Shown: positions 1 to 64,000 of the stretch, in pieces
Position numbering within the stretch: position 1 is the first letter of the stretch
Layout: each line of letters begins with the position of its first letter
Source of the DNA: Cohnella herbarum
Lineage (GTDB): Bacteria; Bacillota; Bacilli; Paenibacillales; Paenibacillaceae
Assembly (NCBI RefSeq): GCF_012849095.1
Contig: NZ_CP051680.1
Location: 2,604,001 to 2,668,000 of the forward strand
Direction of reading: 5' to 3'
Length of the DNA stretch: 64,000 nucleotides
Translations under genes and position numbers: made by a program
Notes under the pieces: model-generated
What the model was told of the DNA's origin: nothing
The model's input: only the letters and a program-made list of their open reading frames with translations
Database searches by the model: none

Positions 1-877
1 CCACAGGACAGCGAGTACGGAAGGCACAGCCGCTCGGAGGATTGACGGGGCTTGGCAAGTCGCCGCTTAACACGATACGTTCTTTGTTCGCCTCGACGTC
101 GGGATCCGGAACCGGGATCGCCGACAGCAACGCTTTCGTATAAGGGTGCTGCGGATTCGAATACAGATCCTCGCTAAGCGCGAGTTCGACGATTTTACCC
201 AAATACATAACGGCTACTCGATCGCTTATGTACTTGACCATCGATAGATCATGCGCCACGAACAAATACGTGAGCCCCATTTTCTTCTGAAGCTCCATAA
301 GTAAATTCACGATTTGCGCTTGTATCGATACATCCAACGCCGATATCGGTTCATCGCATACGATGAATTCCGGCTTCACTGCAAGCGCCCTCGTAATTCC
401 GATCCGTTGGCGTTGTCCGCCGGAAAATTCATGCGGGTAACGAGAGGCGTGCTCGGCGTTTAATCCGACCAGTTCGAGCAACTCTTCCACCCGACGTTTC
501 CTCTCGGCCTTACTGCCCGCCAATCCATGAATATCAAGCGCTTCGCCAACGATATCCAGAACGGTCATCCTAGGGTTAAGCGAAGCGTACGGATCCTGGA
601 ACACCATCTGCATCTTGCTGCGGCATACTTTCAATTTCTTGCCGGACAGCTTGGAAATATCGGTTCCATCCAACAGGATTCGCCCGGCCGTCGGCTCGTA
701 CAAGCGAATAATCGTGCGTCCGGCCGTCGATTTACCGCAACCGGATTCGCCGACGAGCCCCAACGTTTCCCCCTTTTGAATGGAGAAGCTAATATCTTGG
801 ACGGCTTTCAATACGCGGTTATTGCCAACGTGAAAAAATTTGGTTAAATTTTCGATTTCAACAAACGCCTTACTCAT
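1..877 (-). CDS. oppF: Oligopeptide ABC transporter ATP-binding protein OppF (C-terminus cut by window edge)
   Basis: Cytoplasmic ATPase of an oligopeptide importer. The minus-strand frame stays open for 292 codons from ATG at 877 to the window edge. Visible are a Walker [10 protein letters not shown] near 711-745, the ABC signature SGGQRQRIG near 405-425, a Walker B/ALDV segment near 340-370, and the start of the C-terminal oligopeptide-binding motif ([13 protein letters not shown]) in the first 50 bases. Only the last few dozen residues should be missing. The start codon overlaps the upstream oppD stop by 4 bp (ATGA), so the two ATPases are translationally coupled. Oligopeptide rather than nickel or dipeptide substrate is inferred from the family only. 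Confidence 0.93.
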
Positions 878-1890
878 ACCGCCGCCCCCTTGCCGCCCGA
901 TGAATCCGTTTGTTTCGCGTAAGGATGCTGCAGCCAGCAGCGCACCGATTGCGTCGTGCTCAACTCAGTCATATCCGGAACTTGCGTTTCGCAGATCGTC
1001 ATCGCGAATTCGCATCGACTACAGAACCCACAGCCTTGGGGCGGCTTGATCAAATCCGGAGGCGTCCCGAATATCGGAATGAGCGGCTCGGATTTATCCT
1101 GGTCTAGCCGAGGCAACGACTTTAACAACCCTTTCGTGTACGGATGTTTCGGGTTGCGGAAAATTTCCCGTTTCGTTCCCGTTTCGACGATCTGACCCGC
1201 GTACATGACCAAGACACGGTCGCAAAGGTCGGCCACGATTCCCAAATCATGCGTAATCAAAATAATAGATGTATTTAATCGTTTCTGAAGATCTTTCATT
1301 AACGTAAGGATTTGCGCTTGTATCGTGACATCCAATGCAGTCGTCGGTTCGTCGGCAATTAACAGAAACGGATTACACGCAAGCGCAATCGCAATCATTA
1401 CCCGCTGCCGCATGCCTCCGGAAAACTGATGCGGATACTGATTAAGCCGCGTCTCCGGGTTAGGGATACCCACCATCGTCAGCAACTCGATGACGCGAGC
1501 TTTCGCCATTACCCCGCTAAGACGCTGATGCTGAACAAGACCTTCCATGATCTGTTTCCCGACCGTCATCGTCGGATTCAGCGATGTCATCGGATCTTGG
1601 AAGATCATGCCGATCTGATCGCCGCGAACTTTCCTCATTTCCTTCTCGGACAACTTCAGAAGATCCAACTCGCCCAGCTTCACGGAACCGCTTTTGATTT
1701 TGCCGGGAGGCATCTGAATCAACCGCATTATCGTTTGGGCCGTGACGCTTTTACCGGAACCGGATTCGCCAACGATCGCGACGGCCTCCCCTTCTTTGAC
1801 CTCAAAGCTGATGTCCCGGACCGCTTGCACTTCTCCGCCGTAAACATCGAAAGACACGCTTAAGTTTTCCACTTCAAGTAACGTTTTCAT
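874..1890 (-). CDS. oppD: Oligopeptide ABC transporter ATP-binding protein OppD
   Basis: A 338-aa ABC ATPase. Walker A GESGSGKS lies at residues 41-48, the signature FSGGMRQRV near 155, Walker [13 protein letters not shown] near 180. The C-terminal CSRCEFAM..C segment is the OppD/F C-terminal motif. It would pair with OppF under the OppB/OppC membrane dimer. It is fourth in the operon oppA-B-C-D-F, 31 nt after oppC, and its stop overlaps the oppF start. A GGAGG-type ribosome site precedes the ATG. Length and motifs are ordinary for the family. Confidence 0.95.
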
Positions 1891-1921
1891 CTGGAGATGA
1901 CCTCCTTTCCGTGTCTAACGT

Positions 1922-2857
1922 TTATTTTTTCATTTTCGGGTCGAATGCGTCGCGCACTCCGTCACCGAAGATGTTGAAGGCGAATATCGTCAAACTCAAG
2001 AACAAAGCCGGGAAAAATAACCTCCACGGGTAAATGTTCATCGATTTGACCCCATCGTTAATCATGGTCCCCCATGAAGCAATCGGAGACTGAACCCCGA
2101 GACCGAGGAAGCTAAGGAAAGCCTCCGTAAATATCGCGCTAGGAACCGTTAAAGTTAGCGTAACAAGAATCGGACCCATCGCGTTCGGGATCAAATGTCG
2201 GAAAATAATGCGCATAGAACCAGCTCCGAGCGCTTGCGAAGCCAAGGCATACTCTTGGTTTTTCAATTGCATCATCTGACCGCGAACAATCCAAGCCATA
2301 TTGATCCAGCCCGTAATAGACATCGCTATAATGATCGTAAATAAGCTCGGTTCCATCACGACGAGCAACAAAATAACGACAAGCAAGTAGGGGATTGCGT
2401 ACAAAACTTCGGCAAACCGGTTCATGAATTCATCAATCTTACCGCCATGGTAGCCCATAATCCCACCGTAAATAATCCCGAACAATAGATCGATAAATGC
2501 GGCGACAAAACCGATGAACAAAGAAATTCGAGCACCCATCCACGTTCTCACGTATAAGTCGCGACCTAAATCATCCGTACCAAACCAATGTTTGGAGCTT
2601 GGCGGCTGATTCGAATTGACCAAATCATTCGTAAAATGGTCATACGAAGATGCCCATGGCGCGATAACCGCAAACAGCACGATGACGATCATGAGCCAAA
2701 AACCGAACATTGCTAACTTATTGCTATACAGCCTCATCCTGATATCTTGCCAGGCAGTGAGTCGTTTGCGTTCTATTTTTTCAGCGCCGCCATAATTGCG
2801 GTCGATAGACTTGAACAGCTCGGGACGAACGTCGCCCGCTTTAGATTGATTTTGCAA
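1922..2857 (-). CDS. oppC: Oligopeptide ABC transporter permease OppC
   Basis: A 311-aa inner-membrane permease. It has a cytoplasmic N-terminus (about 45 residues), a first TM (MFGFWLMIVIVLFAVIAPW) and the OppC_N region. A BPD_transp_1 domain follows, with an EAA-type loop (ALGAGSMRIIFRHLIPNA) that docks the ATPases. The GTDDLGRD motif after the first periplasmic loop is typical of OppC/DppC. It starts 3 nt after the oppB stop, so it is tightly co-translated. Which peptides are imported cannot be read from the sequence. Confidence 0.94.
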   Translation of the reverse strand: MQNQSKAGDVRPELFKSIDRNYGGAEKIERKRLTAWQDIRMRLYSNKLAMFGFWLMIVIVLFAVIAPWASSYDHFTNDLVNSNQPPSSKHWFGTDDLGRDLYVRTWMGARISLFIGFVAAFIDLLFGIIYGGIMGYHGGKIDEFMNRFAEVLYAIPYLLVVILLLVVMEPSLFTIIIAMSITGWINMAWIVRGQMMQLKNQEYALASQALGAGSMRIIFRHLIPNAMGPILVTLTLTVPSAIFTEAFLSFLGLGVQSPIASWGTMINDGVKSMNIYPWRLFFPALFLSLTIFAFNIFGDGVRDAFDPKMKK

Positions 2858-2860
2858 GGT

Positions 2861-3796
2861 TTACTTCGCCACCTTTCCGCCTGTTACCCTGATCCGAGGA
2901 TCGACCAGCACGTAAGCGATATCAGCCAATAGTCGAGATACCATCAGAATAACCGCATAGAAAATCGTAATGCCCATAATCAGCGGGTAATCCCGGTCCG
3001 AGACGCTTTGCACGAAAAACTTGCCCAGTCCGGGAATGGCGAATATTTTCTCGATAACGACAGACCCCGTGACGACGTTAGCCATTAAGTAACCAAGGAA
3101 CGTAACGACAGGCAGCATCGAATTACGCAAAGCGTGGCGCCAAATAATCAGATGTCCGGCTAGCCCTTTGGACTTCGCGGTCTTAATAAAGTCGGCGTTT
3201 AATACTTCTATCATAGTTGAGCGAATCAACCTGGCGATAAATGCGATCGAAGCGGATGATAGCGCAATCGTAGGTAGTACGTAATCCATCGGACCGTTTA
3301 AGCCCGCCACTTCAAAGGCCCTAATTTTCACGGCTAACGCATATTGCAGCACCGGGGCCATTACCAGACTCGGAATCGACAACCCGATTACCGCAATAAC
3401 CATTGCTAGATTGTCTAACATTTTCCGATGGTACATCGCGGCAATAATGCCTAAGACGCACCCTGCTACGACAGAGGTAATGACGGACGCGATTCCAAGC
3501 TTCAGAGAATACTTAAACGATTCGGAAATGATTTTATCGACTGCCTGAAACTTTTTCTTCATCGAAATCCCAAGATCAAACTGGGTCAAGTTTTTCAAAT
3601 AGATGCCATACTGTACGATCACGGGCTTATCCAGACCGTAATACGCCTCAAGATTTTTCTGTATTTGTTCGCTCGTCGCTTTCTCCGATTGCAGCGGACT
3701 ACCCGGCACTGCATTCATCAGGACGAAAGTTGCTGTGATCAAAAAAAACAAAGACAAGATCATAAATACGAATTTCTTCAATATATAGCGAATCAC
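2861..3796 (-). CDS. oppB: Oligopeptide ABC transporter permease OppB
   Basis: A 311-aa permease partner of OppC. It has an N-terminal TM (FVFMILSLFFLITATFVLM), the NAVPGSP motif typical of OppB/DppB, then five further TM stretches. The EAA-like loop KGLAGHLIIWRHALRNS is present. The gene follows oppA after about 106 nt that contain a strong stem-loop, so oppB and downstream genes may be expressed at lower level than oppA. Nothing looks truncated. Confidence 0.94.
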   Translation of the reverse strand: MIRYILKKFVFMILSLFFLITATFVLMNAVPGSPLQSEKATSEQIQKNLEAYYGLDKPVIVQYGIYLKNLTQFDLGISMKKKFQAVDKIISESFKYSLKLGIASVITSVVAGCVLGIIAAMYHRKMLDNLAMVIAVIGLSIPSLVMAPVLQYALAVKIRAFEVAGLNGPMDYVLPTIALSSASIAFIARLIRSTMIEVLNADFIKTAKSKGLAGHLIIWRHALRNSMLPVVTFLGYLMANVVTGSVVIEKIFAIPGLGKFFVQSVSDRDYPLIMGITIFYAVILMVSRLLADIAYVLVDPRIRVTGGKVAK

Positions 3797-3835
3797 AGCT
3801 TCTCACCGCCCGTTCTTCCGAAATTATGCAACTAA

Positions 3836-3868
3836 AAGGGTATATATAGGGATACTATATATACCCTT
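3836..3868 (-). terminator. Stem-loop between oppA and oppB
   Basis: A perfect 13-bp inverted repeat (AAGGGTATATATA, 7-nt loop, then its complement). The downstream minus-strand tail is TTTTAGTTG, only a short U tract. It sits between the binding-protein gene and the first permease. I read it as a leaky terminator or mRNA 3' stabiliser that raises oppA over the membrane genes, as is known for solute-binding protein genes in general. Confidence 0.7.
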
Positions 3869-3902
3869 CCAAGTCGTGGATTAGCCCAAGCTCAACTATG
3901 AC

Positions 3903-5621
3903 TTATTCCTTTTTGCCGAACGCCCAATCCAAGTGACCTGCATAATCGGACACAACGTCCGTGAAGCCCGGTTTGATCATCGTTACAGTCGTATAGTAGT
4001 AAATCGGCAATACAGCCATATCGTCGGCCATTGCGATTTTCTCCGCTTTCGCGATCAAATCCAGACGGGTTTTGTCGTCGGGAGCAGCGAGAGAGTCATC
4101 CAACGCCTTGCCGACTTCAGGGTTGTTGTATTTGCCGTCGTTGTTGCCGGATTTCGGATGAATCAAGTCGTAAGAGAAGTTAATCGCATGGTTGATATCC
4201 GCGCCCCAACCTGCGCGAGCGATACCAAATTGCTGCGCGTCTCTCGTCTCGAGGAACGTGCCCCACTCTTGATTGGACAACTTCAGCTCCACGCCGAGGT
4301 TTTTGCGCCACATGTCGATGATCGCTTCCGCAATCGCTTTATGCCCTTCGCTCGTGTTGTACAGCAAAGTCGTTTCCGGGAATTTAGCAAGTCCGCTTTC
4401 TTTAAGCCCTTCCGCCAACAGCGTCTTCGCTTCTTCCACATTCTCCTTGATATAGTCCGCATCCGGATACATTTCGCGGAACGATTTGCCGTCCAAACCG
4501 CTAATGCTTGGCGGTACTAGCGCATGCGCAGGCGTTTGGTTAGCTTTCGTTACGTTATCGATAATAGCTTGCCGATCGATCGCCATCGAGAACGCTTTAC
4601 GGATTTTCACGTTATCGAACGGTTTCTGGGTCGTGTTGAACACATAATAATAAGTGGACGCACTCGGCACGATTTCAGCCTTGCCTGCAGCTACAAGCGA
4701 TGGTACTAGATCGCTCGGTACCGAACCCGCTTGCGCCCCGATCCAGTCGATCTTATCCGTTTCGAATAAGTTGTACACGGTAGTTTCGTCTTCGACCAAA
4801 GAAATCGTCGCTTTGTCGAAGCTAACATTAGCCGCATTATAGTAGTTCGGGTTTTTCGTTAGAACAAGCTTGTCGCCATGCGCCCATTCCGCCAACGTGA
4901 ACGGTCCGCTCGTAACCATCGTAGACTTGTCGGCCGCCCAATCCGGCTTACCTTCAACGGAAGCCTTATGTACTGGCCAGTACGAATAGTGAGCCAACAA
5001 GGAGTCAAAATACGGAGTGGCCGATTTCAGCTTCACTTCCAACGCGAAGTCGCCCGTCGCTTTGACGCCGACTTGACTTGCGTCGACTTTGCCGGCATTA
5101 TATTCCTCGCCGTTCTCAAGATAAAAGAGCATATAGGCGTAATCGGCAACGGTCTCTTTCGCTAAGACGCGTTTCCACGAGAACTCGACGTCTTGCGCCG
5201 TAATAGGATCTCCGTTGCTCCATTTGGCATCATCGCGGAGGTTAAACGTATAGGTTTTGCCGTCGTCTGAAATCGTCCAATCTTTAGCAATGGCAGGTTG
5301 CGGAACGCCAGCAGCGTTCAGACGAGTAAGTCCGTCGAACAATCCGGAAGCTACGATCGACGACTGAGCATCGGTCATTAACCCTGGATCAAGACTTGGC
5401 GGCTCGCTCGCCAACGTAAAACGGAATTCCTTAGGATCTTGGTTCTCAGGGGCAGCCGAACTTTCCGCAGCCGGAGAGCTCGCAGCCGGCGAACTCGCCT
5501 CAGGAGCCTTACTCGCGGACGAGGAAGCACCGCCTTCATTATTTTTGTCGCTGCATGCCGCGAGTAGCGAACCCGCGAGCGCGACCACCAAGGCGACCGA
5601 GAATATCTTCTTCAATTTCAT
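3903..5621 (-). CDS. oppA: Oligopeptide-binding lipoprotein OppA
   Basis: A 572-aa extracytoplasmic solute-binding protein of the SBP_bac_5 family. The signal peptide ends in a lipobox LLAAC with the lipidated Cys at residue 23. A low-complexity Ser/Ala/Pro linker follows (about 30-60), then the peptide-binding lobes. The ATG at 5621 is preceded by GGGGAGGTAATAAT, a good ribosome site. It is the first gene of the opp operon. The upstream 530 bp hold a cre-like site and a repeated 12-mer (listed separately), so control by carbon status is plausible but unproven. Confidence 0.94.
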   Translation of the reverse strand: MKLKKIFSVALVVALAGSLLAACSDKNNEGGASSSASKAPEASSPAASSPAAESSAAPENQDPKEFRFTLASEPPSLDPGLMTDAQSSIVASGLFDGLTRLNAAGVPQPAIAKDWTISDDGKTYTFNLRDDAKWSNGDPITAQDVEFSWKRVLAKETVADYAYMLFYLENGEEYNAGKVDASQVGVKATGDFALEVKLKSATPYFDSLLAHYSYWPVHKASVEGKPDWAADKSTMVTSGPFTLAEWAHGDKLVLTKNPNYYNAANVSFDKATISLVEDETTVYNLFETDKIDWIGAQAGSVPSDLVPSLVAAGKAEIVPSASTYYYVFNTTQKPFDNVKIRKAFSMAIDRQAIIDNVTKANQTPAHALVPPSISGLDGKSFREMYPDADYIKENVEEAKTLLAEGLKESGLAKFPETTLLYNTSEGHKAIAEAIIDMWRKNLGVELKLSNQEWGTFLETRDAQQFGIARAGWGADINHAINFSYDLIHPKSGNNDGKYNNPEVGKALDDSLAAPDDKTRLDLIAKAEKIAMADDMAVLPIYYYTTVTMIKPGFTDVVSDYAGHLDWAFGKKE

Positions 5622-5853
5622 ATTATTACCTCCCCATTTTTGTCATTTTTCTCTTTTCATCGACATTTCGATTTCAATTTCAGAATATTGCGAATTAACA
5701 GAATACAGCTTCACGATTTCGGTTGATCCGTCAATCCCACCTCCAAAAGAAAGTGTTTTCAATGAAAATACTGGAACAAATGAATCTTACTACTAACGTT
5801 CGGATTCTGCAATCAAAGTTTACGTATTTGTTATGTAATATTACATGTTATGT

Positions 5854-5908
5854 GACTAATAATTACCTATACTTGACGGAAAACGCTTGCAAAACCGACT
5901 AATAATTA
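5854..5908. repeat. Direct repeat of GACTAATAATTA flanking the cre-like site
   Basis: The identical 12-mer occurs at 5854-5865 and 5897-5908, 43 bp apart (about four helical turns). A repeat with this spacing around a cre-like site could bind a dimeric regulator. No regulator is assigned. Confidence 0.45.
5878..5891 (-). promoter_or_regulatory. cre-like CcpA site upstream of oppA
   Basis: GGAAAACGCTTGCA matches the degenerate CcpA consensus TGWAANCGNTNWCA at all but two positions. It lies about 260 bp upstream of oppA, between two copies of GACTAATAATTA. Carbon catabolite control of opp is inference. Confidence 0.4.
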
Positions 5909-6151
5909 GCTTGTTCGTATAAACATTCACTAAAAGTGATCCGTTTGTAAGTTGAGCCGTCAAACTGTGAACACTCGTTCAATTTTATGGAAAAATATAG
6001 ATATTACTCAACAAAAATTCTCTAAAATTTGCAGAAAACTAACCAAATTTTCTGAAAACGCTATTTTTTCTTTATGCATCACTTATACATCAATGGAAAA
6101 GAGCTCTAAAACAGTCAACTTCAACCGTTTCGGAGCTCCATTAGTTGGTAA

Positions 6152-6784
6152 TTATTTCACGCGAGCCAGCGCTAACCCGTCATAAGCAGGAAGATGTACT
6201 CCCATTAACCTCTCGTCCTGAGCGATAATTCGATTAAAATGTCGAATCGCGAGCACGGAAGGCCCCTGCTTGTTCTCGTCTATCGTTTTCCCTCGCAACA
6301 GAGTATTATCCGCCGCAATGATCGCGCCTTTGCTAGCGAGTTGGATACAGGCCTCTAAGTAATGCGGGTAACTTTCCTTATCCGCGTCGATGAAGAAAAA
6401 GTCAAACCTCGATCCTTCAGCGGCAAGGCTTTCCAAGCTTATCTTCGCGTCTCCGACCCGGTACTCCACACGCTCTCCCAATCCTGCTGCGGTCATATTC
6501 ATCTGCGCTACGTCTGCGTATTCTTGCTTAAGCTCCAGCGATATGAGCTTCCCGTCTTCGGGCAATTCTCTAGCTAAACAAATTCCGCTGTACCCGCCTA
6601 ATGCGCCTATTTCCAGAACATTACGGGCTTTGGATACGGATATAAGAAAGGTAAGCAATCTGCCATAGCCGGGAGCGACCGAAATTTCCGGCATTCCCGC
6701 GTTTCGGATGCTCTCGTTCACTCGTTCAAGCGCAACATCCTTCGAATATAACTCGTCAAAATACTGATCTGGCAACAAATCCAT
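6152..6784 (-). CDS. Class I SAM-dependent O-methyltransferase (family 3)
   Basis: A 210-aa protein of the caffeoyl-CoA/catechol O-methyltransferase-like family (Methyltransf_3). The SAM-binding motif VLEIGALGGYSGICLA lies near residues 56-71. The metal-binding acidic segment FFIDADKESYPHYLE and a following AADN are typical of cation-dependent members. Bacterial relatives include TrmR-type tRNA methyltransferases, so the substrate may be a small phenol or tRNA. It is a single gene between opp and the divergent ltaS-like gene. Length is normal. Confidence 0.85.
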   Translation of the reverse strand: MDLLPDQYFDELYSKDVALERVNESIRNAGMPEISVAPGYGRLLTFLISVSKARNVLEIGALGGYSGICLARELPEDGKLISLELKQEYADVAQMNMTAAGLGERVEYRVGDAKISLESLAAEGSRFDFFFIDADKESYPHYLEACIQLASKGAIIAADNTLLRGKTIDENKQGPSVLAIRHFNRIIAQDERLMGVHLPAYDGLALARVK

Positions 6785-6848
6785 AGCCCCTCATTCCTCC
6801 TTCGTTCGTTACGACGGGCATTGCCGCATTAATATTTTAACACAATGT

Positions 6849-6878
6849 TTGTAATTTCCCCTTCAATAGAGCTATACT
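6849..6878 (+). promoter_or_regulatory. Sigma-A-like promoter for the LtaS-type gene
   Basis: TTGTAA (6849-6854), 18-bp spacer and TATACT (6873-6878), about 95 bp upstream of the chosen start codon. No operator-like structure is seen. Confidence 0.5.
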
Positions 6879-6971
6879 AATTTTTATTTAGGATTTACAT
6901 TCCGTTAATCATCTGGTATGGCGAACCTTACAAAGCGAAAGAATCGCCGTTATGGGAAGGAAGTTTTGTTC

Positions 6972-8948
6972 ATGTTAGCGCGATTAAAAAGTGTTGCCCT
7001 CGGAGGGCTTCATTGGTTGAGTCGAAGTGTCCGGATTGTACCTTTATGGGGGGTTATTCTGCTCGCCGCTTCGATGTTATACAAGTTAAACGAGCTTGAT
7101 GATCAATTTAACGTTGGGGGCATGAACTATTGGAAATGGGCCGTTAATTTGGGCGCCGTACTTCTCGTCTCCTTCTGGACGGTATTCTTAGGCGTCCGCG
7201 CCAGGGCGATCTCGCTTGCCCTGCTGGATTTGGCTCTGTCGGTTCTCCTATTCGCCGATCTGATCTACTTCAGATATTTCAAGGATTTCATCTCTATCCC
7301 GGTCCTGCTCCAAGCGGGCCAAGTAGGCGAATTGCAGGCTAGCATCTGGAGCCTAATGCAACCGGGGGATTGGATTTTCTTCGCCGATATTCCGGTAGCC
7401 TTCGCGCTAGCCGGGTGGGTACTTTGGCGGCATTCGGCTAAACGCCGTCCCGTACGGACTTCTTCCGGTTCTTCTGCCCTTAAATACGTTTTGAAGAAAT
7501 TCATCCCGGCGACGCTCCTGTTCGCCGTTGGTTGGGCACTTGTCTACTACCCTGTCGAAGAGCAAAAGAACGGCTGGGCGCGCGGATTGTTTGTTGGAAA
7601 CTGGTGGAACATACCGATTTACAACGTAACCGGCTTACTTGGGTTTCACGGTTATGACGGCTATCGTTACGCGAAAGAGCATTGGTTCGGCGACGGTATA
7701 TCCGATGAGCAGATCGAGGAAAGCAAAGCCTGGTTCACGGAACGTCAAAGGCTGCAAAAGCAAATGGAATCCGAGCCGCTGTTCGGACAATACAAAGGAA
7801 AAAACGTTCTTATCGTTCAAGCCGAAGCCTTCCAAGAATTCGTTATCGGTCAATCCATCGGCGGCGAGGAGATTACTCCTAATCTCAATAAACTCATCGG
7901 ACAGAGCATTTATTTTCCTAACTTCTATCACCAGACCGCCCAAGGCCGAACTTCGGATGCCGATTTCCTTACAAGTTGCTCGATGCATCCATTGCCGACC
8001 GGTTCCGCCTTCATTCGCTTCGCCGGCAACGAATTCACCTGTGCGCCGTCCATTCTGAAAAGCCAAGGCTATGATACGACGGTACATCATTCTTACGACG
8101 GCAGCTTCTGGAATCGGAACAATATGTATCACAATATGGAATACGATCAATTTTATACGATTAAAGACTATACCATCGATGAACCGATAGGTTGGTCGCT
8201 CGGAGATGAATCTTTCTTCCGTCAAACGGTAGAGCAATTAAAGGAACGCGATAAATCGCCTTTCTATGCGCTATCGATTACGTTATCCAGCCATCATCCG
8301 TTTAAGATGCCATACTCCAATCAGGAGTTGGATGTAGGTACGTTACAAGGGACGATCTTAGGCGATTATTTGCAAGCAACGCATTACGTCGATTCCGCGG
8401 TCGGTGCATTGATCGAGGATTTGAAGGCCGAAGGCATGTGGGAGAACACCATCCTCATGTTCTACGGCGACCATGACAACTCCGTGTATGATTGGAAATT
8501 GTATGAAAAGTTTTTCGGCCAACCGGTGTCGGATATCGACAAGGATAGAATCGTTCGCAAGGTACCGTTCTTCATTCACCTCCCTAACGACGAGAACGCG
8601 GGCGTAGTGGAAAAAGCGGTCGGGCAGATCGATACGACGCCTACCCTCATGCATCTTCTAGGAATACCGACGGAAAAAAGTTACCTTATGGGGCTAAGCA
8701 TGCTATCGGAAGCGCCTAAGTCCGTCGTATTCCGTAACGGCGGGTTTACCGACGGTAAAGTGTATTTCGTACCGAGCAGCGACGGGATCATCGCCAACGG
8801 TACCTGCTACGATCTCACTAACGGAGACCCCGCGAAGACGGACTCCTCGGCTTGCGCAGCGGGCGCCGAATCCGCCAAGCAAGATCTAAACGTCTCCGAC
8901 CGGGTAATCGAGAACGACCTGATTGCTACGTTTAAGGAAGAAGAGTGA
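6972..8948 (+). CDS. ltaS: LtaS-family lipoteichoic acid synthase / phosphoglycerol transferase
   Basis: A membrane sulfatase-fold enzyme of 658 aa. Five TM segments occupy roughly the first 195 residues, followed by an extracellular catalytic domain. Seen are the Mn-site Glu in QAEAFQ (about 285), the catalytic Thr in GRTSDADF (about 327), SSHHPF, and the FYGDHDN metal motif. These match LtaS residues E255, T300, H416, D475 and H476. It would polymerise glycerol-phosphate from phosphatidylglycerol on the outer membrane face. The frame extends upstream to ATG at 6918, but that has no ribosome site. ATG 6972 has GGAAGG eight bases ahead. A paralogue such as YfnI or YqgS is equally possible. 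Confidence 0.9.
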   Translation: MLARLKSVALGGLHWLSRSVRIVPLWGVILLAASMLYKLNELDDQFNVGGMNYWKWAVNLGAVLLVSFWTVFLGVRARAISLALLDLALSVLLFADLIYFRYFKDFISIPVLLQAGQVGELQASIWSLMQPGDWIFFADIPVAFALAGWVLWRHSAKRRPVRTSSGSSALKYVLKKFIPATLLFAVGWALVYYPVEEQKNGWARGLFVGNWWNIPIYNVTGLLGFHGYDGYRYAKEHWFGDGISDEQIEESKAWFTERQRLQKQMESEPLFGQYKGKNVLIVQAEAFQEFVIGQSIGGEEITPNLNKLIGQSIYFPNFYHQTAQGRTSDADFLTSCSMHPLPTGSAFIRFAGNEFTCAPSILKSQGYDTTVHHSYDGSFWNRNNMYHNMEYDQFYTIKDYTIDEPIGWSLGDESFFRQTVEQLKERDKSPFYALSITLSSHHPFKMPYSNQELDVGTLQGTILGDYLQATHYVDSAVGALIEDLKAEGMWENTILMFYGDHDNSVYDWKLYEKFFGQPVSDIDKDRIVRKVPFFIHLPNDENAGVVEKAVGQIDTTPTLMHLLGIPTEKSYLMGLSMLSEAPKSVVFRNGGFTDGKVYFVPSSDGIIANGTCYDLTNGDPAKTDSSACAAGAESAKQDLNVSDRVIENDLIATFKEEE

Positions 8949-8970
8949 ATGAGGTAAGTGTTAGCGAAGA

Positions 8971-9007
8971 AGAGACGGGGGACGGGAGTTTATCCCGTCT
9001 CTTTTTT
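8971..9007 (+). terminator. Rho-independent terminator of the ltaS-like gene
   Basis: AGAGACGGG pairs with CCCGTCTCT, followed by TTTTTT, 22 bp after the stop codon. Confidence 0.85.
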
Positions 9008-9326
9008 ATGTTTGGGGGAAAAGCACTGAGAGTACTCTATACCCACCATCCGAATGCCTCGCGCTGTCTGTAAGGTACTGTGAGTACTCTATTTCCTTTG
9101 CTGGTTAGGCGAACTTGGTCGCTCGTGTTCCGAGTATCGAGAATGCGGCAAAAGAAGGCCAAAAATGTACCTTGTTGAACGGAAGTATGGTAAGTACGGT
9201 GAAAGAAGATCAATACCCGACTCAGCCGGGCTATTCCCATCAAAAGTAGCTTTTTCACCGATAGAACCCCGACTCCGCCACGCACTCCATTACCACACCT
9301 CTGCTACAGCACCGCTTGCACCTACC
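9008..9326. other. Intergenic stretch without a gene
   Basis: About 320 bp between two converging transcripts. It carries two copies of GAGTACTCTAT (9030-9040 and 9082-9092), 52 bp apart, each centred on the palindrome GAGTACTC. An 82-codon minus frame here has no ribosome site and no recognisable domain, so I do not call it. The spacing recalls the 51-bp arrays elsewhere in the window but the sequence differs. Confidence 0.5.
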
Positions 9327-9357
9327 AAAAAGGCCGCAAGACCGAAATCGGTCTTGC
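9327..9357 (-). terminator. Terminator of the IscA-like/DUF1450 pair
   Basis: GCAAGACCGA (9336-9345) pairs with TCGGTCTTGC (9348-9357), and the minus strand then runs GGCCTTTTTGG. It lies 15 bp after the DUF1450 stop codon. Confidence 0.8.
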
Positions 9358-9371
9358 AGCCCTCCATTAAA

Positions 9372-9629
9372 CTAACATTTGACGTACTTGCTTGCTTTCT
9401 CGATAGCTTCGTCTTCCGTGGAACCCGTTACGTAACGTCCATTAATAAAGATAAATACGCGTTTGCCGCAAGGACCGCAATAGGATTTGCAGGCGATCTT
9501 GATCTCTGCTCCAGGAGCCATCTTCTGCAACTTGGGCATAATCGTTTTCATCCGGATATGCCTGCATTTGTCGCAGATTCGGATATCGTTAAGAGGTTCT
9601 TCCAACAGTTCGTTATCAGTGGTCTCCAT
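9372..9629 (-). CDS. DUF1450 (YuzB-like) small cysteine-rich protein
   Basis: An 85-aa protein resembling YuzB/DUF1450. It has a CxxC pair at C19/C22, a second cluster C47...C51-G-P-C54, then FINGRYVTGST, the typical block of the family. The cysteines suggest an iron-sulfur or thioredoxin-like role, but the family function is not established. Its start overlaps the upstream IscA-like gene by 14 bp, implying coupled translation and a shared job. A strong terminator follows. Confidence 0.75.
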   Translation of the reverse strand: METTDNELLEEPLNDIRICDKCRHIRMKTIMPKLQKMAPGAEIKIACKSYCGPCGKRVFIFINGRYVTGSTEDEAIEKASKYVKC

Positions 9630-9918
9630 GATTGCCCTTGCTCGGATTCGTAATCACGAATCCTTCCTTAGGAAAATAGAGATAGTCGATCTTGACGCCA
9701 TCGAGCAAAGGCTCCCCTTTTGTCAGAATGACATCGATATCTTTATCCGTAGACACGATCTCTTCTTTATCCGTAGGCTTAGCCAAATCCATTCCGTAAT
9801 GCGCATGGTCTCCGTGACTATGCGTAATGAATACTTTTAACTTCAAATCCGCGTTCTCAGGCTTGTCCAATTCACGGCGCAGCACGGTAGCCGCGTTCCG
9901 GGTAATTTTGCAATTCAT
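9616..9918 (-). CDS. IscA/HesB-fold protein lacking the cysteine ligands
   Basis: A 100-aa protein that aligns by eye with the A-type iron-sulfur carrier fold: N-terminal T-x-x-A, LKVFI, the YGMDL strand, LDGVKIDYL, GFVITNP at the end. The usual Cys ligands are absent. The first Cys position is in HSHGDHAH (33-40), and the C-terminal CGC block reads NHGDH. Histidines and aspartates therefore replace cysteines. The chosen ATG (9918) has GGGAGTG ahead. The open frame upstream to 10008 lacks a ribosome site and has no family similarity. It may hold a different metal or be structural. The HSHGDH run looks like a metallo-beta-lactamase motif, but the rest does not fit that fold. Confidence 0.7.
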   Translation of the reverse strand: MNCKITRNAATVLRRELDKPENADLKLKVFITHSHGDHAHYGMDLAKPTDKEEIVSTDKDIDVILTKGEPLLDGVKIDYLYFPKEGFVITNPSKGNHGDH

Positions 9919-9980
9919 ATCGCGATTCACTCCCGTAAGGTTCTCCGTTCCATTGTAATTATTTTGACGCCGGAACACAA

Positions 9981-10002
9981 GAGAGACGGCCGAAAACGGC
10001 CG
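9981..10002 (-). terminator. Terminator-like hairpin after the cupin gene
   Basis: CGGCCG, AAAA loop, CGGCCG, with a pyrimidine tail TCTCTCTT on the minus strand, 16 bp after the cupin stop. The U tract is weak. Confidence 0.5.
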
Positions 10003-10017
10003 CCCCAAAGCTCCCTG

Positions 10018-10608
10018 TTAACCTCGATATTGCAAGTTGGATGAAGTCCGGGTTCCCGCTGCCGGTTGCACTTTAACGCAATCCTTTGGCGGACCGATGT
10101 ACGTCGAGGTTTTGATCGGAGCGAACGTTTCCTTCACCATCTTCTCGTTCAAGCAATACGCGTGCGCCCATACATTCGCCGGAGTTAATCTCAGAATGTC
10201 CGAGCCGAATATCGCTTCCGGAATCGGAGCATCGAAAATAGCTAGCAAATGCGTCGAGTCTTCCGTCGCAATCTCGTAGTGCCACCAGCCTTGTGGAATA
10301 TTCGCGACTTGTCCGGGCTGTATCGGAAAGTTAAGCAATTGATTCGTAAACGGATTAATCAGAGATACGACTGCCGCACCCGAGATGCAATAGACGAGTT
10401 CCGATGCATTCGGATGATAATGCGGTTCAACTACGTTTCCCTTAGTCAGAAAGATATCCAGCAACGAAGTGTTCCCAAGCGTATTCAGATCATTGATCGA
10501 TAAGCGGTTGATATAATTTTGAGCATCTTTTCTGAAAAACAAATCATTCCTCAGATCGAAAGTAAATTGAGTTCCCGGTGCAGTATAATCCATATACGAT
10601 ATCGCCAA
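10018..10608 (-). CDS. Cupin-domain protein
   Basis: A 196-aa single-domain cupin. Motif 1 is EPHYHPNASELVYCISG, giving the H-x-H ... E metal ligands. Motif 2 is PQGWWHYE, providing the last His. It resembles the germin/oxalate-decarboxylase-like (Cupin_1) branch, in which Mn or Fe is bound. A single cupin of this size could be an oxidase, an isomerase or a spore-associated protein, and the substrate is unknown. It has its own short upstream gap and a terminator-like hairpin, so it is probably monocistronic. Confidence 0.75.
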   Translation of the reverse strand: MAISYMDYTAPGTQFTFDLRNDLFFRKDAQNYINRLSINDLNTLGNTSLLDIFLTKGNVVEPHYHPNASELVYCISGAAVVSLINPFTNQLLNFPIQPGQVANIPQGWWHYEIATEDSTHLLAIFDAPIPEAIFGSDILRLTPANVWAHAYCLNEKMVKETFAPIKTSTYIGPPKDCVKVQPAAGTRTSSNLQYRG

Positions 10609-10677
10609 GCCGTATTCACGCCTCTCTATCCTTAATTCCTATCTAGATAGAGTATATGCGACCGCCCAGCCCAAGGT

Positions 10678-10908
10678 TCAATACTTATACTTCCGTTCCA
10701 TCGCCTTCGCGTAGACGCTGGCAGCGATAGCCGTGAACGCCGCATCGTCTATCGGGATGAAGGGCATGAGATCCGGCAGTACCCAATACAATGCCACCGG
10801 AACGACGAATAGCAGCTTGTCCCTCAGGGACACCTTCTCCGATCGCAGAATGCGCCATACCCTTCGGGGAAGATGTCTCCATAACGTTAGCCATGATCTT
10901 CGTGCCAT
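10678..10908 (-). CDS. DUF1232 (YkvA-like) small membrane protein
   Basis: A 76-aa protein: basic N-terminus (MARRSWLTLWRHLPRRVWRILR), then KVSLRDKLLFVVPVALYW, VLPDLMPFIPIDDA and a second hydrophobic stretch. This is the DUF1232 pattern (K..L, SPIDLIPDFIP-like turn, D-D). ATG 10908 is preceded by AAAGGAG at good spacing. The longer frame up to 11130 has no ribosome site and overlaps the upstream peptidase gene. Function unknown. Confidence 0.65.
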   Translation of the reverse strand: MARRSWLTLWRHLPRRVWRILRSEKVSLRDKLLFVVPVALYWVLPDLMPFIPIDDAAFTAIAASVYAKAMERKYKY

Positions 10909-10969
10909 ACGAGGGGCTCCTTTCGTGAAGCGATCGTTATCCAGTTTACCCCTCAACCGGCTTCTCGAA

Positions 10970-11863
10970 TCATGAGGGCGAGCAATCCAGAGCTTCCGCG
11001 AGCAATCTAGCAACGTCATCGTACATTTCTTCAAACCCGTCCATCGGCAGCGGATTATGGCCCCAGCCGACTTCCACCGTAAACCCCGGCCTGCGATAAT
11101 TGGCGATAAACCAATCCTTGTACCCTGCATCGCTCCCCTCTAAATACACGGCCCTATATCCCGCGGAGGCGGCTAGGCGCTCCGACCAATCGCGCGATTC
11201 CGGCGGCTCGTTGTTTCGATAATTCCAATAGATTTCTTCGCCTTGGCTATGAAGCGCGATAACCGCGTGAAAGTCGGTTTGTTCCGTAAAGTCCGAGAGA
11301 GCGATCGCTTCGGGCTCAGATAATGGTCGTTCTCCTCCGTAATCGCGGGGACCCGGTTCATGAATCGAACGACGCGCGCGTTCTTCCTCCCAATGCGCGG
11401 GGAACTGATCGTTCAGATCCACTCCTCTTGCGTTAGCCTTCCATCGGTGGAACCGATTAGATCCGCGATTCCACTTCAGCAAATTTTCGTAAAACGGATG
11501 TATGGCCGACATTCCCCTTTGCACGAGCTCTACTCCGTCCGGATTGACCATCGGAACGATCCACAGACTGCTGCGGGCAAACAATTCCTGTGCGGATTTC
11601 CCCCAGAAAGAAACCCGGTTCGCGCATGCACGGGCGTAATCTTCCGCGAAATTCATCAGCAATAACGAAGTGATCCATTCATTGGCATGGCAAGCTCCGT
11701 TGAAATGCCAGCGGAACGGACCTTCGCCGATCTTCAAGTATGGAATCGGTTTACCGAGCGCGCTACGACCAATCGATCCCGTGCTCAAAAAAGGATACTC
11801 GCGAGTCAATTTTCTTATGTCGTTGACGACTTGATCAGGACCATACTCCTCTTTATTCTTCAT
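10970..11863 (-). CDS. M14 family zinc carboxypeptidase / gamma-D-glutamyl-diamino acid peptidase
   Basis: A 297-aa metallopeptidase. The zinc motif CHANEW (H-x-x-E) lies near residue 60, the substrate-binding segment GVDLNDQFP near 147, the third zinc His in ALHSQGEEIYWNY, and the catalytic Glu in FTVEVGWGHNP. This matches murein-peptide M14 enzymes (ENP1/YqgT type), which cut gamma-D-Glu-meso-diaminopimelate bonds. No signal peptide is visible, so it may act on recycled peptides or during sporulation. ATG 11863 has GGGAGGGAG close upstream. A second in-frame start lies 15 bp further out. Confidence 0.85.
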   Translation of the reverse strand: MKNKEEYGPDQVVNDIRKLTREYPFLSTGSIGRSALGKPIPYLKIGEGPFRWHFNGACHANEWITSLLLMNFAEDYARACANRVSFWGKSAQELFARSSLWIVPMVNPDGVELVQRGMSAIHPFYENLLKWNRGSNRFHRWKANARGVDLNDQFPAHWEEERARRSIHEPGPRDYGGERPLSEPEAIALSDFTEQTDFHAVIALHSQGEEIYWNYRNNEPPESRDWSERLAASAGYRAVYLEGSDAGYKDWFIANYRRPGFTVEVGWGHNPLPMDGFEEMYDDVARLLAEALDCSPS

Positions 11864-11936
11864 GAAGCTCCCTCCCATACCTTCGCGGTTCTAATGGTGT
11901 ATGAGCGAAGGAGCTTCCGTATAACCCATTCCACGC

Positions 11937-11980
11937 AAAAAAAACGGCCCGACAAGCCGAAGCCGACATGGCTTCCGACC
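11937..11980 (-). terminator. Terminator after glutamate racemase gene
   Basis: On the minus strand a GC-rich region with GAAGCC/GGCTTC and CGGC/GCCG pairings ends in eight T residues, about 20-60 bp after the racemase stop. Confidence 0.7.
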
Positions 11981-11999
11981 TGCGCGAGCCTAAATACCG

Positions 12000-12812
12000 T
12001 CATGCCCCGATATGGGGAACTTGCCATACGACGGGAGTTAACCGAATCTGCTCCCCAAGCCATGCCTGGGCGATATCTTGGAACTTCCGGGGATCACCGC
12101 TGCAAAAAAACTGGTGGACAGGAACTTCTTCCACGTCCGACATCTCATTATTTTCTTGAAGAATCGTACTGATATCCCGCGCGGTTTCTTCAGCCGAATT
12201 GATCAAAACAACTTCGGAGCCCATCGCTTCCGAAATGCAATCGGCGAGAAAAGGATAATGCGTGCAGCCGAGGATCAAACAATCCATCGTCGGATCTCGG
12301 AGCGGGGATAGAGCTTCGGATACGGTACGAAAGGTTTCAATCGACCGAAAATTCCCGTCTTCCACTAAAGGCACGAACGATGGACAGGCTCGGCTCACGA
12401 CTTCAATGCGCGATGAAAGGCGTTTAAGCGCCGTGTCGTACGCACCGCTTTTGATCGTCCCTTCCGTACCGATGACGCCGACCACCCCTGTCTTCGTCCG
12501 GCCGACCGCGGCGCGCGCTCCCGGATTGATGACTCCGACGACAGGCACGTTGACGCGATATCGAATGTCTTCCATAGCTACTGCCGTGGCCGTATTACAG
12601 GCAATGACGATCATCTTAGGTTGATACTGAATGAGATAATCCACGATCTCGCGGGTGAACGAGATGACCTCTTCCGCATCTCTGGGACCATAGGGCGTTC
12701 GCGCGGTGTCCCCGAAATAAAGTATTTTCTCAAAGGGAAGCTGACGCATCACTTCTTTGACGACGGTCAGTCCCCCTACGCCGGAATCAAGGACTGCGAT
12801 CGCTTGCTGCAC
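12000..12812 (-). CDS. murI: Glutamate racemase
   Basis: A 270-aa cofactor-independent racemase converting L- to D-glutamate for peptidoglycan. DSGVGGLTV at 9-17 is the N-terminal signature. The two catalytic cysteines are C72 in IACNTAT and C183 in LGCTHYP. YGPR and the GVINPGA block are also typical. In Bacillus the equivalent is racE. It is a single gene with its own terminator, beside an M14 murein peptidase, so the neighbourhood is cell-wall related. Confidence 0.96.
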   Translation of the reverse strand: MQQAIAVLDSGVGGLTVVKEVMRQLPFEKILYFGDTARTPYGPRDAEEVISFTREIVDYLIQYQPKMIVIACNTATAVAMEDIRYRVNVPVVGVINPGARAAVGRTKTGVVGVIGTEGTIKSGAYDTALKRLSSRIEVVSRACPSFVPLVEDGNFRSIETFRTVSEALSPLRDPTMDCLILGCTHYPFLADCISEAMGSEVVLINSAEETARDISTILQENNEMSDVEEVPVHQFFCSGDPRKFQDIAQAWLGEQIRLTPVVWQVPHIGA

Positions 12813-12919
12813 GGAAACACCGCTTTCTTCATAGATGATGAACTCATTTCAATTTACTTTATGAGATTGCGGCGCAAAAGGTACCATTATCTTAGCCGAT
12901 CTTTGGACAAGATTACGCG

Positions 12920-12955
12920 CGAAAGCCCGCCCTGCGGGAGAGGGCGGTGCTTTCG
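12920..12955 (-). terminator. Hairpin between the YtxH gene and murI
   Basis: CGAAAGC-A-CCGCCC pairs with GGGCGGGCTTTCG (one bulged base). There is no T run after it, so it is a possible 3' end of the YtxH/DUF948 transcript rather than a clear terminator. Confidence 0.45.
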
Positions 12956-12976
12956 AACGTTATGGATCGCCCTCTA

Positions 12977-13324
12977 TTAATAGGCGGACGATTTGTCCTC
13001 GACGTAGGTTTCCTCCGTTGCGGCAACTTCGTCGGATTCGGCGATGTTCGCTTTGCGGGAGCGAATGTCGGTCACCAACCGTCCGGTAGCCTCTTTGGCA
13101 TCGACGACCAGATTCGTAGTCCGCTTAGCCAGAGATTGTACCGCGGTTCCAGCCTGGCGGCTAATGTCAGCCGTTTTCTCGCCGACCTTCTGCGCCGTCT
13201 CGGCAATATCTCCGCGAAGCTCGCGCCCCGATTTCGGAGCGAACAACAATGCGGTAACCGCACCGGTAATCGCCCCGGTTAACGTCCCCCACAAAAACGA
13301 CTTCACTGCTTTCTTGTCTGCCAT
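12977..13324 (-). CDS. YtxH domain protein
   Basis: A 115-aa small envelope protein: one N-terminal TM (FLWGTLTGAITGAVTALLFAP), the KSGRELR motif that defines YtxH, then an amphipathic helix (AETAQKVGEKTADISRQAG) and an acidic tail. GTG 13333 is also in frame, but ATG 13324 sits better behind GAGGGAGAG. It starts 5 nt after the DUF948 gene stop, so the two are co-transcribed. Members are linked to general stress in Bacillus. The molecular role is unknown. Confidence 0.85.
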   Translation of the reverse strand: MADKKAVKSFLWGTLTGAITGAVTALLFAPKSGRELRGDIAETAQKVGEKTADISRQAGTAVQSLAKRTTNLVVDAKEATGRLVTDIRSRKANIAESDEVAATEETYVEDKSSAY

Positions 13325-13329
13325 TTTCT

Positions 13330-13815
13330 TCACTCTCCCTCAGATGGATCCGCACTCGTTCCCGGGTTTCGAGAGCTTCCGGCCCTGCCTTCGCCCTTCT
13401 TCCACATCATCCATAACCTTCTGCCTATTTCGGATAGATTGGGCGTTTCGCGCTCTCCCCGATCCCGATCGTCAGGTGTCGAACGAATAGGCGAGGTCAG
13501 GATTTCCCGGTACTGCTCCGTAACGTGAACGGCCGTTTGCGCTGCCGTCTGCACGGCTTCGCCAAGCGCTCTCGCCCCCTCCGCGAGCGATGCGAAGCCC
13601 TGAAGACTTTGCCTGGAAACTTGAATCGCTTCGCTGGCTTCTTCCGCTAACCGGCTGCATCCCTGCAAGGAAGTTTCCGCTTCCCTGCTTAAGTTCGCAA
13701 CGGCTTGATCTAATCTTCTTAGCGAACAAACAACGTTCACGACGCCGTATAAGAACGCCGCAGCGATAACGACGACTGCCGCGGTCACCCCGTAACCGGC
13801 CAGTTCCCAAGCCAT
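13330..13815 (-). CDS. DUF948 domain protein
   Basis: A 161-aa protein with an N-terminal TM (TAAVVVIAAAFLYGVVNVV) and then a long helical region with repeated small residues (AVANLSREAETSLQGCSRLAEEASEAI), as in DUF948. The C-terminal 40 residues are charged and look disordered. ATG 13815 follows GGAGGGAGT. It pairs with the YtxH gene directly downstream, a common Firmicutes arrangement. Function unknown, probably at the membrane. Confidence 0.82.
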   Translation of the reverse strand: MAWELAGYGVTAAVVVIAAAFLYGVVNVVCSLRRLDQAVANLSREAETSLQGCSRLAEEASEAIQVSRQSLQGFASLAEGARALGEAVQTAAQTAVHVTEQYREILTSPIRSTPDDRDRGERETPNLSEIGRRLWMMWKKGEGRAGSSRNPGTSADPSEGE

Positions 13816-13907
13816 GCGCACTCCCTCCAATCGTTCACCCCGGGCGAATGCCCATGCGGTTAATGACAGTATAAGAAAGGGAAGCCCGTCTTGACACAGG
13901 TGACAAG

Positions 13908-14843
13908 CTAGAAATACTTTTTCCTCCAGAACAGAATCGCCGTAATCGACGTAATGGTCACCGACATGACCATAATGATAGCGAATGCATGCGGATTACT
14001 CTGTATCGGCAGTTCGACGTTCATGCCGTAGAACGTTCCGATAACCATCGGCAACGTAATGATGATGGTGATCGCGGTCAGCAATTTGACCACGTGATTC
14101 ACGTTGTTGGAGATGACCGAGCCGAAACAGTTCATGATATTTCCAAGAATGACCGTATACGTCTCCGTCATTTTCGTCGCTTGCCGGATTTCGATTTTAA
14201 CCTCTTCGAGCAGTTCTTTATCCTCCTCGTACATTTTTAAGAAGGTGCCGCTGAACAACCGCTCGATTAACATATTGTTCGTCTCGAGCGAAGTAGAGAA
14301 GTATACGAGGCTTTTTTGCAGCTCAAGCAAAGTGAGCAATTCCTTGTTTTTCATCGACCGGCGCAATGACATCTCCAGCGTTTCGATCTGCCTGTTAATT
14401 TTCTTAAGAAATTGCAAATAGTAGAATGAAGTCAAGTACAGAATCTGCAAGACGAATCGCGTTCTCATATGCGTTTGCAAGTTTCTTACTTTATTAGCCG
14501 TAAACTCGTCTATGACGGCCGTCTCTTCCAAGCACACCGTCACGAAATAGTTATCCATGATCAAGATGCCGAGCGGAACCGTCGAATAAATGTCTTTAGC
14601 CCCGTCCTTCGTGCAAATCGGAATATCCACGAAGAGCTTAACCCTGTTGCCATCCCTGTCGATGCGCCCTAATTCTTCCTCGTCTAACGCATCCGATAGA
14701 AACTCCAGATCGATGTTCAATTCTTGAACCAGCAATTGCTTTTCCTGTTCGGAAGGATGGGATAGATGAATCCAGCTCCCTTTATCGAATTGAGAGATTT
14801 CGTTCATTTTTCCGGAAAAATCGTTTTTGTAAATGTTCAACAT
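13908..14843 (-). CDS. corA: CorA-family Mg2+/Co2+ transporter
   Basis: A 311-aa divalent cation channel. It has a large N-terminal cytoplasmic domain, a long helix around 150-240 and two C-terminal TM helices, with the invariant GMN motif (FYGMNVELP) between them and a basic tail (WRKKYF). It would form a pentamer passing Mg2+. It lies downstream of a Mn-type CDF exporter, and a terminator-bearing 300-bp leader precedes it, so metal-responsive attenuation is possible. No recognised M-box sequence was found in that leader. Confidence 0.93.
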   Translation of the reverse strand: MLNIYKNDFSGKMNEISQFDKGSWIHLSHPSEQEKQLLVQELNIDLEFLSDALDEEELGRIDRDGNRVKLFVDIPICTKDGAKDIYSTVPLGILIMDNYFVTVCLEETAVIDEFTANKVRNLQTHMRTRFVLQILYLTSFYYLQFLKKINRQIETLEMSLRRSMKNKELLTLLELQKSLVYFSTSLETNNMLIERLFSGTFLKMYEEDKELLEEVKIEIRQATKMTETYTVILGNIMNCFGSVISNNVNHVVKLLTAITIIITLPMVIGTFYGMNVELPIQSNPHAFAIIMVMSVTITSITAILFWRKKYF

Positions 14844-14892
14844 GCTCTAAACTTCCTTTCGTCGCGTAAATTTCGGTGATGCTTCTTAAAAC

Positions 14893-14925
14893 AAAAAAAA
14901 GACTCTCCCCATGTAGAAGAGAGCC
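14893..14925 (-). terminator. Terminator directly upstream of corA
   Basis: GGCTCTC pairs with GAGAGTC (one GU pair), followed by eight T residues on the minus strand. It lies 50 bp before the corA start and 220 bp after the CDF stop. It could end the CDF transcript or be an attenuator in a corA leader. Confidence 0.75.
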
Positions 14926-15143
14926 GGCAAGGCGGACGGCCTTATCGCGACTGCATGTCAAACTACCCTACGAAAACGCAATTCCGGCTTGCTACGGAAA
15001 TTGGCAGGTTCGGTACGGGGAACATGCAGGAGCGCCCGGTGTACGGATTGCTCTCCGGTCGGGATTTCGATTCCATAGTCGTATTCGGCAACTCGGTCCG
15101 CTGTCCACTGAACATGTTCCCCCCTCTATCGTCAACCGAAATG
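14926..15143 (-). other. 218-bp leader/intergenic region between CDF exporter and corA
   Basis: No open frame with a ribosome site. It is GC-rich with several short complementary segments (for example CCGGAGAGC against GCGCTCC). The length between the CDF stop and the terminator is long for a plain 3' UTR. I compared it mentally with M-box, yybP-ykoY, NiCo and cobalamin consensus cores and found no match. Confidence 0.35.
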
Positions 15144-16019
15144 TCATGCTTTCCTATATTCCGGTTCAACATGGATATGCACGTGCCCGACTTGATGTTC
15201 TTGCAACATGCTTTTCTCTATCGCATCGCTTATGTCGTGACTTTGAACGACGTTCAAGTTCGAGTTGACTTGAATCGTGACATCCAATAGAACGTTATTC
15301 CCATGTATTCTTGCTTTAATATCTTTGACTTCGTTGACGCCGGGGGTCGATTCGATCGTTTTCTTGAAACGCTTAAGCCTCTTTTCGTCGAAGCCGTCCG
15401 TTAACGCGTGCGATGCGTCTTTGAAAATATGGATAGCCGTTCGGCAAATGATAATCCCTACGATAAAAGCGGCAATGGGGTCCAGCAATGGCCATCCCAA
15501 TTGCGATCCGATAATTCCGACGAAAGCGCCTATGCTTACAAGCGCATCCGATCGATTATCCTGAGCCGTGGCCATAATCGCGCTACTGTTAATCCTCTTG
15601 GCTAAACGTACGTTGTATAAGTAAACCAAATACATCACGCCGGCGGAGAAAACCGCGGTCCATGCCGTTATCATATCGGGTTTAACGAGAGTCTCTTCAA
15701 AAAACTTGCCGAAAGACTGGTAGAGGACCTGAATCCCGACAACGACCATGATGATGGAGGCGATAAGAGCCGCAACCGTTTCCGCCCGAAAATGTCCGTA
15801 TTTATGATTGCGGTCCGGAGGTTTTCTTGAAATTTTCAAACCGACTAATACGGCTATCGACGCGACGATATCCGTGGAATTGTTTAAGCCGTCGGCAAGC
15901 AATGCCTCGGAGTTAAACGTATAGCCTATGATCAACTTAAGCAGCGACAAGAAAATGTAGGCAACGATGCTAAGCCATGCCCCTTTTTCCCCTTGTTTGA
16001 TATCCCCGTACAGCTCCAT
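15144..16019 (-). CDS. Cation diffusion facilitator, Mn2+-type exporter
   Basis: A 291-aa CDF antiporter with six TM segments and a C-terminal ferredoxin-like domain ending in HVHIHVEPE. TM2 carries D43...N46-x3-D50 and TM5 carries D154-x3-D158. An N-x3-D/D-x3-D metal site is characteristic of the manganese CDF branch (MntE, MneP, MneS), whereas zinc members have H-x3-D in TM5. It would export excess Mn2+ using protons. The next gene on the same strand is corA. No MntR box was recognised upstream. Confidence 0.85.
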   Translation of the reverse strand: MELYGDIKQGEKGAWLSIVAYIFLSLLKLIIGYTFNSEALLADGLNNSTDIVASIAVLVGLKISRKPPDRNHKYGHFRAETVAALIASIIMVVVGIQVLYQSFGKFFEETLVKPDMITAWTAVFSAGVMYLVYLYNVRLAKRINSSAIMATAQDNRSDALVSIGAFVGIIGSQLGWPLLDPIAAFIVGIIICRTAIHIFKDASHALTDGFDEKRLKRFKKTIESTPGVNEVKDIKARIHGNNVLLDVTIQVNSNLNVVQSHDISDAIEKSMLQEHQVGHVHIHVEPEYRKA

Positions 16020-16190
16020 ATGCTCGATCCCCCGTTGATTCTATGATCTATAGAAATCATACAGGAGCAAACCCGTGTGGGTCTAGAGAAACAGTGTTGG
16101 GGCGCTTTAATACTGTAAGGTGGACGAAACTATCTTGACTAGGTACAACTATTTTAGGTCGTCGCAACAAGCGAGATCACCTCCGGAGAA

Positions 16191-16230
16191 AATAAAAACA
16201 GCTCCGCCGCGCGAACGCGTCGAAACTGTT
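16191..16230 (-). terminator. Terminator of the HepT-like gene
   Basis: AACAG/CTGTT outer pairs enclose a CGCG-TTCG-CGCG inner hairpin, followed by TTTTTATTTT on the minus strand, 15 bp after the stop. Confidence 0.75.
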
Positions 16231-16244
16231 GTATCGTTCAAAAA

Positions 16245-16667
16245 TTAGATTAACTCTTGTTGCAAATATGCTTGTACCTGATCGGAAAATCCCATCAATA
16301 CCCTCGGAAGCTCGGCCGTTAACGGGTGTAATTCGCTCCGCGGCCACTGGTCGTACTCTTGAACAAGTGACTTGCGCAACAGAACCAACTGTCGCAACGG
16401 GATCGCCACTTGTTCGGTTAGGACGCCTTCTCCGGCGATAATCTCGATAATGTCCTCGTAGCTGCTCGCATCGCGCATAATAAAGCCGTCGATTAACGTA
16501 TGGCCGACATCCGTCGCGATCTCCGCGGCAAGATGCAGAGCTCGTTCCTGAGCTAAGCCCTCCATTAAACTGCCTGTCCAGGAAACGGTCATCGCGGACA
16601 GGGCCTGGGCGAGTTCCGGCAAACAAGCGAGCCGATTACGAATGCTTTCCACGTTCACGTCATACAT
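16245..16667 (-). CDS. HepT-like (DUF86, YutE-type) protein with altered active site
   Basis: A 140-aa all-helical protein of the DUF86/HepT-like family. Recognisable are LHLAAEIATDVGHTLI, the DIIEII.EGV region and the C-terminal helix. HepT toxins use R-x4-H-x-Y. Here the motif reads R98-K-S-L-V-Q103-E-Y105, so the catalytic His is Gln. No MntA-type nucleotidyltransferase antitoxin is adjacent. It is therefore probably the chromosomal YutE type without RNase or AMPylation-target function. It may be co-transcribed with the small membrane ORF and Dabb gene upstream. Confidence 0.75.
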   Translation of the reverse strand: MYDVNVESIRNRLACLPELAQALSAMTVSWTGSLMEGLAQERALHLAAEIATDVGHTLIDGFIMRDASSYEDIIEIIAGEGVLTEQVAIPLRQLVLLRKSLVQEYDQWPRSELHPLTAELPRVLMGFSDQVQAYLQQELI

Positions 16668-16686
16668 CGGGCGATTAACCCCCTTG

Positions 16687-16824
16687 CTATTTCTTGTTTC
16701 TTCTTCCTCTGCGCTTCAACCAGACAACCATGATAACGGCGCTGATCAGTATGAGGATCGTATACGTGGCCATCTGGTATACGTCGCCCATGTTCGACGG
16801 ATCCTTCTCCACCAACATCCTCAT
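16687..16824 (-). CDS. Small single-TM protein (45 aa)
   Basis: An open frame of 45 codons: a charged N-terminus (MRMLVEKDPSNMGDV), one TM helix (YTILILISAVIMVVWL) and a strongly basic tail (KRRGRRNKK). It begins 1 bp after the stop of the Dabb gene and ends 20 bp before the HepT-like gene, filling the gap exactly. Starts at 16824, 16818 (ATG) or 16812 (GTG, with GAGG ahead) are all possible. The clean TM-plus-basic-tail design supports a real protein. Function unknown. Confidence 0.55.
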   Translation of the reverse strand: MRMLVEKDPSNMGDVYQMATYTILILISAVIMVVWLKRRGRRNKK

Positions 16825-16825
16825 C

Positions 16826-17113
16826 TTAGGACTCGTAGTCGACGCTAACCGAAGCTTCGCGAACGGACGTCATATGTTCGATCACTTTCTTGTGTACCGG
16901 ATGTACGTTATACGCTTGCAACGCTTCCAAGGAATCGAATTTCGTAATCAAGCCGATATCGTACGAACGCTCCGAATGTAGAACGTCCGTACCGACTTCC
17001 AGATGGCGTAACTCGTCGATCTTGCCCTCCATGTCGCGTAATACTTGTACCGTTGTCGCGATGCTCTCCGGGCTGCGGTCTTTTAATTTGAAAAGTACGA
17101 TATGAGTAATCAT
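16826..17113 (-). CDS. Stress-responsive dimeric A/B-barrel (Dabb) protein
   Basis: A 95-aa Dabb-domain protein. It has the family opening MITHIVLFKLK, the central GTDVLHSERSYDIGLITKFDS strand pair and the HPVHKKVIEH block. It forms a dimeric ferredoxin-like barrel. The biochemical role of stand-alone bacterial members is not established. It is the first gene of a short minus-strand group with the 45-aa membrane protein and the HepT-like gene. Confidence 0.85.
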   Translation of the reverse strand: MITHIVLFKLKDRSPESIATTVQVLRDMEGKIDELRHLEVGTDVLHSERSYDIGLITKFDSLEALQAYNVHPVHKKVIEHMTSVREASVSVDYES

Positions 17114-17201
17114 AATTTTTCCATTCCTTTCTTATCATGAGGATTTAGCGTCTCGTGCATACTACCCGTAAAGTTAAGCGAAGGGAGTCACATGGACCCA
17201 T

Positions 17202-17453
17202 ATGCGTCATACCATTACGATAGCTTGTACTCTGATCGGTGTTGCGCTTTGCCTTTTTAACGTGACCGGATATGATCCGCACAACTTGTTCCTGATGATG
17301 TTCAGCGTCCCGATGTGGTTAGTCGAGCTGTTTACCGATATCCATAGGGTCAATATATGGTTTATGTACGCGCTCACCGTTCTTAGCTGGGCGCTAATCG
17401 GATATTTGGGCGATCTCGGCGTAGCGCGGATCCGGACGTGGAAACATCTCTAA
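17202..17453 (+). CDS. Small membrane protein, function unknown
   Basis: An 83-aa hydrophobic protein with about three TM stretches (TIACTLIGVALCLF; LFLMMFSVPMWLVELF; WFMYALTVLSWALIGYL) and a short basic tail. An in-frame TAA lies about 27 bp upstream of ATG 17202. The ribosome site GAAGGGAG is 14 bp away, which is far. It is divergent from the Dabb gene and followed by a strong terminator, which supports expression. No family recognised. Confidence 0.6.
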   Translation: MRHTITIACTLIGVALCLFNVTGYDPHNLFLMMFSVPMWLVELFTDIHRVNIWFMYALTVLSWALIGYLGDLGVARIRTWKHL

Positions 17454-17481
17454 AGTGACAAGTCCCTGTTGAATGAACTGT

Positions 17482-17508
17482 AAAAAGGAGCCCTTTCGGC
17501 TCCTTTTT
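17482..17508. terminator. Bidirectional terminator
   Basis: AAAAAGGAGCC, CTTTC loop, GGCTCCTTTTT: an 11-bp stem with A tract on one side and T tract on the other. It serves the small membrane gene on the plus strand and the converging cupredoxin gene on the minus strand. Confidence 0.9.
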
Positions 17509-17541
17509 TGATTCCCGCGCAGCCAAGCCGCATTAATCGAA

Positions 17542-17922
17542 TTACTCGACGATTAATTTCGAGACCATATCTCCATGGCCTTGTCCGCACATGATCGAAC
17601 AATGCATCTCATATTCGCCCGGCTTGTCGAAGGTAACTTCCAGCTCGGGATTGTCTTTGGTCAACTCGAGATCAAGACCTACGATTTCGACGCCGTGGTT
17701 ACCAAGCGTATTGGAGAACTTGACTTTGTAGTTCGTTCCCGCTTTCACGCGGTATTCCTTTTCATCGAAGTTAAAGTTAGTAGCTTTGATTTTCAGCAAC
17801 TCTTGGCCTTCCTTTAATTCGGAGGCTTCATCCTTCGGCTTCTCCGGCAATCCGGTCGCCATCAAGTATACCCCCATTGCGCACGCGATCGTGATCAAAG
17901 TGGACAAAAGCCATTTATGCAT
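17542..17922 (-). CDS. Membrane-anchored CuA-type cupredoxin
   Basis: A 126-aa protein with one N-terminal TM anchor (LLSTLITIACAMGVYLM) and a single cupredoxin domain. The copper ligands of a CuA site are all present: H76 (NHGVEI), C108, C112, H116 and M119 in C-x3-C-x3-H-x2-M. This is the soluble domain of cytochrome c oxidase subunit II without the two-TM hairpin or any oxidase genes nearby. It may shuttle electrons or deliver copper to an oxidase. A sigma-A-like promoter lies just upstream. Confidence 0.85.
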   Translation of the reverse strand: MHKWLLSTLITIACAMGVYLMATGLPEKPKDEASELKEGQELLKIKATNFNFDEKEYRVKAGTNYKVKFSNTLGNHGVEIVGLDLELTKDNPELEVTFDKPGEYEMHCSIMCGQGHGDMVSKLIVE

Positions 17923-17960
17923 CGTCTGCTCCCCTGCTTCCTACAAATTGTCTACCTCAT

Positions 17961-17990
17961 ATTTTACCTAATACATGCATTTGAACTCAA
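17961..17990 (-). promoter_or_regulatory. Sigma-A-like promoter for the cupredoxin gene
   Basis: On the minus strand TTGAGT, 18-bp spacer, TAAAAT, with the -10 box 38 bp before the ATG. Confidence 0.45.
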
Positions 17991-18079
17991 GCACTAGTCT
18001 GAAGAGAACGGTCAACTTTTTTAACTTTTGACAATTTGATGAACAACATGTGTATTTTGCGAAAAAAGTTTCCCTTATC

Positions 18080-19504
18080 TTAGTCTAAATTCCGAAAATC
18101 GCTTGGTATTTTACGCGCTACCCCGCTATGTATCGCTTCTTGGATGACGGCTTTGCGAACGGCGGGAACGACTTTATCGTTAAAAACGCTCGGGATGATG
18201 TATTCTTCGTTCAATTCTTCGTCGGTCACGATCGAAGCAATCGCTTTGGCCGCAGCCAGCTTCATGGATTCGCTTATCGTGCTAGCCCTTGCGTCCAAGG
18301 CGCCGCGGAATATTCCCGGAAACGCGAGTACGTTATTCAGTTGGTTCGGATAGTCGGAACGCCCGGTCGCATAGACCCGAACGTACGAACCGGCTTCCTC
18401 CGGGGAAATTTCCGGGTCGGGGTTCGCCATCGCGAATACGATCGGATCCGGTTTCATTTTCCGAACGTCCTCGTTATTCAGTAGTCTTGGCCTAGACAAC
18501 CCAATGAATACGTCCGCTCCCGCAATGACATCGGCGAGTCTTCCGGTTTCCTGGCGAGGATTCGTGATGGCGGCGTAATCGTTCCACGCTTCGTTCTCGT
18601 ATCGAACGCCTCGATGAATGGCGCCGTCCTTATCGACCCCGACAAGATGGGTCACGCCAGCCGCAAGCAGCATCCGCGAACAAGCTACCCCGGCTGCTCC
18701 GATCCCGCATACGACCACTTTAATTTCTTCGATGGCCTTACCGACGATCTTCAGCGCGTTGAGCAGCCCTGCCAGCAGTACGACGGCCGTTCCGTGCTGA
18801 TCGTCGTGAAAGACGGGAATATCCAACAGCTCCTTGAGCCGGTTTTCGATTTCGAAACATCTCGGAGACGAGATATCCTCCAGGTTGATCCCGCCGAAGG
18901 TCGGGGCCAGCGCCTTAACGATCGCGATGATCTCTTCCGGGTCCTTCGTATCCAAGCAAATCGGGAACGCATCTACTCCTGCCAGTTCCTTGAACAGCAT
19001 CGCTTTTCCTTCCATGACCGGCATCGCCGCGTGAGGGCCGATATCGCCGAGTCCGAGCACCGCCGTACCGTCCGATACGACCGCAACCGTATTCCGGCGA
19101 ATCGTCAAGGAATGCGCTTTGCTCGGATCGTCCCGTATCGCCAAACACACCTTCGCGACTCCCGGAGTATAGACGCGGGAAAGATCGTCGCGGTTTTTGA
19201 TCGGCACCTTCGAATGCACTTCGATCTTACCTCCCAAGTGAAGCAGGAAAGTACGATCCGATACGTTCACGAGATGGATTCCCTTCATCGCGCTTACCGC
19301 CGCCGATAGGGTTTCGACGACCGACGGCTCGACGACGCTTACCGTTAAATCTCGAACTTCCGTTTTTCTGCCCGGTTGAATGACGTCAATCGCAACGATG
19401 TCGCCGCCTTGTTGCCCGATTAAAGATACAAGTTCACCGAATGTTACCGCTTGCTTGTCCATTTCAACGCGTAGAATAACGCTCGTGCCGCCTTCTAATC
19501 TCAT
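18080..19504 (-). CDS. NAD-dependent malic enzyme with N-terminal ACT-like domain
   Basis: A 474-aa decarboxylating malate dehydrogenase producing pyruvate. Residues 1-75 form an ACT-like regulatory domain (ILRVEMDKQAVTFGELVSLIGQQGGDI). Then come the malic domain with the catalytic Tyr in RVYTPGVAKV, the Lys in EGKAMLFKELAG, the metal-binding DDQHGTAVV and the Rossmann motif VVCGIGAAGVA. ATG 19504 follows GGGGGATGA. ATG 19513 is also in frame, and a longer frame to 19570 lacks a ribosome site. The ACT domain suggests allosteric control by a small molecule. Cofactor preference is inferred. Confidence 0.9.
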   Translation of the reverse strand: MRLEGGTSVILRVEMDKQAVTFGELVSLIGQQGGDIVAIDVIQPGRKTEVRDLTVSVVEPSVVETLSAAVSAMKGIHLVNVSDRTFLLHLGGKIEVHSKVPIKNRDDLSRVYTPGVAKVCLAIRDDPSKAHSLTIRRNTVAVVSDGTAVLGLGDIGPHAAMPVMEGKAMLFKELAGVDAFPICLDTKDPEEIIAIVKALAPTFGGINLEDISSPRCFEIENRLKELLDIPVFHDDQHGTAVVLLAGLLNALKIVGKAIEEIKVVVCGIGAAGVACSRMLLAAGVTHLVGVDKDGAIHRGVRYENEAWNDYAAITNPRQETGRLADVIAGADVFIGLSRPRLLNNEDVRKMKPDPIVFAMANPDPEISPEEAGSYVRVYATGRSDYPNQLNNVLAFPGIFRGALDARASTISESMKLAAAKAIASIVTDEELNEEYIIPSVFNDKVVPAVRKAVIQEAIHSGVARKIPSDFRNLD

Positions 19505-19568
19505 GACGATCATCCCCCAGATTGAAGTTGCTTGATATGTATGATTATAGCCTGAGTTGAGCAAAAAC

Positions 19569-19596
19569 AAAAAACCGTACTTCTCCGCCTCTACGG
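19569..19596 (-). terminator. Short terminator after the holin gene
   Basis: CCGTA/TACGG stem with a 12-nt loop followed by a T-rich tail (TTTTTTGTTTTT) on the minus strand, 25 bp after the holin stop. Confidence 0.55.
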
Positions 19597-19620
19597 ACGG
19601 GAAATTCGGTTATCGTTTGC

Positions 19621-20040
19621 TTAAGGTCCCGGGTTCTCTTTGTTCTTTACTTCGCCTGCTCTATCCCTTAGCACCAATACGATTCGTTTGATTCGTTCCG
19701 GCAACGGAAGTCCCAAACGACCGTAATTCTCGATAACGGAGAGCAACTCGTTGGCGATATAGAAAAATACGGCGCTCCCCATTACAATATCGATACCTAG
19801 TAAAAGATCTAACCGATGAGCGATAATCATCATTAGCAAAATCAGCCCTTTTTTGAACAAACCCCAGAAGCCGATGTTGCTATTTAATCCGCTACCGTCC
19901 TTGATCGCGGCCGCTACGCCGGTAATGTAATCGATCGCCATAAGAACGAGCAGGAAAGTAAGAGATTCGTTCCACACGCCGAACGAGAAGGAAATCACTG
20001 CTCCCATTAGCGCGCAAAATATCCCAGCATGAAATTGCAT
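19621..20040 (-). CDS. Phage-type holin (toxin secretion/phage lysis family)
   Basis: A 139-aa protein of the Phage_holin_4 (Cph1/TcdE) family. It has three TM stretches (AGIFCALMGAVISF, TFLLVLMAIDYITGV, KKGLILLMMIIAHRL plus VFFYIANELLSV) and the DYITGVAAAIKDG and ENYGRLGLPLPE motifs. No endolysin or phage structural gene is within reach. It is therefore an orphan chromosomal holin, possibly for mother-cell lysis or protein release. GGGGAGG precedes the ATG. Confidence 0.85.
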   Translation of the reverse strand: MQFHAGIFCALMGAVISFSFGVWNESLTFLLVLMAIDYITGVAAAIKDGSGLNSNIGFWGLFKKGLILLMMIIAHRLDLLLGIDIVMGSAVFFYIANELLSVIENYGRLGLPLPERIKRIVLVLRDRAGEVKNKENPGP

Positions 20041-20177
20041 CCACCGTTCCTCCCCGGAATAATCGTTTATACTACGTTAGCTTATGTCCGGGTGGACAAG
20101 TTTGGAACGGTGAATATCCGAATGGCAATGAACCACTTTCGTTAGGATTAACTGCGTGCCAGATCGATCTTTATTTC

Positions 20178-21962
20178 CTACTTTAATAGAAGGATTACTG
20201 CATGATACGGGGATAGCGATCCTGTCAGAAGTCCGCGATCCCATTCGAATTCATCGGAACCGTACAGCTTATCGACGCCGTGAATCGCGACGCCCCTAGG
20301 CGCTTCCAGCTTGAACGGATGCTCGTCCGGGCTGTTGTTCAGCACGATTCCTACGCACTGCCCGTCTAGCCGGCGAATAAACCCGAACGAATTCGTCGCT
20401 TCATCAACGAACCACTCTTTGAATTCTCCTTCTCGTAATGCCGCGTATTGTTTTCTTAGCGAGATCAGTTCTTTGTAATGCGTTAGAACCGACGTGTTCC
20501 GCAGCCGGTCATCCCAAATCATCGGTTTGCGACAGCCTGGATCCTCGCCTCCCGTCATCCCGACTTCATCGCCGTAATAGATGAATGGCATCCCCGTATA
20601 AGTAAGCTGAAACAGCGCTGCCAGTTTCAACCGGGCGACTTCTTGTTTCTCGCTCCAGCCCCATTCGCCGTGCGCGCATGCCGTCAGAAATCTCTCCGTA
20701 TCGTGGCTTCCGATCAAGTTAAACATGGAAGAGTTGGCATGATCGGTATACTGCATTCGAATGGATTCGATCTGACCGACGAAAGCGCGGGCCGTTATCG
20801 ACTGTTTGGCGAAAAAACCGATGACCGCATCGCGGAACAAATAATTCATGACCCCGTCGAATTGTTCTCCCCTTAACCAAGGTCCGGCATAATGCATGAT
20901 TTCTCCGACAAGCAGCAGTTCGCGGTCGATCCCTTTGATCTCTTCGCGTAAACGCCGCCAGAACCGATGATCGACTTCGTTGGCTACGTCGAGCCTCCAG
21001 CCGTCGATCCCGACCTCCTTGATCCAATATTTCGCGACATCCAGCAAATAGCGCATCACTTCGGGATTTCCCGTGTTCAGCTTCGGCATCGTCGGGGAAT
21101 GAATGCCGAAAGATTCATAGCTCGGACTCGGGGATTGGACGATCGGGAACCGATCGACGAAAAACCAATCCTTGTATTCGGAGTCGGCACCGTTGATTAG
21201 TAAATCCTGAAAGGCGAAGAAACGATCTCCCGCATGGTTGAATACCGCATCCAGAACGACCCTCATATTCAGGGCATGTGCTTCCTTTACGAGGCGCTTC
21301 AAGTCTTCCATTTGCCCGAAATGCGGATCGATAGAATAATAGTCCGTCGTATCGTACTTATGGTTGGACGGCGATTCGAATACGGGTGTCATATAGATGA
21401 CGTTAATACCTAAGTCATGAAGATAAGGAAGCTTCCCGATAATGCCGAGCAGATCTCCGCCATAGAACGAATCCCGTTCGGGCTCTTCGGGCGAAGTCCA
21501 ACTTCTAACGTTGTCGGGATCGATAGCCGGATTCCCGTTCGCGAATCGATCCGGGAAAATTTGATAGACGACGGCATCCTTTACCCATGACGGAGGGGCG
21601 CCTTCGTCCGAAGCGGCAACGGAGGCGCAGTGGAAATAACCGGCCTTCCCGCGACTATCGGATGCTCCATACTCCCCGTACCAGACTTGCGTTCCATCTT
21701 TTCCGGATAACAGAAATTGATATCGAATTCTTCCCGTATCCGAATAGAGAACTCCCTCGAAATAATCATGCAGATCGGTAGTCGCGGCTAACGCGAGTTG
21801 AACCGATGTTCCATGCCCCGGCGGCTGATATCGGTCCGAGTGAAGCAGAGTACATTGGGAAACCTCGTCCCGCTTCGCGCGTATACGAATTTTCACCTCA
21901 TGCTCGCCGACCGTAAACAAATAAGGAATATCATTAATATGGTAGATTGCTTCTTTCTGCAT
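20178..21962 (-). CDS. GH13 alpha-glycosidase (cyclomaltodextrinase/neopullulanase type)
   Basis: A 594-aa enzyme of the GH13_20 group. An N-terminal CBM34-like domain (1-120) precedes the catalytic barrel. The GH13 conserved blocks are DAVFNH, the nucleophile Asp in GWRLDVANE, the acid/base Glu in LLVGEIMH and the transition-state Asp in LIGSHDTERF. No signal peptide is present, so it is cytoplasmic and would split imported maltodextrins or cyclodextrins. It is last in the malE-F-G operon, 63 bp after malG. Confidence 0.92.
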   Translation of the reverse strand: MQKEAIYHINDIPYLFTVGEHEVKIRIRAKRDEVSQCTLLHSDRYQPPGHGTSVQLALAATTDLHDYFEGVLYSDTGRIRYQFLLSGKDGTQVWYGEYGASDSRGKAGYFHCASVAASDEGAPPSWVKDAVVYQIFPDRFANGNPAIDPDNVRSWTSPEEPERDSFYGGDLLGIIGKLPYLHDLGINVIYMTPVFESPSNHKYDTTDYYSIDPHFGQMEDLKRLVKEAHALNMRVVLDAVFNHAGDRFFAFQDLLINGADSEYKDWFFVDRFPIVQSPSPSYESFGIHSPTMPKLNTGNPEVMRYLLDVAKYWIKEVGIDGWRLDVANEVDHRFWRRLREEIKGIDRELLLVGEIMHYAGPWLRGEQFDGVMNYLFRDAVIGFFAKQSITARAFVGQIESIRMQYTDHANSSMFNLIGSHDTERFLTACAHGEWGWSEKQEVARLKLAALFQLTYTGMPFIYYGDEVGMTGGEDPGCRKPMIWDDRLRNTSVLTHYKELISLRKQYAALREGEFKEWFVDEATNSFGFIRRLDGQCVGIVLNNSPDEHPFKLEAPRGVAIHGVDKLYGSDEFEWDRGLLTGSLSPYHAVILLLK

Positions 21963-21993
21963 ATGCGCGATAGCTCCTTGACGCGATTTGGTT

Positions 21994-22030
21994 TATCCCT
22001 GGTCTAGCGCTGGCCTATCCCTGGTCTAGC
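21994..22030. repeat. 22-bp duplication covering the malG stop codon
   Basis: TATCCCTGGTCTAGC occurs at 21994-22008 and again at 22016-22030. The second copy includes the malG TAG stop. It looks like a small recent tandem duplication in the malG to GH13 gap. Confidence 0.6.
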
Positions 22031-22850
22031 CTTTGGATGCTCCCGAGGTTAATCCCTCGACCAAGAATCGTTGCAGCCAAACAAACAGAATGAGTACGGG
22101 AACGGCCAACAATACCGCGCCTGCGGCGAAAAAGGTAAAGTCCGTCGACGTCTGTTGATTAACGATATCGTAAAGTCCGACTGCCAAAGTTTCTTTGTCC
22201 GCGGTTCTCAAGATCAATCTGGCGAATATAAAATCCACCCAAGCCCCGTTGAAGATAACGAGACTCACATAAGTCAGCATAGGCTTGGACAACGGAATCA
22301 TGACCGTCGTAAACACTTTCCAATGGGTAGCTCCGTCTATTCTCGCCGCTTCTTCCAGGCTTCTTGGAATCGTATCGTAAAAGCCTTTGGCGACGAAAAC
22401 GTTACTGATGAACGCGCCCGAACTATAGACGAGAATCAAAGCCCAATGCGAATTGAGCAGTTCGAACTGCAGCATCAGAATATAGATCGCCACGAGCGAC
22501 ATGAAGCTTGGAAACATATTCAGGACAAGCATCCCCATCAATCCGAACTTGCGGCCGATGAACCGAAACCTGGCCATCGCGTAGGAGCCTAACAAAGTCA
22601 TAAGCGTTCCTAGAATAGCCGAAAGCACGGCAACCTTGATCGTGTTCATATACCACTGCGCGTATTGGTAACGAGTGCTCGTAAACAGCTCCCTATAGTG
22701 GTCGAAAGTAAACGCCTTGGGGATTAACGTCTCGCTGTACAAACTATTTCCTACCTTTAAAGAGGACATGACGATCCAGAGCGCCGGATAGACGATCGAC
22801 GCGGTCAGCAGGATCAGAATCACGTACGTAATCAGATGGCGTGCTTTCAT
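22026..22850 (-). CDS. malG: Maltodextrin ABC transporter permease MalG
   Basis: A 274-aa permease with six TM segments and the EAA loop EEAARIDGATHWKVFTTVMIPLSKP that contacts the ATPase. The C-terminus FLVEGLTSGASKG is the conserved MalG tail. It overlaps the malF stop by 4 bp (ATGA). No MalK-type ATPase is encoded in the window, so a shared MsmX-like ATPase elsewhere is likely. Confidence 0.92.
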   Translation of the reverse strand: MKARHLITYVILILLTASIVYPALWIVMSSLKVGNSLYSETLIPKAFTFDHYRELFTSTRYQYAQWYMNTIKVAVLSAILGTLMTLLGSYAMARFRFIGRKFGLMGMLVLNMFPSFMSLVAIYILMLQFELLNSHWALILVYSSGAFISNVFVAKGFYDTIPRSLEEAARIDGATHWKVFTTVMIPLSKPMLTYVSLVIFNGAWVDFIFARLILRTADKETLAVGLYDIVNQQTSTDFTFFAAGAVLLAVPVLILFVWLQRFLVEGLTSGASKG

Positions 22851-24157
22851 TGGATCAGATCCTCCTCTTTGAAAGATCGGGTTCTGCGATAATTCAAGAT
22901 CGATACGGAAGCGATGAAAATAAACACCAGAATGCTAAGCACCGAGGCGAAGTTGTATTGATTGTTCGTCAACGTTAATTTGTAAAGCCAGGTCACGAGC
23001 AAGTCCGTTCCCCCGGCATACACGTATTCGGGCACGACCGGATTGCCGTTCGTGAGCAGGAAGATGACGTTGAAATTGTTAAAGTTGCCGGCGAACTGCA
23101 TGATAAGGATCGGAGCCGTCGAGTACAGCACCAGCGGAAGCGTAATAACGCGGAAAGTATAGAAGCGCGGCGCTCCGTCGACTTCCGCCGCTTCGTACAG
23201 ATCCTTGGGAATCGTCGTCAGAATACCGGACACGAGAATCATGATGAGCGGAAAACCTAACCATAGGTTTACGAATATGACCGTAATTCTCGCCCATGTC
23301 GGATCGTTGAGCCACGGAAGTCCGCTAAGACCGAGCAGCTCCAAATATTGATTGATCGGACCGAACTCTTCGTTTAAGAGATTACGGAACACGAGCAACG
23401 ACACGAGATTAGGCACGGCGAACGGGATGACCAGCATCGTTCTCCAGAATGCCTTCAGGCGTATTCCTTTTTGCTGAATGAGCACGGCGACGATCGTTCC
23501 TAACAAATAAGTCGTGAGCGTCGCCGCGACCGCCCAAACTACGGTCCATGTTGCCACGCCGACTAACGTCTTGCTCCATGACCCTAAGTTCACGAGGTTC
23601 TTGAATACGTCGAATCCGACCCAGTGGACCAACTTCGCCGGAGGCAGATTCGGAGCCGCGAAATCCGTGAACGCCACGAGCACGGAGAAAATAATCGGCA
23701 TAACCGTCAGCAGCAGCGCCGCCGTTACCGGGATAGCTAATATAAGATAAGGAAAATTGCGGTTAGCCATATTGCTTAAAGTCACTCGGAACGAATGCGG
23801 CTTTATCCCTTTTTCCCGATTAAGCGCGGTTAGTCTTGCGTCGCGAATGCATATGCAATAGAGGAAGACGAGCAGCAGGACCAGAATCAAAGAGATCAGT
23901 CCTTCTACCATTAAGAAGATCGAGTGGTCTCCGTCGACCGGTTGATAGACTTTGCCGACTTTCACCATTCCCCGCGGAGTATCTCCCAAAGAAAACAAGC
24001 CTTGCACGGATTTGCCTAAACGACTAGCGATCCAATAAATACCCGCTATCTCGATGGACGCGAAGAGAAGTCCTTTCATGAACTGGCGATTGTACCATTG
24101 TCCTAATCCCATGAACAAAACGGACAGCAGCGTGGCTTGAGGGGTATGTCTGGTCAT
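22847..24157 (-). CDS. malF: Maltodextrin ABC transporter permease MalF
   Basis: A 436-aa permease. It has an extra N-terminal section (GLGQWYNRQFMKGLLFASIEIAG) and eight or so TM stretches. The EAA loop is YEAAEVDGAPRFYTFRVITLPL. The ORF can be read upstream to a GTG at 24208, but that would place the start inside a strong hairpin. ATG 24157 is preceded by GAGAGGAG. It lies between malE and malG and would transport maltodextrin or cyclodextrin. Confidence 0.9.
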   Translation of the reverse strand: MTRHTPQATLLSVLFMGLGQWYNRQFMKGLLFASIEIAGIYWIASRLGKSVQGLFSLGDTPRGMVKVGKVYQPVDGDHSIFLMVEGLISLILVLLLVFLYCICIRDARLTALNREKGIKPHSFRVTLSNMANRNFPYLILAIPVTAALLLTVMPIIFSVLVAFTDFAAPNLPPAKLVHWVGFDVFKNLVNLGSWSKTLVGVATWTVVWAVAATLTTYLLGTIVAVLIQQKGIRLKAFWRTMLVIPFAVPNLVSLLVFRNLLNEEFGPINQYLELLGLSGLPWLNDPTWARITVIFVNLWLGFPLIMILVSGILTTIPKDLYEAAEVDGAPRFYTFRVITLPLVLYSTAPILIMQFAGNFNNFNVIFLLTNGNPVVPEYVYAGGTDLLVTWLYKLTLTNNQYNFASVLSILVFIFIASVSILNYRRTRSFKEEDLIQ

Positions 24158-24181
24158 GCGATCCGATGCTCCTCTCGAAAA

Positions 24182-24201
24182 GGGCTGTTCGGAAACAGCC
24201 C
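24182..24201 (-). terminator. Stem-loop between malE and malF
   Basis: GGGCTGTT, tetraloop TCCG, AACAGCCC, then TTTT on the minus strand. It is an intercistronic hairpin likely to raise malE over malF/G. Confidence 0.75.
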
Positions 24202-24221
24202 CTTCCACTGTTTAAGTCGTT

Positions 24222-25547
24222 TTATTTCGCCACGGAGCTGTTCAAATCTTTAATCGATTGCACCGTTTTGTCCAACGTCGCTTTAACGTCTTCCTTGCCG
24301 TTCCAGATCGAGGCGAACGCGGCATCCGTCGGACCCCATACATTGTTCATCTCCGGAATGGACGGAGTAGGCGTCGAATTCTTGAATTGTTCGACGATAC
24401 CGCTCAGAATCGGATCGTTCTTGATTCTTGGATCCTCGTTGGCTTCTTTGTTCGCCGGGATGATGTTAGCCAACTCGAAATCCTTCAAGGCGCTTTCCTT
24501 CGAGACGAGGAAGTTAGCGAGCATTTTGGCAGCTATCGGATACTCGGTGTACGAATTCACGTAGAACGATCTTACTCCCGCCAGAGACAGAGATTTCTTG
24601 CCGCCCGGCAGATCGGGAAGCGGAGCGATGCCGAAATCTACTTTCCCTTTGTACGCCCCGATAGACCAAGGTCCGTCGATCGTCATCGCAAGCTTGCCCG
24701 AAGTGAACAGCTCCGATTGGATATCGTAGGTCAAGTCGGTCGTCTTGATCGGAGCGATATCGAACAGGCTTTGATAATATTTCATTCCTTCGACGGCTCC
24801 GTCGTTATTCAAGCCGATGTCCGATCCGTCCGTTCCGTCTTTACCGAAAATATACCCGCCGTAAGGTCTGATGAACATGCTATTGAAATACAGATTGTGC
24901 AGCCACGCGATCGTATATTTCTTATTCGCGGGGTCGTTGAACGTCTTAGCGAACGCGATGACTTCGTCCCAAGTCTTCGGCACTTCTTTCACGAGCGCTT
25001 TATTATAAAATAAGCCGAAAGTTTCGATCGTTTCCGGATAGCCGTATAGAATGCCATCGTACGAGCTGGCCGTAATAGCGGTTTCAAGAGACGACGCTTT
25101 CGTTTCCTCTTCGAAGAGATCGTTCGGCAACAACAGGTTGGCGACGACCAGCTTCGATAATTTATCGTGCGGAAGCATAAGAACGTCCGCCGCTAGTTTG
25201 GCCGGTCCGTCGGTTTCAAGTTTCTCCGCTTGATTCGGGATGTTGACTTCCTCGATCGTAACGTCCACGCCGAACTTCGTCTTGAAATCGGGGAGAACGC
25301 TGTCGATAAAAGTTCTTTCCGTTTTGTCGACCCATATTTTCAACTTTGCGCCGTCTTCGGGCTTCAGCTCCGGTTCGGCTACTTCTGTAGCGCTTACATT
25401 CGAGGCCGACGGACTTTCGCTTGCCGTTTCTTCAGAGGCTACCGAAGCGCTCGGAGAAGCGTCCGTCTTGTTGTTATTGCCGCCGCATGCCGATAGCACG
25501 AACACCATCATCGTAACTAACGCGAGTAATCCGACTGTTCTTTTCAT
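24222..25547 (-). CDS. malE: Maltose/maltodextrin-binding lipoprotein MalE
   Basis: A 441-aa SBP_bac_1 protein. The signal peptide MKRTVGLLALVTMMVFVLSAC carries a lipobox. A Ser/Ala/Thr linker follows, then the binding lobes with KLKIWVDKTERTF, AADVLMLPHDKL, FGLFYNKALV and AMTIDGPWSIGAY, typical of the MalE group. ATG 25547 fits the signal peptide. A longer frame to 25610 would spoil it. It is the first gene of the operon, behind an 18-bp LacI-type operator. Confidence 0.93.
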   Translation of the reverse strand: MKRTVGLLALVTMMVFVLSACGGNNNKTDASPSASVASEETASESPSASNVSATEVAEPELKPEDGAKLKIWVDKTERTFIDSVLPDFKTKFGVDVTIEEVNIPNQAEKLETDGPAKLAADVLMLPHDKLSKLVVANLLLPNDLFEEETKASSLETAITASSYDGILYGYPETIETFGLFYNKALVKEVPKTWDEVIAFAKTFNDPANKKYTIAWLHNLYFNSMFIRPYGGYIFGKDGTDGSDIGLNNDGAVEGMKYYQSLFDIAPIKTTDLTYDIQSELFTSGKLAMTIDGPWSIGAYKGKVDFGIAPLPDLPGGKKSLSLAGVRSFYVNSYTEYPIAAKMLANFLVSKESALKDFELANIIPANKEANEDPRIKNDPILSGIVEQFKNSTPTPSIPEMNNVWGPTDAAFASIWNGKEDVKATLDKTVQSIKDLNSSVAK

Positions 25548-25584
25548 AAAATTGTTGAACCCGCCCTTCGAATCGTTTATGATT

Positions 25585-25602
25585 AAGGAAACCGGTTTCC
25601 TT
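25585..25602. promoter_or_regulatory. LacI-type operator in front of malE
   Basis: AAGGAAACCGGTTTCCTT is a perfect 18-bp palindrome with the central CG that LacI-family proteins contact. It sits 38 bp upstream of malE and 127 bp upstream of the divergent lacI-type gene, where it would block malE transcription. Confidence 0.8.
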
Positions 25603-25728
25603 GAGAACAAGGTAACATACCTTTTTTAGGAAATCAACAACTTTTTATTTCTTAATTGGCGGAACCCGCGCACCAAGCTATAATGAATTACAGATGGTAC
25701 TTGCTGGTAATCCAAAGGGGAATTTCTC

Positions 25729-26751
25729 ATGAAAACAACCATTAACGATATCGCCAAAGCGGCTAACGTCGCGAAATCTACGGTATCGAAAGTATTGAAC
25801 GACGCTCCCACCATCTCGGAAGCAACCAAACAAAAAGTACGGGCGATCATGAAAGAATTACAATATACGCCTAGCAGCATCGCTACACAATTGGCGAGAC
25901 AAAGCAGCATGAATATCGGTTTTATTATGAATTTCGATAGGAAGGACGACTTTCTGAATCCTTTCTTCTACAGCTTGCTAGGCGGAGCGGAGAACGTTAC
26001 CTTCGAGCATCAATACGAATTGACGATATCGAATATCCACAATCGCGAGATTGATTTCATGAACCAATACGTCTATAGCAAGAAGCTGGACGGAATGCTA
26101 ATCAACCCCTCTGTGCTGAACAGAGACATCGTTCGGGAGTTGGAGAGGCTTGCGTTCCCTTACGTTATCGTCGGACAGCCCAAAGAAGACTACGGGGTCG
26201 GCGTCGCTTGGGTCGATATCGACAATAATGCCGGAGGAAGCATGGCCGCCCATCATTTGCTTGAACAAGGTTATTCGCGGATCGCCTTCCTTGGCGGAAA
26301 ACCGGACGAAGCCATCTCCCATAACCGGCTTACGGGTTATCGAAACGTCGTCTCTTCTTTGCTCGGCTCCGATAAGGATAATCGCTATATCCGCTATGAC
26401 GAAGCGAACGAAATGAACGGCTATCGGATGATGAACGACTTGCTGGAGATGGATTCACCGCCCGATTCCGTCATCTGCGTCAATAATTTCGTTGCCTACG
26501 GAGCGTTGAAAGCGGCTCAAGACCGCGGAATCCGGGTGCCGGAGCAACTGGGCATCGTTACCTTCGACAACTACCCGATGGCACCGTACACGACGCCCTC
26601 CATGACCGCCCTCGATATCGATACGTTTAGTCTCGGCGCCTTGGCGACGAACGTTCTCTTCGACAAGATCGGGCAAGACGAGCTTCTCTCGCCTTTTCAA
26701 ACGATCAAGCCGGAGTTGATCGTTCGGCAGTCTACTTTGCGGAATGAATAG
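25729..26751 (+). CDS. LacI-family transcriptional regulator of the mal operon
   Basis: A 340-aa regulator. The N-terminal helix-turn-helix is TTINDIAKAANVAKSTVSKVLN with the hinge PSSIATQLARQ. A periplasmic-binding-like sugar domain follows, with GMLINPSV, DNNAGGSMAAHHLLEQG and VTFDNYPMAPYTTPSMTALD. It is divergent from malE and the palindrome between them is its probable operator, so it most likely represses malEFG-GH13 until maltodextrin binds. GGGGAA lies 10 bp before the ATG. Confidence 0.93.
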   Translation: MKTTINDIAKAANVAKSTVSKVLNDAPTISEATKQKVRAIMKELQYTPSSIATQLARQSSMNIGFIMNFDRKDDFLNPFFYSLLGGAENVTFEHQYELTISNIHNREIDFMNQYVYSKKLDGMLINPSVLNRDIVRELERLAFPYVIVGQPKEDYGVGVAWVDIDNNAGGSMAAHHLLEQGYSRIAFLGGKPDEAISHNRLTGYRNVVSSLLGSDKDNRYIRYDEANEMNGYRMMNDLLEMDSPPDSVICVNNFVAYGALKAAQDRGIRVPEQLGIVTFDNYPMAPYTTPSMTALDIDTFSLGALATNVLFDKIGQDELLSPFQTIKPELIVRQSTLRNE

Positions 26752-26815
26752 TAGCTTGATAAGTGGTGGTGAACCGATTACAACTATTGAAATTCTAGAG
26801 ATTGATCTTGCGAGA

Positions 26816-27155
26816 CGAATTAAGAGCCTGGGGCGGGCTTAATTTGCCTAAGTGCGGGGCGATGCACGAATTAAGACCGCTGGGCGGGCTTAATTTGCCT
26901 AAATGCGGGGCGGTGGGCGAAATAAGACCGCTGGGCGGGCTTAATTTGCCTATATGCGAGGCGGTGGGCGAAATAAGACCGCTGGGCGGGCTTAATTTGC
27001 CTAAATGCGGGGCGGTGGGCGAAATAAGACCGCTGGGCGGGCTTAATTTGCCTAAATGCGAGGCGGTGGGCGAAATAAGACCGCTGGGCGGGCTTAATTT
27101 GCCTAAATGCGAGGCGGTGGGCGAAATAAGACCGCTGGGCGGGCTTAATTTGCCC
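26816..27155. repeat. Tandem array, 51-bp units (family A), about 6.7 copies
   Basis: Units start at 26816, 26867, 26918, 26969, 27020, 27071 and 27122 (the last partial), exactly 51 bp apart. Each holds AATAAGACCGCTGGGCGGGC with a CCGC-TGG-GCGG mini-palindrome. Later copies are nearly identical. Because 51 is divisible by three, one plus-strand frame stays open (repeating 17-aa peptide), but it lacks a ribosome site. It fills the 3' gap between the converging lacI and GH87 genes. Confidence 0.9.
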
Positions 27156-27168
27156 CGGAAATTAATAT

Positions 27169-27200
27169 AGGGATTGAGCGGAAGAACCCGCTCAATCCCT
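27169..27200. terminator. Terminator at the GH87/lacI convergent ends
   Basis: AGGGATTGAGCGG, 6-nt loop, and its perfect 13-bp complement, with ATTTCTTT on the plus side and AT-rich sequence on the minus side. It can end both transcripts. Confidence 0.8.
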
Positions 27201-27231
27201 ATTTCTTTAGTCGCCTGCGGAGCCTAAACCG

Positions 27232-30200
27232 TTAAATCAATCTCATCGATTGAAGCAATCTGCTCAGAATGACCGCGGCTTCCGCTCTTGATGCGAGGTC
27301 GCCCGGAGCGAAGATCAAGGAGGTTTTGCCTTTCATAATTCCATGGCTCATTACCTTATGGACCGACTCAAGAGCCCAAGAGTGAATGAGACCCAGATCC
27401 TGCAGCCCTTCCGCGTTAATTCCGGTTGGCTTCTCGGTTTCCGCGACTAAACTTAACGCCCTAGCCGCCATGACCGCCATCTGTTCTCTCGTGATCGTCA
27501 GATGAGGACCGAACGTACCGTCCGTGTTGCCTTGAACGATTCCTTGCTGGGAAGCGATCTTAACCGTTTCGGAGAACCAATCTTCCGGACGCACATCCTT
27601 GAAGGCGACTTTCGTTCCATTGTCTCTTAATGCTAGAGCTCGAACGATCATCGAAGCGAACTCCGCTCTCGTTACCGTCTTACCCGGCGCGAAATCGTCG
27701 GAGGATACGCCGTTCAGGATTTGCTTGGAAGCCAGGAGCGAGATTTCTTTGTTTGCCCAATGGCCAACCGTATCTTTGAACGATTTGGGATTGACGGCGA
27801 TAACGTAAATACTGTTCCCGGTACTCTTAATGGTGACGATCGTTTGACCGTTCGCCATGCTGAACAAAGCAGGCACGTAAGTAAATTTCCCCGTGCCAGG
27901 ATCGTAGACGAACGCCGCAGCGGTCGTTCCATCGACCGCTTCCTTCAAGCCGATCGTTCTCTCCACGAACGTCGTGCCGAAGCTATGAAATTCGGCCGCA
28001 ACCGTCTCGCCGCGGTAAAGCTTAATACTGAAGTCGATCGGGCTGCCGACGATCTTCATCCCCTGCGCCGTCGCTTTCGCGGCGATTTCGTTCGCCGTTT
28101 CCGAACCTACCGTCTGGATGGAAAATTCCCAGACGGCATTCGCTTCATCGCCGATACCGGACTGCTTCAGCATCTGAACGATTAGCTTCGCCGGGAACTT
28201 ATAGCTGGCATCCCCGTGTTTAATGACGATCATCGATTCGGGATGATCTTTCGCGAACTTCGTCAGCGTGCCAACGGTAAAAGGAACCTTCCCGATCGGC
28301 TTGCTGCCATCGGTTACGAATTCGATCGCGGCACTGTTCGCGGCGGCTCCGTTAAGCTTCTTGTCGTTGTCGGCCGCTGAACCCGGCGTAACGACGACTC
28401 CACCTCCTGCACCCCCATCGCCGCTGGAACCTCCGCCAGGGTTAGCCGAGACCGCAACGTCCAGAGTAAATACCCGCGTATCCGCTCCAACTTGAACCGT
28501 TACCTTTCCTTGGCCGGGCAAGATGGCGCTAATCCTTCCGTTCGCGCCTACCGTTACGATCCCGGACGGTTCCGCTTGAATAATCGCATTCGCGGTAACT
28601 TCCAAGCCGGCCGCGTTCCAAACCCGGAGCGTGTCCGTTTGTCCGGCACGTAAGGCGAGCGGCCCCGTACTTCCGTTAGCCAAGCTCACGCGGAAGGGTT
28701 TCGCCACCGAAGCCAATCCTTCATTCTGTTCGGCTAAAGTAAAGCCTTCGGGCAACGGGCCAACCATCGCCATGCGTTCGCCTCGCACGATTACGTTATC
28801 CAAGATCAATCTGCCTTTAATTCCCGTAGAAGCTTCGATTCCGTTCGTGCCCGTTCCGTCCACGACGATATTTTGCAGTAATACATTGTCCATACTAAAC
28901 GTCCCGTGAGCGAAAATACCGCTGTTCGTGCTATCGAGCGCCAAGTTGTCGCGCACGATAATGTTTCCGTTCAAATCCTTATCGCTAGCGAACAACCAGA
29001 TCGCTCCTAGATTCAATCCATACCCGGAATCAAAGCTTCCGGTACGGATAAGCGTATTGCGCTCCACGATCGTCGTTCCGGAGAACGGTACCGGATTAAA
29101 GCGGGTAGAAACGGCGATTCCCGCTCCGTTAACGATCGTATCCTTGGCGATGTTGTCCTGAATTTTGTTATCCCTTCCGCCGAATACGACGATATTATCG
29201 GCAAGCCACGGCAACGAGACGGTATTGAATCTCGCCGTATTGTTCGTGCTGGCCATCCCTCCGGTAGACCACATCGCGATTCCGTCGTCTCCCGGATAGC
29301 GGATATCGGTCTGCTCCATCATGCTGTCGCTCGTACCGACGCAGAAGTTGATTCCGTCGGCCATTAGATTGCGTAGACGGAGTCCCATCATGTATAGTCC
29401 CTGAGTCAGCTCATCGCTTGTTTTAGGTTTGGTCAACCACAAGCCCGTTTTGGAGTGTTCGACCCACACGTCTTGAATGACGGAACCTATACCGAACGCG
29501 CCTTCGAACGCATGCGTGCTCGCTTCGTCGTCGCGGACGTTAAGATCGCCGTCGATCAGCAGGTCGTACACTTGAATGTTAGCGCCTTTGCCGAAAAACT
29601 TAGCTCCCTTGAGCTTCGTATACCACATACCCGCTCCGCGGATCGTAATCCCGTCGAGATAGAGCAGCTCGTTACCGAAATCGAACTCGCCCTGCGGTAT
29701 CCAAAGGCCTTTGCCCTGCGTCTTAGCGTCCGCCATCGCTGCCACGAATGCCGCGGTATCGTCGACGCCGTCATTTGGAGACGCGCCGTAATCGGCGAGC
29801 GATACGAACGATGCCGGCTTCGAATAAGGATTGGCAACCTGTTCCATATCCGCCAGATCGATGACATAGTAGTCCGCCGTGCTCGTTGCGTCTTTCTGCA
29901 GCTTAATCGTAGCCCCGGCCGGGACGTCTCCGATCAAGGCGTGAATCTCGTCGAAGAAACGATGTCCGTTACCCTGGTTCGGATCGTTCGACCAAGGATA
30001 CCCGCCATACTCCCACGCATGTTTGGAGGTCAAGTTAAGATTCTGCTTGAAAACTCCGTTAACGTATAACGCAAGATCCGCTTGCAATCCCGCTCCATCC
30101 GCGCTATCCGGCATCGAATATCTCAACACGATGGAGTTAGCCGGCTTAGCTAGCTTAAATTCCACAAACTCGCCGGTTTCGTCCAGCCTGACCGCTTGTC

Positions 30201-33200
30201 TTCCGGAAGCTTCGGATGCCGCTTCCAAATACGTTCTGGACGGGCCGATCACTTCGGCGTTCGTCGTCGCGTGCTCGGCTTCGTAAGTCGTATACGGAAC
30301 CGTCGCTCCGCGATATTGTTTATTCACGCTAGCTTTGACGATCGCGTAGTCGATCTCCGCTTGGCTATCGCCTGACGACGATGCCTGCAAGCTTAGCGAG
30401 TTCATCCCCGCGCGCAATTTCGCTACCACGACGATATCCGTCCAACCGCCAACCGTGCTTAACAGGATAGGCGTTTGCGGATATCCGTTGACGAGAACGT
30501 TCAGCGACTTAGGCGCACCCGCGTTACGGTAACGGATTACCGTTTCGTAGTTGCCCGCGGATTGGGCATGAACGGCAAAGCTAATCTTAGCCTTGTCGGA
30601 GTTAAACCCTACCGCATAACCTTTGCCAGTGAAACCCGTTCCCGTTTTCCCTTCTCGCACGCCTCCGCTAACGAATGCGTCTTCGGCTTCGTATTTCACG
30701 TCGGAGACGATCGGTTCGAAGGTCCATAACGAATCCGAAGCATTGTCCGATTGTCCATAATCGATACCGGTCGCGACGGCCAGCAGGCTGCCTTCGGTCT
30801 GCGATCCGTTGCGCAGCACCTTGTATCCCAGACGATCTTCGATCGTCCACTGACCGTTAACCGCGCCGTCTTCCTCCCCGAACCAAAGTATCGAACCCGA
30901 TCCAACGTTCTCGATCAGCTTGCGGCCGTTAAAATCTTGAACGATCCATTGCGCGGACGCATCCTGTTTATCCACCGGACCGAGCAGAATCTCTCCGTCG
31001 CTCTCGTATAATGCTTTGCTTCCGGCCGCCGAATTCGTATGGGAAACAATCCGGATCACGTTCGTATCGCTCTGAATCGGAGTTGCCGTAGCGCTATTCC
31101 TGCCTTCCTCCCACGAAGGCGCTTCGAATTCGGCAGGCGCCGATTCCAGCGCCCATTGAACCGATCCGTAGTTAATCGGATACAAGCCCCTCTCCGCGTA
31201 ACCCGCACCTCCTTGCACGTTGATCAGCTCGTCGTCGATTCCCGCGCTCAAGTTTCGGATAACGTAATTCAAGCCGTCCGGCGAATGCTCGATCGCCCAC
31301 TTGAAAGCCGGGTCTGCCGGGTCTTCCATAGGCATGCTTTCGATAACCCGGCTAACCGCGCTTGCTTTGATCGCATGTCCGGTCACCCGATTCACGAGTC
31401 GCTGATGGCCGTCGATCGTCTCGATGCGCCAATGCGAATAGCCGTTGTTATCCGCAGGGTTGCCGTACATGACGACCCCTTTCGCATTCTCGTACAAATA
31501 CTTACCGCTCGCTACGCTTCGGATGCGAATTTCCGCGGTCGGTAGCGGCGCATCGGGAATTGTCGCGAGCTCCGCGACGAATTGCGCTTTGTCTTGCGTC
31601 GAAATATTTTTACTTACTTTGAGCGATCCTGAGGGATCTGCATACATGAAATGCTCGCCTGTCCATCCGCTTCGGATCACGGCGTAACCTTCCGCGGGAG
31701 CTGGGCTGACAAACCACTTCACGCTATCCCAAGCCGTGTCGATCTGATTAACCGTTTGCAGCGGTAGAGCCGGATCCGTCTCGAGTTCGTGTCCTCCCGC
31801 CGCGAAATGCTCCATGGAAATGTAATTTCCGCTTTTCAGATTTTTCAACCGGTACGTAATGCCTCCACCGGTATCCTCCTTCATCCAGATGGACGATAGA
31901 TCGTCGACCGCGGCATCCTCGAACTTGAGCTCGCCGATATTTCCTCCGGAATAGCTCTCGTACAGATATTGTCCGGTCAGCTTATTCTTAAAACGGAAGT
32001 TCGTCGGCTCGGGATCTTTCACGATCGAGAATCTCCACCTCGGGCTTCCCCAGCCGGGATTGATGACGCTATACTCGGCGTATTTGTTCAAGTTTTGCAA
32101 ATTAATATACTTTTGCTGGCCGATGGCTCCGTTTTTGTCTAATACGTTCTGAATAAGCTTCACGCCTTTGTCATCCTTGATCATCCAAACCGCGCTTCGC
32201 CAACTATCTTCGACGTTGCTAACGTTTATGCGGCCTCCGGACATCGCTTCCACGTTTATGAAATGACCCGTCGCCCGATTCTTTATCCTCTTGCGCCCCT
32301 GGAATTTCTCGATGACCCAATGCGACCGTTGATCCTCCAACGCCGCGTTCCCGTATTTCAGCTTGCCTTCCATGTCCTCGTAAAGGACGTACGGCTGCCA
32401 CTCGTTCTGAATACGGACGTAGATCGGAGTGCCGTTCGAGACAAAATCGGGATCCTCGAACAACCATTGCGCCGGGTCGGAGTTCGGATCGACGATACTT
32501 GCCTGAACCGCGCCCGTTAAATTCATGATGTTCAAGTAACGATCAGCATACACGGCGCTTTGAACCGATACATAGTCGTCGTATTCATCGGACGGAAGAA
32601 CGAACCACCTGTCCGAACCCGAACCGTTCGGAGACTCCAGCGCCGCTAACGGATCGATATCGTTAACGATATTCTGATTCGTCGCGTAATGCCCGGTCGC
32701 GAGATTACGAATTCTCTTCGCCCCGTCGAAATCTTCCGTAATCCACAAGTAGGAAGACGCAGCGCCCTTGTTGTTCTTATCGAGAGGGCCGTATTTCACG
32801 ATACCGTTCAGCTCGTAGAGATATTTATCTCCAACGTCGCCAAGCGTGAAGTTGACGATGCGACGCGGTGCCAAATCCGGAGCAACCTCCACTCGCCATA
32901 ACGAGCTTCCCCACTCCGGCTGCGCCCAGTTATTCGACCTTGCGTTCGTATCTCCGTCAAACTGAGTATTAAGCACGTAAGTCAAAGAAGGCGTCGCTTG
33001 CATAGCCTCCACGTTCTTAAAGGAGTAGAAGGAAGGGTCGGCGTTAGGCGCCATCACCCACTCGCTCTTGGCCGGGTTTCCCGGATCTAGCGGCAGTGCT
33101 TTAATCTGTGCCCAGTCTAATCCTTGCGTAATGACGTGTCCGCTTGCGCGATTACGAATCGTTACCGTTTTCTGAGCTCCACCAACATCGCTTTTCACGT

Positions 33201-33864
33201 CTAAATACCAATGTGCGGTCTTATTCGTTGCCCCCAATTCCCCGAATTTTACAAAACCATTCGCGTCCTCGTACAAATATTGACCCGCCCTATATTGATT
33301 CGCCAGACGAACGGGAATATCGTCATCGACCGGCTCGAACGCCCACTGGGGGCTCTCGAAAGTCACGTTAATGTCGGTGCTGGCTTGCGCGAACCCGAGC
33401 TGATTTTCCTCGTGAATGACGTAATTCGCCGTAGCGTCGCGTGCATTCTTAATAATGTAAAAGCCCGGACGGTTAGACGTTTCCTCGATGATCCATTGAT
33501 CGTCCGGCGTGCTCTCGGCAACCGCGATGCTTCTGAGCGGATCCGTTCGCTGCATGCCCGGCAGCACCGAAACGTAATGCCCCGTGGCGCGGTTCTTCAA
33601 TCTCTTGAACCCTCCGAAGTCTTCTACGAGCCAGTGCGAACTTTGGTCGTCCCCCCTGGTCTCACCGTATCTGACAATCCCGCCAGCCGCTTCGTACAGA
33701 AAATTGCTCTTCCATTTGTTCTTCACTCTCACGTAAGAACCCGAATCCGCTAACGATGAACCCCCCGACGACCCGCCGGACGGCTCGTCCGCATGAACCG
33801 GAAACGCCGATCCGACCAACATCGCCGCAAGGAATAACACGAACCACACTCTAACCCGCGCCAT
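27232..33864 (-). CDS. Giant cell-surface GH87-type alpha-1,3-glucanase (mycodextranase) with SLH anchor
   Basis: A 2210-aa secreted enzyme. Signal peptide ends near VHA-D. Residues about 40-1060 hold seven ~145-residue repeats beginning like VRIQN...YLYE and containing HW.IE.F.G.KRIKNRATGHY (RICIN/trefoil-like). A CBM6/35-like module (YEAEDAFVSGG) covers about 1075-1195. The catalytic beta-helix follows (LADYGASPNDGVDDTAAF), with ADGIN and GDDG. Their Asp spacing (0, +23, +24) equals that of the three catalytic Asp reported for a Bacillus GH87 alpha-1,3-glucanase. Then come an Ig-like domain, a Gly-rich linker and three SLH domains at the C-terminus. Its own promoter carries a CACAT-type element and a cre site. 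GH49 or pectate-lyase-3-like enzymes are alternatives. Confidence 0.8.
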   Translation of the reverse strand: MARVRVWFVLFLAAMLVGSAFPVHADEPSGGSSGGSSLADSGSYVRVKNKWKSNFLYEAAGGIVRYGETRGDDQSSHWLVEDFGGFKRLKNRATGHYVSVLPGMQRTDPLRSIAVAESTPDDQWIIEETSNRPGFYIIKNARDATANYVIHEENQLGFAQASTDINVTFESPQWAFEPVDDDIPVRLANQYRAGQYLYEDANGFVKFGELGATNKTAHWYLDVKSDVGGAQKTVTIRNRASGHVITQGLDWAQIKALPLDPGNPAKSEWVMAPNADPSFYSFKNVEAMQATPSLTYVLNTQFDGDTNARSNNWAQPEWGSSLWRVEVAPDLAPRRIVNFTLGDVGDKYLYELNGIVKYGPLDKNNKGAASSYLWITEDFDGAKRIRNLATGHYATNQNIVNDIDPLAALESPNGSGSDRWFVLPSDEYDDYVSVQSAVYADRYLNIMNLTGAVQASIVDPNSDPAQWLFEDPDFVSNGTPIYVRIQNEWQPYVLYEDMEGKLKYGNAALEDQRSHWVIEKFQGRKRIKNRATGHFINVEAMSGGRINVSNVEDSWRSAVWMIKDDKGVKLIQNVLDKNGAIGQQKYINLQNLNKYAEYSVINPGWGSPRWRFSIVKDPEPTNFRFKNKLTGQYLYESYSGGNIGELKFEDAAVDDLSSIWMKEDTGGGITYRLKNLKSGNYISMEHFAAGGHELETDPALPLQTVNQIDTAWDSVKWFVSPAPAEGYAVIRSGWTGEHFMYADPSGSLKVSKNISTQDKAQFVAELATIPDAPLPTAEIRIRSVASGKYLYENAKGVVMYGNPADNNGYSHWRIETIDGHQRLVNRVTGHAIKASAVSRVIESMPMEDPADPAFKWAIEHSPDGLNYVIRNLSAGIDDELINVQGGAGYAERGLYPINYGSVQWALESAPAEFEAPSWEEGRNSATATPIQSDTNVIRIVSHTNSAAGSKALYESDGEILLGPVDKQDASAQWIVQDFNGRKLIENVGSGSILWFGEEDGAVNGQWTIEDRLGYKVLRNGSQTEGSLLAVATGIDYGQSDNASDSLWTFEPIVSDVKYEAEDAFVSGGVREGKTGTGFTGKGYAVGFNSDKAKISFAVHAQSAGNYETVIRYRNAGAPKSLNVLVNGYPQTPILLSTVGGWTDIVVVAKLRAGMNSLSLQASSSGDSQAEIDYAIVKASVNKQYRGATVPYTTYEAEHATTNAEVIGPSRTYLEAASEASGRQAVRLDETGEFVEFKLAKPANSIVLRYSMPDSADGAGLQADLALYVNGVFKQNLNLTSKHAWEYGGYPWSNDPNQGNGHRFFDEIHALIGDVPAGATIKLQKDATSTADYYVIDLADMEQVANPYSKPASFVSLADYGASPNDGVDDTAAFVAAMADAKTQGKGLWIPQGEFDFGNELLYLDGITIRGAGMWYTKLKGAKFFGKGANIQVYDLLIDGDLNVRDDEASTHAFEGAFGIGSVIQDVWVEHSKTGLWLTKPKTSDELTQGLYMMGLRLRNLMADGINFCVGTSDSMMEQTDIRYPGDDGIAMWSTGGMASTNNTARFNTVSLPWLADNIVVFGGRDNKIQDNIAKDTIVNGAGIAVSTRFNPVPFSGTTIVERNTLIRTGSFDSGYGLNLGAIWLFASDKDLNGNIIVRDNLALDSTNSGIFAHGTFSMDNVLLQNIVVDGTGTNGIEASTGIKGRLILDNVIVRGERMAMVGPLPEGFTLAEQNEGLASVAKPFRVSLANGSTGPLALRAGQTDTLRVWNAAGLEVTANAIIQAEPSGIVTVGANGRISAILPGQGKVTVQVGADTRVFTLDVAVSANPGGGSSGDGGAGGGVVVTPGSAADNDKKLNGAAANSAAIEFVTDGSKPIGKVPFTVGTLTKFAKDHPESMIVIKHGDASYKFPAKLIVQMLKQSGIGDEANAVWEFSIQTVGSETANEIAAKATAQGMKIVGSPIDFSIKLYRGETVAAEFHSFGTTFVERTIGLKEAVDGTTAAAFVYDPGTGKFTYVPALFSMANGQTIVTIKSTGNSIYVIAVNPKSFKDTVGHWANKEISLLASKQILNGVSSDDFAPGKTVTRAEFASMIVRALALRDNGTKVAFKDVRPEDWFSETVKIASQQGIVQGNTDGTFGPHLTITREQMAVMAARALSLVAETEKPTGINAEGLQDLGLIHSWALESVHKVMSHGIMKGKTSLIFAPGDLASRAEAAVILSRLLQSMRLI

Positions 33865-33902
33865 AAATAGCCTCCCAATAAAATGTCAACGCATGCTACT
33901 CC

Positions 33903-33960
33903 ATCATAGAGTGGAAACGCTTACCAAACGATGTGTATTCTTAAACGAAATAGGCGTAAT
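33903..33960 (-). promoter_or_regulatory. Promoter of the GH87 gene with response-regulator element
   Basis: Minus strand: AGAATACACATCG half-site (CACAT at 33935-33931), a weaker half-site CGCCT 21 nt upstream (33956-33952), and TATGAT -10 (33908-33903) 22 nt after CACAT. There is no good -35, as expected for an activated promoter. The same layout precedes three other genes in this locus. Confidence 0.65.
33912..33925 (-). promoter_or_regulatory. cre site (CcpA) in the GH87 promoter
   Basis: TGGAAACGCTTACC matches TGNAARCGNWWNCA with one mismatch. It lies between the activator element and the -10 box, a position where CcpA would repress. Confidence 0.65.
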
Positions 33961-33981
33961 ATTACGACATATGAAACGGCA

Positions 33982-34015
33982 AGAAGGCTGTCGCGACAGT
34001 GCGCGACAGCCTTCT
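33982..34015 (-). terminator. Strong hairpin between the DUF6259-like gene and the GH87 gene
   Basis: AGAAGGCTGTCGCG with a 6-nt loop and perfect 14-bp complement, 11 bp after the stop. The tail has no long T run. It separates the upstream operon from GH87, which has its own promoter. Confidence 0.7.
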
Positions 34016-34025
34016 ACATCAACCA

Positions 34026-36752
34026 TCAATAAGCTTCGAATTCCGCGATTTGCGCGGCCGGCCATCCCGTATTGCCGGTGATCGTCAATCGCACGAACTT
34101 CGTAGTCACTCCGGTAAGCGCTATTTCTACCGCATTGGCGTTCTTCGGATCGAACGTGTACGGCTTCGGCGCAAGCACCGATGTAAACGTCTCGCCATCG
34201 GCGCTAACGAGAACTTCGATTTCTTGATCCCGCGCTTCCCATGCATCTTGCGGCGGCAGTCGCAAGATCACCTTGCCGACGGCCTTCTCCTCGCCAAGAT
34301 CCAACGTCAGAGACTGCGGGAATTTCTTGGCCGTGCTTTCCCAATACGTGTACGGATCGCCGTCAACGGCAAGCTCCGGCGGGAAAGCATCTGCCGTGTT
34401 GGAAGTCGCGAATACTTTCTGCTGCAGCGCTACGTTAATCTGAACTTTGATTTTCTCGAACGTTTCCGCGGCTTTGCTGACTTCCTTGGCCGAAGTCAGT
34501 TCCACGTAACCGACCTTTTGATCTTTGATCAACGCAACGTAGTCGAATAGGACGTAATCTCCCTCTTCCTTAACCGGAAGTTCGGCGATCTTCGTTCCGT
34601 TCGCTTGATAGGCGATCGCGGCAACATGAGGCCAGTCTTTGCCTTTCTTGATCTTAAGCGTCGTATCCGCGCCGATCGGTTGATAGACGCGAATGAGATC
34701 CTTCTCCCTGACTTCAACGAGGTTATGCTCTCCCGCATCCAGATCCAAACCGTTATACCGAACGAAGTTGCCTGCCCGGCGATTGTCGTCGACCGCCTTC
34801 ACGTCGTAACCACCGGGAGCGAGCGTTACGTCCGCATCCAGGGTATAAGCTTCGTCTTTGTTCCAGTTCGCCGTAACTTTGTATTTGCCGAAATCCGTAA
34901 GCGTGACGGCGGGAGTCACTTGTTCGAAACCCTTTACCAACGAGTCGGCGTATTGCGATAGAACGTATTTCTGGAACACGCCTATCGTATCCACCCATGG
35001 ATTGGCAACGCCATTGAAGAAATCGGCGCTTAAATTGTAACCCATCGCCAAATTCCATCTCAGCATGTCTTGATCGTCCGTCATCGTCTCGGCGGCGAGA
35101 TCGTGATGATACTGCATCACCTTATCGCGGAACATCATACCGGACAACGGATAGTAATCCGTGTATGATGATGTATTCTTGCGATACTCCAGTATATCCC
35201 ACAAATAAGTCGAGCCCATAAAGCCGACCGAATCGTCCGCCAAGACGTCCGTTCCGTCTTCCATGTACATGTTGTGTTTAAGCGAATCGAGATAGTTTCT
35301 TACGCCTTGGAAATACGCCGAAGAAGGATCGGTTCCTTCCGGAATTTCTTTATTGAACACGTACGGGGAATTACGGATGCCCCACTGGTCCTCGAATATC
35401 CCGTCGAACCCGGCTTGCTCCAACAACTTCTTGTGCTCTTCGGCGGTCCGTTGCAGGAAGAACGGATGACCCGTGTTCACGACGTACCCGCTATGTTTGC
35501 CGTAGTCCTCTTTCATGATCGCGTTGTTTTCCTTGACGACGACCAAATCGTCCAGCGTCGTTCCGGAAGGCAATTTCTCGAACGTCGGGGAATGATTTCC
35601 CCACCAGCTCATGTTCGTATACGGCACGACGCGGTTGCCTTTGTCCTTCGCCGCTTTCATGAACGCGAGGAAGGCGGGTTCCCCGCCCCAGGCCGGATCG
35701 GGAGGCATGAAATCCGGATAGTTCTCGTCATGGCCGCCCTTCTGGAAGCCGACCAGATGCAGAATTCCGTTGTAATTCATTTTGTCCACGTAATTTTTGG
35801 TCAGATTGTTCCAGTTGCCGTCTTTGATCGCCGAAATATCCGCCTTGTAGAGCGGCAATTCGAAATAAGCTTGCTTCTCCTTGCCCAATTTGTCGTCCAA
35901 GGAGCGATACTCGTCGATTTTGTTCAGCTTGCGATAGCTTTCGGCCGTCTTCCCATAGTCCCCGAGTTCGATGACTACGGAAGGGCTGCTCCACTGCTTC
36001 TTGGGGTCGATCCACGTTTTGTAGTTGTGAACGATTCCCGTCTTTCCTTTATCGTCTACTTGACTCTTGAAGCCGAGCTCCGTCGTAGCCACGATATCGC
36101 CATGCAGGTCATATACGGCGAGGTTGCCGCCGGTCGTTCGCAATCCGACGTAGGAAGCGAACATAACCCCCGGATACTGATCCTGGAAGGAGTTGCTCTC
36201 CTTGAAGAAAGCATCCCGCAGCTTAGCCCCCGGAAGCATCGGCAGCATACCGTCCGTAACGGTCGCGGAGTCTACCTTCAGCTCGTAAGGAAACCGGAAG
36301 GATTTAATCGTCTTGTCCGACTGATTATCGACCTTGGCATCCAAGTAAATCCGATTTTCCTCGTTGAATCGGGCGGTCACTTCTACTTGAATTGACCCCC
36401 CGTAACGAAACGAGAGCTCGCCTTTCCGACCGTTCCAATCGTAAGAGAAATTTTCGGCCTTCTGGCCGTTCGTCGAAGAATCGTCCTGAAGGAACGCCCA
36501 CCATAACGCGTTCTCCCGATTGCCCAACGTGATGTTGTCCGAAGAGTCTTCATTCTTAAGATAAGCGATCGCGCCGTTATCAGAGCGAAAAGCGATCTCG
36601 TACTGTCCGCTCTTGACGATCAACAACCCGTCTTTGTCCTTGAAGCTGGCTTTGGCGCTGAACGGAGTATTCAAGAATAAGTACGCCGCTGCCAGCAGGA
36701 TGATGACGACCCCGAACGAGATCCATGCCGCTTTCGATTGCCAAATGCGCAT
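34026..36752 (-). CDS. DUF6259-like membrane-anchored glycosidase with discoidin domain
   Basis: A 908-aa extracellular protein. One N-terminal TM (WISFGVVIILLAAAYLFL) serves as anchor or signal. A beta-rich domain spans about 35-270. A TIM-barrel-like region follows (YNGILHLVGFQKGG, RVVPYTNMSWWG, GFDGIFEDQWG), with the Asp of FEDQWG a candidate catalytic residue. The C-terminal ~130 residues read as F5/8 type C (CBM32; LAVDGDPYTYWES, ITGNTGWPAAQIAEFEAY). I match the core to DUF6259 from memory. The reaction is unknown but the operon (GH31, GH87, ABC importer) says alpha-glucan trimming outside the cell. It starts 15 bp after GH31. Confidence 0.65.
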   Translation of the reverse strand: MRIWQSKAAWISFGVVIILLAAAYLFLNTPFSAKASFKDKDGLLIVKSGQYEIAFRSDNGAIAYLKNEDSSDNITLGNRENALWWAFLQDDSSTNGQKAENFSYDWNGRKGELSFRYGGSIQVEVTARFNEENRIYLDAKVDNQSDKTIKSFRFPYELKVDSATVTDGMLPMLPGAKLRDAFFKESNSFQDQYPGVMFASYVGLRTTGGNLAVYDLHGDIVATTELGFKSQVDDKGKTGIVHNYKTWIDPKKQWSSPSVVIELGDYGKTAESYRKLNKIDEYRSLDDKLGKEKQAYFELPLYKADISAIKDGNWNNLTKNYVDKMNYNGILHLVGFQKGGHDENYPDFMPPDPAWGGEPAFLAFMKAAKDKGNRVVPYTNMSWWGNHSPTFEKLPSGTTLDDLVVVKENNAIMKEDYGKHSGYVVNTGHPFFLQRTAEEHKKLLEQAGFDGIFEDQWGIRNSPYVFNKEIPEGTDPSSAYFQGVRNYLDSLKHNMYMEDGTDVLADDSVGFMGSTYLWDILEYRKNTSSYTDYYPLSGMMFRDKVMQYHHDLAAETMTDDQDMLRWNLAMGYNLSADFFNGVANPWVDTIGVFQKYVLSQYADSLVKGFEQVTPAVTLTDFGKYKVTANWNKDEAYTLDADVTLAPGGYDVKAVDDNRRAGNFVRYNGLDLDAGEHNLVEVREKDLIRVYQPIGADTTLKIKKGKDWPHVAAIAYQANGTKIAELPVKEEGDYVLFDYVALIKDQKVGYVELTSAKEVSKAAETFEKIKVQINVALQQKVFATSNTADAFPPELAVDGDPYTYWESTAKKFPQSLTLDLGEEKAVGKVILRLPPQDAWEARDQEIEVLVSADGETFTSVLAPKPYTFDPKNANAVEIALTGVTTKFVRLTITGNTGWPAAQIAEFEAY

Positions 36753-36767
36753 TGCCGCACCTCTCCC

Positions 36768-39185
36768 CTATAACCGGATTCGAATTTCGAAGGAATGATT
36801 TGCCGTTATCGAAACCTGCAGTCGGCGACTGTCCCCGTCGTAAACCCATGTATCGACTTCCGTGCCGCCGGTCGAACTTAGTTCCTCCGGTTTAGAAGCG
36901 ACGGGTTCAATCGTCAATAACAACTTCTGAGCGCTATTCAGCCCGTCGTGCGCATAATCGCAAGCGATGATCAACCCTTCCTCGGAAAGCTCTCGCAAAC
37001 GCCAATTCCGAAGCCGATATTGACCGGATTCATAAGCATACGTGCGCCCGTCGTCCTCGTAATGAGCGAACGAGTTTTCATCCGCTCCGCCCGATCCGAC
37101 ATAGAAACGAACCCGATCGGGCTCATCCGTCTGCTCCCCCATCGATTGCCTTAATGCTTGCTCGGGAACGATAGCCCCGGCTTTGACATAGAGAGGCATC
37201 GTATCTAGCGGAGCATGAGCCAGAACGGATTTGCCGCCTTCGTGCTTCTCTCCCGTCCAATAGTCGTACCAGACGCCCTCGGGCAAATAAACCGATCTAG
37301 ACTGCACGCCTGGACGGTAAATCGGAGCAACCAGAAAACTCGAACCGAATAAGAACTGATCGCAAACGTTATAGACGGCGCGATCTTCCGGATATTCCAT
37401 AATCAAAGCTCGCAGAATAGGCACGCCTGTCTTGTGAGCCTCATAGAACAGGGAATACAAGTATGGCATGAGCCGGTAACGCAATCCGATATACTCGCGG
37501 CAGATCGCTTCAACCTGATCTCCGAACATCCATGGTTCTTGCCTGCGGGACTCGATAACGCTATGGTTGCGGAAAAAGGGAACGAAAGCGCCCATTTGCG
37601 TCCACCTAGCCACGAGTTCTCCGGATGCGTGATGCGAGAATCCTCCTACGTCGGGGCCAGCGAAAGCAATGCCGGACATCCCTAGGTTCAGTACCATCGG
37701 AATACTCATCGCCATATGCTCCCAGAAGCTGCGATTGTCCCCGGTCCATACCGTCGCGTAACGTTGGATTCCCGTATAACCGGCGCGTGTCAGCACGAAC
37801 GGACGATCCCCGGACAAGCCTCGTTTCATTCCCTCGAAAGTTGCCTTAGACATTAAGAGACCATATAGATTATGCCATTCCTCATGGGTTTTCGGATTTC
37901 CGTTATTCGCGTGAACGACGTCCGGATCCATCGTCTTCGAATCGTTGAACACGGAAGGCTCGTTCATATCGTTCCAAATTCCGTTTATGCCCTGTTCGAT
38001 ATAGAACCGATGGTGATCCCCCCACCATTCCGCGGCGGCATCGTCGGTGAAATCCGGGAACGCGCTAAGCCCTGGCCACACTTTCCCGATGAAAATATCA
38101 CCTTCAAGCTTCCGACAGAAGTATCCGTTCTTAACGCCTTCTTGGTAGATGTGATATTTCGGGTCTTTCTTCACGCCCGGATCAACGATCGGGACGAGCT
38201 CGAACCCGAGCTCTTTCAATTCGGCCATCATTTCCAGCGGCTTCGGAAACCGCTTGGAGTCCCACGTAAACACTCTGTATTCGTCCATATAGTGAATGTC
38301 GAGATAGAGTACGTCGCACGGGATGCCTTTTTTCCGAAAAGTACGGGCAATGTCCAATACTTCCTCTTGGTTCATGTAGCTATATCTGGACTGCTGGTAT
38401 CCGATTGCCCATTTCGGCGGCATGTATGTCTTTCCGGTAATGTCGGTAAAACGTTTCACGACGTCCTTAATGCTAGGGCCGTTAAATAAGAAGAGATCCA
38501 GCTCGCCGCTGGCGATATTGACGGTATAACGATCTTCATGCGTTCGCATATCGAAAGTCGCTCTACCGGGGTTGTCTAGCAATAACCCATAGGCCGGTTT
38601 GCCATACTCGTAGTGGATCAAAAATGGAATCGATTGATATAGGGCATCCGTATCTTGCACGTGCGGCTCATATACGTCGCTGTTCCACATCTCGTAACGC
38701 TCGCCGTTTTTGTCGAGGAACCCGGTTTTCTCGCCTAGACCGTAGAAATGCGAATCGCTGGATTTAACAGCCGAGAAGGCGATCTTGTTCTTCTCGTCCC
38801 ATTCGGTCGCCAGCTCTTCGAACCATAGCTCCCCATTCCCGTTGAACAACCGCAACGAGAATCTCTCCGGATCGATAACCGCATGCATCGCCGGCGAAGA
38901 AATGACGATGTGACCGTCTTTCTCCTCGACTTCTACCGTTGTCGGCTGCGCCGCATCGTCGACGATAGCGGGAGTCGACCGCAGGTCGGGAGTCTCTCCG
39001 AAAAACAGCTTCATTCTAAGCAATTGTTCGTTAATAAAACAAAAAACCACATTCGCGCGTTCTCCGCGCAAAATGACGGTTCCTTCGATCCTGTCCGTCC
39101 TGTAAATGCGCCCTACCGAAGATGATAACGTCTTCTCCCGTTTGTCGTTCGGTCGGTCCGGCAATATCGCTTCGCTAGTCAACAT
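36768..39185 (-). CDS. GH31 alpha-glucosidase
   Basis: An 805-aa GH31 enzyme without a signal peptide, hence cytoplasmic. It has an N-terminal beta-sandwich, then the barrel with GIWNDMNEPSVF (nucleophile Asp), RAGYTGIQRYATVWTGDN (acid/base Asp) and the GGFSHHASGELVARWTQ block. It releases glucose from the non-reducing ends of alpha-glucosides. GH31 members acting on alpha-1,3 bonds exist, but linkage cannot be read here. ATG 39185 (GAGGAG ahead, 12-bp spacing) avoids the intercistronic hairpin that the longer frame would translate. It lies between the binding protein and DUF6259 genes. Confidence 0.9.
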   Translation of the reverse strand: MLTSEAILPDRPNDKREKTLSSSVGRIYRTDRIEGTVILRGERANVVFCFINEQLLRMKLFFGETPDLRSTPAIVDDAAQPTTVEVEEKDGHIVISSPAMHAVIDPERFSLRLFNGNGELWFEELATEWDEKNKIAFSAVKSSDSHFYGLGEKTGFLDKNGERYEMWNSDVYEPHVQDTDALYQSIPFLIHYEYGKPAYGLLLDNPGRATFDMRTHEDRYTVNIASGELDLFLFNGPSIKDVVKRFTDITGKTYMPPKWAIGYQQSRYSYMNQEEVLDIARTFRKKGIPCDVLYLDIHYMDEYRVFTWDSKRFPKPLEMMAELKELGFELVPIVDPGVKKDPKYHIYQEGVKNGYFCRKLEGDIFIGKVWPGLSAFPDFTDDAAAEWWGDHHRFYIEQGINGIWNDMNEPSVFNDSKTMDPDVVHANNGNPKTHEEWHNLYGLLMSKATFEGMKRGLSGDRPFVLTRAGYTGIQRYATVWTGDNRSFWEHMAMSIPMVLNLGMSGIAFAGPDVGGFSHHASGELVARWTQMGAFVPFFRNHSVIESRRQEPWMFGDQVEAICREYIGLRYRLMPYLYSLFYEAHKTGVPILRALIMEYPEDRAVYNVCDQFLFGSSFLVAPIYRPGVQSRSVYLPEGVWYDYWTGEKHEGGKSVLAHAPLDTMPLYVKAGAIVPEQALRQSMGEQTDEPDRVRFYVGSGGADENSFAHYEDDGRTYAYESGQYRLRNWRLRELSEEGLIIACDYAHDGLNSAQKLLLTIEPVASKPEELSSTGGTEVDTWVYDGDSRRLQVSITANHSFEIRIRL

Positions 39186-39212
39186 GTTCGTTCGATGCTC
39201 CTCGGATAGTGT

Positions 39213-39258
39213 AGAGGGTTGCCTACTGCAAACTTTCGTTCGCCTTAGGCAACCCTCT
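39213..39258 (-). terminator. Stem-loop between the sugar-binding protein gene and GH31
   Basis: A 13-bp outer stem (AGAGGGTTGCCTA and complement) encloses an inner stem GCGAAC-GAAA-GTTTGC. No T run follows, so it probably protects the binding-protein mRNA 3' end rather than stops transcription fully. Confidence 0.7.
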
Positions 39259-39264
39259 TTCAAA

Positions 39265-40725
39265 CTATTCTACTTTGATTTGATCGTAGAATTTCTCTTG
39301 CACGGTTTTCGCGGCGGCATCGAGCTGAGCTTTAAGATCTACGCCTTTTTTGGAGAAAACTTCTTGGATGACGTTAGTCATAGCCGCATAGAAATCTTGC
39401 GTATTGAATTGCGCTTCAGGCTTACCGTCCAGAAGGCTCATCAATTCGTCGCTGTATTGATATACGTTGTCGTATTTGTCGTATACCGCTTTGTTTTTCA
39501 CGCCGTATTCGGAATCTTGCTTGAAGTACTGAATAACAGGAGGTACGAAATATTTGTTCTCTGCTTTACGAGCTTGGATGTTTACTTCGAGCGACTCCAA
39601 CCCTTTGTCGGAGAAATAATCGAATACCGCGTATTGGAATGCCATTTGTTGTTCTTCCGGCGTTGCGTTCGGATTGATAACGAGGAAGTCTCCGCCGAGT
39701 ACGCCTGTGTGTTTGCCGCCTGCGCTAGCTGCCGGCATTGGATACACGAGCAAGTCTTCCGGTTTCATTCCGCCTTGGTTCAAGCCTTGATCGAGCGGAC
39801 CGTCCGGTCCGGCGATGACCATAGCCGTTCTGCCTTGAGCGAACGCGCCTACCGCATCTCCCCAGCCTAATGCCCAGTCAGCAGGGATAACGCTTGCTTC
39901 TTTTAACTTGCTGTAGAACTCGAGAGCTTTCAACCCGGCTTCGGAGTTAAATGCCGCCGTAACTTTGCCATCCGCGACCGTTTGGATTTCTCCGCCGGCT
40001 TCGAACAAGAAGTTCGTCCAGTTCCAGCCAGCTTCGTTTCCTTTACCCATCGGAGCGATACCGGAAATCCCTTTGCCCGGATCGGCAACCGCTTTAGCCG
40101 TGTTCAGCATGTCATCCCATGTCCAGTTCATTGGAGGAACGGTCGCGCCTTTGTCCGTCAGCATCTTTTTGTTGATTACCGTACCTACAACGTAACCTTG
40201 TTGCGGAATTCCGAAGATTTTGCCGCCGATGTTGAATTGGTCGAGCAAGATCGGGTTCAGTTGATCTTTTTTGTCATACGCGTTGAACAGTTCGGTAATG
40301 TCGGCTGCCCAACCTTTCTCCGCAAGGAACTTACCTTCCGTCGCGTAAGTGTTGAACAGAGTAGGCGCCTCGTTGGCTCCCATTTTGATCCCGATTTCGT
40401 TCGGGTTGTACTGCCAGTCGCTTTTGACGATTTCGACGTTAGGATACACTTCGTTGAAGCGTTTGATTTTGTCGTCTTCGAGAGCGCGTTTCTCTACCAA
40501 GTCCGGAGTCGGATAGTAGATGCTGATCGTTGCTTTAATTTGCGTATTGTCTACCGGAGGTGCTTCGCTGCTCTCGGCTGGAGGAGCCGCGGACGATTCG
40601 GCCGGCGTGCTCGCCGCCGGAGCGGAAGCGGATGGCGATGCATTGTTTTTGTTGTTGCCGCCGCATGCAGACAGCACAAGGCTGAATACGAGAAGGCTAG
40701 CGATAACCGTTGATATCTTACGCAT
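39265..40725 (-). CDS. Sugar ABC transporter substrate-binding lipoprotein
   Basis: A 486-aa SBP_bac_1 protein. Signal peptide MRKISTVIASLLVFSLVLSAC has a lipobox, then an Ala/Ser/Glu-rich linker to about residue 65. The binding domains contain WDDMLNTAKAVADPG and AMVIAGPDGPLDQG. It would present oligosaccharides released by the GH87 enzyme to the two permeases encoded just upstream. ATG 40725 has AAGGGGATT ahead. Its own promoter with the CACAT element lies in the 127-bp gap, so it has a second input besides read-through. Confidence 0.92.
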   Translation of the reverse strand: MRKISTVIASLLVFSLVLSACGGNNKNNASPSASAPAASTPAESSAAPPAESSEAPPVDNTQIKATISIYYPTPDLVEKRALEDDKIKRFNEVYPNVEIVKSDWQYNPNEIGIKMGANEAPTLFNTYATEGKFLAEKGWAADITELFNAYDKKDQLNPILLDQFNIGGKIFGIPQQGYVVGTVINKKMLTDKGATVPPMNWTWDDMLNTAKAVADPGKGISGIAPMGKGNEAGWNWTNFLFEAGGEIQTVADGKVTAAFNSEAGLKALEFYSKLKEASVIPADWALGWGDAVGAFAQGRTAMVIAGPDGPLDQGLNQGGMKPEDLLVYPMPAASAGGKHTGVLGGDFLVINPNATPEEQQMAFQYAVFDYFSDKGLESLEVNIQARKAENKYFVPPVIQYFKQDSEYGVKNKAVYDKYDNVYQYSDELMSLLDGKPEAQFNTQDFYAAMTNVIQEVFSKKGVDLKAQLDAAAKTVQEKFYDQIKVE

Positions 40726-40770
40726 TGTTGTTAATCCCCTTTTCGTTTTAATTGATTTGCTTACACGCTC

Positions 40771-40829
40771 ATCATAATGGAGGCGCATTCATCAAGGCGA
40801 TGTGTATTCCTATTTCGATCATGTGCAGT
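40771..40829 (-). promoter_or_regulatory. Promoter of the sugar-binding protein gene with response-regulator element
   Basis: Minus strand: two CACAT half-sites (40825-40821 and 40804-40800) exactly 21 nt apart, joined by ATGATCGAAATAGGAAT. TATGAT -10 (40776-40771) lies 23 nt after the proximal CACAT. It is 46 bp from the start codon. Confidence 0.7.
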
Positions 40830-40852
40830 TTTACGCATGCTGTTTTTCGACC

Positions 40853-41725
40853 TTACCCTTTGACGCCGCCTAAATGCAAACCGCGAACGATGTATTTCTG
40901 GAAGAGCAGGAACACGAGAACCGGCGGAAAAGAGATCATCGTCAAGATGGCGAACCGCAAGTTGAGATCCAATCGCCTGACTTCTATGACGTACTTATAG
41001 ATTGCCGTTGCAAGCGGATATCGTTCATTGCTTGAGAGAATGAGCGACGGCCAGTACCAGTCGTTCCATGCCGTCGAGAAGACGAAGATCGCAAGCGTAG
41101 CGAAGATCGGAACCGACAACGGGAACGCGATCTGGAAAAACAATCTCGGCTCGGATGCTCCGTCGATCCGCCCCGATTCGAACATCTCGATGTTGATGCC
41201 GTCGAAGAACGACTTTAGCAGCAAGAGGAAAAACGCGTTCGCTCCCGCCGGCAACCAAAGCGCCCAGAACGTATTCATAAGTCCGAGATCGCGCAGGTTA
41301 ACGAAGTTCGGAATAATGTACGTCGTCGGCGGGATAAACAAGGTCAACAGGAAGAAATACTGTATGACCTTCTTGTACGGCACGTTCATCCGGGATAAGC
41401 TGAATGCCGCGAACCCGACTACGAGCACCGTCATGACCATGTTCCCTGCAAAAATGAATAAGGTGTTCCTGACGAATAGCGGAAGTTCGATATGTCCCCA
41501 TGCTTTCGAGTAATTCTCGAAGTGCCATTCCGAAGGAAGGAACGTCGGCGGGAATGAATTGACTTCCGTGTTCAGCTTCAAACCGTTAAATAGAATAACG
41601 AGCATCGGGTACAGCATCGTGCACACCATGACGAGCACGATCAAAGTCATTAAGTAATACATGATCCTGGTTCCGGGTTTTTTCAAGTCGTAATTCGACA
41701 AGATTCCACGTTCCATCGTTTTCAA
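40853..41725 (-). CDS. Sugar ABC transporter permease (MalG/YtcP-like)
   Basis: A 290-aa permease with six TM segments. The usual EAA loop is in variant form (MFESGRIDGASEPRLFFQIAFPLSVP) and the C-terminal tail is KYIVRGLHLGGVKG. It partners the permease encoded 3 nt upstream. No ATPase gene is present in the cluster, as is usual for this group, where an MsmX-like ATPase is shared. The start at 41725 is the most upstream; ATG 41713 is possible. Confidence 0.92.
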   Translation of the reverse strand: MKTMERGILSNYDLKKPGTRIMYYLMTLIVLVMVCTMLYPMLVILFNGLKLNTEVNSFPPTFLPSEWHFENYSKAWGHIELPLFVRNTLFIFAGNMVMTVLVVGFAAFSLSRMNVPYKKVIQYFFLLTLFIPPTTYIIPNFVNLRDLGLMNTFWALWLPAGANAFFLLLLKSFFDGINIEMFESGRIDGASEPRLFFQIAFPLSVPIFATLAIFVFSTAWNDWYWPSLILSSNERYPLATAIYKYVIEVRRLDLNLRFAILTMISFPPVLVFLLFQKYIVRGLHLGGVKG

Positions 41726-41728
41726 AGC

Positions 41729-42649
41729 CTACGCCTCCTTCTTGTTGGACATTCTGTATTGGAGAACCGCAAGCAATCCGAGAACTAGGAACATCATGAC
41801 GCCCAGCGCTGACGCGGAGCCGTAATCTTGTTGTCTGAACGCGTATTTCACGACGAGCAACGCGTAAGTAAGCGTCGCGTTGTTGGGTCCGCCGTCCAGC
41901 ATAGCCATTTGCGATTGGAACCCTTGCGAAGTCGCAATGAGCTGGAGAAGAAACAACAGAATAATTTGGTTCTTGATGGCCGGCAGCGTGATATAGCGAA
42001 TTCGTTTCCACACGCCCGCTCCGTCGATTTCGGCTGCTTCGTACCAATCGCGCGGAATGCTCAGTATCGCGGCTAGGTAGATTAGCAAGGCGGAACCGAA
42101 GCTCTGCCAAGTTTCCATGACCACGAGAGAGATCATCGACCAAGCCGTATCCGTTAAGAAAGCAACCGAGTCGAAGCCTAATCTGGTGGTCACCGCGTTA
42201 ATCGGCCCTACAGGATCATACAGCCACCTCCACAGGCCGTATAATACGACGACCGGAACAACGTAAGGCAAGTAAGCGGCGATTCTGGCGAAACCCTGGA
42301 ATCTTCTCATCTCCGAGATGGAGATCGCGAACAGGATGGGCACCCAGAAGCCGATCAATACCCCTAGCGACATGTAGTAAAGCGTATTTTTCACCGAGGT
42401 CCATACATCGGGATCGTTGAATATCCGATTGTAATTATCCCAGCCTACGAACGTGTCCCCTTTGACGAAATCGATGTGGTAGAAGCTAAAGATGACCCCT
42501 TTGCCGATCGGCATCCATAAGAACGTGAAGAAGATGGCTACCGCGGGCAAGAGGAATAAATAGCCCCATAGATGTTTGGTCCACTTTGTGGGAGGTCGCT
42601 TGGTTTGGGATTCCAAGGGACGTATTGGAACGGCGTTGGTTTGATTCAT
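41729..42649 (-). CDS. Sugar ABC transporter permease (MalF/LplB-like)
   Basis: A 306-aa permease with about six TM helices. The first is LWGYLFLLPAVAIFFTFLWMP. The EAA loop is YEAAEIDGAGVWKRIRYITLPA and GGPNNATLTY is the conserved C-terminal periplasmic motif. It is the first gene of the transporter operon after the response regulator. A promoter with two CACAT-type half-sites sits in the 98-bp gap. Confidence 0.93.
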   Translation of the reverse strand: MNQTNAVPIRPLESQTKRPPTKWTKHLWGYLFLLPAVAIFFTFLWMPIGKGVIFSFYHIDFVKGDTFVGWDNYNRIFNDPDVWTSVKNTLYYMSLGVLIGFWVPILFAISISEMRRFQGFARIAAYLPYVVPVVVLYGLWRWLYDPVGPINAVTTRLGFDSVAFLTDTAWSMISLVVMETWQSFGSALLIYLAAILSIPRDWYEAAEIDGAGVWKRIRYITLPAIKNQIILLFLLQLIATSQGFQSQMAMLDGGPNNATLTYALLVVKYAFRQQDYGSASALGVMMFLVLGLLAVLQYRMSNKKEA

Positions 42650-42688
42650 TTGGTCTCCCTCATTCCTTAATATCTATCAATAACTACT

Positions 42689-42743
42689 ATTGTAGAAAAA
42701 GGAGCGCCAAGTGAACATGTGCGTATCTATTGGGATCATGGGC
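42689..42743 (-). promoter_or_regulatory. Promoter of the transporter operon with response-regulator element
   Basis: Minus strand: half-sites CCATG and ACATG (proximal CACAT at 42721-42717) 21 nt apart, linked by ATCCCAATAGATAC, close to the linker in the binding-protein promoter. TACAAT -10 (42694-42689) lies 22 nt after CACAT and 40 bp before the start codon. Confidence 0.7.
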
Positions 42744-42747
42744 AATA

Positions 42748-44082
42748 CTACTTCTTCATTTCGCTCGGGCTGATTCCGAAGTATTTCTTGAATATTTTGC
42801 TGAAATGTTCCGGGGATTCGTAGCCTACGCGCTCGGAAATCTCGTACCGGCGCAAATCGGTATTTTGGATCAGCCGCTTGCTCTCCTCCATTCGAAGTTT
42901 GATGACGTATTCCCATAAGTTCGTTCCGGTATTTTTCTTGAACAGATAGCTCAGATAATTGGGGCTTACGTGGTTTTTCTGCGCGACCTCGTTCAAAGTC
43001 AGCCCTTTCTGCGCGTAGTTGGAGTGAATGTATTCGTTGGCTTTCTCTACGATCAAGTTGTTCTGGGCTGCCAAATCCTCGTCCGTAGGATCCTCGGTAA
43101 ACAAACCCCACTTGAAATCGCCGAAGAAAAAGACGTGATGATCCTTATGCTCGCGGTTCCACACGATCGCCTTATTGACCTGAACGTTCAGCTCGGGCAA
43201 GAATTCGCGGCCTTTCAGAATCTGACTAATTCCGACAACGCATTGAAACCCTAGAAACCTATGGATGTGGAAATGTAAACTTCTTCCGATCATCTCCAGC
43301 TGATTGATATTGTCGACGCTGGAATCGCCGTATCCGGCCTCGTCCCACTGAACGATGATGCTGACGTCCCGGCTCTCGGAGTAGAAAGAATAATGATTCC
43401 ATTCCTTATCGAGAAGTTCGTTGACGATATTAAGAACCGCATATTGCAACAGCTTCGCGTCTTTCTCTTCTACCTTTATGCCTTTGGAGCTGGAGTCGAG
43501 ATCTATGCGGATCTTGATCATCGCGAAATAAGGTCCGCGAAGGACGATTTGATTGGCCTGTTCCAACCCGTACGTAATCGCCGAGGACGATCCCGACGGA
43601 TCTTCCGACAGAAGTTGATTCAAGATCTCGGTTCTTTCGGGATGGGGCTGTTCCATGCGAAAATGCTCGCGCAAATCCGAAATCATATCGGCTTGATCCT
43701 GCAAAGGACGATCCATGTGCAGAAGAACGTGCCGCACGGTATTCAGCAATTGCTCGCTGTTAATCGGCTTAATCAGATAATCCTTCGCTCCCAACCTCAT
43801 GGCTAGCTGAGCGTATTGGAAAGTCTCGTGGGCCGAGATTACGATGACCTGCACCCAAGGCTTGATGATCTTTGCTTGCTGCATCAGCTCGATCCCGCTC
43901 ATCGCGCCCATTTGAATATCCGTGATCAGCAAATCGATCGTTTCCATTTTCAAGTAATCCAATGCTTCGTAACCGTTATGAGCGGTATAAATATTCTGAA
44001 TGTTAAGCCCCGAGTTTTCCAGGAGACTGGCTAAGCCCCGGCATATGAGCGGTTCATCGTCCACGATTAGAATGTTGTACAT
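42748..44082 (-). CDS. YesN-type response regulator (REC plus AraC HTH)
   Basis: A 444-aa two-component regulator. The REC domain at 1-120 has acidic pair DDE at 8-10, phospho-Asp D55 in LLITDIQMG and Lys in DYLIKPI. A middle region of unknown fold covers about 130-335. Two AraC-type HTH motifs are at the C-terminus (LTLNEVAQKNHVSPNYLSYLFKKNTG and YEISERVGYESPEHFSKIFKKYFGISP). AraC-type dimers often bind direct repeats about 21 bp apart, which matches the elements found in front of four nearby genes. It is 22 bp after the kinase gene. Confidence 0.95.
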   Translation of the reverse strand: MYNILIVDDEPLICRGLASLLENSGLNIQNIYTAHNGYEALDYLKMETIDLLITDIQMGAMSGIELMQQAKIIKPWVQVIVISAHETFQYAQLAMRLGAKDYLIKPINSEQLLNTVRHVLLHMDRPLQDQADMISDLREHFRMEQPHPERTEILNQLLSEDPSGSSSAITYGLEQANQIVLRGPYFAMIKIRIDLDSSSKGIKVEEKDAKLLQYAVLNIVNELLDKEWNHYSFYSESRDVSIIVQWDEAGYGDSSVDNINQLEMIGRSLHFHIHRFLGFQCVVGISQILKGREFLPELNVQVNKAIVWNREHKDHHVFFFGDFKWGLFTEDPTDEDLAAQNNLIVEKANEYIHSNYAQKGLTLNEVAQKNHVSPNYLSYLFKKNTGTNLWEYVIKLRMEESKRLIQNTDLRRYEISERVGYESPEHFSKIFKKYFGISPSEMKK

Positions 44083-44104
44083 CGATTAGTCCCCCCGAAA
44101 TGTG

Positions 44105-45913
44105 TCATTGATCTGTCTGTCCGGCGCTTGCTCGTTTGGGAATCACGACGGTTACTTTGGTCCCTTCCGTAACGCGGGCTTCGTAATGCAAGCCGTAACC
44201 GTTGCCGAAGTGCAATTGGATACGCCTGTTGACGTTCTTGATTCCATAGCCGGTTCCCGTATCCGGAGCTTCGTTCTCGAGCAGCCGGTTTATCGCTTCG
44301 TAGTCGGTTTCTTTATATCCATTATCTTCGACGGCAATAATGATGTTCTCCTCCTCGGAACGAACGGAAACGATAATTTCCCCGTCCTCGCCCATATTGA
44401 TGACCCCATGGATGATCGCGTTTTCTATCAACGGCTGCAGCGTGATCTTGGGAATCATGTAGGGCATAACGTCGTCGCCGATATCCCAACGGATGCTGAA
44501 CCCGTATTCGTACCTCTTCTGTTGTAAGCTCGTGTAGGCCATGGCATGTTCAAGTTCTTCTTCGATCGAAATAAGTTCCCTGCCTCTGCTCAAGCTGATT
44601 CTCATCAGCTTCGACAGCTCCTTAATCATCTCGGCCGATCCCATATTTCCTTCTAGCGAGCTTTTCCAATAGATGCTCTCTAGCGTGTTGTACAACAAGT
44701 GGGGATTAATCTGCTGGTAGAGTAACTGCAATTGCGACTCTTTCTGCTTGATCTCCATCGTGTATTGTTCGTGAATCATGTCATTGATCCGGTTCGCCAT
44801 GTTGTGCACCGAGTAGATCAATACGCCGACCTCGTCGTTGCGCTCCTTCGACGGGACTCTCGCCAACGGCTTGCCGGGTTCATGGGAACGGGCGAACATC
44901 GCAAGCTTCCGAAGCGGGTTCATGAGCGAGCGCCAGAAGTACATCATGACGACAATCGCGAATAGGGAATAGACGATCGAGATCGTCTGGATTACTTGCT
45001 TCAAAGCGCTGATTTGCTGGAGCAAAGACTTCGTCGGGATCGTGTAAACAAGCTTTTGTTTCAAAGAATATTTCGTATGGATCACGTAAATGTAGTCCTT
45101 GGAAACCGCGCTAAGCGTTTCCTCCATCGCTTCGTTCGTGATTAATCCGTGGGGCAGCTTCAATACCTTGCCCATATCTTCCGTCGTCGTCGCAAGCACC
45201 CGGTCGGACCAATCGGTCAAGTAAAGCTCTCCGCCTTCGGGCAAGGAGACGGTGCTAAACGATTCCTCGATTTTCTTATCCATCTTCGTTGCGACGAGCA
45301 CTCCTACGATGCTCTTCCCGTTCGTGACGCTGTTGACCGTACGAAGATAAGCAAGCGTCTGCTGATCTCCTTTCGGCCCGAAATTGTCGATAAGCGCCAG
45401 TACGCCTTTGCCTCTTGCATTGAGGGCATCCTCGATCCAAGGCGTCTTCGTTTCGTCCGAATAGAAGAACACCTTAGCGGTGTTATTCGGCCGGTCGATA
45501 TCCGGAATCGAAGGGGCGAACGGATAGCTGTTGTTCGGGTCGTAGACGAACAGGAAATAGTAGATCGATTCCCCTCCGTATAATCCCATAGAGTTATTGC
45601 CCAGCAACGTATTCAACTCCCGATACTTAACGACTCGGTCGAATTCCACGTCCTTTTTGTCGCTTACCATGCTCTGAGTAACCGGATTCTGAATGATCGT
45701 CGTCATGATTCGGCTGATCGTATCGATATCCCTGTTGATCAAGAAATGATTTTGCTTATTCAACTCTTCATAGGCGTTGGTGACGTGTTCCTTCAGAATC
45801 TGTTCGGCTTTCGAGTTCGCGTACATATTCAGGAGAAAAACCGGACTCACCAATATTAAAAACAACAAAATCAATTGCTGTCTCACGTTCATCTTCGTCA
45901 AAGGATTTTTCAT
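44105..45913 (-). CDS. YesM-type sensor histidine kinase
   Basis: A 602-aa membrane kinase. TM1 is LILLFLILVSPVFLLNMYA, an extracellular Cache-like sensor covers about 40-290, TM2 is YSLFAIVVMMYFW, then HAMP, the His_kinase domain with the phosphorylated His in QQINPHLLYNTLESIYW, and a HATPase with TGYGIKNVNRRI. ATG 45913 has AGGTGA eight bases ahead. A GTG at 45925 is also in frame. It would sense a glucan fragment outside the cell or via the binding protein and phosphorylate the adjacent regulator. Confidence 0.93.
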   Translation of the reverse strand: MKNPLTKMNVRQQLILLFLILVSPVFLLNMYANSKAEQILKEHVTNAYEELNKQNHFLINRDIDTISRIMTTIIQNPVTQSMVSDKKDVEFDRVVKYRELNTLLGNNSMGLYGGESIYYFLFVYDPNNSYPFAPSIPDIDRPNNTAKVFFYSDETKTPWIEDALNARGKGVLALIDNFGPKGDQQTLAYLRTVNSVTNGKSIVGVLVATKMDKKIEESFSTVSLPEGGELYLTDWSDRVLATTTEDMGKVLKLPHGLITNEAMEETLSAVSKDYIYVIHTKYSLKQKLVYTIPTKSLLQQISALKQVIQTISIVYSLFAIVVMMYFWRSLMNPLRKLAMFARSHEPGKPLARVPSKERNDEVGVLIYSVHNMANRINDMIHEQYTMEIKQKESQLQLLYQQINPHLLYNTLESIYWKSSLEGNMGSAEMIKELSKLMRISLSRGRELISIEEELEHAMAYTSLQQKRYEYGFSIRWDIGDDVMPYMIPKITLQPLIENAIIHGVINMGEDGEIIVSVRSEEENIIIAVEDNGYKETDYEAINRLLENEAPDTGTGYGIKNVNRRIQLHFGNGYGLHYEARVTEGTKVTVVIPKRASAGQTDQ

Positions 45914-46010
45914 TTTCAAGCTCACCTAGCTCCCCCCAACGTATGTCGATCCCTATTATGAGCGCTTTCCCTATGAACGGGCAGAAGATTACGGCATTCG
46001 CGTACAAGCG

Positions 46011-46063
46011 CGCCTATTTTACGTAGAATAACACATTATCAGACAAATGATAGCCCTTACAAT
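46011..46063 (+). promoter_or_regulatory. Promoter of the chemoreceptor gene with response-regulator element
   Basis: Plus strand: CGCCT (46011-46015) and CACAT (46032-46036), 21 nt apart. TACAAT -10 (46058-46063) lies 21 nt after CACAT. The distal half and following bases (CGCCTATTT) are identical to those in the GH87 promoter. It lies 37 bp before the start codon. Confidence 0.65.
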
Positions 46064-46099
46064 GAGAGATAGACAGAATCATAAGGGAGGGTCCGCTAG

Positions 46100-48073
46100 A
46101 TGCGTATGTTCCGTTCGGTAGGCGCGAAATTATTCATCTTGTTTTTTGTTTCGACATTCGTTTCCGTTCTCCTTGTCGGTCTGATTTCGTACGGCAAATC
46201 CCAGTCCATTATCGAGGATAAGATCAAGACGGTTTCGCAACAAACCGTTAAAGAAGCGACGGAGAAGGTCGCCTTGATGCTCAAGCAGTTCGAGGATATG
46301 TCCTTGCAGTTCTCGACTAGCCGCGAGCTTCAACAGCAGTTGGATATCCTATTCGACGCTTCCGCCGATCCGGCCGATCTGATGAACGCGAAGATGACGG
46401 TTCAAGACACGCTGAATCAGATCGCCAGGACGAATACCTATATTAAATCGATCTCCTTATTCAATACCGGAGACGAGAATCAAACGATCTCTTCCGTTTC
46501 GACGGGATTAACGGCGATAGATCGCAAAGCCGAATGGTATACCAAGGCGATCGGAATGAAAGGCACCGCGTTGTGGCTGCCTATGATCGAGAACGGTTAC
46601 ACGGGCTTGGCGAAGGGCAACTTGTTCGCCTTGACGAGGGTCGTCAACAAATTCGTCATCGTCTTCGAGATCGATGCCGCGATGCTGACGCAAACGTTGG
46701 AAAGCATCCATTTCAGCGCGAGCTCCCGAATGTTCCTCTCCGACGGCCAAGGAACGATGCTTCTGTCCTCCAGGCCGGAAGACGTCGGAAAACGCTTCTC
46801 GGTGGCGGACGAATCCGACGATCAGTTGATCGTGTCCGAATTGCTGAAGAAAACTTCATGGACGCTAACCGGCGTCGCTCCCTTAAGCGAACTCGTCGCG
46901 GAAACGAAGGTCATTCGAAATCTGACCTACATCATGTGCGCAATCGCCGCGGTCGTCGCGATCGCAATCGGTTATCTCATCTTGTTGTACATAGGCAAAC
47001 CTTTATTGAAAATCCGCAATATGTTAAACGAAGGCGCGAAGGGCAACTTGAACGCAAGGGTGAAAATAAACAGAAAAGACGAAATCGGGGAGGTCGCCGA
47101 CAGCTTCGATCGGATGATGCAGCAGATGAACGGACTGATCGAGCAAACCCGAACGTCCGCACACAAGGTGCTGAATACCTCATCGACCTTGCTGCACGTA
47201 TCCCAGAACACGGCGACATCGTCCGGAGAAATTTCTACGGCGACGGGAGAGATCGCGGAAGGTTCCGCGCAGCTTGCATCCGAGGCGGACCAAGTGTTCC
47301 ATATCGTAGATTCCATGAACGCCGATCTTTCGAACGTCGTGAACGCGACGGACGAGATCAATGTTTCTTCGTTGGACGTGAAATCCGCTTCTTCGGAAGG
47401 CAAGCGATTTATGGAGGATGTCGTTCAAATGACTTTGGATTCGGAGAGTTCGATCGATCTGTTAGTCAAACGGGTCACGAAGCTGGAGGACAGTACGGGG
47501 GAGATGCAAAAAGTGTTCGGGTTGATGAACAAAATTACGAAAGACTCCAAAATTTTGTCACTGAACGCCGGCATCGAAGCGGCCCGCTCGGGGCAGCAGA
47601 GCGGAGGATTCAAAGTCATCGCCAAAGAGATGGGACTATTATCCGATCAAACGCACGATTCCTTGAATACCGTCAACTTGATGACGGAGACGATTCAGGA
47701 TGAAATCTCCCAGACGGTCAAAGCCTTAAAACACGCCTTGCCGTTGTTGCAAAATCAAATCCAATCGGTCAGAACCGCCAATGCGATTTTCAACAAAGTA
47801 TTCGAGAAATCGGAAGCCTTTACGCTCCACGTCGAACAAATCAAGGAAACCGTAGTTCGGCTCGAGTCGAAGCAGCGTCACCTGAATACGTCGATCGGGA
47901 ACGTAAGCAGCTTCTCCCAGCAAGCGTCGGCGACTTCCGAGCAAGTCTCGGCGCTGAGCACGGGCCAACTTCAATCGAGCCAAGAGGTCGTAGGGATCGC
48001 CAAGGAATTGGAGAGCTTATCCCTCTCCTTGCAGGAAACTCTCTCGGGTTTCTCTTCTCGCGATAAGATTTAG
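46100..48073 (+). CDS. Methyl-accepting chemotaxis protein
   Basis: A 657-aa chemoreceptor. TM1 (LFILFFVSTFVSVLLVGLI), an extracellular Cache-like sensor (about 35-275), TM2 (IMCAIAAVVAIAIGYLILLYI), HAMP (about 300-355) and a cytoplasmic signalling helix. The hairpin tip reads SLNAGIEAARSGQQSGGFKVIAKE, the MCP signature with small variations. GGGAGG precedes ATG 46100. It is divergent from the kinase and its promoter carries the same element as the transporter and GH87 genes, so it probably steers cells to the same glucan products. Confidence 0.92.
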   Translation: MRMFRSVGAKLFILFFVSTFVSVLLVGLISYGKSQSIIEDKIKTVSQQTVKEATEKVALMLKQFEDMSLQFSTSRELQQQLDILFDASADPADLMNAKMTVQDTLNQIARTNTYIKSISLFNTGDENQTISSVSTGLTAIDRKAEWYTKAIGMKGTALWLPMIENGYTGLAKGNLFALTRVVNKFVIVFEIDAAMLTQTLESIHFSASSRMFLSDGQGTMLLSSRPEDVGKRFSVADESDDQLIVSELLKKTSWTLTGVAPLSELVAETKVIRNLTYIMCAIAAVVAIAIGYLILLYIGKPLLKIRNMLNEGAKGNLNARVKINRKDEIGEVADSFDRMMQQMNGLIEQTRTSAHKVLNTSSTLLHVSQNTATSSGEISTATGEIAEGSAQLASEADQVFHIVDSMNADLSNVVNATDEINVSSLDVKSASSEGKRFMEDVVQMTLDSESSIDLLVKRVTKLEDSTGEMQKVFGLMNKITKDSKILSLNAGIEAARSGQQSGGFKVIAKEMGLLSDQTHDSLNTVNLMTETIQDEISQTVKALKHALPLLQNQIQSVRTANAIFNKVFEKSEAFTLHVEQIKETVVRLESKQRHLNTSIGNVSSFSQQASATSEQVSALSTGQLQSSQEVVGIAKELESLSLSLQETLSGFSSRDKI

Positions 48074-48251
48074 ACTTTTAATAGGAGTTGCTGCGGTTTC
48101 CCTGAGGTCAATTCGATATTACAGGTCGAATTGGGAATCATGGTCGGGGAAACCGCGACCAGAATCAAACCTAAAGTTGGCTCGATGCTCGATAATTCGG
48201 TGAACCGGATTTGGTGAGGGAATTGGTTCGGGACTTGGTACTGAATTAGGG

Positions 48252-48306
48252 GCGGAATTAGAGCGGAATTAGAGCGGAATTAGAGCGGAATTAGAGCGGA
48301 ATTAGA
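48252..48306. repeat. Five copies of the 11-mer GCGGAATTAGA
   Basis: Perfect head-to-tail copies starting at 48252, 48263, 48274, 48285 and 48296. The last is also the beginning of the first 51-bp unit of family B, so the short repeat looks like an internal expansion of that unit. Confidence 0.9.
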
Positions 48307-48706
48307 GCGGCTGCGCCGCTTTAAATCGAGCGAGGAGGCATTGTGAGCGGAATTAGCGCGGCTGCGCCGCTTTAAATCGAGCGAGGAGGCACTTTCGGCG
48401 GAATTAGCGCGGCTACGCCGCTTTAAATCGAGCGGGGAGGCGCTTTGGGCGGAATTAGAGCGGCTACGCCGCTTTAAATTGAGCGGGGAGGCACTTTCGG
48501 CGGAATTAGAGCGGCTGCGCCGCTTTAAATCGAGAGAGGAGGCACTTTCGGCGGAATTAGCGCGGCTGCGCCGCTTTAAATCGAGCGAGGAGGCACTTTG
48601 AGCGGAATTAGAGCGGCTACGCCGCTTTAAATCGAGCGAGGAGGCACTTTGAGCGGAATTAGACCGGCTACGCCGCTTTAAATCGAGCGGGGAGGCACTT
48701 TGAGAC
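48296..48706. repeat. Tandem array, 51-bp units (family B), eight copies
   Basis: Eight units with period 51 bp, each GCGGAATTAGAGCGG followed by CTGCGCCGCTTTAAATCGAG and GAGGAGGCACTTT variants. The core AGCGGC-TGC-GCCGCT is a perfect palindrome. Copies differ at a few positions (CTG/CTA, GCG/GAG), so the array is not brand new. Confidence 0.92.
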
Positions 48707-48748
48707 GGTAATTCCTTCGATTTAACCCAGCTATTGCACACTTTCCCT

Positions 48749-48952
48749 CGATATCTAACCAATTAGACCGCTGGCAGCTGCTTACAGCACACTTTCCCTC
48801 GATATCCAACCCATTAGACCGCTGACAACGGCTTGTAACACACTATCCCTCGAAATCCAACCCATTAGACCGCTGACAGCGGCTTGTAGCACACTTTCCC
48901 TCGATATCTAACCCATTAGACCGCTGACAGCGGCTTGTAGCACACTTTTCCC
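48749..48952. repeat. Tandem array, 51-bp units (family C), four copies
   Basis: Units start at 48749, 48800, 48851 and 48902. Each contains ATTAGACCGCTGACAGCGGC, whose core CCGCTG-A-CAGCGG is a palindrome, then GCACACTTTCCCT. The first unit is more diverged. Confidence 0.9.
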
Positions 48953-48953
48953 C

Positions 48954-49055
48954 TTACGATGGCAATTTCACCGATCTAACCCGGCCCAGCCGGGCTATTT
49001 GCCCTTACGATGGCAATTTCACCGATCTAACCCGGCTCAGCCGGGCTATTTGCCG
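48954..49055. repeat. Tandem array, 51-bp units (family D), two copies
   Basis: Two nearly identical units (48954 and 49005), each with CTAACCCGGCCCAGCCGGGC. The palindrome is CCCGGC-NCA-GCCGGG. Sequence is unlike families A-C outside the TAA-plus-palindrome core, yet the period is again 51 bp. Confidence 0.88.
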
Positions 49056-49181
49056 TTAACCTGGGACAGACAGCCCTCGTGTAGACGACTGCCGTCGCAC
49101 AACAAAAGGAGCGGTCATAAGGACGCGCTCCTGTGGGTCTTGACGAGATCGATACTATTGCAAAGGGAAAAGATTAATTCC

Positions 49182-50177
49182 CTACTCTACGTACATCCGG
49201 CTTACCGCGGACCACCGTTGGCCCGGCTCCAACCGGATCAGACCGGTTTGCTCGGCGGGAAAATTGACGTTGGGCGCGTTGACCATGCCAGTTTGCGGTT
49301 CCGGGCAGAAAAACTTGCCGTTAGCCGCCGCATTGTACACCATCCAATGCTTGTATGCATCGCCTGCTTCATAGACGAACCGAACGTTAACGCGGCGATC
49401 GTATATCGTCATAGCATTTCTATTATTCTTACCTGCCACAGCGGAATAATGATTGTCGAGAGATTCGAAATAAGGATCGCCCTCTCCCTTACTGAGAAGC
49501 TCCTCGCCCTCGCTTAACGGGAGTGCGCGTTCGGTCGGAAGCATGCGCTCATTTAATTCCCAACGCTTGCCGATAGAGATGCCGGTTTCCAAATCCTGCA
49601 CGCTGCTTCCGGTCGCGAAAGGAGCGTTAACGCTCGTATGGAACCCAAGCATGAAAGGCATCGCTTCGGCGCTTTCATTCACCGCCTCGAAGTGCATCGA
49701 AAGCCCTTTTGCCGACAACGAGAAAGTTTGCGACAAAGTAAACGTATGCGGAAAATACGAGTATTCCGGGTTTTGCTCATCGAATCGCAGCTTTACGGTA
49801 ACGGAGCTTTCCTGCTCCGTACTCCCGTAACTTACGACCTCCCACTTCGACCGGTACACGAATCCATGAATATGGTTCCCGGTCTTTTCCTCGTTAATCG
49901 GAAACTTATACGTGCGTCCATCGAACTCGAATTTCCCGCCATCGTACCGGTTCGGGGGAAACAACACCGGAATTCCATGAAGCATCGGCGTCTGAACGAA
50001 CGCTTCCCAATCGGCTCCTTCCGGTTCTCTTATAAATCGATAATCCCTCTCGTCATCGCGGAAAGAGATCAAGTTTCCTCCGATTCCCGGAAGCAGAATC
50101 GCCGAATATGGACCGTGTTTAATGTAAATGGCCTGCTCGTTCTCATAAGTTCCTTGTTTCGCATAATGTTGAGTCAT
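49182..50177 (-). CDS. Aldose 1-epimerase family protein
   Basis: A 331-aa galactose-mutarotase-like protein. The family core is present: GGNLISFRDDERDY, IPVLFPPNRYDGG (substrate Arg), HIHGFVYR (catalytic His region) and HKHWMVYNAAANGKFFCPEPQTG (second His/Glu region). It interconverts anomers of glucose or related sugars. Next to GH65 phosphorylase and beta-phosphoglucomutase it would feed the correct anomer into phosphorolysis products. ATG 50177 has GGAGG at 8-bp spacing; a frame to 50198 lacks a site. Confidence 0.87.
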   Translation of the reverse strand: MTQHYAKQGTYENEQAIYIKHGPYSAILLPGIGGNLISFRDDERDYRFIREPEGADWEAFVQTPMLHGIPVLFPPNRYDGGKFEFDGRTYKFPINEEKTGNHIHGFVYRSKWEVVSYGSTEQESSVTVKLRFDEQNPEYSYFPHTFTLSQTFSLSAKGLSMHFEAVNESAEAMPFMLGFHTSVNAPFATGSSVQDLETGISIGKRWELNERMLPTERALPLSEGEELLSKGEGDPYFESLDNHYSAVAGKNNRNAMTIYDRRVNVRFVYEAGDAYKHWMVYNAAANGKFFCPEPQTGMVNAPNVNFPAEQTGLIRLEPGQRWSAVSRMYVE

Positions 50178-50209
50178 CGTCGCATCCTCCACAGTCATTA
50201 TTATGTACG

Positions 50210-50239
50210 AGTATATAAGTCCGCGGAAGGAAACGTCAA
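50210..50239 (-). promoter_or_regulatory. Sigma-A promoter of the aldose epimerase gene
   Basis: Minus strand TTGACG, 18-bp spacer, TATACT, ending 33 bp before the start codon. It separates the epimerase from the phosphoglucomutase/GH65 transcript. Confidence 0.65.
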
Positions 50240-50301
50240 CACTATTAACGCGATTCTATTAGCACAATTCAATTTGCTCTATTCAGCAGGATTCACAAGT
50301 T

Positions 50302-50946
50302 TTAACCAACCAGCTCATACAGACCGCCAATAACGCGATTCGCTCTACCGAGAATAGCGGGGCTTCCGATGCCGACGACGTACATTCCGGCGGCAATCGC
50401 CGCTTGGACTCCGGCTTCGGCATCCTCGAACACGACGCATTCCCCGGGTAATAATCCAAGCTCTCGGCAACCTGCTTCGAAAACTTCCGGATCCGGTTTC
50501 GCCTTGGATACCTTAGTCCCGTCAACGACCGCATCGAACAACTCCGCAATGCCTACCTTCTCCAGAATAAACGTCGCGTTCTTGCTCGCCGATCCCAAAG
50601 CGATCTTGACGCCGCTTTCCCTTAAACGCAAAAGGTACTCCCTAGCCCCAGGCAATAACTCCGACTCGTCCATCTGACGAATATACTGCAAATACTGCTC
50701 GTTCTTCTCATCCGCTTTCCGAAGCTTCTCGTCTTCCGTAAGCCTAATCCCTCCGATCTCAAGAACGATGTCGAGCGACCTCATCCGGCTAACTCCCTTT
50801 AACCGCTCGTTGTCGCTTTCCGTAAATTCGAAACCCCATTGCTCCGCAAGTTGCTTCCATGCCAAGTAATGATATTTGGCCGTATCGACCAACACCCCGT
50901 CCAGATCGAACAACGCCCCCCTGAAATTAGCCAGCAAGTCCGTCAC
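50302..50946 (-). CDS. pgmB: Beta-phosphoglucomutase
   Basis: A HAD-superfamily enzyme of about 214 aa converting beta-glucose-1-phosphate to glucose-6-phosphate. Seen are the nucleophile/acid pair FDLDGVLVD, the cap-domain motif KGVSRMRSLDIVLEIGG, the Ser of ALGSASKN, the Lys of KPDPEVF and the acidic EDAEAGVQAA. It overlaps the end of GH65, which makes beta-G1P, a classical pairing. Start is uncertain: GTG 50946, TTG 50937 (GAGGTGA ahead) or ATG 50964. Confidence 0.92.
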   Translation of the reverse strand: MTDLLANFRGALFDLDGVLVDTAKYHYLAWKQLAEQWGFEFTESDNERLKGVSRMRSLDIVLEIGGIRLTEDEKLRKADEKNEQYLQYIRQMDESELLPGAREYLLRLRESGVKIALGSASKNATFILEKVGIAELFDAVVDGTKVSKAKPDPEVFEAGCRELGLLPGECVVFEDAEAGVQAAIAAGMYVVGIGSPAILGRANRVIGGLYELVG

Positions 50947-53230
50947 CTCTTCTCTTCCCCTCATTCGGGAAAGATGATCGACCGCCCGGTTCAATCGTCC
51001 TCTCCTCCGTTCCGACTTGGAACGTCTGCTGTAGCTTATTGCGATTATCGGAGAGTATGACCACTTCGGTCGCGGTAACGTTAACTCGGAATTGCTGTCC
51101 CCTAATCTGAATCGGGAACGCGATCGATTGCCAATGCTCCGGCAGCGAAGGCTGAAACAGAACTTTCCCTTCTCTCAAGTGAAGTCCCGCGAAGCCAAGA
51201 ACGGCGGCCATCCATGCTCCCCCGTTCGCGGCCGGATGCGTTCCCCCGATATATAACGTTCCGACGTATTGCTTCGAATCGCCGGTCAAATCTATCGTTG
51301 CGGTTCGCATGAAATACGGGTAGGCCCAATCGGAATTTCCGATGTCCGCCGCTACCAGCGCATAGACGCATGAGCTCAAACTGGAGCCGTGTTCAGTCCT
51401 CGGTTCGTAATACTCCCAGTTTGCCTTCTTCACTTCCTGGCTAAACCGGTTTTTGAATAGATGGAGCATGAGCACGACATCGGCCTGCTTCAGAATTTGC
51501 GTCGTCGTCGCGAGTCCGTTACCCCCGCCCAAATATTCGTTTTTATCCATAATTCTTGACTTGAGCGTCCGTAAATCTACGTCCTCAAGCTTCGAGTACC
51601 CGTCAAACTGTTCGATGACCAGCGTTGCAGGATCGGGTTGAGGCGTGTATAGCTGCCCGAGCATGCTGCTCAATTTGCCAAGATCTTCGCTGAAATCCAG
51701 CTTCTCCATTAAAGACGCATAGGCTTCCGGATACTTCGATTCGAGAACGGCCATCGCTTTGAACGCGATCTCTAGCGTCGTCCTAACGAGTTCGTTCGTA
51801 AAAGCGTTATTGTTGACCCGCTCGTGGTACTCGTCGGGGCCGGTTACGTCGAGAATTTCATAACGATTTTTCTCTTCTTTATAGTAGGAATAGGAATAGA
51901 AGAAACGGGCGCATTCCAATAGGACCTCCGCTCCGCCTTCGAGCAAAACGCTGTCATCCCCGGTAAACTCGTAATATTGCCATATCCCGTACGCGGCATC
52001 GGCGCTAATATGGACTTGCTTGTCGCGAAAATAAGTTCTCATCGGACGATTCGTGAACACGTCTGTAATATTGAACAACGTGCATGCATCGTCTCCCGTA
52101 TCTTGGCTCTCCCACGCGTAGTAAGCTCCGCGGTAACCATACTCCGCCGCTTTTCTGCGGGCTCCGTCCAACGTATGAACCCGGTACATCACCAGATTTC
52201 TAGCGATTTTCGGCTGACTGTACAGGAAAAACGGGAGCATGAACATCTCCGTATCCCAGAATACCGCACCTTTATAGACTTGACCGGATAATCCCCTAGC
52301 GGGAATGGATACCTTTTCCGACTCCGTCGGCGCGATAATATGCAACTGATAAATACTGTATCGCAGAGCAAACTGAGCGTCATCGTCTCCTTCGATCTCG
52401 ACGTCGGACAACTCCCATTTCCTCTCCCAATGCAACGCGTGCCTATGCAAAAGAGTTTCGTAACGATCGCGCATCGCTTCCCGCACCCGTGACTGTACCG
52501 TTTTCGATACTTGTTCCCGCTGATCGCCGAAGCCGACGGCCACGTATTTCGTAAACCCGTAGGTTTCTCCCGCGAAACATTTGATCTGGATTTCTCGAAG
52601 CATGGATAACGAATCCTGAATGAGCACTTCCTCTGCCGCACCTACCAACGTGATGCCTTCCGCCACGGAAACCGACTTCTTAAGCTCTTGAGTTATGCAT
52701 GATAACCCGATTAGGCCATCCCCGGCCGACAATTCGTACTCCTGCAGATGGGGACCGTTAATGTCCCATACATCGCCGTCAATACCGGTTCGCACCGTTA
52801 TTTCGCAATCCTGCGAGCATCGGAATTCGACCTTCATTAGAATAAGATCCAGATGTTCCATACTTAGGAACCTACGAGTACGGACTTCGATCCGGTTGTC
52901 TCCGACAACGAAAGCCGTATCGCGGTGATAGGTTGCGTCTCGAATATTAAGCGCTACGCGATGCGAATCATATCTCGAAGTCAGAGGACTCAGAATCTCA
53001 CCGTTCAAGATCAGTTGCGTAAATAAACCGTTGGGCGCATTGATCGGTTCTCTCCATTGATCGCCGACTTTATCGTACAAACCGGCTAGCGTACAAGCCG
53101 GTAACTGCTCCTTCTTAAACTCCTCCAATGTTCCTCGGTAACCCATCGCTCCATTGCCGAGCATGAACTTATTCCCGTTCGTCGTGATCCTATTCGGATC
53201 AAATCCTATTTCCTCTACGATCCAGCTCAC
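50927..53230 (-). CDS. GH65 inverting disaccharide phosphorylase (maltose/nigerose/kojibiose type)
   Basis: A cytoplasmic GH65 enzyme of about 767 aa. It has an N-terminal beta-sandwich (GNGAMGYRGTLEE), an (alpha/alpha)6 barrel with GAVFWDTEMFMLPFF, the general acid Glu in DVTGPDEYHERVNNNAFTN, and the phosphate-binding TEHGSSLSSCVYALV with IGGTHPAANGGAW. It cleaves an alpha-linked glucose disaccharide with phosphate to beta-G1P and glucose. Linkage is not readable with certainty. Nigerose would fit the GH87 enzyme nearby. GTG 53230 has AGGGTG ahead and is chosen over a TTG at 53269. It overlaps pgmB. Confidence 0.88.
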   Translation of the reverse strand: MSWIVEEIGFDPNRITTNGNKFMLGNGAMGYRGTLEEFKKEQLPACTLAGLYDKVGDQWREPINAPNGLFTQLILNGEILSPLTSRYDSHRVALNIRDATYHRDTAFVVGDNRIEVRTRRFLSMEHLDLILMKVEFRCSQDCEITVRTGIDGDVWDINGPHLQEYELSAGDGLIGLSCITQELKKSVSVAEGITLVGAAEEVLIQDSLSMLREIQIKCFAGETYGFTKYVAVGFGDQREQVSKTVQSRVREAMRDRYETLLHRHALHWERKWELSDVEIEGDDDAQFALRYSIYQLHIIAPTESEKVSIPARGLSGQVYKGAVFWDTEMFMLPFFLYSQPKIARNLVMYRVHTLDGARRKAAEYGYRGAYYAWESQDTGDDACTLFNITDVFTNRPMRTYFRDKQVHISADAAYGIWQYYEFTGDDSVLLEGGAEVLLECARFFYSYSYYKEEKNRYEILDVTGPDEYHERVNNNAFTNELVRTTLEIAFKAMAVLESKYPEAYASLMEKLDFSEDLGKLSSMLGQLYTPQPDPATLVIEQFDGYSKLEDVDLRTLKSRIMDKNEYLGGGNGLATTTQILKQADVVLMLHLFKNRFSQEVKKANWEYYEPRTEHGSSLSSCVYALVAADIGNSDWAYPYFMRTATIDLTGDSKQYVGTLYIGGTHPAANGGAWMAAVLGFAGLHLREGKVLFQPSLPEHWQSIAFPIQIRGQQFRVNVTATEVVILSDNRNKLQQTFQVGTEERTIEPGGRSSFPNEGKRRGDGLAG

Positions 53231-53306
53231 TTGGACACCCTCGCTTTCAGCTACGAAATATACCTTCAATTATGAAGGCGGCTCGCTTGCGCTGAAATGA
53301 GCGATA

Positions 53307-54119
53307 TTACCGAAATGATGTTTGATTCCATTGAATAAGCCAAGAGAGAATGGCATCAAGGGTAATATCCAGGTTCGACGAACCCGATGAATTCACATAA
53401 GATGAACTATCGCGAAAATAATCCGCATGTCCTCCGATAATCGGCACGGTTCTCATCGCCGCCGGTGCATGTTTGTGCTTATGCCACGCAGGAAATCCGT
53501 TTCTGAATGCCGAATGATTATTTATCTCGTTATGTCTCGTCCGCATCCAACCGCCATGCGTACCGAGACGGGAAACGAGATCAGGGGACTTGCCCTCGGC
53601 GTCGTTGGCCCTTTTACGAGTTCCCGCAGCGCTTATCGACAATACGGATGGCCGAAGCTCCTGCGGAATTCGGCATTTCGGTGATCCGATCATCACGACC
53701 AGACAATTCGAACGGCTCTCGCTCTTCATCAGCAGATACGCTGCATGTATAGCCGCGACGCCGCCTCCGCTGTGACCGATCAGCAGCGTTGTCGTACGGC
53801 GGTCGACGGCCAGTCTCATCGTCGCCATGGCCGCAATCGCCCGCTTTCCCCCGATCGAGTTCGAGATCTTCGCCGGAGGGAGACTCATGTCCGAGCGTAT
53901 TTCCCATAATTGAGGGATGACTGTCCTACTCCAATCCCCATAAGGAAATAGCAGCTCCGAATGGACGGGCTGCCCTAAGTGTTGAGTTATACCTGTTATC
54001 GTTATTCGATCTAGGAGTGCTACGCGGAACTTCTCCATGAAGTGTGAAGCGGTCGCGAGCCCCGCCAGAAAATACAATTCCAACTCAATTGCCTCTGGAC
54101 CGCTCAAATCGCTCTGCAT
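53307..54119 (-). CDS. Alpha/beta hydrolase
   Basis: A 270-aa protein with a nucleophile elbow GHSGGG (about 120) preceded by TTTLLIGHS, consistent with an alpha/beta-hydrolase. A GGHADYF near 225 may hold the catalytic His. No signal peptide. Function unknown; esterase or lipase-like. Its start overlaps the 3' end of the M48 protease gene by 35 bp, with AAAGGATT ahead of ATG, so it is translated from the same mRNA. Confidence 0.65.
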   Translation of the reverse strand: MQSDLSGPEAIELELYFLAGLATASHFMEKFRVALLDRITITGITQHLGQPVHSELLFPYGDWSRTVIPQLWEIRSDMSLPPAKISNSIGGKRAIAAMATMRLAVDRRTTTLLIGHSGGGVAAIHAAYLLMKSESRSNCLVVMIGSPKCRIPQELRPSVLSISAAGTRKRANDAEGKSPDLVSRLGTHGGWMRTRHNEINNHSAFRNGFPAWHKHKHAPAAMRTVPIIGGHADYFRDSSSYVNSSGSSNLDITLDAILSWLIQWNQTSFR

Positions 54120-55359
54120 CGATAATCCTTTCCATGTCGGACGGATGGTCGCTCCTGAACCACTTCACGAGAAGCGGCGGATTTACGTCGCTCAGCACGA
54201 CTACGGACATTTTCTGATTCATGGATATCGACCCTTCCGCGCTGCCGATCAATTCCATCGCATATCGATCCGCGGATGCTTCCGCATTCCGGGAAATCGC
54301 ATTCGATACGGGTAACGTCACGAAGGAAATCATAGATAGAATAAGCAACACGAGCGGCAATGCGGCCATATCGGACATCGAACGAATTCCCCATTTCGAC
54401 CCGTGATTTCGAACGAGAACCTTATACAATGCTCCTCCGATCGCTAACAGCCCCAGCGACGACCCGATTGCGCCAACGGCGCTCCATTCCAGATGATGCT
54501 TCACGTAATGACCCATTTCATGCGCCATGATGAGTAGGATTTCCGGTTCGTTTAACTGCTTTAACGTCGTATCCCACAAGACGATCCGCAGGGAAGAACC
54601 GATCCCGTTGACGTAAGCGTTCATCGCGTTCGTCTTAGCCGACATGTCGACTTCGTATACCCGATGCGCGGGAATGTCCGCTTTGGCTGCCAACTCCAAG
54701 ATTTTATGTTCTAAGCTCGGATCGGATAAAGTCGTAAATTGATTATATAGCGGATCGATGACAACAGGCTGAACATACATCATGAATAGGGTAAACGGCA
54801 CCGATAAGAGCCACAGCTTAAGCCACCACCGACCTCCTCGGGAGATTATCCAGAATGCGACGGCCGATACGGCCAACATCGTCAAATAACCGATTCCGAA
54901 CCCGATCAGCTTATCCCTAAGCCAGTCCGCAACCGGTTGCGTCGATATGCCATAAGATTTCGATAAGTTATAACCTGCGACCCGCAGCGGAAAATAAAGC
55001 AAGAACGATACCGCATTTACTAGCAGCACATATATCGGAAAACGTATGTATATCGGAAGGCGATAACGTTCGAGACCATCCCTCCAGCTTGTCGACAAAC
55101 CGCTAAGGAGCAAAAACAAGTAGATTAACCACTCCCAAGGTCCGCTGATGAAGAAAATCCAGTTGCGTACCGAATTGATCGTCTCGCTGTTGTTCAGTTG
55201 TTCGGGAGTGAAGAAGGTCGAAGGATCCGCGGCCGTACCCCGATAAGCTTCGGGTACTTGATTGGGCGAGGTATACCATACATATAAAGCCATGAAGATG
55301 GCATAACACGCGAAAAGGAGTAAATATCTTAAGTAAGGAACTTTTCTAACGATCGGCAT
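54085..55359 (-). CDS. M48-family membrane metallopeptidase (Ste24/CAAX-protease-like)
   Basis: A 424-aa integral-membrane zinc peptidase with about seven TM stretches, a HEMGH zinc motif near residue 285 and a downstream [11 protein letters not shown] glutamate ligand, as in Ste24/HtpX-type enzymes. [19 protein letters not shown] is the conserved Ste24 block. It may process or degrade membrane proteins. ATG 55359 has AAGGGGAAA ahead, and the longer frame to 55407 has none. The hydrolase overlaps its end. Confidence 0.88.
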
Positions 55360-55472
55360 GGCGGATTTCCCCTTGTGCTCGGATAGTACGATCATACCAC
55401 TTCCCATGCGGACTTCAAAAGAATGAACGATCCGGATTTTCCAGTCTCGCTATTTCGAAAAGGAGCGTCGAC

Positions 55473-55811
55473 ATGCCGCAATATCGAATAATCGTCGATC
55501 TATCGGATCGAACGCTTTACCTATTGGATGGGAATAACGTTGTTCGCTCTTTTCCCGTAGGCATTGGGAAAGTGCTGACCAAAACGCCTGCCGGAGAGTA
55601 CATGATCGTGAATAAGCAAGCCGATCCCGGCGGTCCCTTCGGTGCGTTCTGGATGGGACTGTCCCGTCCGCATTATGGGATACACGGCACGAACGACCCT
55701 TCCTCCATCGGCCGAGAAGTTAGTCATGGCTGTATCCGGATGTATAACGAAGATGTTCTTCAATTGGCAGCGCTAGTTCCGATTCGGACGAGAGTGACGA
55801 TCAGGCTTTGA
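55473..55811 (+). CDS. L,D-transpeptidase (YkuD domain)
   Basis: A compact 112-aa YkuD catalytic domain. The motif HGT (H71) and SHGCIRMYN with catalytic C87 and H85 are complete. There is no signal peptide or LysM domain. In Bacillus, stand-alone YkuD proteins are spore-associated and form 3-3 cross-links in peptidoglycan. AAGGAG lies seven bases before ATG. It is divergent from the M48 protease gene. Confidence 0.92.
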
Positions 55812-55870
55812 GTTTCAATATATCGATAACCGATTTCATCGGAGTACTCCCGGAATGGCCGTTCCGAGTA

Positions 55871-55897
55871 AAAGAAGAGACCGTTGATCTGGTCTCC
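55871..55897 (-). terminator. Terminator of the glycosyltransferase gene
   Basis: GAGACC, 8-nt loop, GGTCTC, followed by TTCTTTT on the minus strand, about 20 bp after the stop. Confidence 0.7.
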
Positions 55898-55914
55898 TCC
55901 CGTCTTTCGAGCTC

Positions 55915-56985
55915 TCAACTAAGCTTAAACTCCAACAATTTCTTATTATGCAGAATTAATCGATCCTCTGGTCGGTATTTCCGAGCCTCTTCGTTGTGCC
56001 AGTTGGAGGTTACGAAACGGTTTAAATAATAATAACAGACGCACAACTGAAGATGAGGATACCAAGTTCGATACGCAGGATAATGGAAGCTCCATTGCTC
56101 ATTGTCCTCCGGAATATTTGTTGCCAGCTCATACCAGTAAGCAGCCGTACGAAAGTCTTTTTTATGCTTAAAATGATCTCCGATCCTGCACAGCACCTCC
56201 GGGCGAGGGCTGCTATATTCGAAGGATTTAAACAAAGAGGGCAGTTCGTTATCCCGTTCGTTCAGAAATCTATAGCAGTCGGCCATATTGATGCAAGCAT
56301 TTATTTTCTCATCGACCCAGCCTTCATTCGTCGCCAGATTGTTCTTATAGCTTTCAATAGCTTCCCGATAATGTTGGTTCTCTCGTAATTCGTTACCATG
56401 ATAGAAATGATCCCGAGCCGTAAAAGTATCTCCACGCTCGATCTTCATCTTGTAAATATCCAGATTGCGACCCGCTGAATGCTTAATTTTCCTATGTGTG
56501 ACTGCGATATCGGAATTGACGATCCGGCCGGCTACTTTCAAATAATTGTGGCAATCGCCTTCCCATATGAAATTGCGTGAACGTTTAACAAGACGATTCC
56601 GCCGATATCGAAGCGTCACGTTCCCGAATTCATCCTCACCGTTGTGATAAAACATGGATACGGAATCGATCCTGGGATCGAGCGTTTCCTTCAACTGTTT
56701 GAAAGCTTCCCGATCGCGCTCCAACAATACGTCGTCCGCATCTAGGAAGAAAATATAGTCTTGAGTCGCATGGGAAAATGATTCGTTGCGAGCTTCTGCG
56801 AAGTTACCCGTCCATTTGAAAAAAAATACCCGATCCGTATAATTCCGGGCAATATCGACCGTTGAATCGGATGAGCCCGTATCGACAATGTTAATCTCAT
56901 CAACCAGATCACTTACCGAATCGAGACAACGCGCCAGAACGGCTTCTTCATTTTTCACCATCATGCATAAACTCACCGTAACCAT
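55915..56985 (-). CDS. Family 2 glycosyltransferase with TPR-like C-terminus
   Basis: A 356-aa enzyme. The GT-A domain at 1-110 shows VSLCMMVKNEEAVLARCLDSV, INIVDTGSSDST and the metal-binding DADD. The C-terminal part reads as helical TPR-like repeats (YHGNELRENQHYREAIESYKNNL, INMADCYRFLNERDNE), as in SunS-type and spore-surface glycosyltransferases. No TM. It lies 131 bp after the collagen-like gene and most probably glycosylates its Thr residues. The long N-terminal extension of the open frame has no ribosome site; ATG 56985 has GGGAGG ahead. Confidence 0.85.
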   Translation of the reverse strand: MVTVSLCMMVKNEEAVLARCLDSVSDLVDEINIVDTGSSDSTVDIARNYTDRVFFFKWTGNFAEARNESFSHATQDYIFFLDADDVLLERDREAFKQLKETLDPRIDSVSMFYHNGEDEFGNVTLRYRRNRLVKRSRNFIWEGDCHNYLKVAGRIVNSDIAVTHRKIKHSAGRNLDIYKMKIERGDTFTARDHFYHGNELRENQHYREAIESYKNNLATNEGWVDEKINACINMADCYRFLNERDNELPSLFKSFEYSSPRPEVLCRIGDHFKHKKDFRTAAYWYELATNIPEDNEQWSFHYPAYRTWYPHLQLCVCYYYLNRFVTSNWHNEEARKYRPEDRLILHNKKLLEFKLS

Positions 56986-57075
56986 TCTGCTTGTTTCCTC
57001 CCTTGAAGCGGTTAAGAATCTAACGCCGTTTCGTGCTTTCATTCTAGGAATGACCTCAAGCATGAATAGAAACAG

Positions 57076-57102
57076 GAACATTCGTCCACTGGACGAACGT
57101 CC
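57076..57102 (-). terminator. Stem-loop after the collagen-like gene
   Basis: TTCGTCCA-C-TGGACGAA with further outer wobble pairs (about 13 bp), followed by a weak T-rich stretch on the minus strand. It probably lowers expression of the glycosyltransferase relative to the structural protein. Confidence 0.55.
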
Positions 57103-57115
57103 TGCCCTTGAAGAT

Positions 57116-59497
<2,382 letters not shown>

Positions 59498-59554
59498 TCA
59501 CGAAATCTATTACATCTTATTGTTTCATGATGTTGCCCGTGCTTTTACTAGCCT

Positions 59555-60901
59555 TCATCGATGCGGATTTTTGCGATAATTGCCGAAATTTCCGCTTCCA
59601 ACGCGATCTATATGTCTCTCGCTATAACCTGCAGTCACGTTTCGAGTATCGAGTATCCCCCTAGCGTGCGATACGATCCTATCAATCGGTATACCGGTAT
59701 GATCGGTCATGATGATGACGCAATCCGATTGGCTTAACCGTTCCTCCGTCAATGCGACGCTACGCATCCGCTTTCCGTTTACCCAAACCTCTCGAACGAG
59801 AGGATCGTGATACGAAACGATAAATCCCCTATCCTGTAACCGTTCCATCAACGCGATTGAAGGAGATTCGCGAATGTCGTCTACGTCTTTTTTATACGCC
59901 GCGCCATAGATCAATGCCGTCCGAGTAGAACAATTCGACTCCGACACTCCTTCGACTCGATCCGCCAAGTAATCGATCATCGATTGATTAACCCGCTCCG
60001 ACAGCTCGATGAATCCGCTCTTCAAGCCGAATTCTCCCGCTCTCCATTGGAGATATTGCGGGTCTACCGGAATGCAATGTCCGCCGACTCCCGGTCCCGG
60101 GTAGAACGCCGAATATCCGAACGATTTCGTCTTTGCGGCTTCGATCGCTTCCCACAGGTCGATGCCTAGACCATCGCACAATATCGCCATTTCATTAATG
60201 AAAGAGATATTCACAAGCCTGTAGGTGTTCTCTAGCAGTTTGGTCATCTCCGCTACTTCCGGCGACGATACTCTCACTACCGATTGAAATACCTCGCAAT
60301 ATATGGACTCCGTCCTACGCAAACAATCCGACGTCACCCCGCTAACGACTTTCGGAATGTCCCTTACCGCAAATTGTTTATTGCCTGGATCGATTCGTTC
60401 CGGAGAATAACCGACATGGAAATCCTTGCCGACGGTCAACCCGCTCTCTCTCTCAAGGATCGGAACAAGCACCTCCGTTGTCGTCCCCGGATAAGTCGAG
60501 CTTTCCAGAACGACCAACTGTCCTATGGATAACGCTTTGCCTGTTTCGATGGCTGCGTTCTCCAGATAGCTAAGATCAGGCAGTTGACCAGCCGATAGCG
60601 GCGTCGGAACGCAAATGATAATCGCGGATGCCTCTCCTAGCCGTTCGTAGTCCATACATGGGCTAAACCGGCCAGAGCTTATCGCCGAAGCGATTTGTTG
60701 ATCGGCAATATCCGGTAAGTAGCTTCGACCGATTTGCAAACTCGATATTTTTTTCCGATCGGCATCCAAACCAAGCACGGTAAATCCTTGTCCCGCGAAA
60801 AGAAGCGCAATCGGTAAACCTACGTAACCAAGTCCGACGATGGCGACTGTCCGCTCTCCTAATTCCAACCCCCCATCGGTTCGAACAGCATGCTCCGTCA
60901 C
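59555..60901 (-). CDS. UDP-N-acetylglucosamine 6-dehydrogenase-like nucleotide-sugar dehydrogenase (WbpA type)
   Basis: A 448-aa dehydrogenase of the UDP-Glc/GDP-Man family. Rossmann motif VAIVGLGYVGLPIA lies near 18-31. YSPERIDPGNK and GPGVGGHCIPVDP (catalytic Cys) are as in the WbpA/WecC group, and the C-terminal domain has DDIRESPSI. It oxidises C6 of a nucleotide sugar twice to the uronic acid. The start overlaps the acetyltransferase stop by 4 bp. The four-gene context suggests UDP-GlcNAc as substrate. Confidence 0.9.
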   Translation of the reverse strand: MTEHAVRTDGGLELGERTVAIVGLGYVGLPIALLFAGQGFTVLGLDADRKKISSLQIGRSYLPDIADQQIASAISSGRFSPCMDYERLGEASAIIICVPTPLSAGQLPDLSYLENAAIETGKALSIGQLVVLESSTYPGTTTEVLVPILERESGLTVGKDFHVGYSPERIDPGNKQFAVRDIPKVVSGVTSDCLRRTESIYCEVFQSVVRVSSPEVAEMTKLLENTYRLVNISFINEMAILCDGLGIDLWEAIEAAKTKSFGYSAFYPGPGVGGHCIPVDPQYLQWRAGEFGLKSGFIELSERVNQSMIDYLADRVEGVSESNCSTRTALIYGAAYKKDVDDIRESPSIALMERLQDRGFIVSYHDPLVREVWVNGKRMRSVALTEERLSQSDCVIIMTDHTGIPIDRIVSHARGILDTRNVTAGYSERHIDRVGSGNFGNYRKNPHR

Positions 60902-61611
60902 TCGTTCTCTCTCCTTTCTAGCAATGGTTTTCCAGGATTGCCGACATACGTGACGTAAGGAGGTACATCACGGGTGATGACTGCGCCCGCGCCGATCATC
61001 GCTCCTTCCCCGATCGTAATCCCCGGAAGCAAAGTCGCGTTATTGCCTATTCTGGCACCCTTGCGAATAACCGGCCCTAGATGAGGATAATCCCCTCTTC
61101 CCATATATTTGTCGTTGGAAGTCGAGCAGCATGGGCCGATAAAAACGCCATCTTCAATGATCATGTTGCTCGTAATATACGAAGAAGTCTGGATCGTTAC
61201 GAAACTACCGATTACGGTATGAGGCTCTATCGCTACGTTTCTTCCAATGATGCTGCTCTCTCCGACCTCCACTTGCTCGCGTATCCCTGCCAGGTCACCC
61301 ACAAGTACATCGACCCCCAGCGTAACCCCGCGATAGATGACGCAACCGCTACCGATCTTAGCCCCTTCCCCGATCGTAAGAACCGGCAGTTCAGCCGTTG
61401 GCTTCACCGCTTTTTTCTTGTTTGCCGACGGAGTTTTTCCTAATACGGAAAGATCGCCGATGGTCACGCGATTGCCTACGATCGTTCCTTCCTTAATGAC
61501 AACGCCGTGGCCGATAGATACATCGTCCCCGATTATCGCGTAGGGTTCGATTACCGCGTGCTGACCTACGATCACATTTGAGCCCCATCGAACAGAAGGA
61601 TCCAACGTCAT
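60898..61611 (-). CDS. Hexapeptide-repeat N-acetyltransferase (WbpD-like)
   Basis: A 237-aa left-handed beta-helix acyltransferase. Many [LIV]-G-x-x-x-x repeats run across the protein (VIVGQHAVIEPYAIIGDDVSIG; IIEDGVFIGPCCSTSNDKYMGR; RIGNNATLLPGITIGEGAMIGAG) with the terminal VPPYVTYVGNPGKPL. It would acetylate the 3-amino group made by the DegT-type enzyme. It has an excellent ribosome site (AGGAGG, six bases before ATG). It is divergent from the aminotransferase and coupled to the dehydrogenase. Confidence 0.85.
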   Translation of the reverse strand: MTLDPSVRWGSNVIVGQHAVIEPYAIIGDDVSIGHGVVIKEGTIVGNRVTIGDLSVLGKTPSANKKKAVKPTAELPVLTIGEGAKIGSGCVIYRGVTLGVDVLVGDLAGIREQVEVGESSIIGRNVAIEPHTVIGSFVTIQTSSYITSNMIIEDGVFIGPCCSTSNDKYMGRGDYPHLGPVIRKGARIGNNATLLPGITIGEGAMIGAGAVITRDVPPYVTYVGNPGKPLLERRENE

Positions 61612-61735
61612 AGTCTACCTCCTAACCTTTCCGAGTCTACTGCATGGATAAGCTGTTAAGCCCCACCTTACATGATCTATGCAAGTCCAAACTCTATTGC
61701 CAGTGTTGCAGCGGAAGCATGTTCAAACCGAAACG

Positions 61736-61744
61736 CATACCCTA
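61736..61744 (+). promoter_or_regulatory. Sigma-K-like -10 element upstream of the DegT aminotransferase gene
   Basis: CATACCCTA fits the sigma-K -10 consensus CATANNNTA and lies 34 bp before the start codon. No exact AC -35 dinucleotide is at the ideal spacing, so the call is weak. It would place this glycan locus under mother-cell control. Confidence 0.35.
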
Positions 61745-61777
61745 TACGAAAATGATTTACGGCAAGGAGACTGCTAA

Positions 61778-62890
61778 ATGATCGAATTAATGCCGATAGC
61801 CGAACAATTCCGCAGTTTAAAATCCGAGATTCTATCGGAAATAGCAGACACGATCGAGCAAGGCACGTACATTCTAGGACCGAAAGTTCGTCAATTAGAA
61901 CAGAAAATCGCTTACCTGTCCGGCTCCGATCATGCGATCGCGGTCGCCAACGGGACGGATGCGCTCGTGCTGACTTTAGATGCTTACGGGATCGGTCCCG
62001 GCGATGAGGTCATCACCACGCCCTATACTTTCGTAGCGACTTCCGAAGCGATTTCCAGAGTCGGCGCGACGCCGGTGTTCGTTGATATCGATCAATCGTG
62101 GAATCTGGATCCTGCGAGAATCGAAGAAGCGATTACGCCAAGAACGAAAGCCATTTTACCCGTTCACCTGTTCGGCCAGCCCGCGGACATGGAGGAGATC
62201 ATGCGGATCGCTGCCCGATTCGGGTTGATCGTGATCGAAGATGCTTGCCAAGCTTTCGGCGCCGCTTATCGGGACAAGTCCGTAGGCAGTATCGGACACG
62301 CAGCCTGTTTTTCTTTTTTCCCAAGCAAAAACTTAGGGACGATCGGAGACGGGGGACTTATTCTTACCTCAGACAGCGCACTGGCGGAAGCCGTTCGGGA
62401 GCTTAGGCAACACGGAAGCGCCAAACGTTACTACCATCATCGAGTCGGCTATAACAGTCGGCTTGACGAGCTGCATGCCGCCGTTCTGTTAGTCGTTCTG
62501 GAAAAGGTTAACGAGTGGAATGAGCGCAGAATCGCTCTAGCGGATCGCTACTATGAGCAGTTATCGACGCTTTCGTCAATCACCCTTCCCATGAGAACGC
62601 CGGAGCGCAAGCATGTATACAATCTCTTCTGCATTCGTAGCGCCGAACGGGATCGAATCCGCGAACGATTGCTCGCCCGAAACATTCAAAGCGGCATTTA
62701 TTACCCCAAACCACTGCACCTTCAGAAGGTTTACGAAGGGTTAGGTTATAACATCGGATCGTTCCCCGAAGCGGAACGCCTATCCTTGGAAGCTTTAGCG
62801 CTGCCGATGGGGCCGCTGCTCACGGAACAACAACAGGATGCCGTCATTAACGCTCTTCAAGATATCGAAGCAGGACAAGGTGAACTATGA
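61778..62890 (+). CDS. DegT/DnrJ/EryC1 PLP aminotransferase (WbpE-like)
   Basis: A 370-aa PLP enzyme. YILGPKVRQLEQKIA, ANGTDALVLTLDAYG, TPYTFVATSEAI, VIEDACQAFGA and the Lys in FFPSKNLGTIGDGG are the family markers. It would transaminate a 3-keto nucleotide sugar. AAGGAG precedes ATG 61778. The downstream oxidoreductase overlaps it by 4 bp, the standard WbpE/WbpB pairing in which the two enzymes act together. Confidence 0.92.
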   Translation: MIELMPIAEQFRSLKSEILSEIADTIEQGTYILGPKVRQLEQKIAYLSGSDHAIAVANGTDALVLTLDAYGIGPGDEVITTPYTFVATSEAISRVGATPVFVDIDQSWNLDPARIEEAITPRTKAILPVHLFGQPADMEEIMRIAARFGLIVIEDACQAFGAAYRDKSVGSIGHAACFSFFPSKNLGTIGDGGLILTSDSALAEAVRELRQHGSAKRYYHHRVGYNSRLDELHAAVLLVVLEKVNEWNERRIALADRYYEQLSTLSSITLPMRTPERKHVYNLFCIRSAERDRIRERLLARNIQSGIYYPKPLHLQKVYEGLGYNIGSFPEAERLSLEALALPMGPLLTEQQQDAVINALQDIEAGQGEL

Positions 62891-63981
62891 TACGTTTCGG
62901 AATCATCGGTTGCGGGCGAATTTCGGAAAAACACGTCGTTTCGATCGCGAAATGCTCCAATGCTAGATTGACCGATTTGTATGATCCTCTCCCAGAACGA
63001 ATGGAGGAGTTGGAGCGGAAATATTCCCTTGTTAATCGGGAGCTATCGACGGATACGGTTGCAGTCGCGAAGCATTCGGACCCTGATGGCTTGCTTCGGG
63101 ATGCGAATGTGGATGCCGTCGTTATTGCCACCCCTTCTCATTCGCATGCACACTTGGCGGTTGCCGCTCTTCGGGCAGGCAAACCTGTCCTGCTCGAGAA
63201 GCCGATGGCCCTTTCTCTTCGGGACGCCGACGAGATTGCCGAATCGGCCGCAAACCTGCGGCTTAGGGTACAAGTGTGCCATCAATTGCGGTATCGTCCT
63301 CTCATGAGACTTGCGAAGGAATGGGTTGACAACGGAACTTTAGGAACGATAAGATCCGGTACCGTTACGGTGAGGCTAAATCGTTCTCCGGCCTATTACG
63401 CGGCCGCACCTTGGCGCGGATCGTGGGATCAAGACGGGGGCATGCTGCTCAACCAAGGCGTTCATCTGATCGATTTGCTTCTGTGGATGATGGGAGAAAC
63501 CGTGGATTCGGTTTACGGAATGCTCGGGTGGGGGAAAAACGTTAAGCCGACCGAAGACGTCGCCATAGGAACGATCCGTTTCGCCAATGGCGCAATCGGG
63601 ATCGTCGAAGCTAACACGATTAGCCAACCGAATAATTTGGATCAATCGTTATCTTTATTCGGAGACCTAGGTACGATCAGTATCGGGGGAACCGGTTTAA
63701 CGGAAGTTCGAAGATGGCATGCAGTCGGTCAAGAAACCCCGCTCCTTCCGGAGGCTGCTGACTTCGACGAGCATCTCGCGATGTACGAGCATTTCGTCGG
63801 CTCCCTGCAAGGACATCCCCATGATCCGTTGTTCGCGGTCGATACGCCGGACGGACGAAGAGCGCTGGAAACCGTATTCGCGATATACGAATCCGCCAGA
63901 ATCGCAAGCCCTATCCGGTTGCCCTTACTCTCGTTCGATACCCGTATGATGGCGGATCATCACTTCAACGACAATAATTAA
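62887..63981 (+). CDS. Gfo/Idh/MocA oxidoreductase (WbpB-like 3-dehydrogenase)
   Basis: A 364-aa NAD-dependent oxidoreductase. Rossmann motif FGIIGCGRISEKH lies at 4-16, the conserved VLLEKPMAL near 98 and the C-terminal domain includes GGMLLNQGVHLIDLLLWMMG (catalytic His region). It would oxidise C3 of UDP-GlcNAc uronic acid, providing the substrate of the adjacent aminotransferase. It is coupled to that gene by ATGA overlap. The final 19 bases of the window hold no further feature. Confidence 0.9.
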   Translation: MIRFGIIGCGRISEKHVVSIAKCSNARLTDLYDPLPERMEELERKYSLVNRELSTDTVAVAKHSDPDGLLRDANVDAVVIATPSHSHAHLAVAALRAGKPVLLEKPMALSLRDADEIAESAANLRLRVQVCHQLRYRPLMRLAKEWVDNGTLGTIRSGTVTVRLNRSPAYYAAAPWRGSWDQDGGMLLNQGVHLIDLLLWMMGETVDSVYGMLGWGKNVKPTEDVAIGTIRFANGAIGIVEANTISQPNNLDQSLSLFGDLGTISIGGTGLTEVRRWHAVGQETPLLPEAADFDEHLAMYEHFVGSLQGHPHDPLFAVDTPDGRRALETVFAIYESARIASPIRLPLLSFDTRMMADHHFNDNN

Positions 63982-64000
63982 AGGGCATCGTCATTCCCGT

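Follow-up and report, generated by a model that had tools for sequence, protein, structure and literature searches.

The window analysed here, 64,000 nt of Cohnella herbarum (contig NZ_CP051680.1, positions 2,604,001 to 2,668,000), carries a YesM/YesN-type pair, in which a gene for a His_kinase/HATPase_c sensor adjoins one for a response regulator with an AraC-type helix-turn-helix (HTH). Genes for a sugar importer, glycoside hydrolases and, on the opposite strand, a chemoreceptor surround the pair (Table 1). The phospho-acceptor pocket of the regulator is intact as read in the translation, and its PDB matches include 3lsg, named YesN.

Table 1. Genes, operators and -10 boxes of the cluster, in window coordinates
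Feature	Position	Strand	Details
Surface (SLH) GH87 alpha-1,3-glucanase	27232..33864	-	
GH87 operator	33926..33966	-	half-sites 33965-33952 (GTAATATTACGCCT), 33944-33931 (TTAAGAATACACAT); -10 TATGAT 33908-33903; cre-like site between operator and -10
DUF6259 protein with F5/8C domain, hydrolase candidate	34026..36752	-	
GH31 alpha-glucosidase-like enzyme	36768..39263	-	downstream of binding-protein promoter
Sugar-binding lipoprotein	39265..40725	-	likely start 40725 (MRKISTVIASLLVFSLVLSACGG), not mechanical ORF start 40788
Binding-protein operator	40795..40835	-	half-sites 40834-40821 (GTAAAACTGCACAT), 40813-40800 (ATAGGAATACACAT); -10 TATGAT 40776-40771
ABC permease 2	40853..41725	-	
ABC permease 1	41729..42649	-	
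Permease-1 operator	42712..42752	-	half-sites 42751-42738 (GTAGTATTGCCCAT), 42730-42717 (ATAGATACGCACAT); -10 TACAAT 42694-42689; conserved in relatives
YesN-type response regulator, presumed binder	42748..44082	-	receiver D8, D9, D55, K105; C-terminal AraC-type HTH
YesM-type sensor histidine kinase	44105..45925	-	His_kinase, HATPase_c; dCache match below Pfam's cut-off
Candidate -10 CATAAT, sensor-kinase/regulator operon	45955..45960	-	40 nt from the 46001-46041 operator, which is backward relative to the operon
Divergent chemoreceptor/sensor-kinase operator	46001..46041	+	half-sites 46002-46015 (GTACAAGCGCGCCT), 46023-46036 (GTAGAATAACACAT); chemoreceptor -10 TACAAT 46058-46063
Chemoreceptor	46100..48073	+	HAMP, MCPsignal; dCache match below Pfam's cut-off

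The promoters of the permease, binding-protein, GH87 and chemoreceptor genes share one layout, in which two tandem 14-nt half-sites close to GTARNAWYRCACAT are set exactly 21 nt apart (4/4) and a -10 box follows the operator CACAT by 22, 23, 22 and 21 nt, respectively. Each half-site carries TA at positions 2-3 and CRCMT at positions 10-14, which puts roughly one helical turn between the two boxes; together with the direct repetition of similar half-sites at about 21 bp, this is what characterises an AraC-type tandem operator. The best match to TTGACA in the four promoters is 4/6 at spacers of 15–19 nt and at most 3/6 at 17 nt. A weak -35 that is abutted or overlapped by the operator, with the -10 at a fixed distance, corresponds to a class II layout. 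At the permease promoter, half-site 1 overlaps the stop codon of the regulator gene, so that part of its conservation may be coding. An earlier note on this DNA had described the common arrangement and the lack of a good -35, and its coordinates, boxes and spacings all hold; the likeness of the linkers that it had pointed out is present but comes in part from half-site 1 (CCCAT or CACAT, followed by GATC; CGCCT, followed by ATTT).

Conservation of the operator and tests against chance

The pitch, the -10 box and its spacing are kept in relatives, and the operator could be defined from up to 35 loci; these relatives are not independent of one another, which bears on all conservation counts given here. 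With ties leaned to 22, the -10 lies at 22 nt in 31/35 permease promoters, at 22–23 nt in 35/35 binding-protein promoters (a set that omits L057), at 22 nt in 8/9 GH87 promoters and at 21 nt in 9/9 chemoreceptor promoters. Among 20 shifts, self-similarity was best at 21 nt for each of the four kinds of promoter (35, 35, 9 and 9 loci, counting the window). When a matrix was built from the relatives' permease and binding-protein sites, the GH87 (21.6) and chemoreceptor (14.2) sites of the window ranked third and fourth, and with the matrix trained in reverse the binding-protein (20.8) and permease (14.0) sites took the same ranks; the L064 permease promoter and the L031 chemoreceptor region fell below the cut and were left out of these matrices. 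The maxima of 30 simulated windows per matrix had means of 10.9 and highest values of 26.1 and 15.2, so that only 20.8 tops every simulated maximum and it is the ranks, not the scores, that count.

The earlier note had proposed a matrix scan of the genome. Applied to all 8.5 Mb, an operator model with 33 training rows, the four window sites among them (36 segments were chosen, and one duplicate and two others were omitted from the alignment), gave four strong matches (E 5.5e-8 to 9.9e-6) at exactly these promoters, the next-best match reaching only E 0.19. The four-promoter observation is confirmed and is far beyond chance.

Across 60 genomes, that of C. herbarum included, the regulator was found in 36 (E<=1e-60), the operator in 36 (E<=0.05) and both in 34, a co-occurrence that is partly linkage because many sites adjoin the regulator gene. 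Within the genus, the regulator occurs in 33 of 37 genomes, the operator in 32 and an alpha-1,3-glucanase in 29; the four regulator-less genomes lack all three, and four regulator-bearing genomes lack the glucanase. Two genomes (G035 and G043) have the regulator and no operator at E<=0.05, the operator of G050 adjoins fragments of regulator and kinase, and G054 has a weak operator match without the regulator. At the level of sequence, these comparisons establish the operator, its pitch, spacing, conservation and distribution.

A cre with at most two mismatches to the consensus is found in 8/9 GH87 promoters versus 1.8% of shuffles, in 0/35 permease promoters and in 2/35 binding-protein promoters. 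Chemoreceptor promoters also pass this test in 7/9 cases, but the site of the window, as read, lacks the CG core, and we claim no cre there.

The operator between the kinase and chemoreceptor genes

A backward site of at least 14 bits precedes the kinase gene in 30/35 loci, the remaining five being without one. Measured without a tie preference for 40 nt, the best -10-like hexamer fell at 39–41 nt in 28 counts from these 30 loci, whereas none of 1000 shuffles gave more than 16; at L055 and L064, a forward site before the kinase is better than the backward one. An inverted operator upstream of the -35 with the -10 at a fixed distance corresponds to class I placement. As the operator is kept backward before the kinase, mostly at -75 to -86 from its start, also in 20 loci where the stretch examined contains no chemoreceptor gene, we consider it most likely that 46001-46041 belongs to the two-component system itself as its operator and that the promoter of the chemoreceptor was added on the other side.

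The same 20 loci would suit an alternative in which this operator serves the sensor-kinase operon only and the chemoreceptor lies outside the regulon. However, TACAAT or TAAAAT is the hexamer found 21 nt beyond CACAT in 8/8 loci with a chemoreceptor gene and in 0/20 without, and where the two genes are further apart, at L038, there are two operators, one for each promoter; we therefore regard this alternative as unlikely. L038 was omitted from the hexamer count, since there the nearest site belongs to the kinase, and its chemoreceptor -10 was scored separately; in one locus with a chemoreceptor gene fragment the hexamer is neither of the two. The chemoreceptor promoter described in the earlier note is thus kept, but the same site is placed, in more loci, as the operator of the sensor/regulator operon.

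We give about even chances to a broader picture in which one AraC/YesN operator is read both ways, backward as class I for the sensor/regulator operon and forward as class II for the chemoreceptor. Autoregulation looks older, and the chemoreceptor would have docked on the free side, so that swimming towards alpha-1,3-glucan joins the digestion switch; the closest YesN paralogues may follow the same grammar (DTARNANNRCRCMY twice, 21 bp apart, then a -10 some 22 nt further) in different letters.

Distal glucanase genes and the substrate

The reading of these promoters as a regulon is well supported, and the predicted regulon extends beyond the four of them, to a mostly unlinked alpha-1,3-glucanase gene. 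The earlier note had expected enrichment near glucan genes in relatives, and a site above the 99% null indeed precedes 24 of the 25 such distal genes scored, none of which was in training; the sites of 10/25 exceed the maximum of the null, for which 1650 Markov simulations were built from 11 loci. At 22–23 nt downstream there is a box that agrees with TATAAT at 4–6 of 6 positions. The distal group comprised 26 places of at least 190 bits, 25 of them covered, and 3 of all 79 glucanase places were without upstream sequence in the scoring. None of 21 other glucanase genes has a site above the 99% null, the grouping of these having been done manually with the scores already known. C. herbarum itself has a distal secreted alpha-1,3-glucanase gene about 3.1 Mb from the cluster, with its promoter near G000:C1:5741445; the site there scores weakly, with E 0.19 and 17.0 bits against a null maximum of 21.9. 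Twenty mostly distal regions matching the operator comprise 11 before glucanase genes, one at a decayed permease of G050 and eight weak ones elsewhere.

The presence of the operator before unlinked alpha-1,3-glucanase genes suggests that the substrate is alpha-1,3-glucan, a polysaccharide found in fungi and in dental plaque. Among the papers listed in a targeted literature search, covering mainly titles and abstract openings, none dealt with an operator of alpha-1,3-glucanase or mutanase genes.

The proposed mechanism and its alternatives

We infer the binder, its phosphorylation, activation and the signal. The regulator encoded at 42748-44082 would bind the two 14-nt half-sites, which are 21 bp or two helical turns apart. 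It would probably do so as a dimer arranged head to tail, each monomer reading the TA box and the CRCAT box in successive major grooves. The permease, binding-protein, GH87 and chemoreceptor promoters all have the operator right next to where a -35 would be expected, so here the regulator would contact RNA polymerase and activate in the class II manner. The operon of kinase and regulator, which meets the operator backward about 40 nt upstream of its -10, would be autoregulated in a class I-like manner. Since the regulon holds the secreted glucanase gene about 3.1 Mb off, the signal would most likely be alpha-1,3-glucan fragments, and CcpA probably adds repression at glucanase promoters through the cre between operator and -10. 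This explanation as a whole, from YesN-type regulator, tandem operator and class II activation to autoregulation, distal glucanase and CcpA, we consider very probable. The earlier note had let the regulator switch on import, surface hydrolysis and chemotaxis together; the shared AraC-type operator, its class II-like placement and the presence of these genes beside a YesN-type regulator stand, but the 46001-46041 site is also placed as that of the sensor/regulator operon, and the regulon is wider by the mostly unlinked glucanase.

Slightly less likely than a kinase-only operator is that the sites are real but belong to another AraC-type regulator, for example, the 44%-identical paralogue G000:C1:3558686-3560008. 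With 150 of the 441 candidates scored, at least 189 places in the genome, often two in one gene, match the regulator at E<=1e-10, and a look-alike 21-nt repeat stands before the binding-protein gene in the paralogue's cluster. However, this repeat differs in sequence from the operator, the strongest operator sites sit in the cluster of the 42748-44082 regulator, and a near-full-length second regulator match (38–44% identity) occurs in at least 10 of 60 genomes (best 28 or fewer candidates each) versus 36 for the operator. Elsewhere in this genome, the 21-nt pitch showed no peak at 28 further loci of AraC-type regulators (11 usable upstream regions), and we therefore do not claim a family-wide 21-bp rule.

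It is just as doubtful that the regulator represses these promoters instead of activating them: position alone is known, and either sign would fit at the kinase promoter, but none of the promoters has a good -35, and an operator abutting the -35 position is the class II activation layout, as in AraC. Class I/II activation is described for RamA in the available part of a report (PMC8811837). Chance likeness of the promoter sequences is extremely improbable: short elements are common and three of the four cross-training scores fall within the range of simulated maxima, but up to 34 other loci conserve the sites, the genome scan gave four matches and distal glucanase genes carry them too.

The architecture attributed here to the YesN-type regulator matches known AraC-type operators; what is new is an unusually well-footprinted case, the footprint being drawn by conservation. 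Escherichia coli AraC binds tandem half-sites 21 bp apart at araBAD I1-I2, the second overlapping the -35. This pitch and a divergent regulatory gene nearby are shared with the Cohnella system, whereas AraC is arabinose-bound and not a response regulator. For monomeric AraC-type activators, the HTH is proposed to face one way at class I positions and the opposite way at class II positions, which resembles the present case, although the Cohnella operator is a tandem double site. For AraC-type hybrid two-component systems (HTCS) of Bacteroides thetaiotaomicron, the accessible part of one study predicts direct repeats on average 21 bp apart, describes sites of 14 and 16 bp, and proposes dimers on one face, two turns apart (PMC3878776). 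The spacing is alike, as are regulons of hydrolase and uptake genes with some distant members; however, these are one-piece hybrid sensors of Bacteroidetes with SusC/D uptake (PMC3878776), whereas in Cohnella the YesM sensor and the YesN regulator are separate proteins, import is of the ABC type, a chemoreceptor is included, and the promoter of the sensor itself has a backward operator. XydS/XydR of Clostridium cellulolyticum also combines a sensor with an AraC-type response regulator, and direct binding is described in front of a hydrolase cluster as well as one additional gene; the sections seen of that report list shared sequence stretches, not a defined operator, and a test for binding upstream of the genes of the two-component system itself was negative (PMC3572039). 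Joint control of a cluster and a distant hydrolase is likewise described in part of a report on Paenibacillus sp. JDR-2, in which an aldouronate cluster is co-regulated with the distant surface-anchored hydrolase gene xyn10A1 and cre sites are predicted; the substrate there is xylan, and no operator is given in that part (PMC4765114).

AraC-type response regulators are abundant in the genomes of this group, and the parts of the literature surveyed hold few defined operators. Defined letter by letter, the present operator predicts a regulon reaching an enzyme gene about 3.1 Mb away and suggests the substrate, and five short fragments would provide operators suited to testing binding, phosphorylation dependence and promoter class together. 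One tandem repeat appears, from the genomes compared, to be a shared switch for sensing, digesting and importing alpha-1,3-glucan and, probably, for swimming towards it; if this is true, chemotaxis would be tied to polysaccharide digestion through one operator.

Promoter layout and its conservation

Each of the four promoters, before the permease, binding-protein, GH87 and chemoreceptor genes, contains a direct pair of half-sites that measure exactly 21 nt apart in the window sequence, with the -10 box lying 22, 23, 22 and 21 nt from CACAT, respectively. Re-measurement thus returned the spacings and boxes given in the earlier note. Its remark that none has a good -35 was also borne out, as resemblance to TTGACA is poor at -35 spacing (at most 4/6 for spacers of 15-19, and at most 3/6 at 17). 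The half-site, present in all four promoters, is longer than was written there: it extends over 14 nt, its second and third bases being TA and its last five (10-14) CRCMT.

Features of the cluster in the window (gene assignments backed by Pfam and NCBIfam)
Feature	Position	Strand	Assignment or remark
cre-like site	33909-33930	-	between operator and -10 of the GH87 promoter
Inverted repeat	33981-34015		AAGGCTGTCGCG...CGCGACAGCCTT, noted by eye; separates DUF6259 gene from GH87 promoter; probable terminator
Binding lipoprotein	likely start 40725
Regulator	42748-44082		YesN-type response regulator; receiver and AraC HTH
Sensor	44105-45925	-	YesM-type histidine kinase; dCache match below Pfam's cut-off
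Intergenic operator	46001-46041		between divergent chemoreceptor and sensor genes
Tandem repeat	48240-48500		G+C-rich, past chemoreceptor gene; noted by eye, with units similar to GCGGAATTAGAGCGG and CGGCTGCGCCGCTTTAAATCGAGCG
Chemoreceptor		+	dCache match below Pfam's cut-off
ABC permeases			two
GH31 enzyme
DUF6259 protein			with F5/8C domain
GH87 alpha-1,3-glucanase		-	SLH-anchored, 2210 aa

The receiver domain of the regulator has the acidic pocket and lysine. Regulator matches (E<=1e-60) were found in 36 of 60 genomes, the window's own (G000) counted, and for the other 35, loci spanning 12 to 20 kb were extracted and their genes placed by tblastn. The sensor, regulator, two permeases and binding protein each had a match, some partial, in all 35 loci; the presence of GH31, DUF6259, GH87 and chemoreceptor genes varies. 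Matrices and tests used operators from 35 permease, 35 binding-protein, 9 GH87 and 9 chemoreceptor loci, window included. In every promoter type, self-similarity peaks at the 21-nt shift among 20 shifts. The -10 box is likewise conserved and, with ties leaned to 22 nt, its spacing is 22 nt in 31/35 permease and 8/9 GH87 loci, 22 or 23 nt in all 35 binding-protein loci and 21 nt in 9/9 chemoreceptor loci. Because half-site 1 of the permease promoter overlaps the regulator stop codon, part of its conservation may be coding.

A matrix from the relatives' permease and binding-protein sites ranked the GH87 site (21.6) third and the chemoreceptor site (14.2) fourth in the 64-kb window; the reverse-trained matrix placed the binding-protein site (20.8) third and the permease site (14.0) fourth. 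Thirty simulated windows gave a mean maximum of 10.9 for both matrices, the highest reaching 26.1 and 15.2, and therefore only 20.8 exceeds every simulation; the case rests on ranks and conservation rather than on cross-training scores. Across the window and 35 loci, 119 matches reached at least 16 bits, with the permease (35), binding protein (35), chemoreceptor (11), GH87 (10), GH31 (5) or sensor in its own direction (2) downstream and 21 unassigned. Read individually, 17 of these 21 are backward sites upstream of the sensor, two precede binding-protein and GH87 genes whose starts the search had missed, and two have no evident target gene. In the 8.5-Mb genome, a sequence-only model built from 33 sites gave four strong matches (E 5.5e-8, 8.4e-7, 1.1e-6 and 9.9e-6), exactly at the four promoters, whose own sites were among the 33.

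The operator between the sensor and chemoreceptor genes

Within the 700 nt scanned upstream of the sensor, a site oriented away from it lies at a near-fixed distance, in most cases between -75 and -86 relative to the start. This backward site reaches at least 14 bits in 30 of the 35 loci with the sensor 5' end covered, and also occurs in loci without a chemoreceptor gene; a forward site is the better one ahead of the sensor in L055 and L064. A hexamer resembling a -10 box, most often CATAAT, CATACT or TATACT, stands 39-41 nt from the edge of the backward site in 29/35 loci when ties are leaned to 40; with all ties counted, the same bin holds 28 counts from 30 loci. In 1000 shuffles this 3-nt bin averaged 9.4 counts and never held more than 16, a contrast that is not a clean probability because the loci are related.

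On the chemoreceptor side, the hexamer exactly 21 nt past CACAT is TACAAT or TAAAAT in 8/8 loci where the chemoreceptor gene is complete, in 0/20 without one (no tblastn match at 1e-3 in the fetched stretch; uncertain for L060 because its contig begins ~340 nt upstream of the sensor) and not in the single gene-fragment locus. Where the two genes are further apart, in L038, the operator occurs twice, and each copy is paired with a separate -10. Backward-site conservation, the chemoreceptor-linked -10 and the L038 pair together make it most likely that one intergenic operator serves two promoters in opposite orientations, the sensor side being the more widespread. This corrects the earlier note's reading of the chemoreceptor site, which is most likely the sensor's operator as well. 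In the literature examined, we found no prior description of such a putative two-way operator at a YesN-type regulator.

Co-occurrence and distant glucanase genes

The operator was found in 36/60 genomes, 34 of which carry the regulator; in G035 and G043 the regulator is present and no operator was found above threshold. G054 has a weak match (E 0.029) but not the regulator, and G050 keeps a permease operator next to kinase and regulator fragments. That decayed cluster (L085, G050:C4:60100-80000) retains sensor, regulator, permease and binding-protein fragments, with the permease operator intact-looking. Among the 37 genomes of the genus, 33 have the regulator, 32 the operator and 29 an alpha-1,3-glucanase. 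Neither operator nor glucanase was found in the regulator-less G018, G024 (only 78% complete), G030 and G033, and no glucanase in G002, G009, G013 and G031, which have the regulator. Linkage accounts for part of the operator-regulator co-occurrence, because many sites sit inside the regulator's cluster.

Of 20 fetched regions with operator matches, most far from the cluster, 11 precede glucanase genes: six distal (E 0.002-0.019), one each in G037 and G028, and three of S-layer type (L082, L084, L086) whose contig or chromosome also carries the cluster. A twelfth belongs to the decayed permease of G050; the other eight, all weak (E 0.001-0.04), do not precede a glucanase (L079-L081, L083, L087, L089, L090, L092). 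The matches in L079-L081 (G011, G034, G005) are alike and lie ahead of repetitive open frames with no clear downstream gene. Both CatAgl domains occur in all four Pfam-scanned of the eight distal glucanases, seven of which are in the genus CatAgl_D1 list, G037 being outside the genus. The fifth match in the window's genome (G000:C1:5741445-5741475, E 0.19) occupies the equivalent position before a distal-type glucanase, ~3.1 Mb from the cluster.

Upstream regions were scored at 76 of the genus's 79 glucanase places, three not being covered. In the distal group (places of at least 190 bits; 25 covered genes in 25 genomes, absent from the training set), 24 sites exceed 99% of the simulated null (9.9), the window genome's scoring 17.0 and G006 alone having none; 10 exceed the null maximum (21.9). 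The same 24 have a box with a 4-6/6 match to TATAAT 22 or 23 nt on. The G035 gene adjoins the cluster, and a separate contig alone is no proof of distance because most genomes are drafts. In groups hand-assigned after the scores were seen, sites occur in 12/14 nearby S-layer glucanases, 10/16 of a second distal group, with diverged sequence, and 0/21 of the remainder. The regulon drawn in the earlier note was thus right in outline but too small, as the distant glucanase has to be added.

In the second distal group (part of L164-L178), a diverged 21-nt repeat is followed by TATAAT; the window genome's own gene (G000:C1:1716674) has TTGGAATCGCATAT, then GTAGGATTACCTCT 21 nt on. Here a second glucanase may have an operator bound by a different YesN-type regulator.

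Proposed mechanism and known systems

On the best reading, a phosphorylated regulator dimer would occupy both tandem half-sites on one helix face, in a class II position at the permease, binding-protein, GH87 and chemoreceptor promoters and, with the site backward, in a class I-like position at its own operon. RamA and MarA-type sites are described with opposite orientations at class I versus class II positions (PMC8811837, PMC2453137). Binding by this regulator is a prediction; activation, phosphorylation and ligand are what we infer.

In 8/9 loci the stretch separating operator from -10 in the GH87 promoter contains a cre-like site (at most two mismatches; shuffles 1.8%), which would lay catabolite repression over the activator-polymerase contact. 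Cre-like sites (for example TGTAAGCGCTTATA) also occur between operator and -10 in distal glucanase promoters (L073-L078), where they extend into the -10. The alpha-1,3-glucanase genes are likely to be under CcpA control.

A small test for the 21-nt pitch at other regulators of the genome gave no peak in 11 regions from 28 loci. The cluster of a 44%-identical paralogue has a look-alike repeat with other letters: in L093-L101 (own copy G000:C1:3553000-3562000), a 21-nt repeat is conserved before the binding-protein gene, and most loci have a weak site upstream of the paralogue's sensor gene.

As far as the portions consulted describe them, Bacteroides HTCS motifs are tandem sites averaging 21 bp apart, the same structure as the Cohnella operator (PMC3878776); for XydR, a response regulator of AraC type that controls hydrolase genes, shared stretches are listed and no defined operator is given (PMC3572039); and Paenibacillus sp. 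JDR-2 offers a precedent for co-regulation of a distal hydrolase with its cluster, its substrate being xylan (PMC4765114). Because of these precedents, the kind of operator is already known from other AraC-type systems; this example of it is new.
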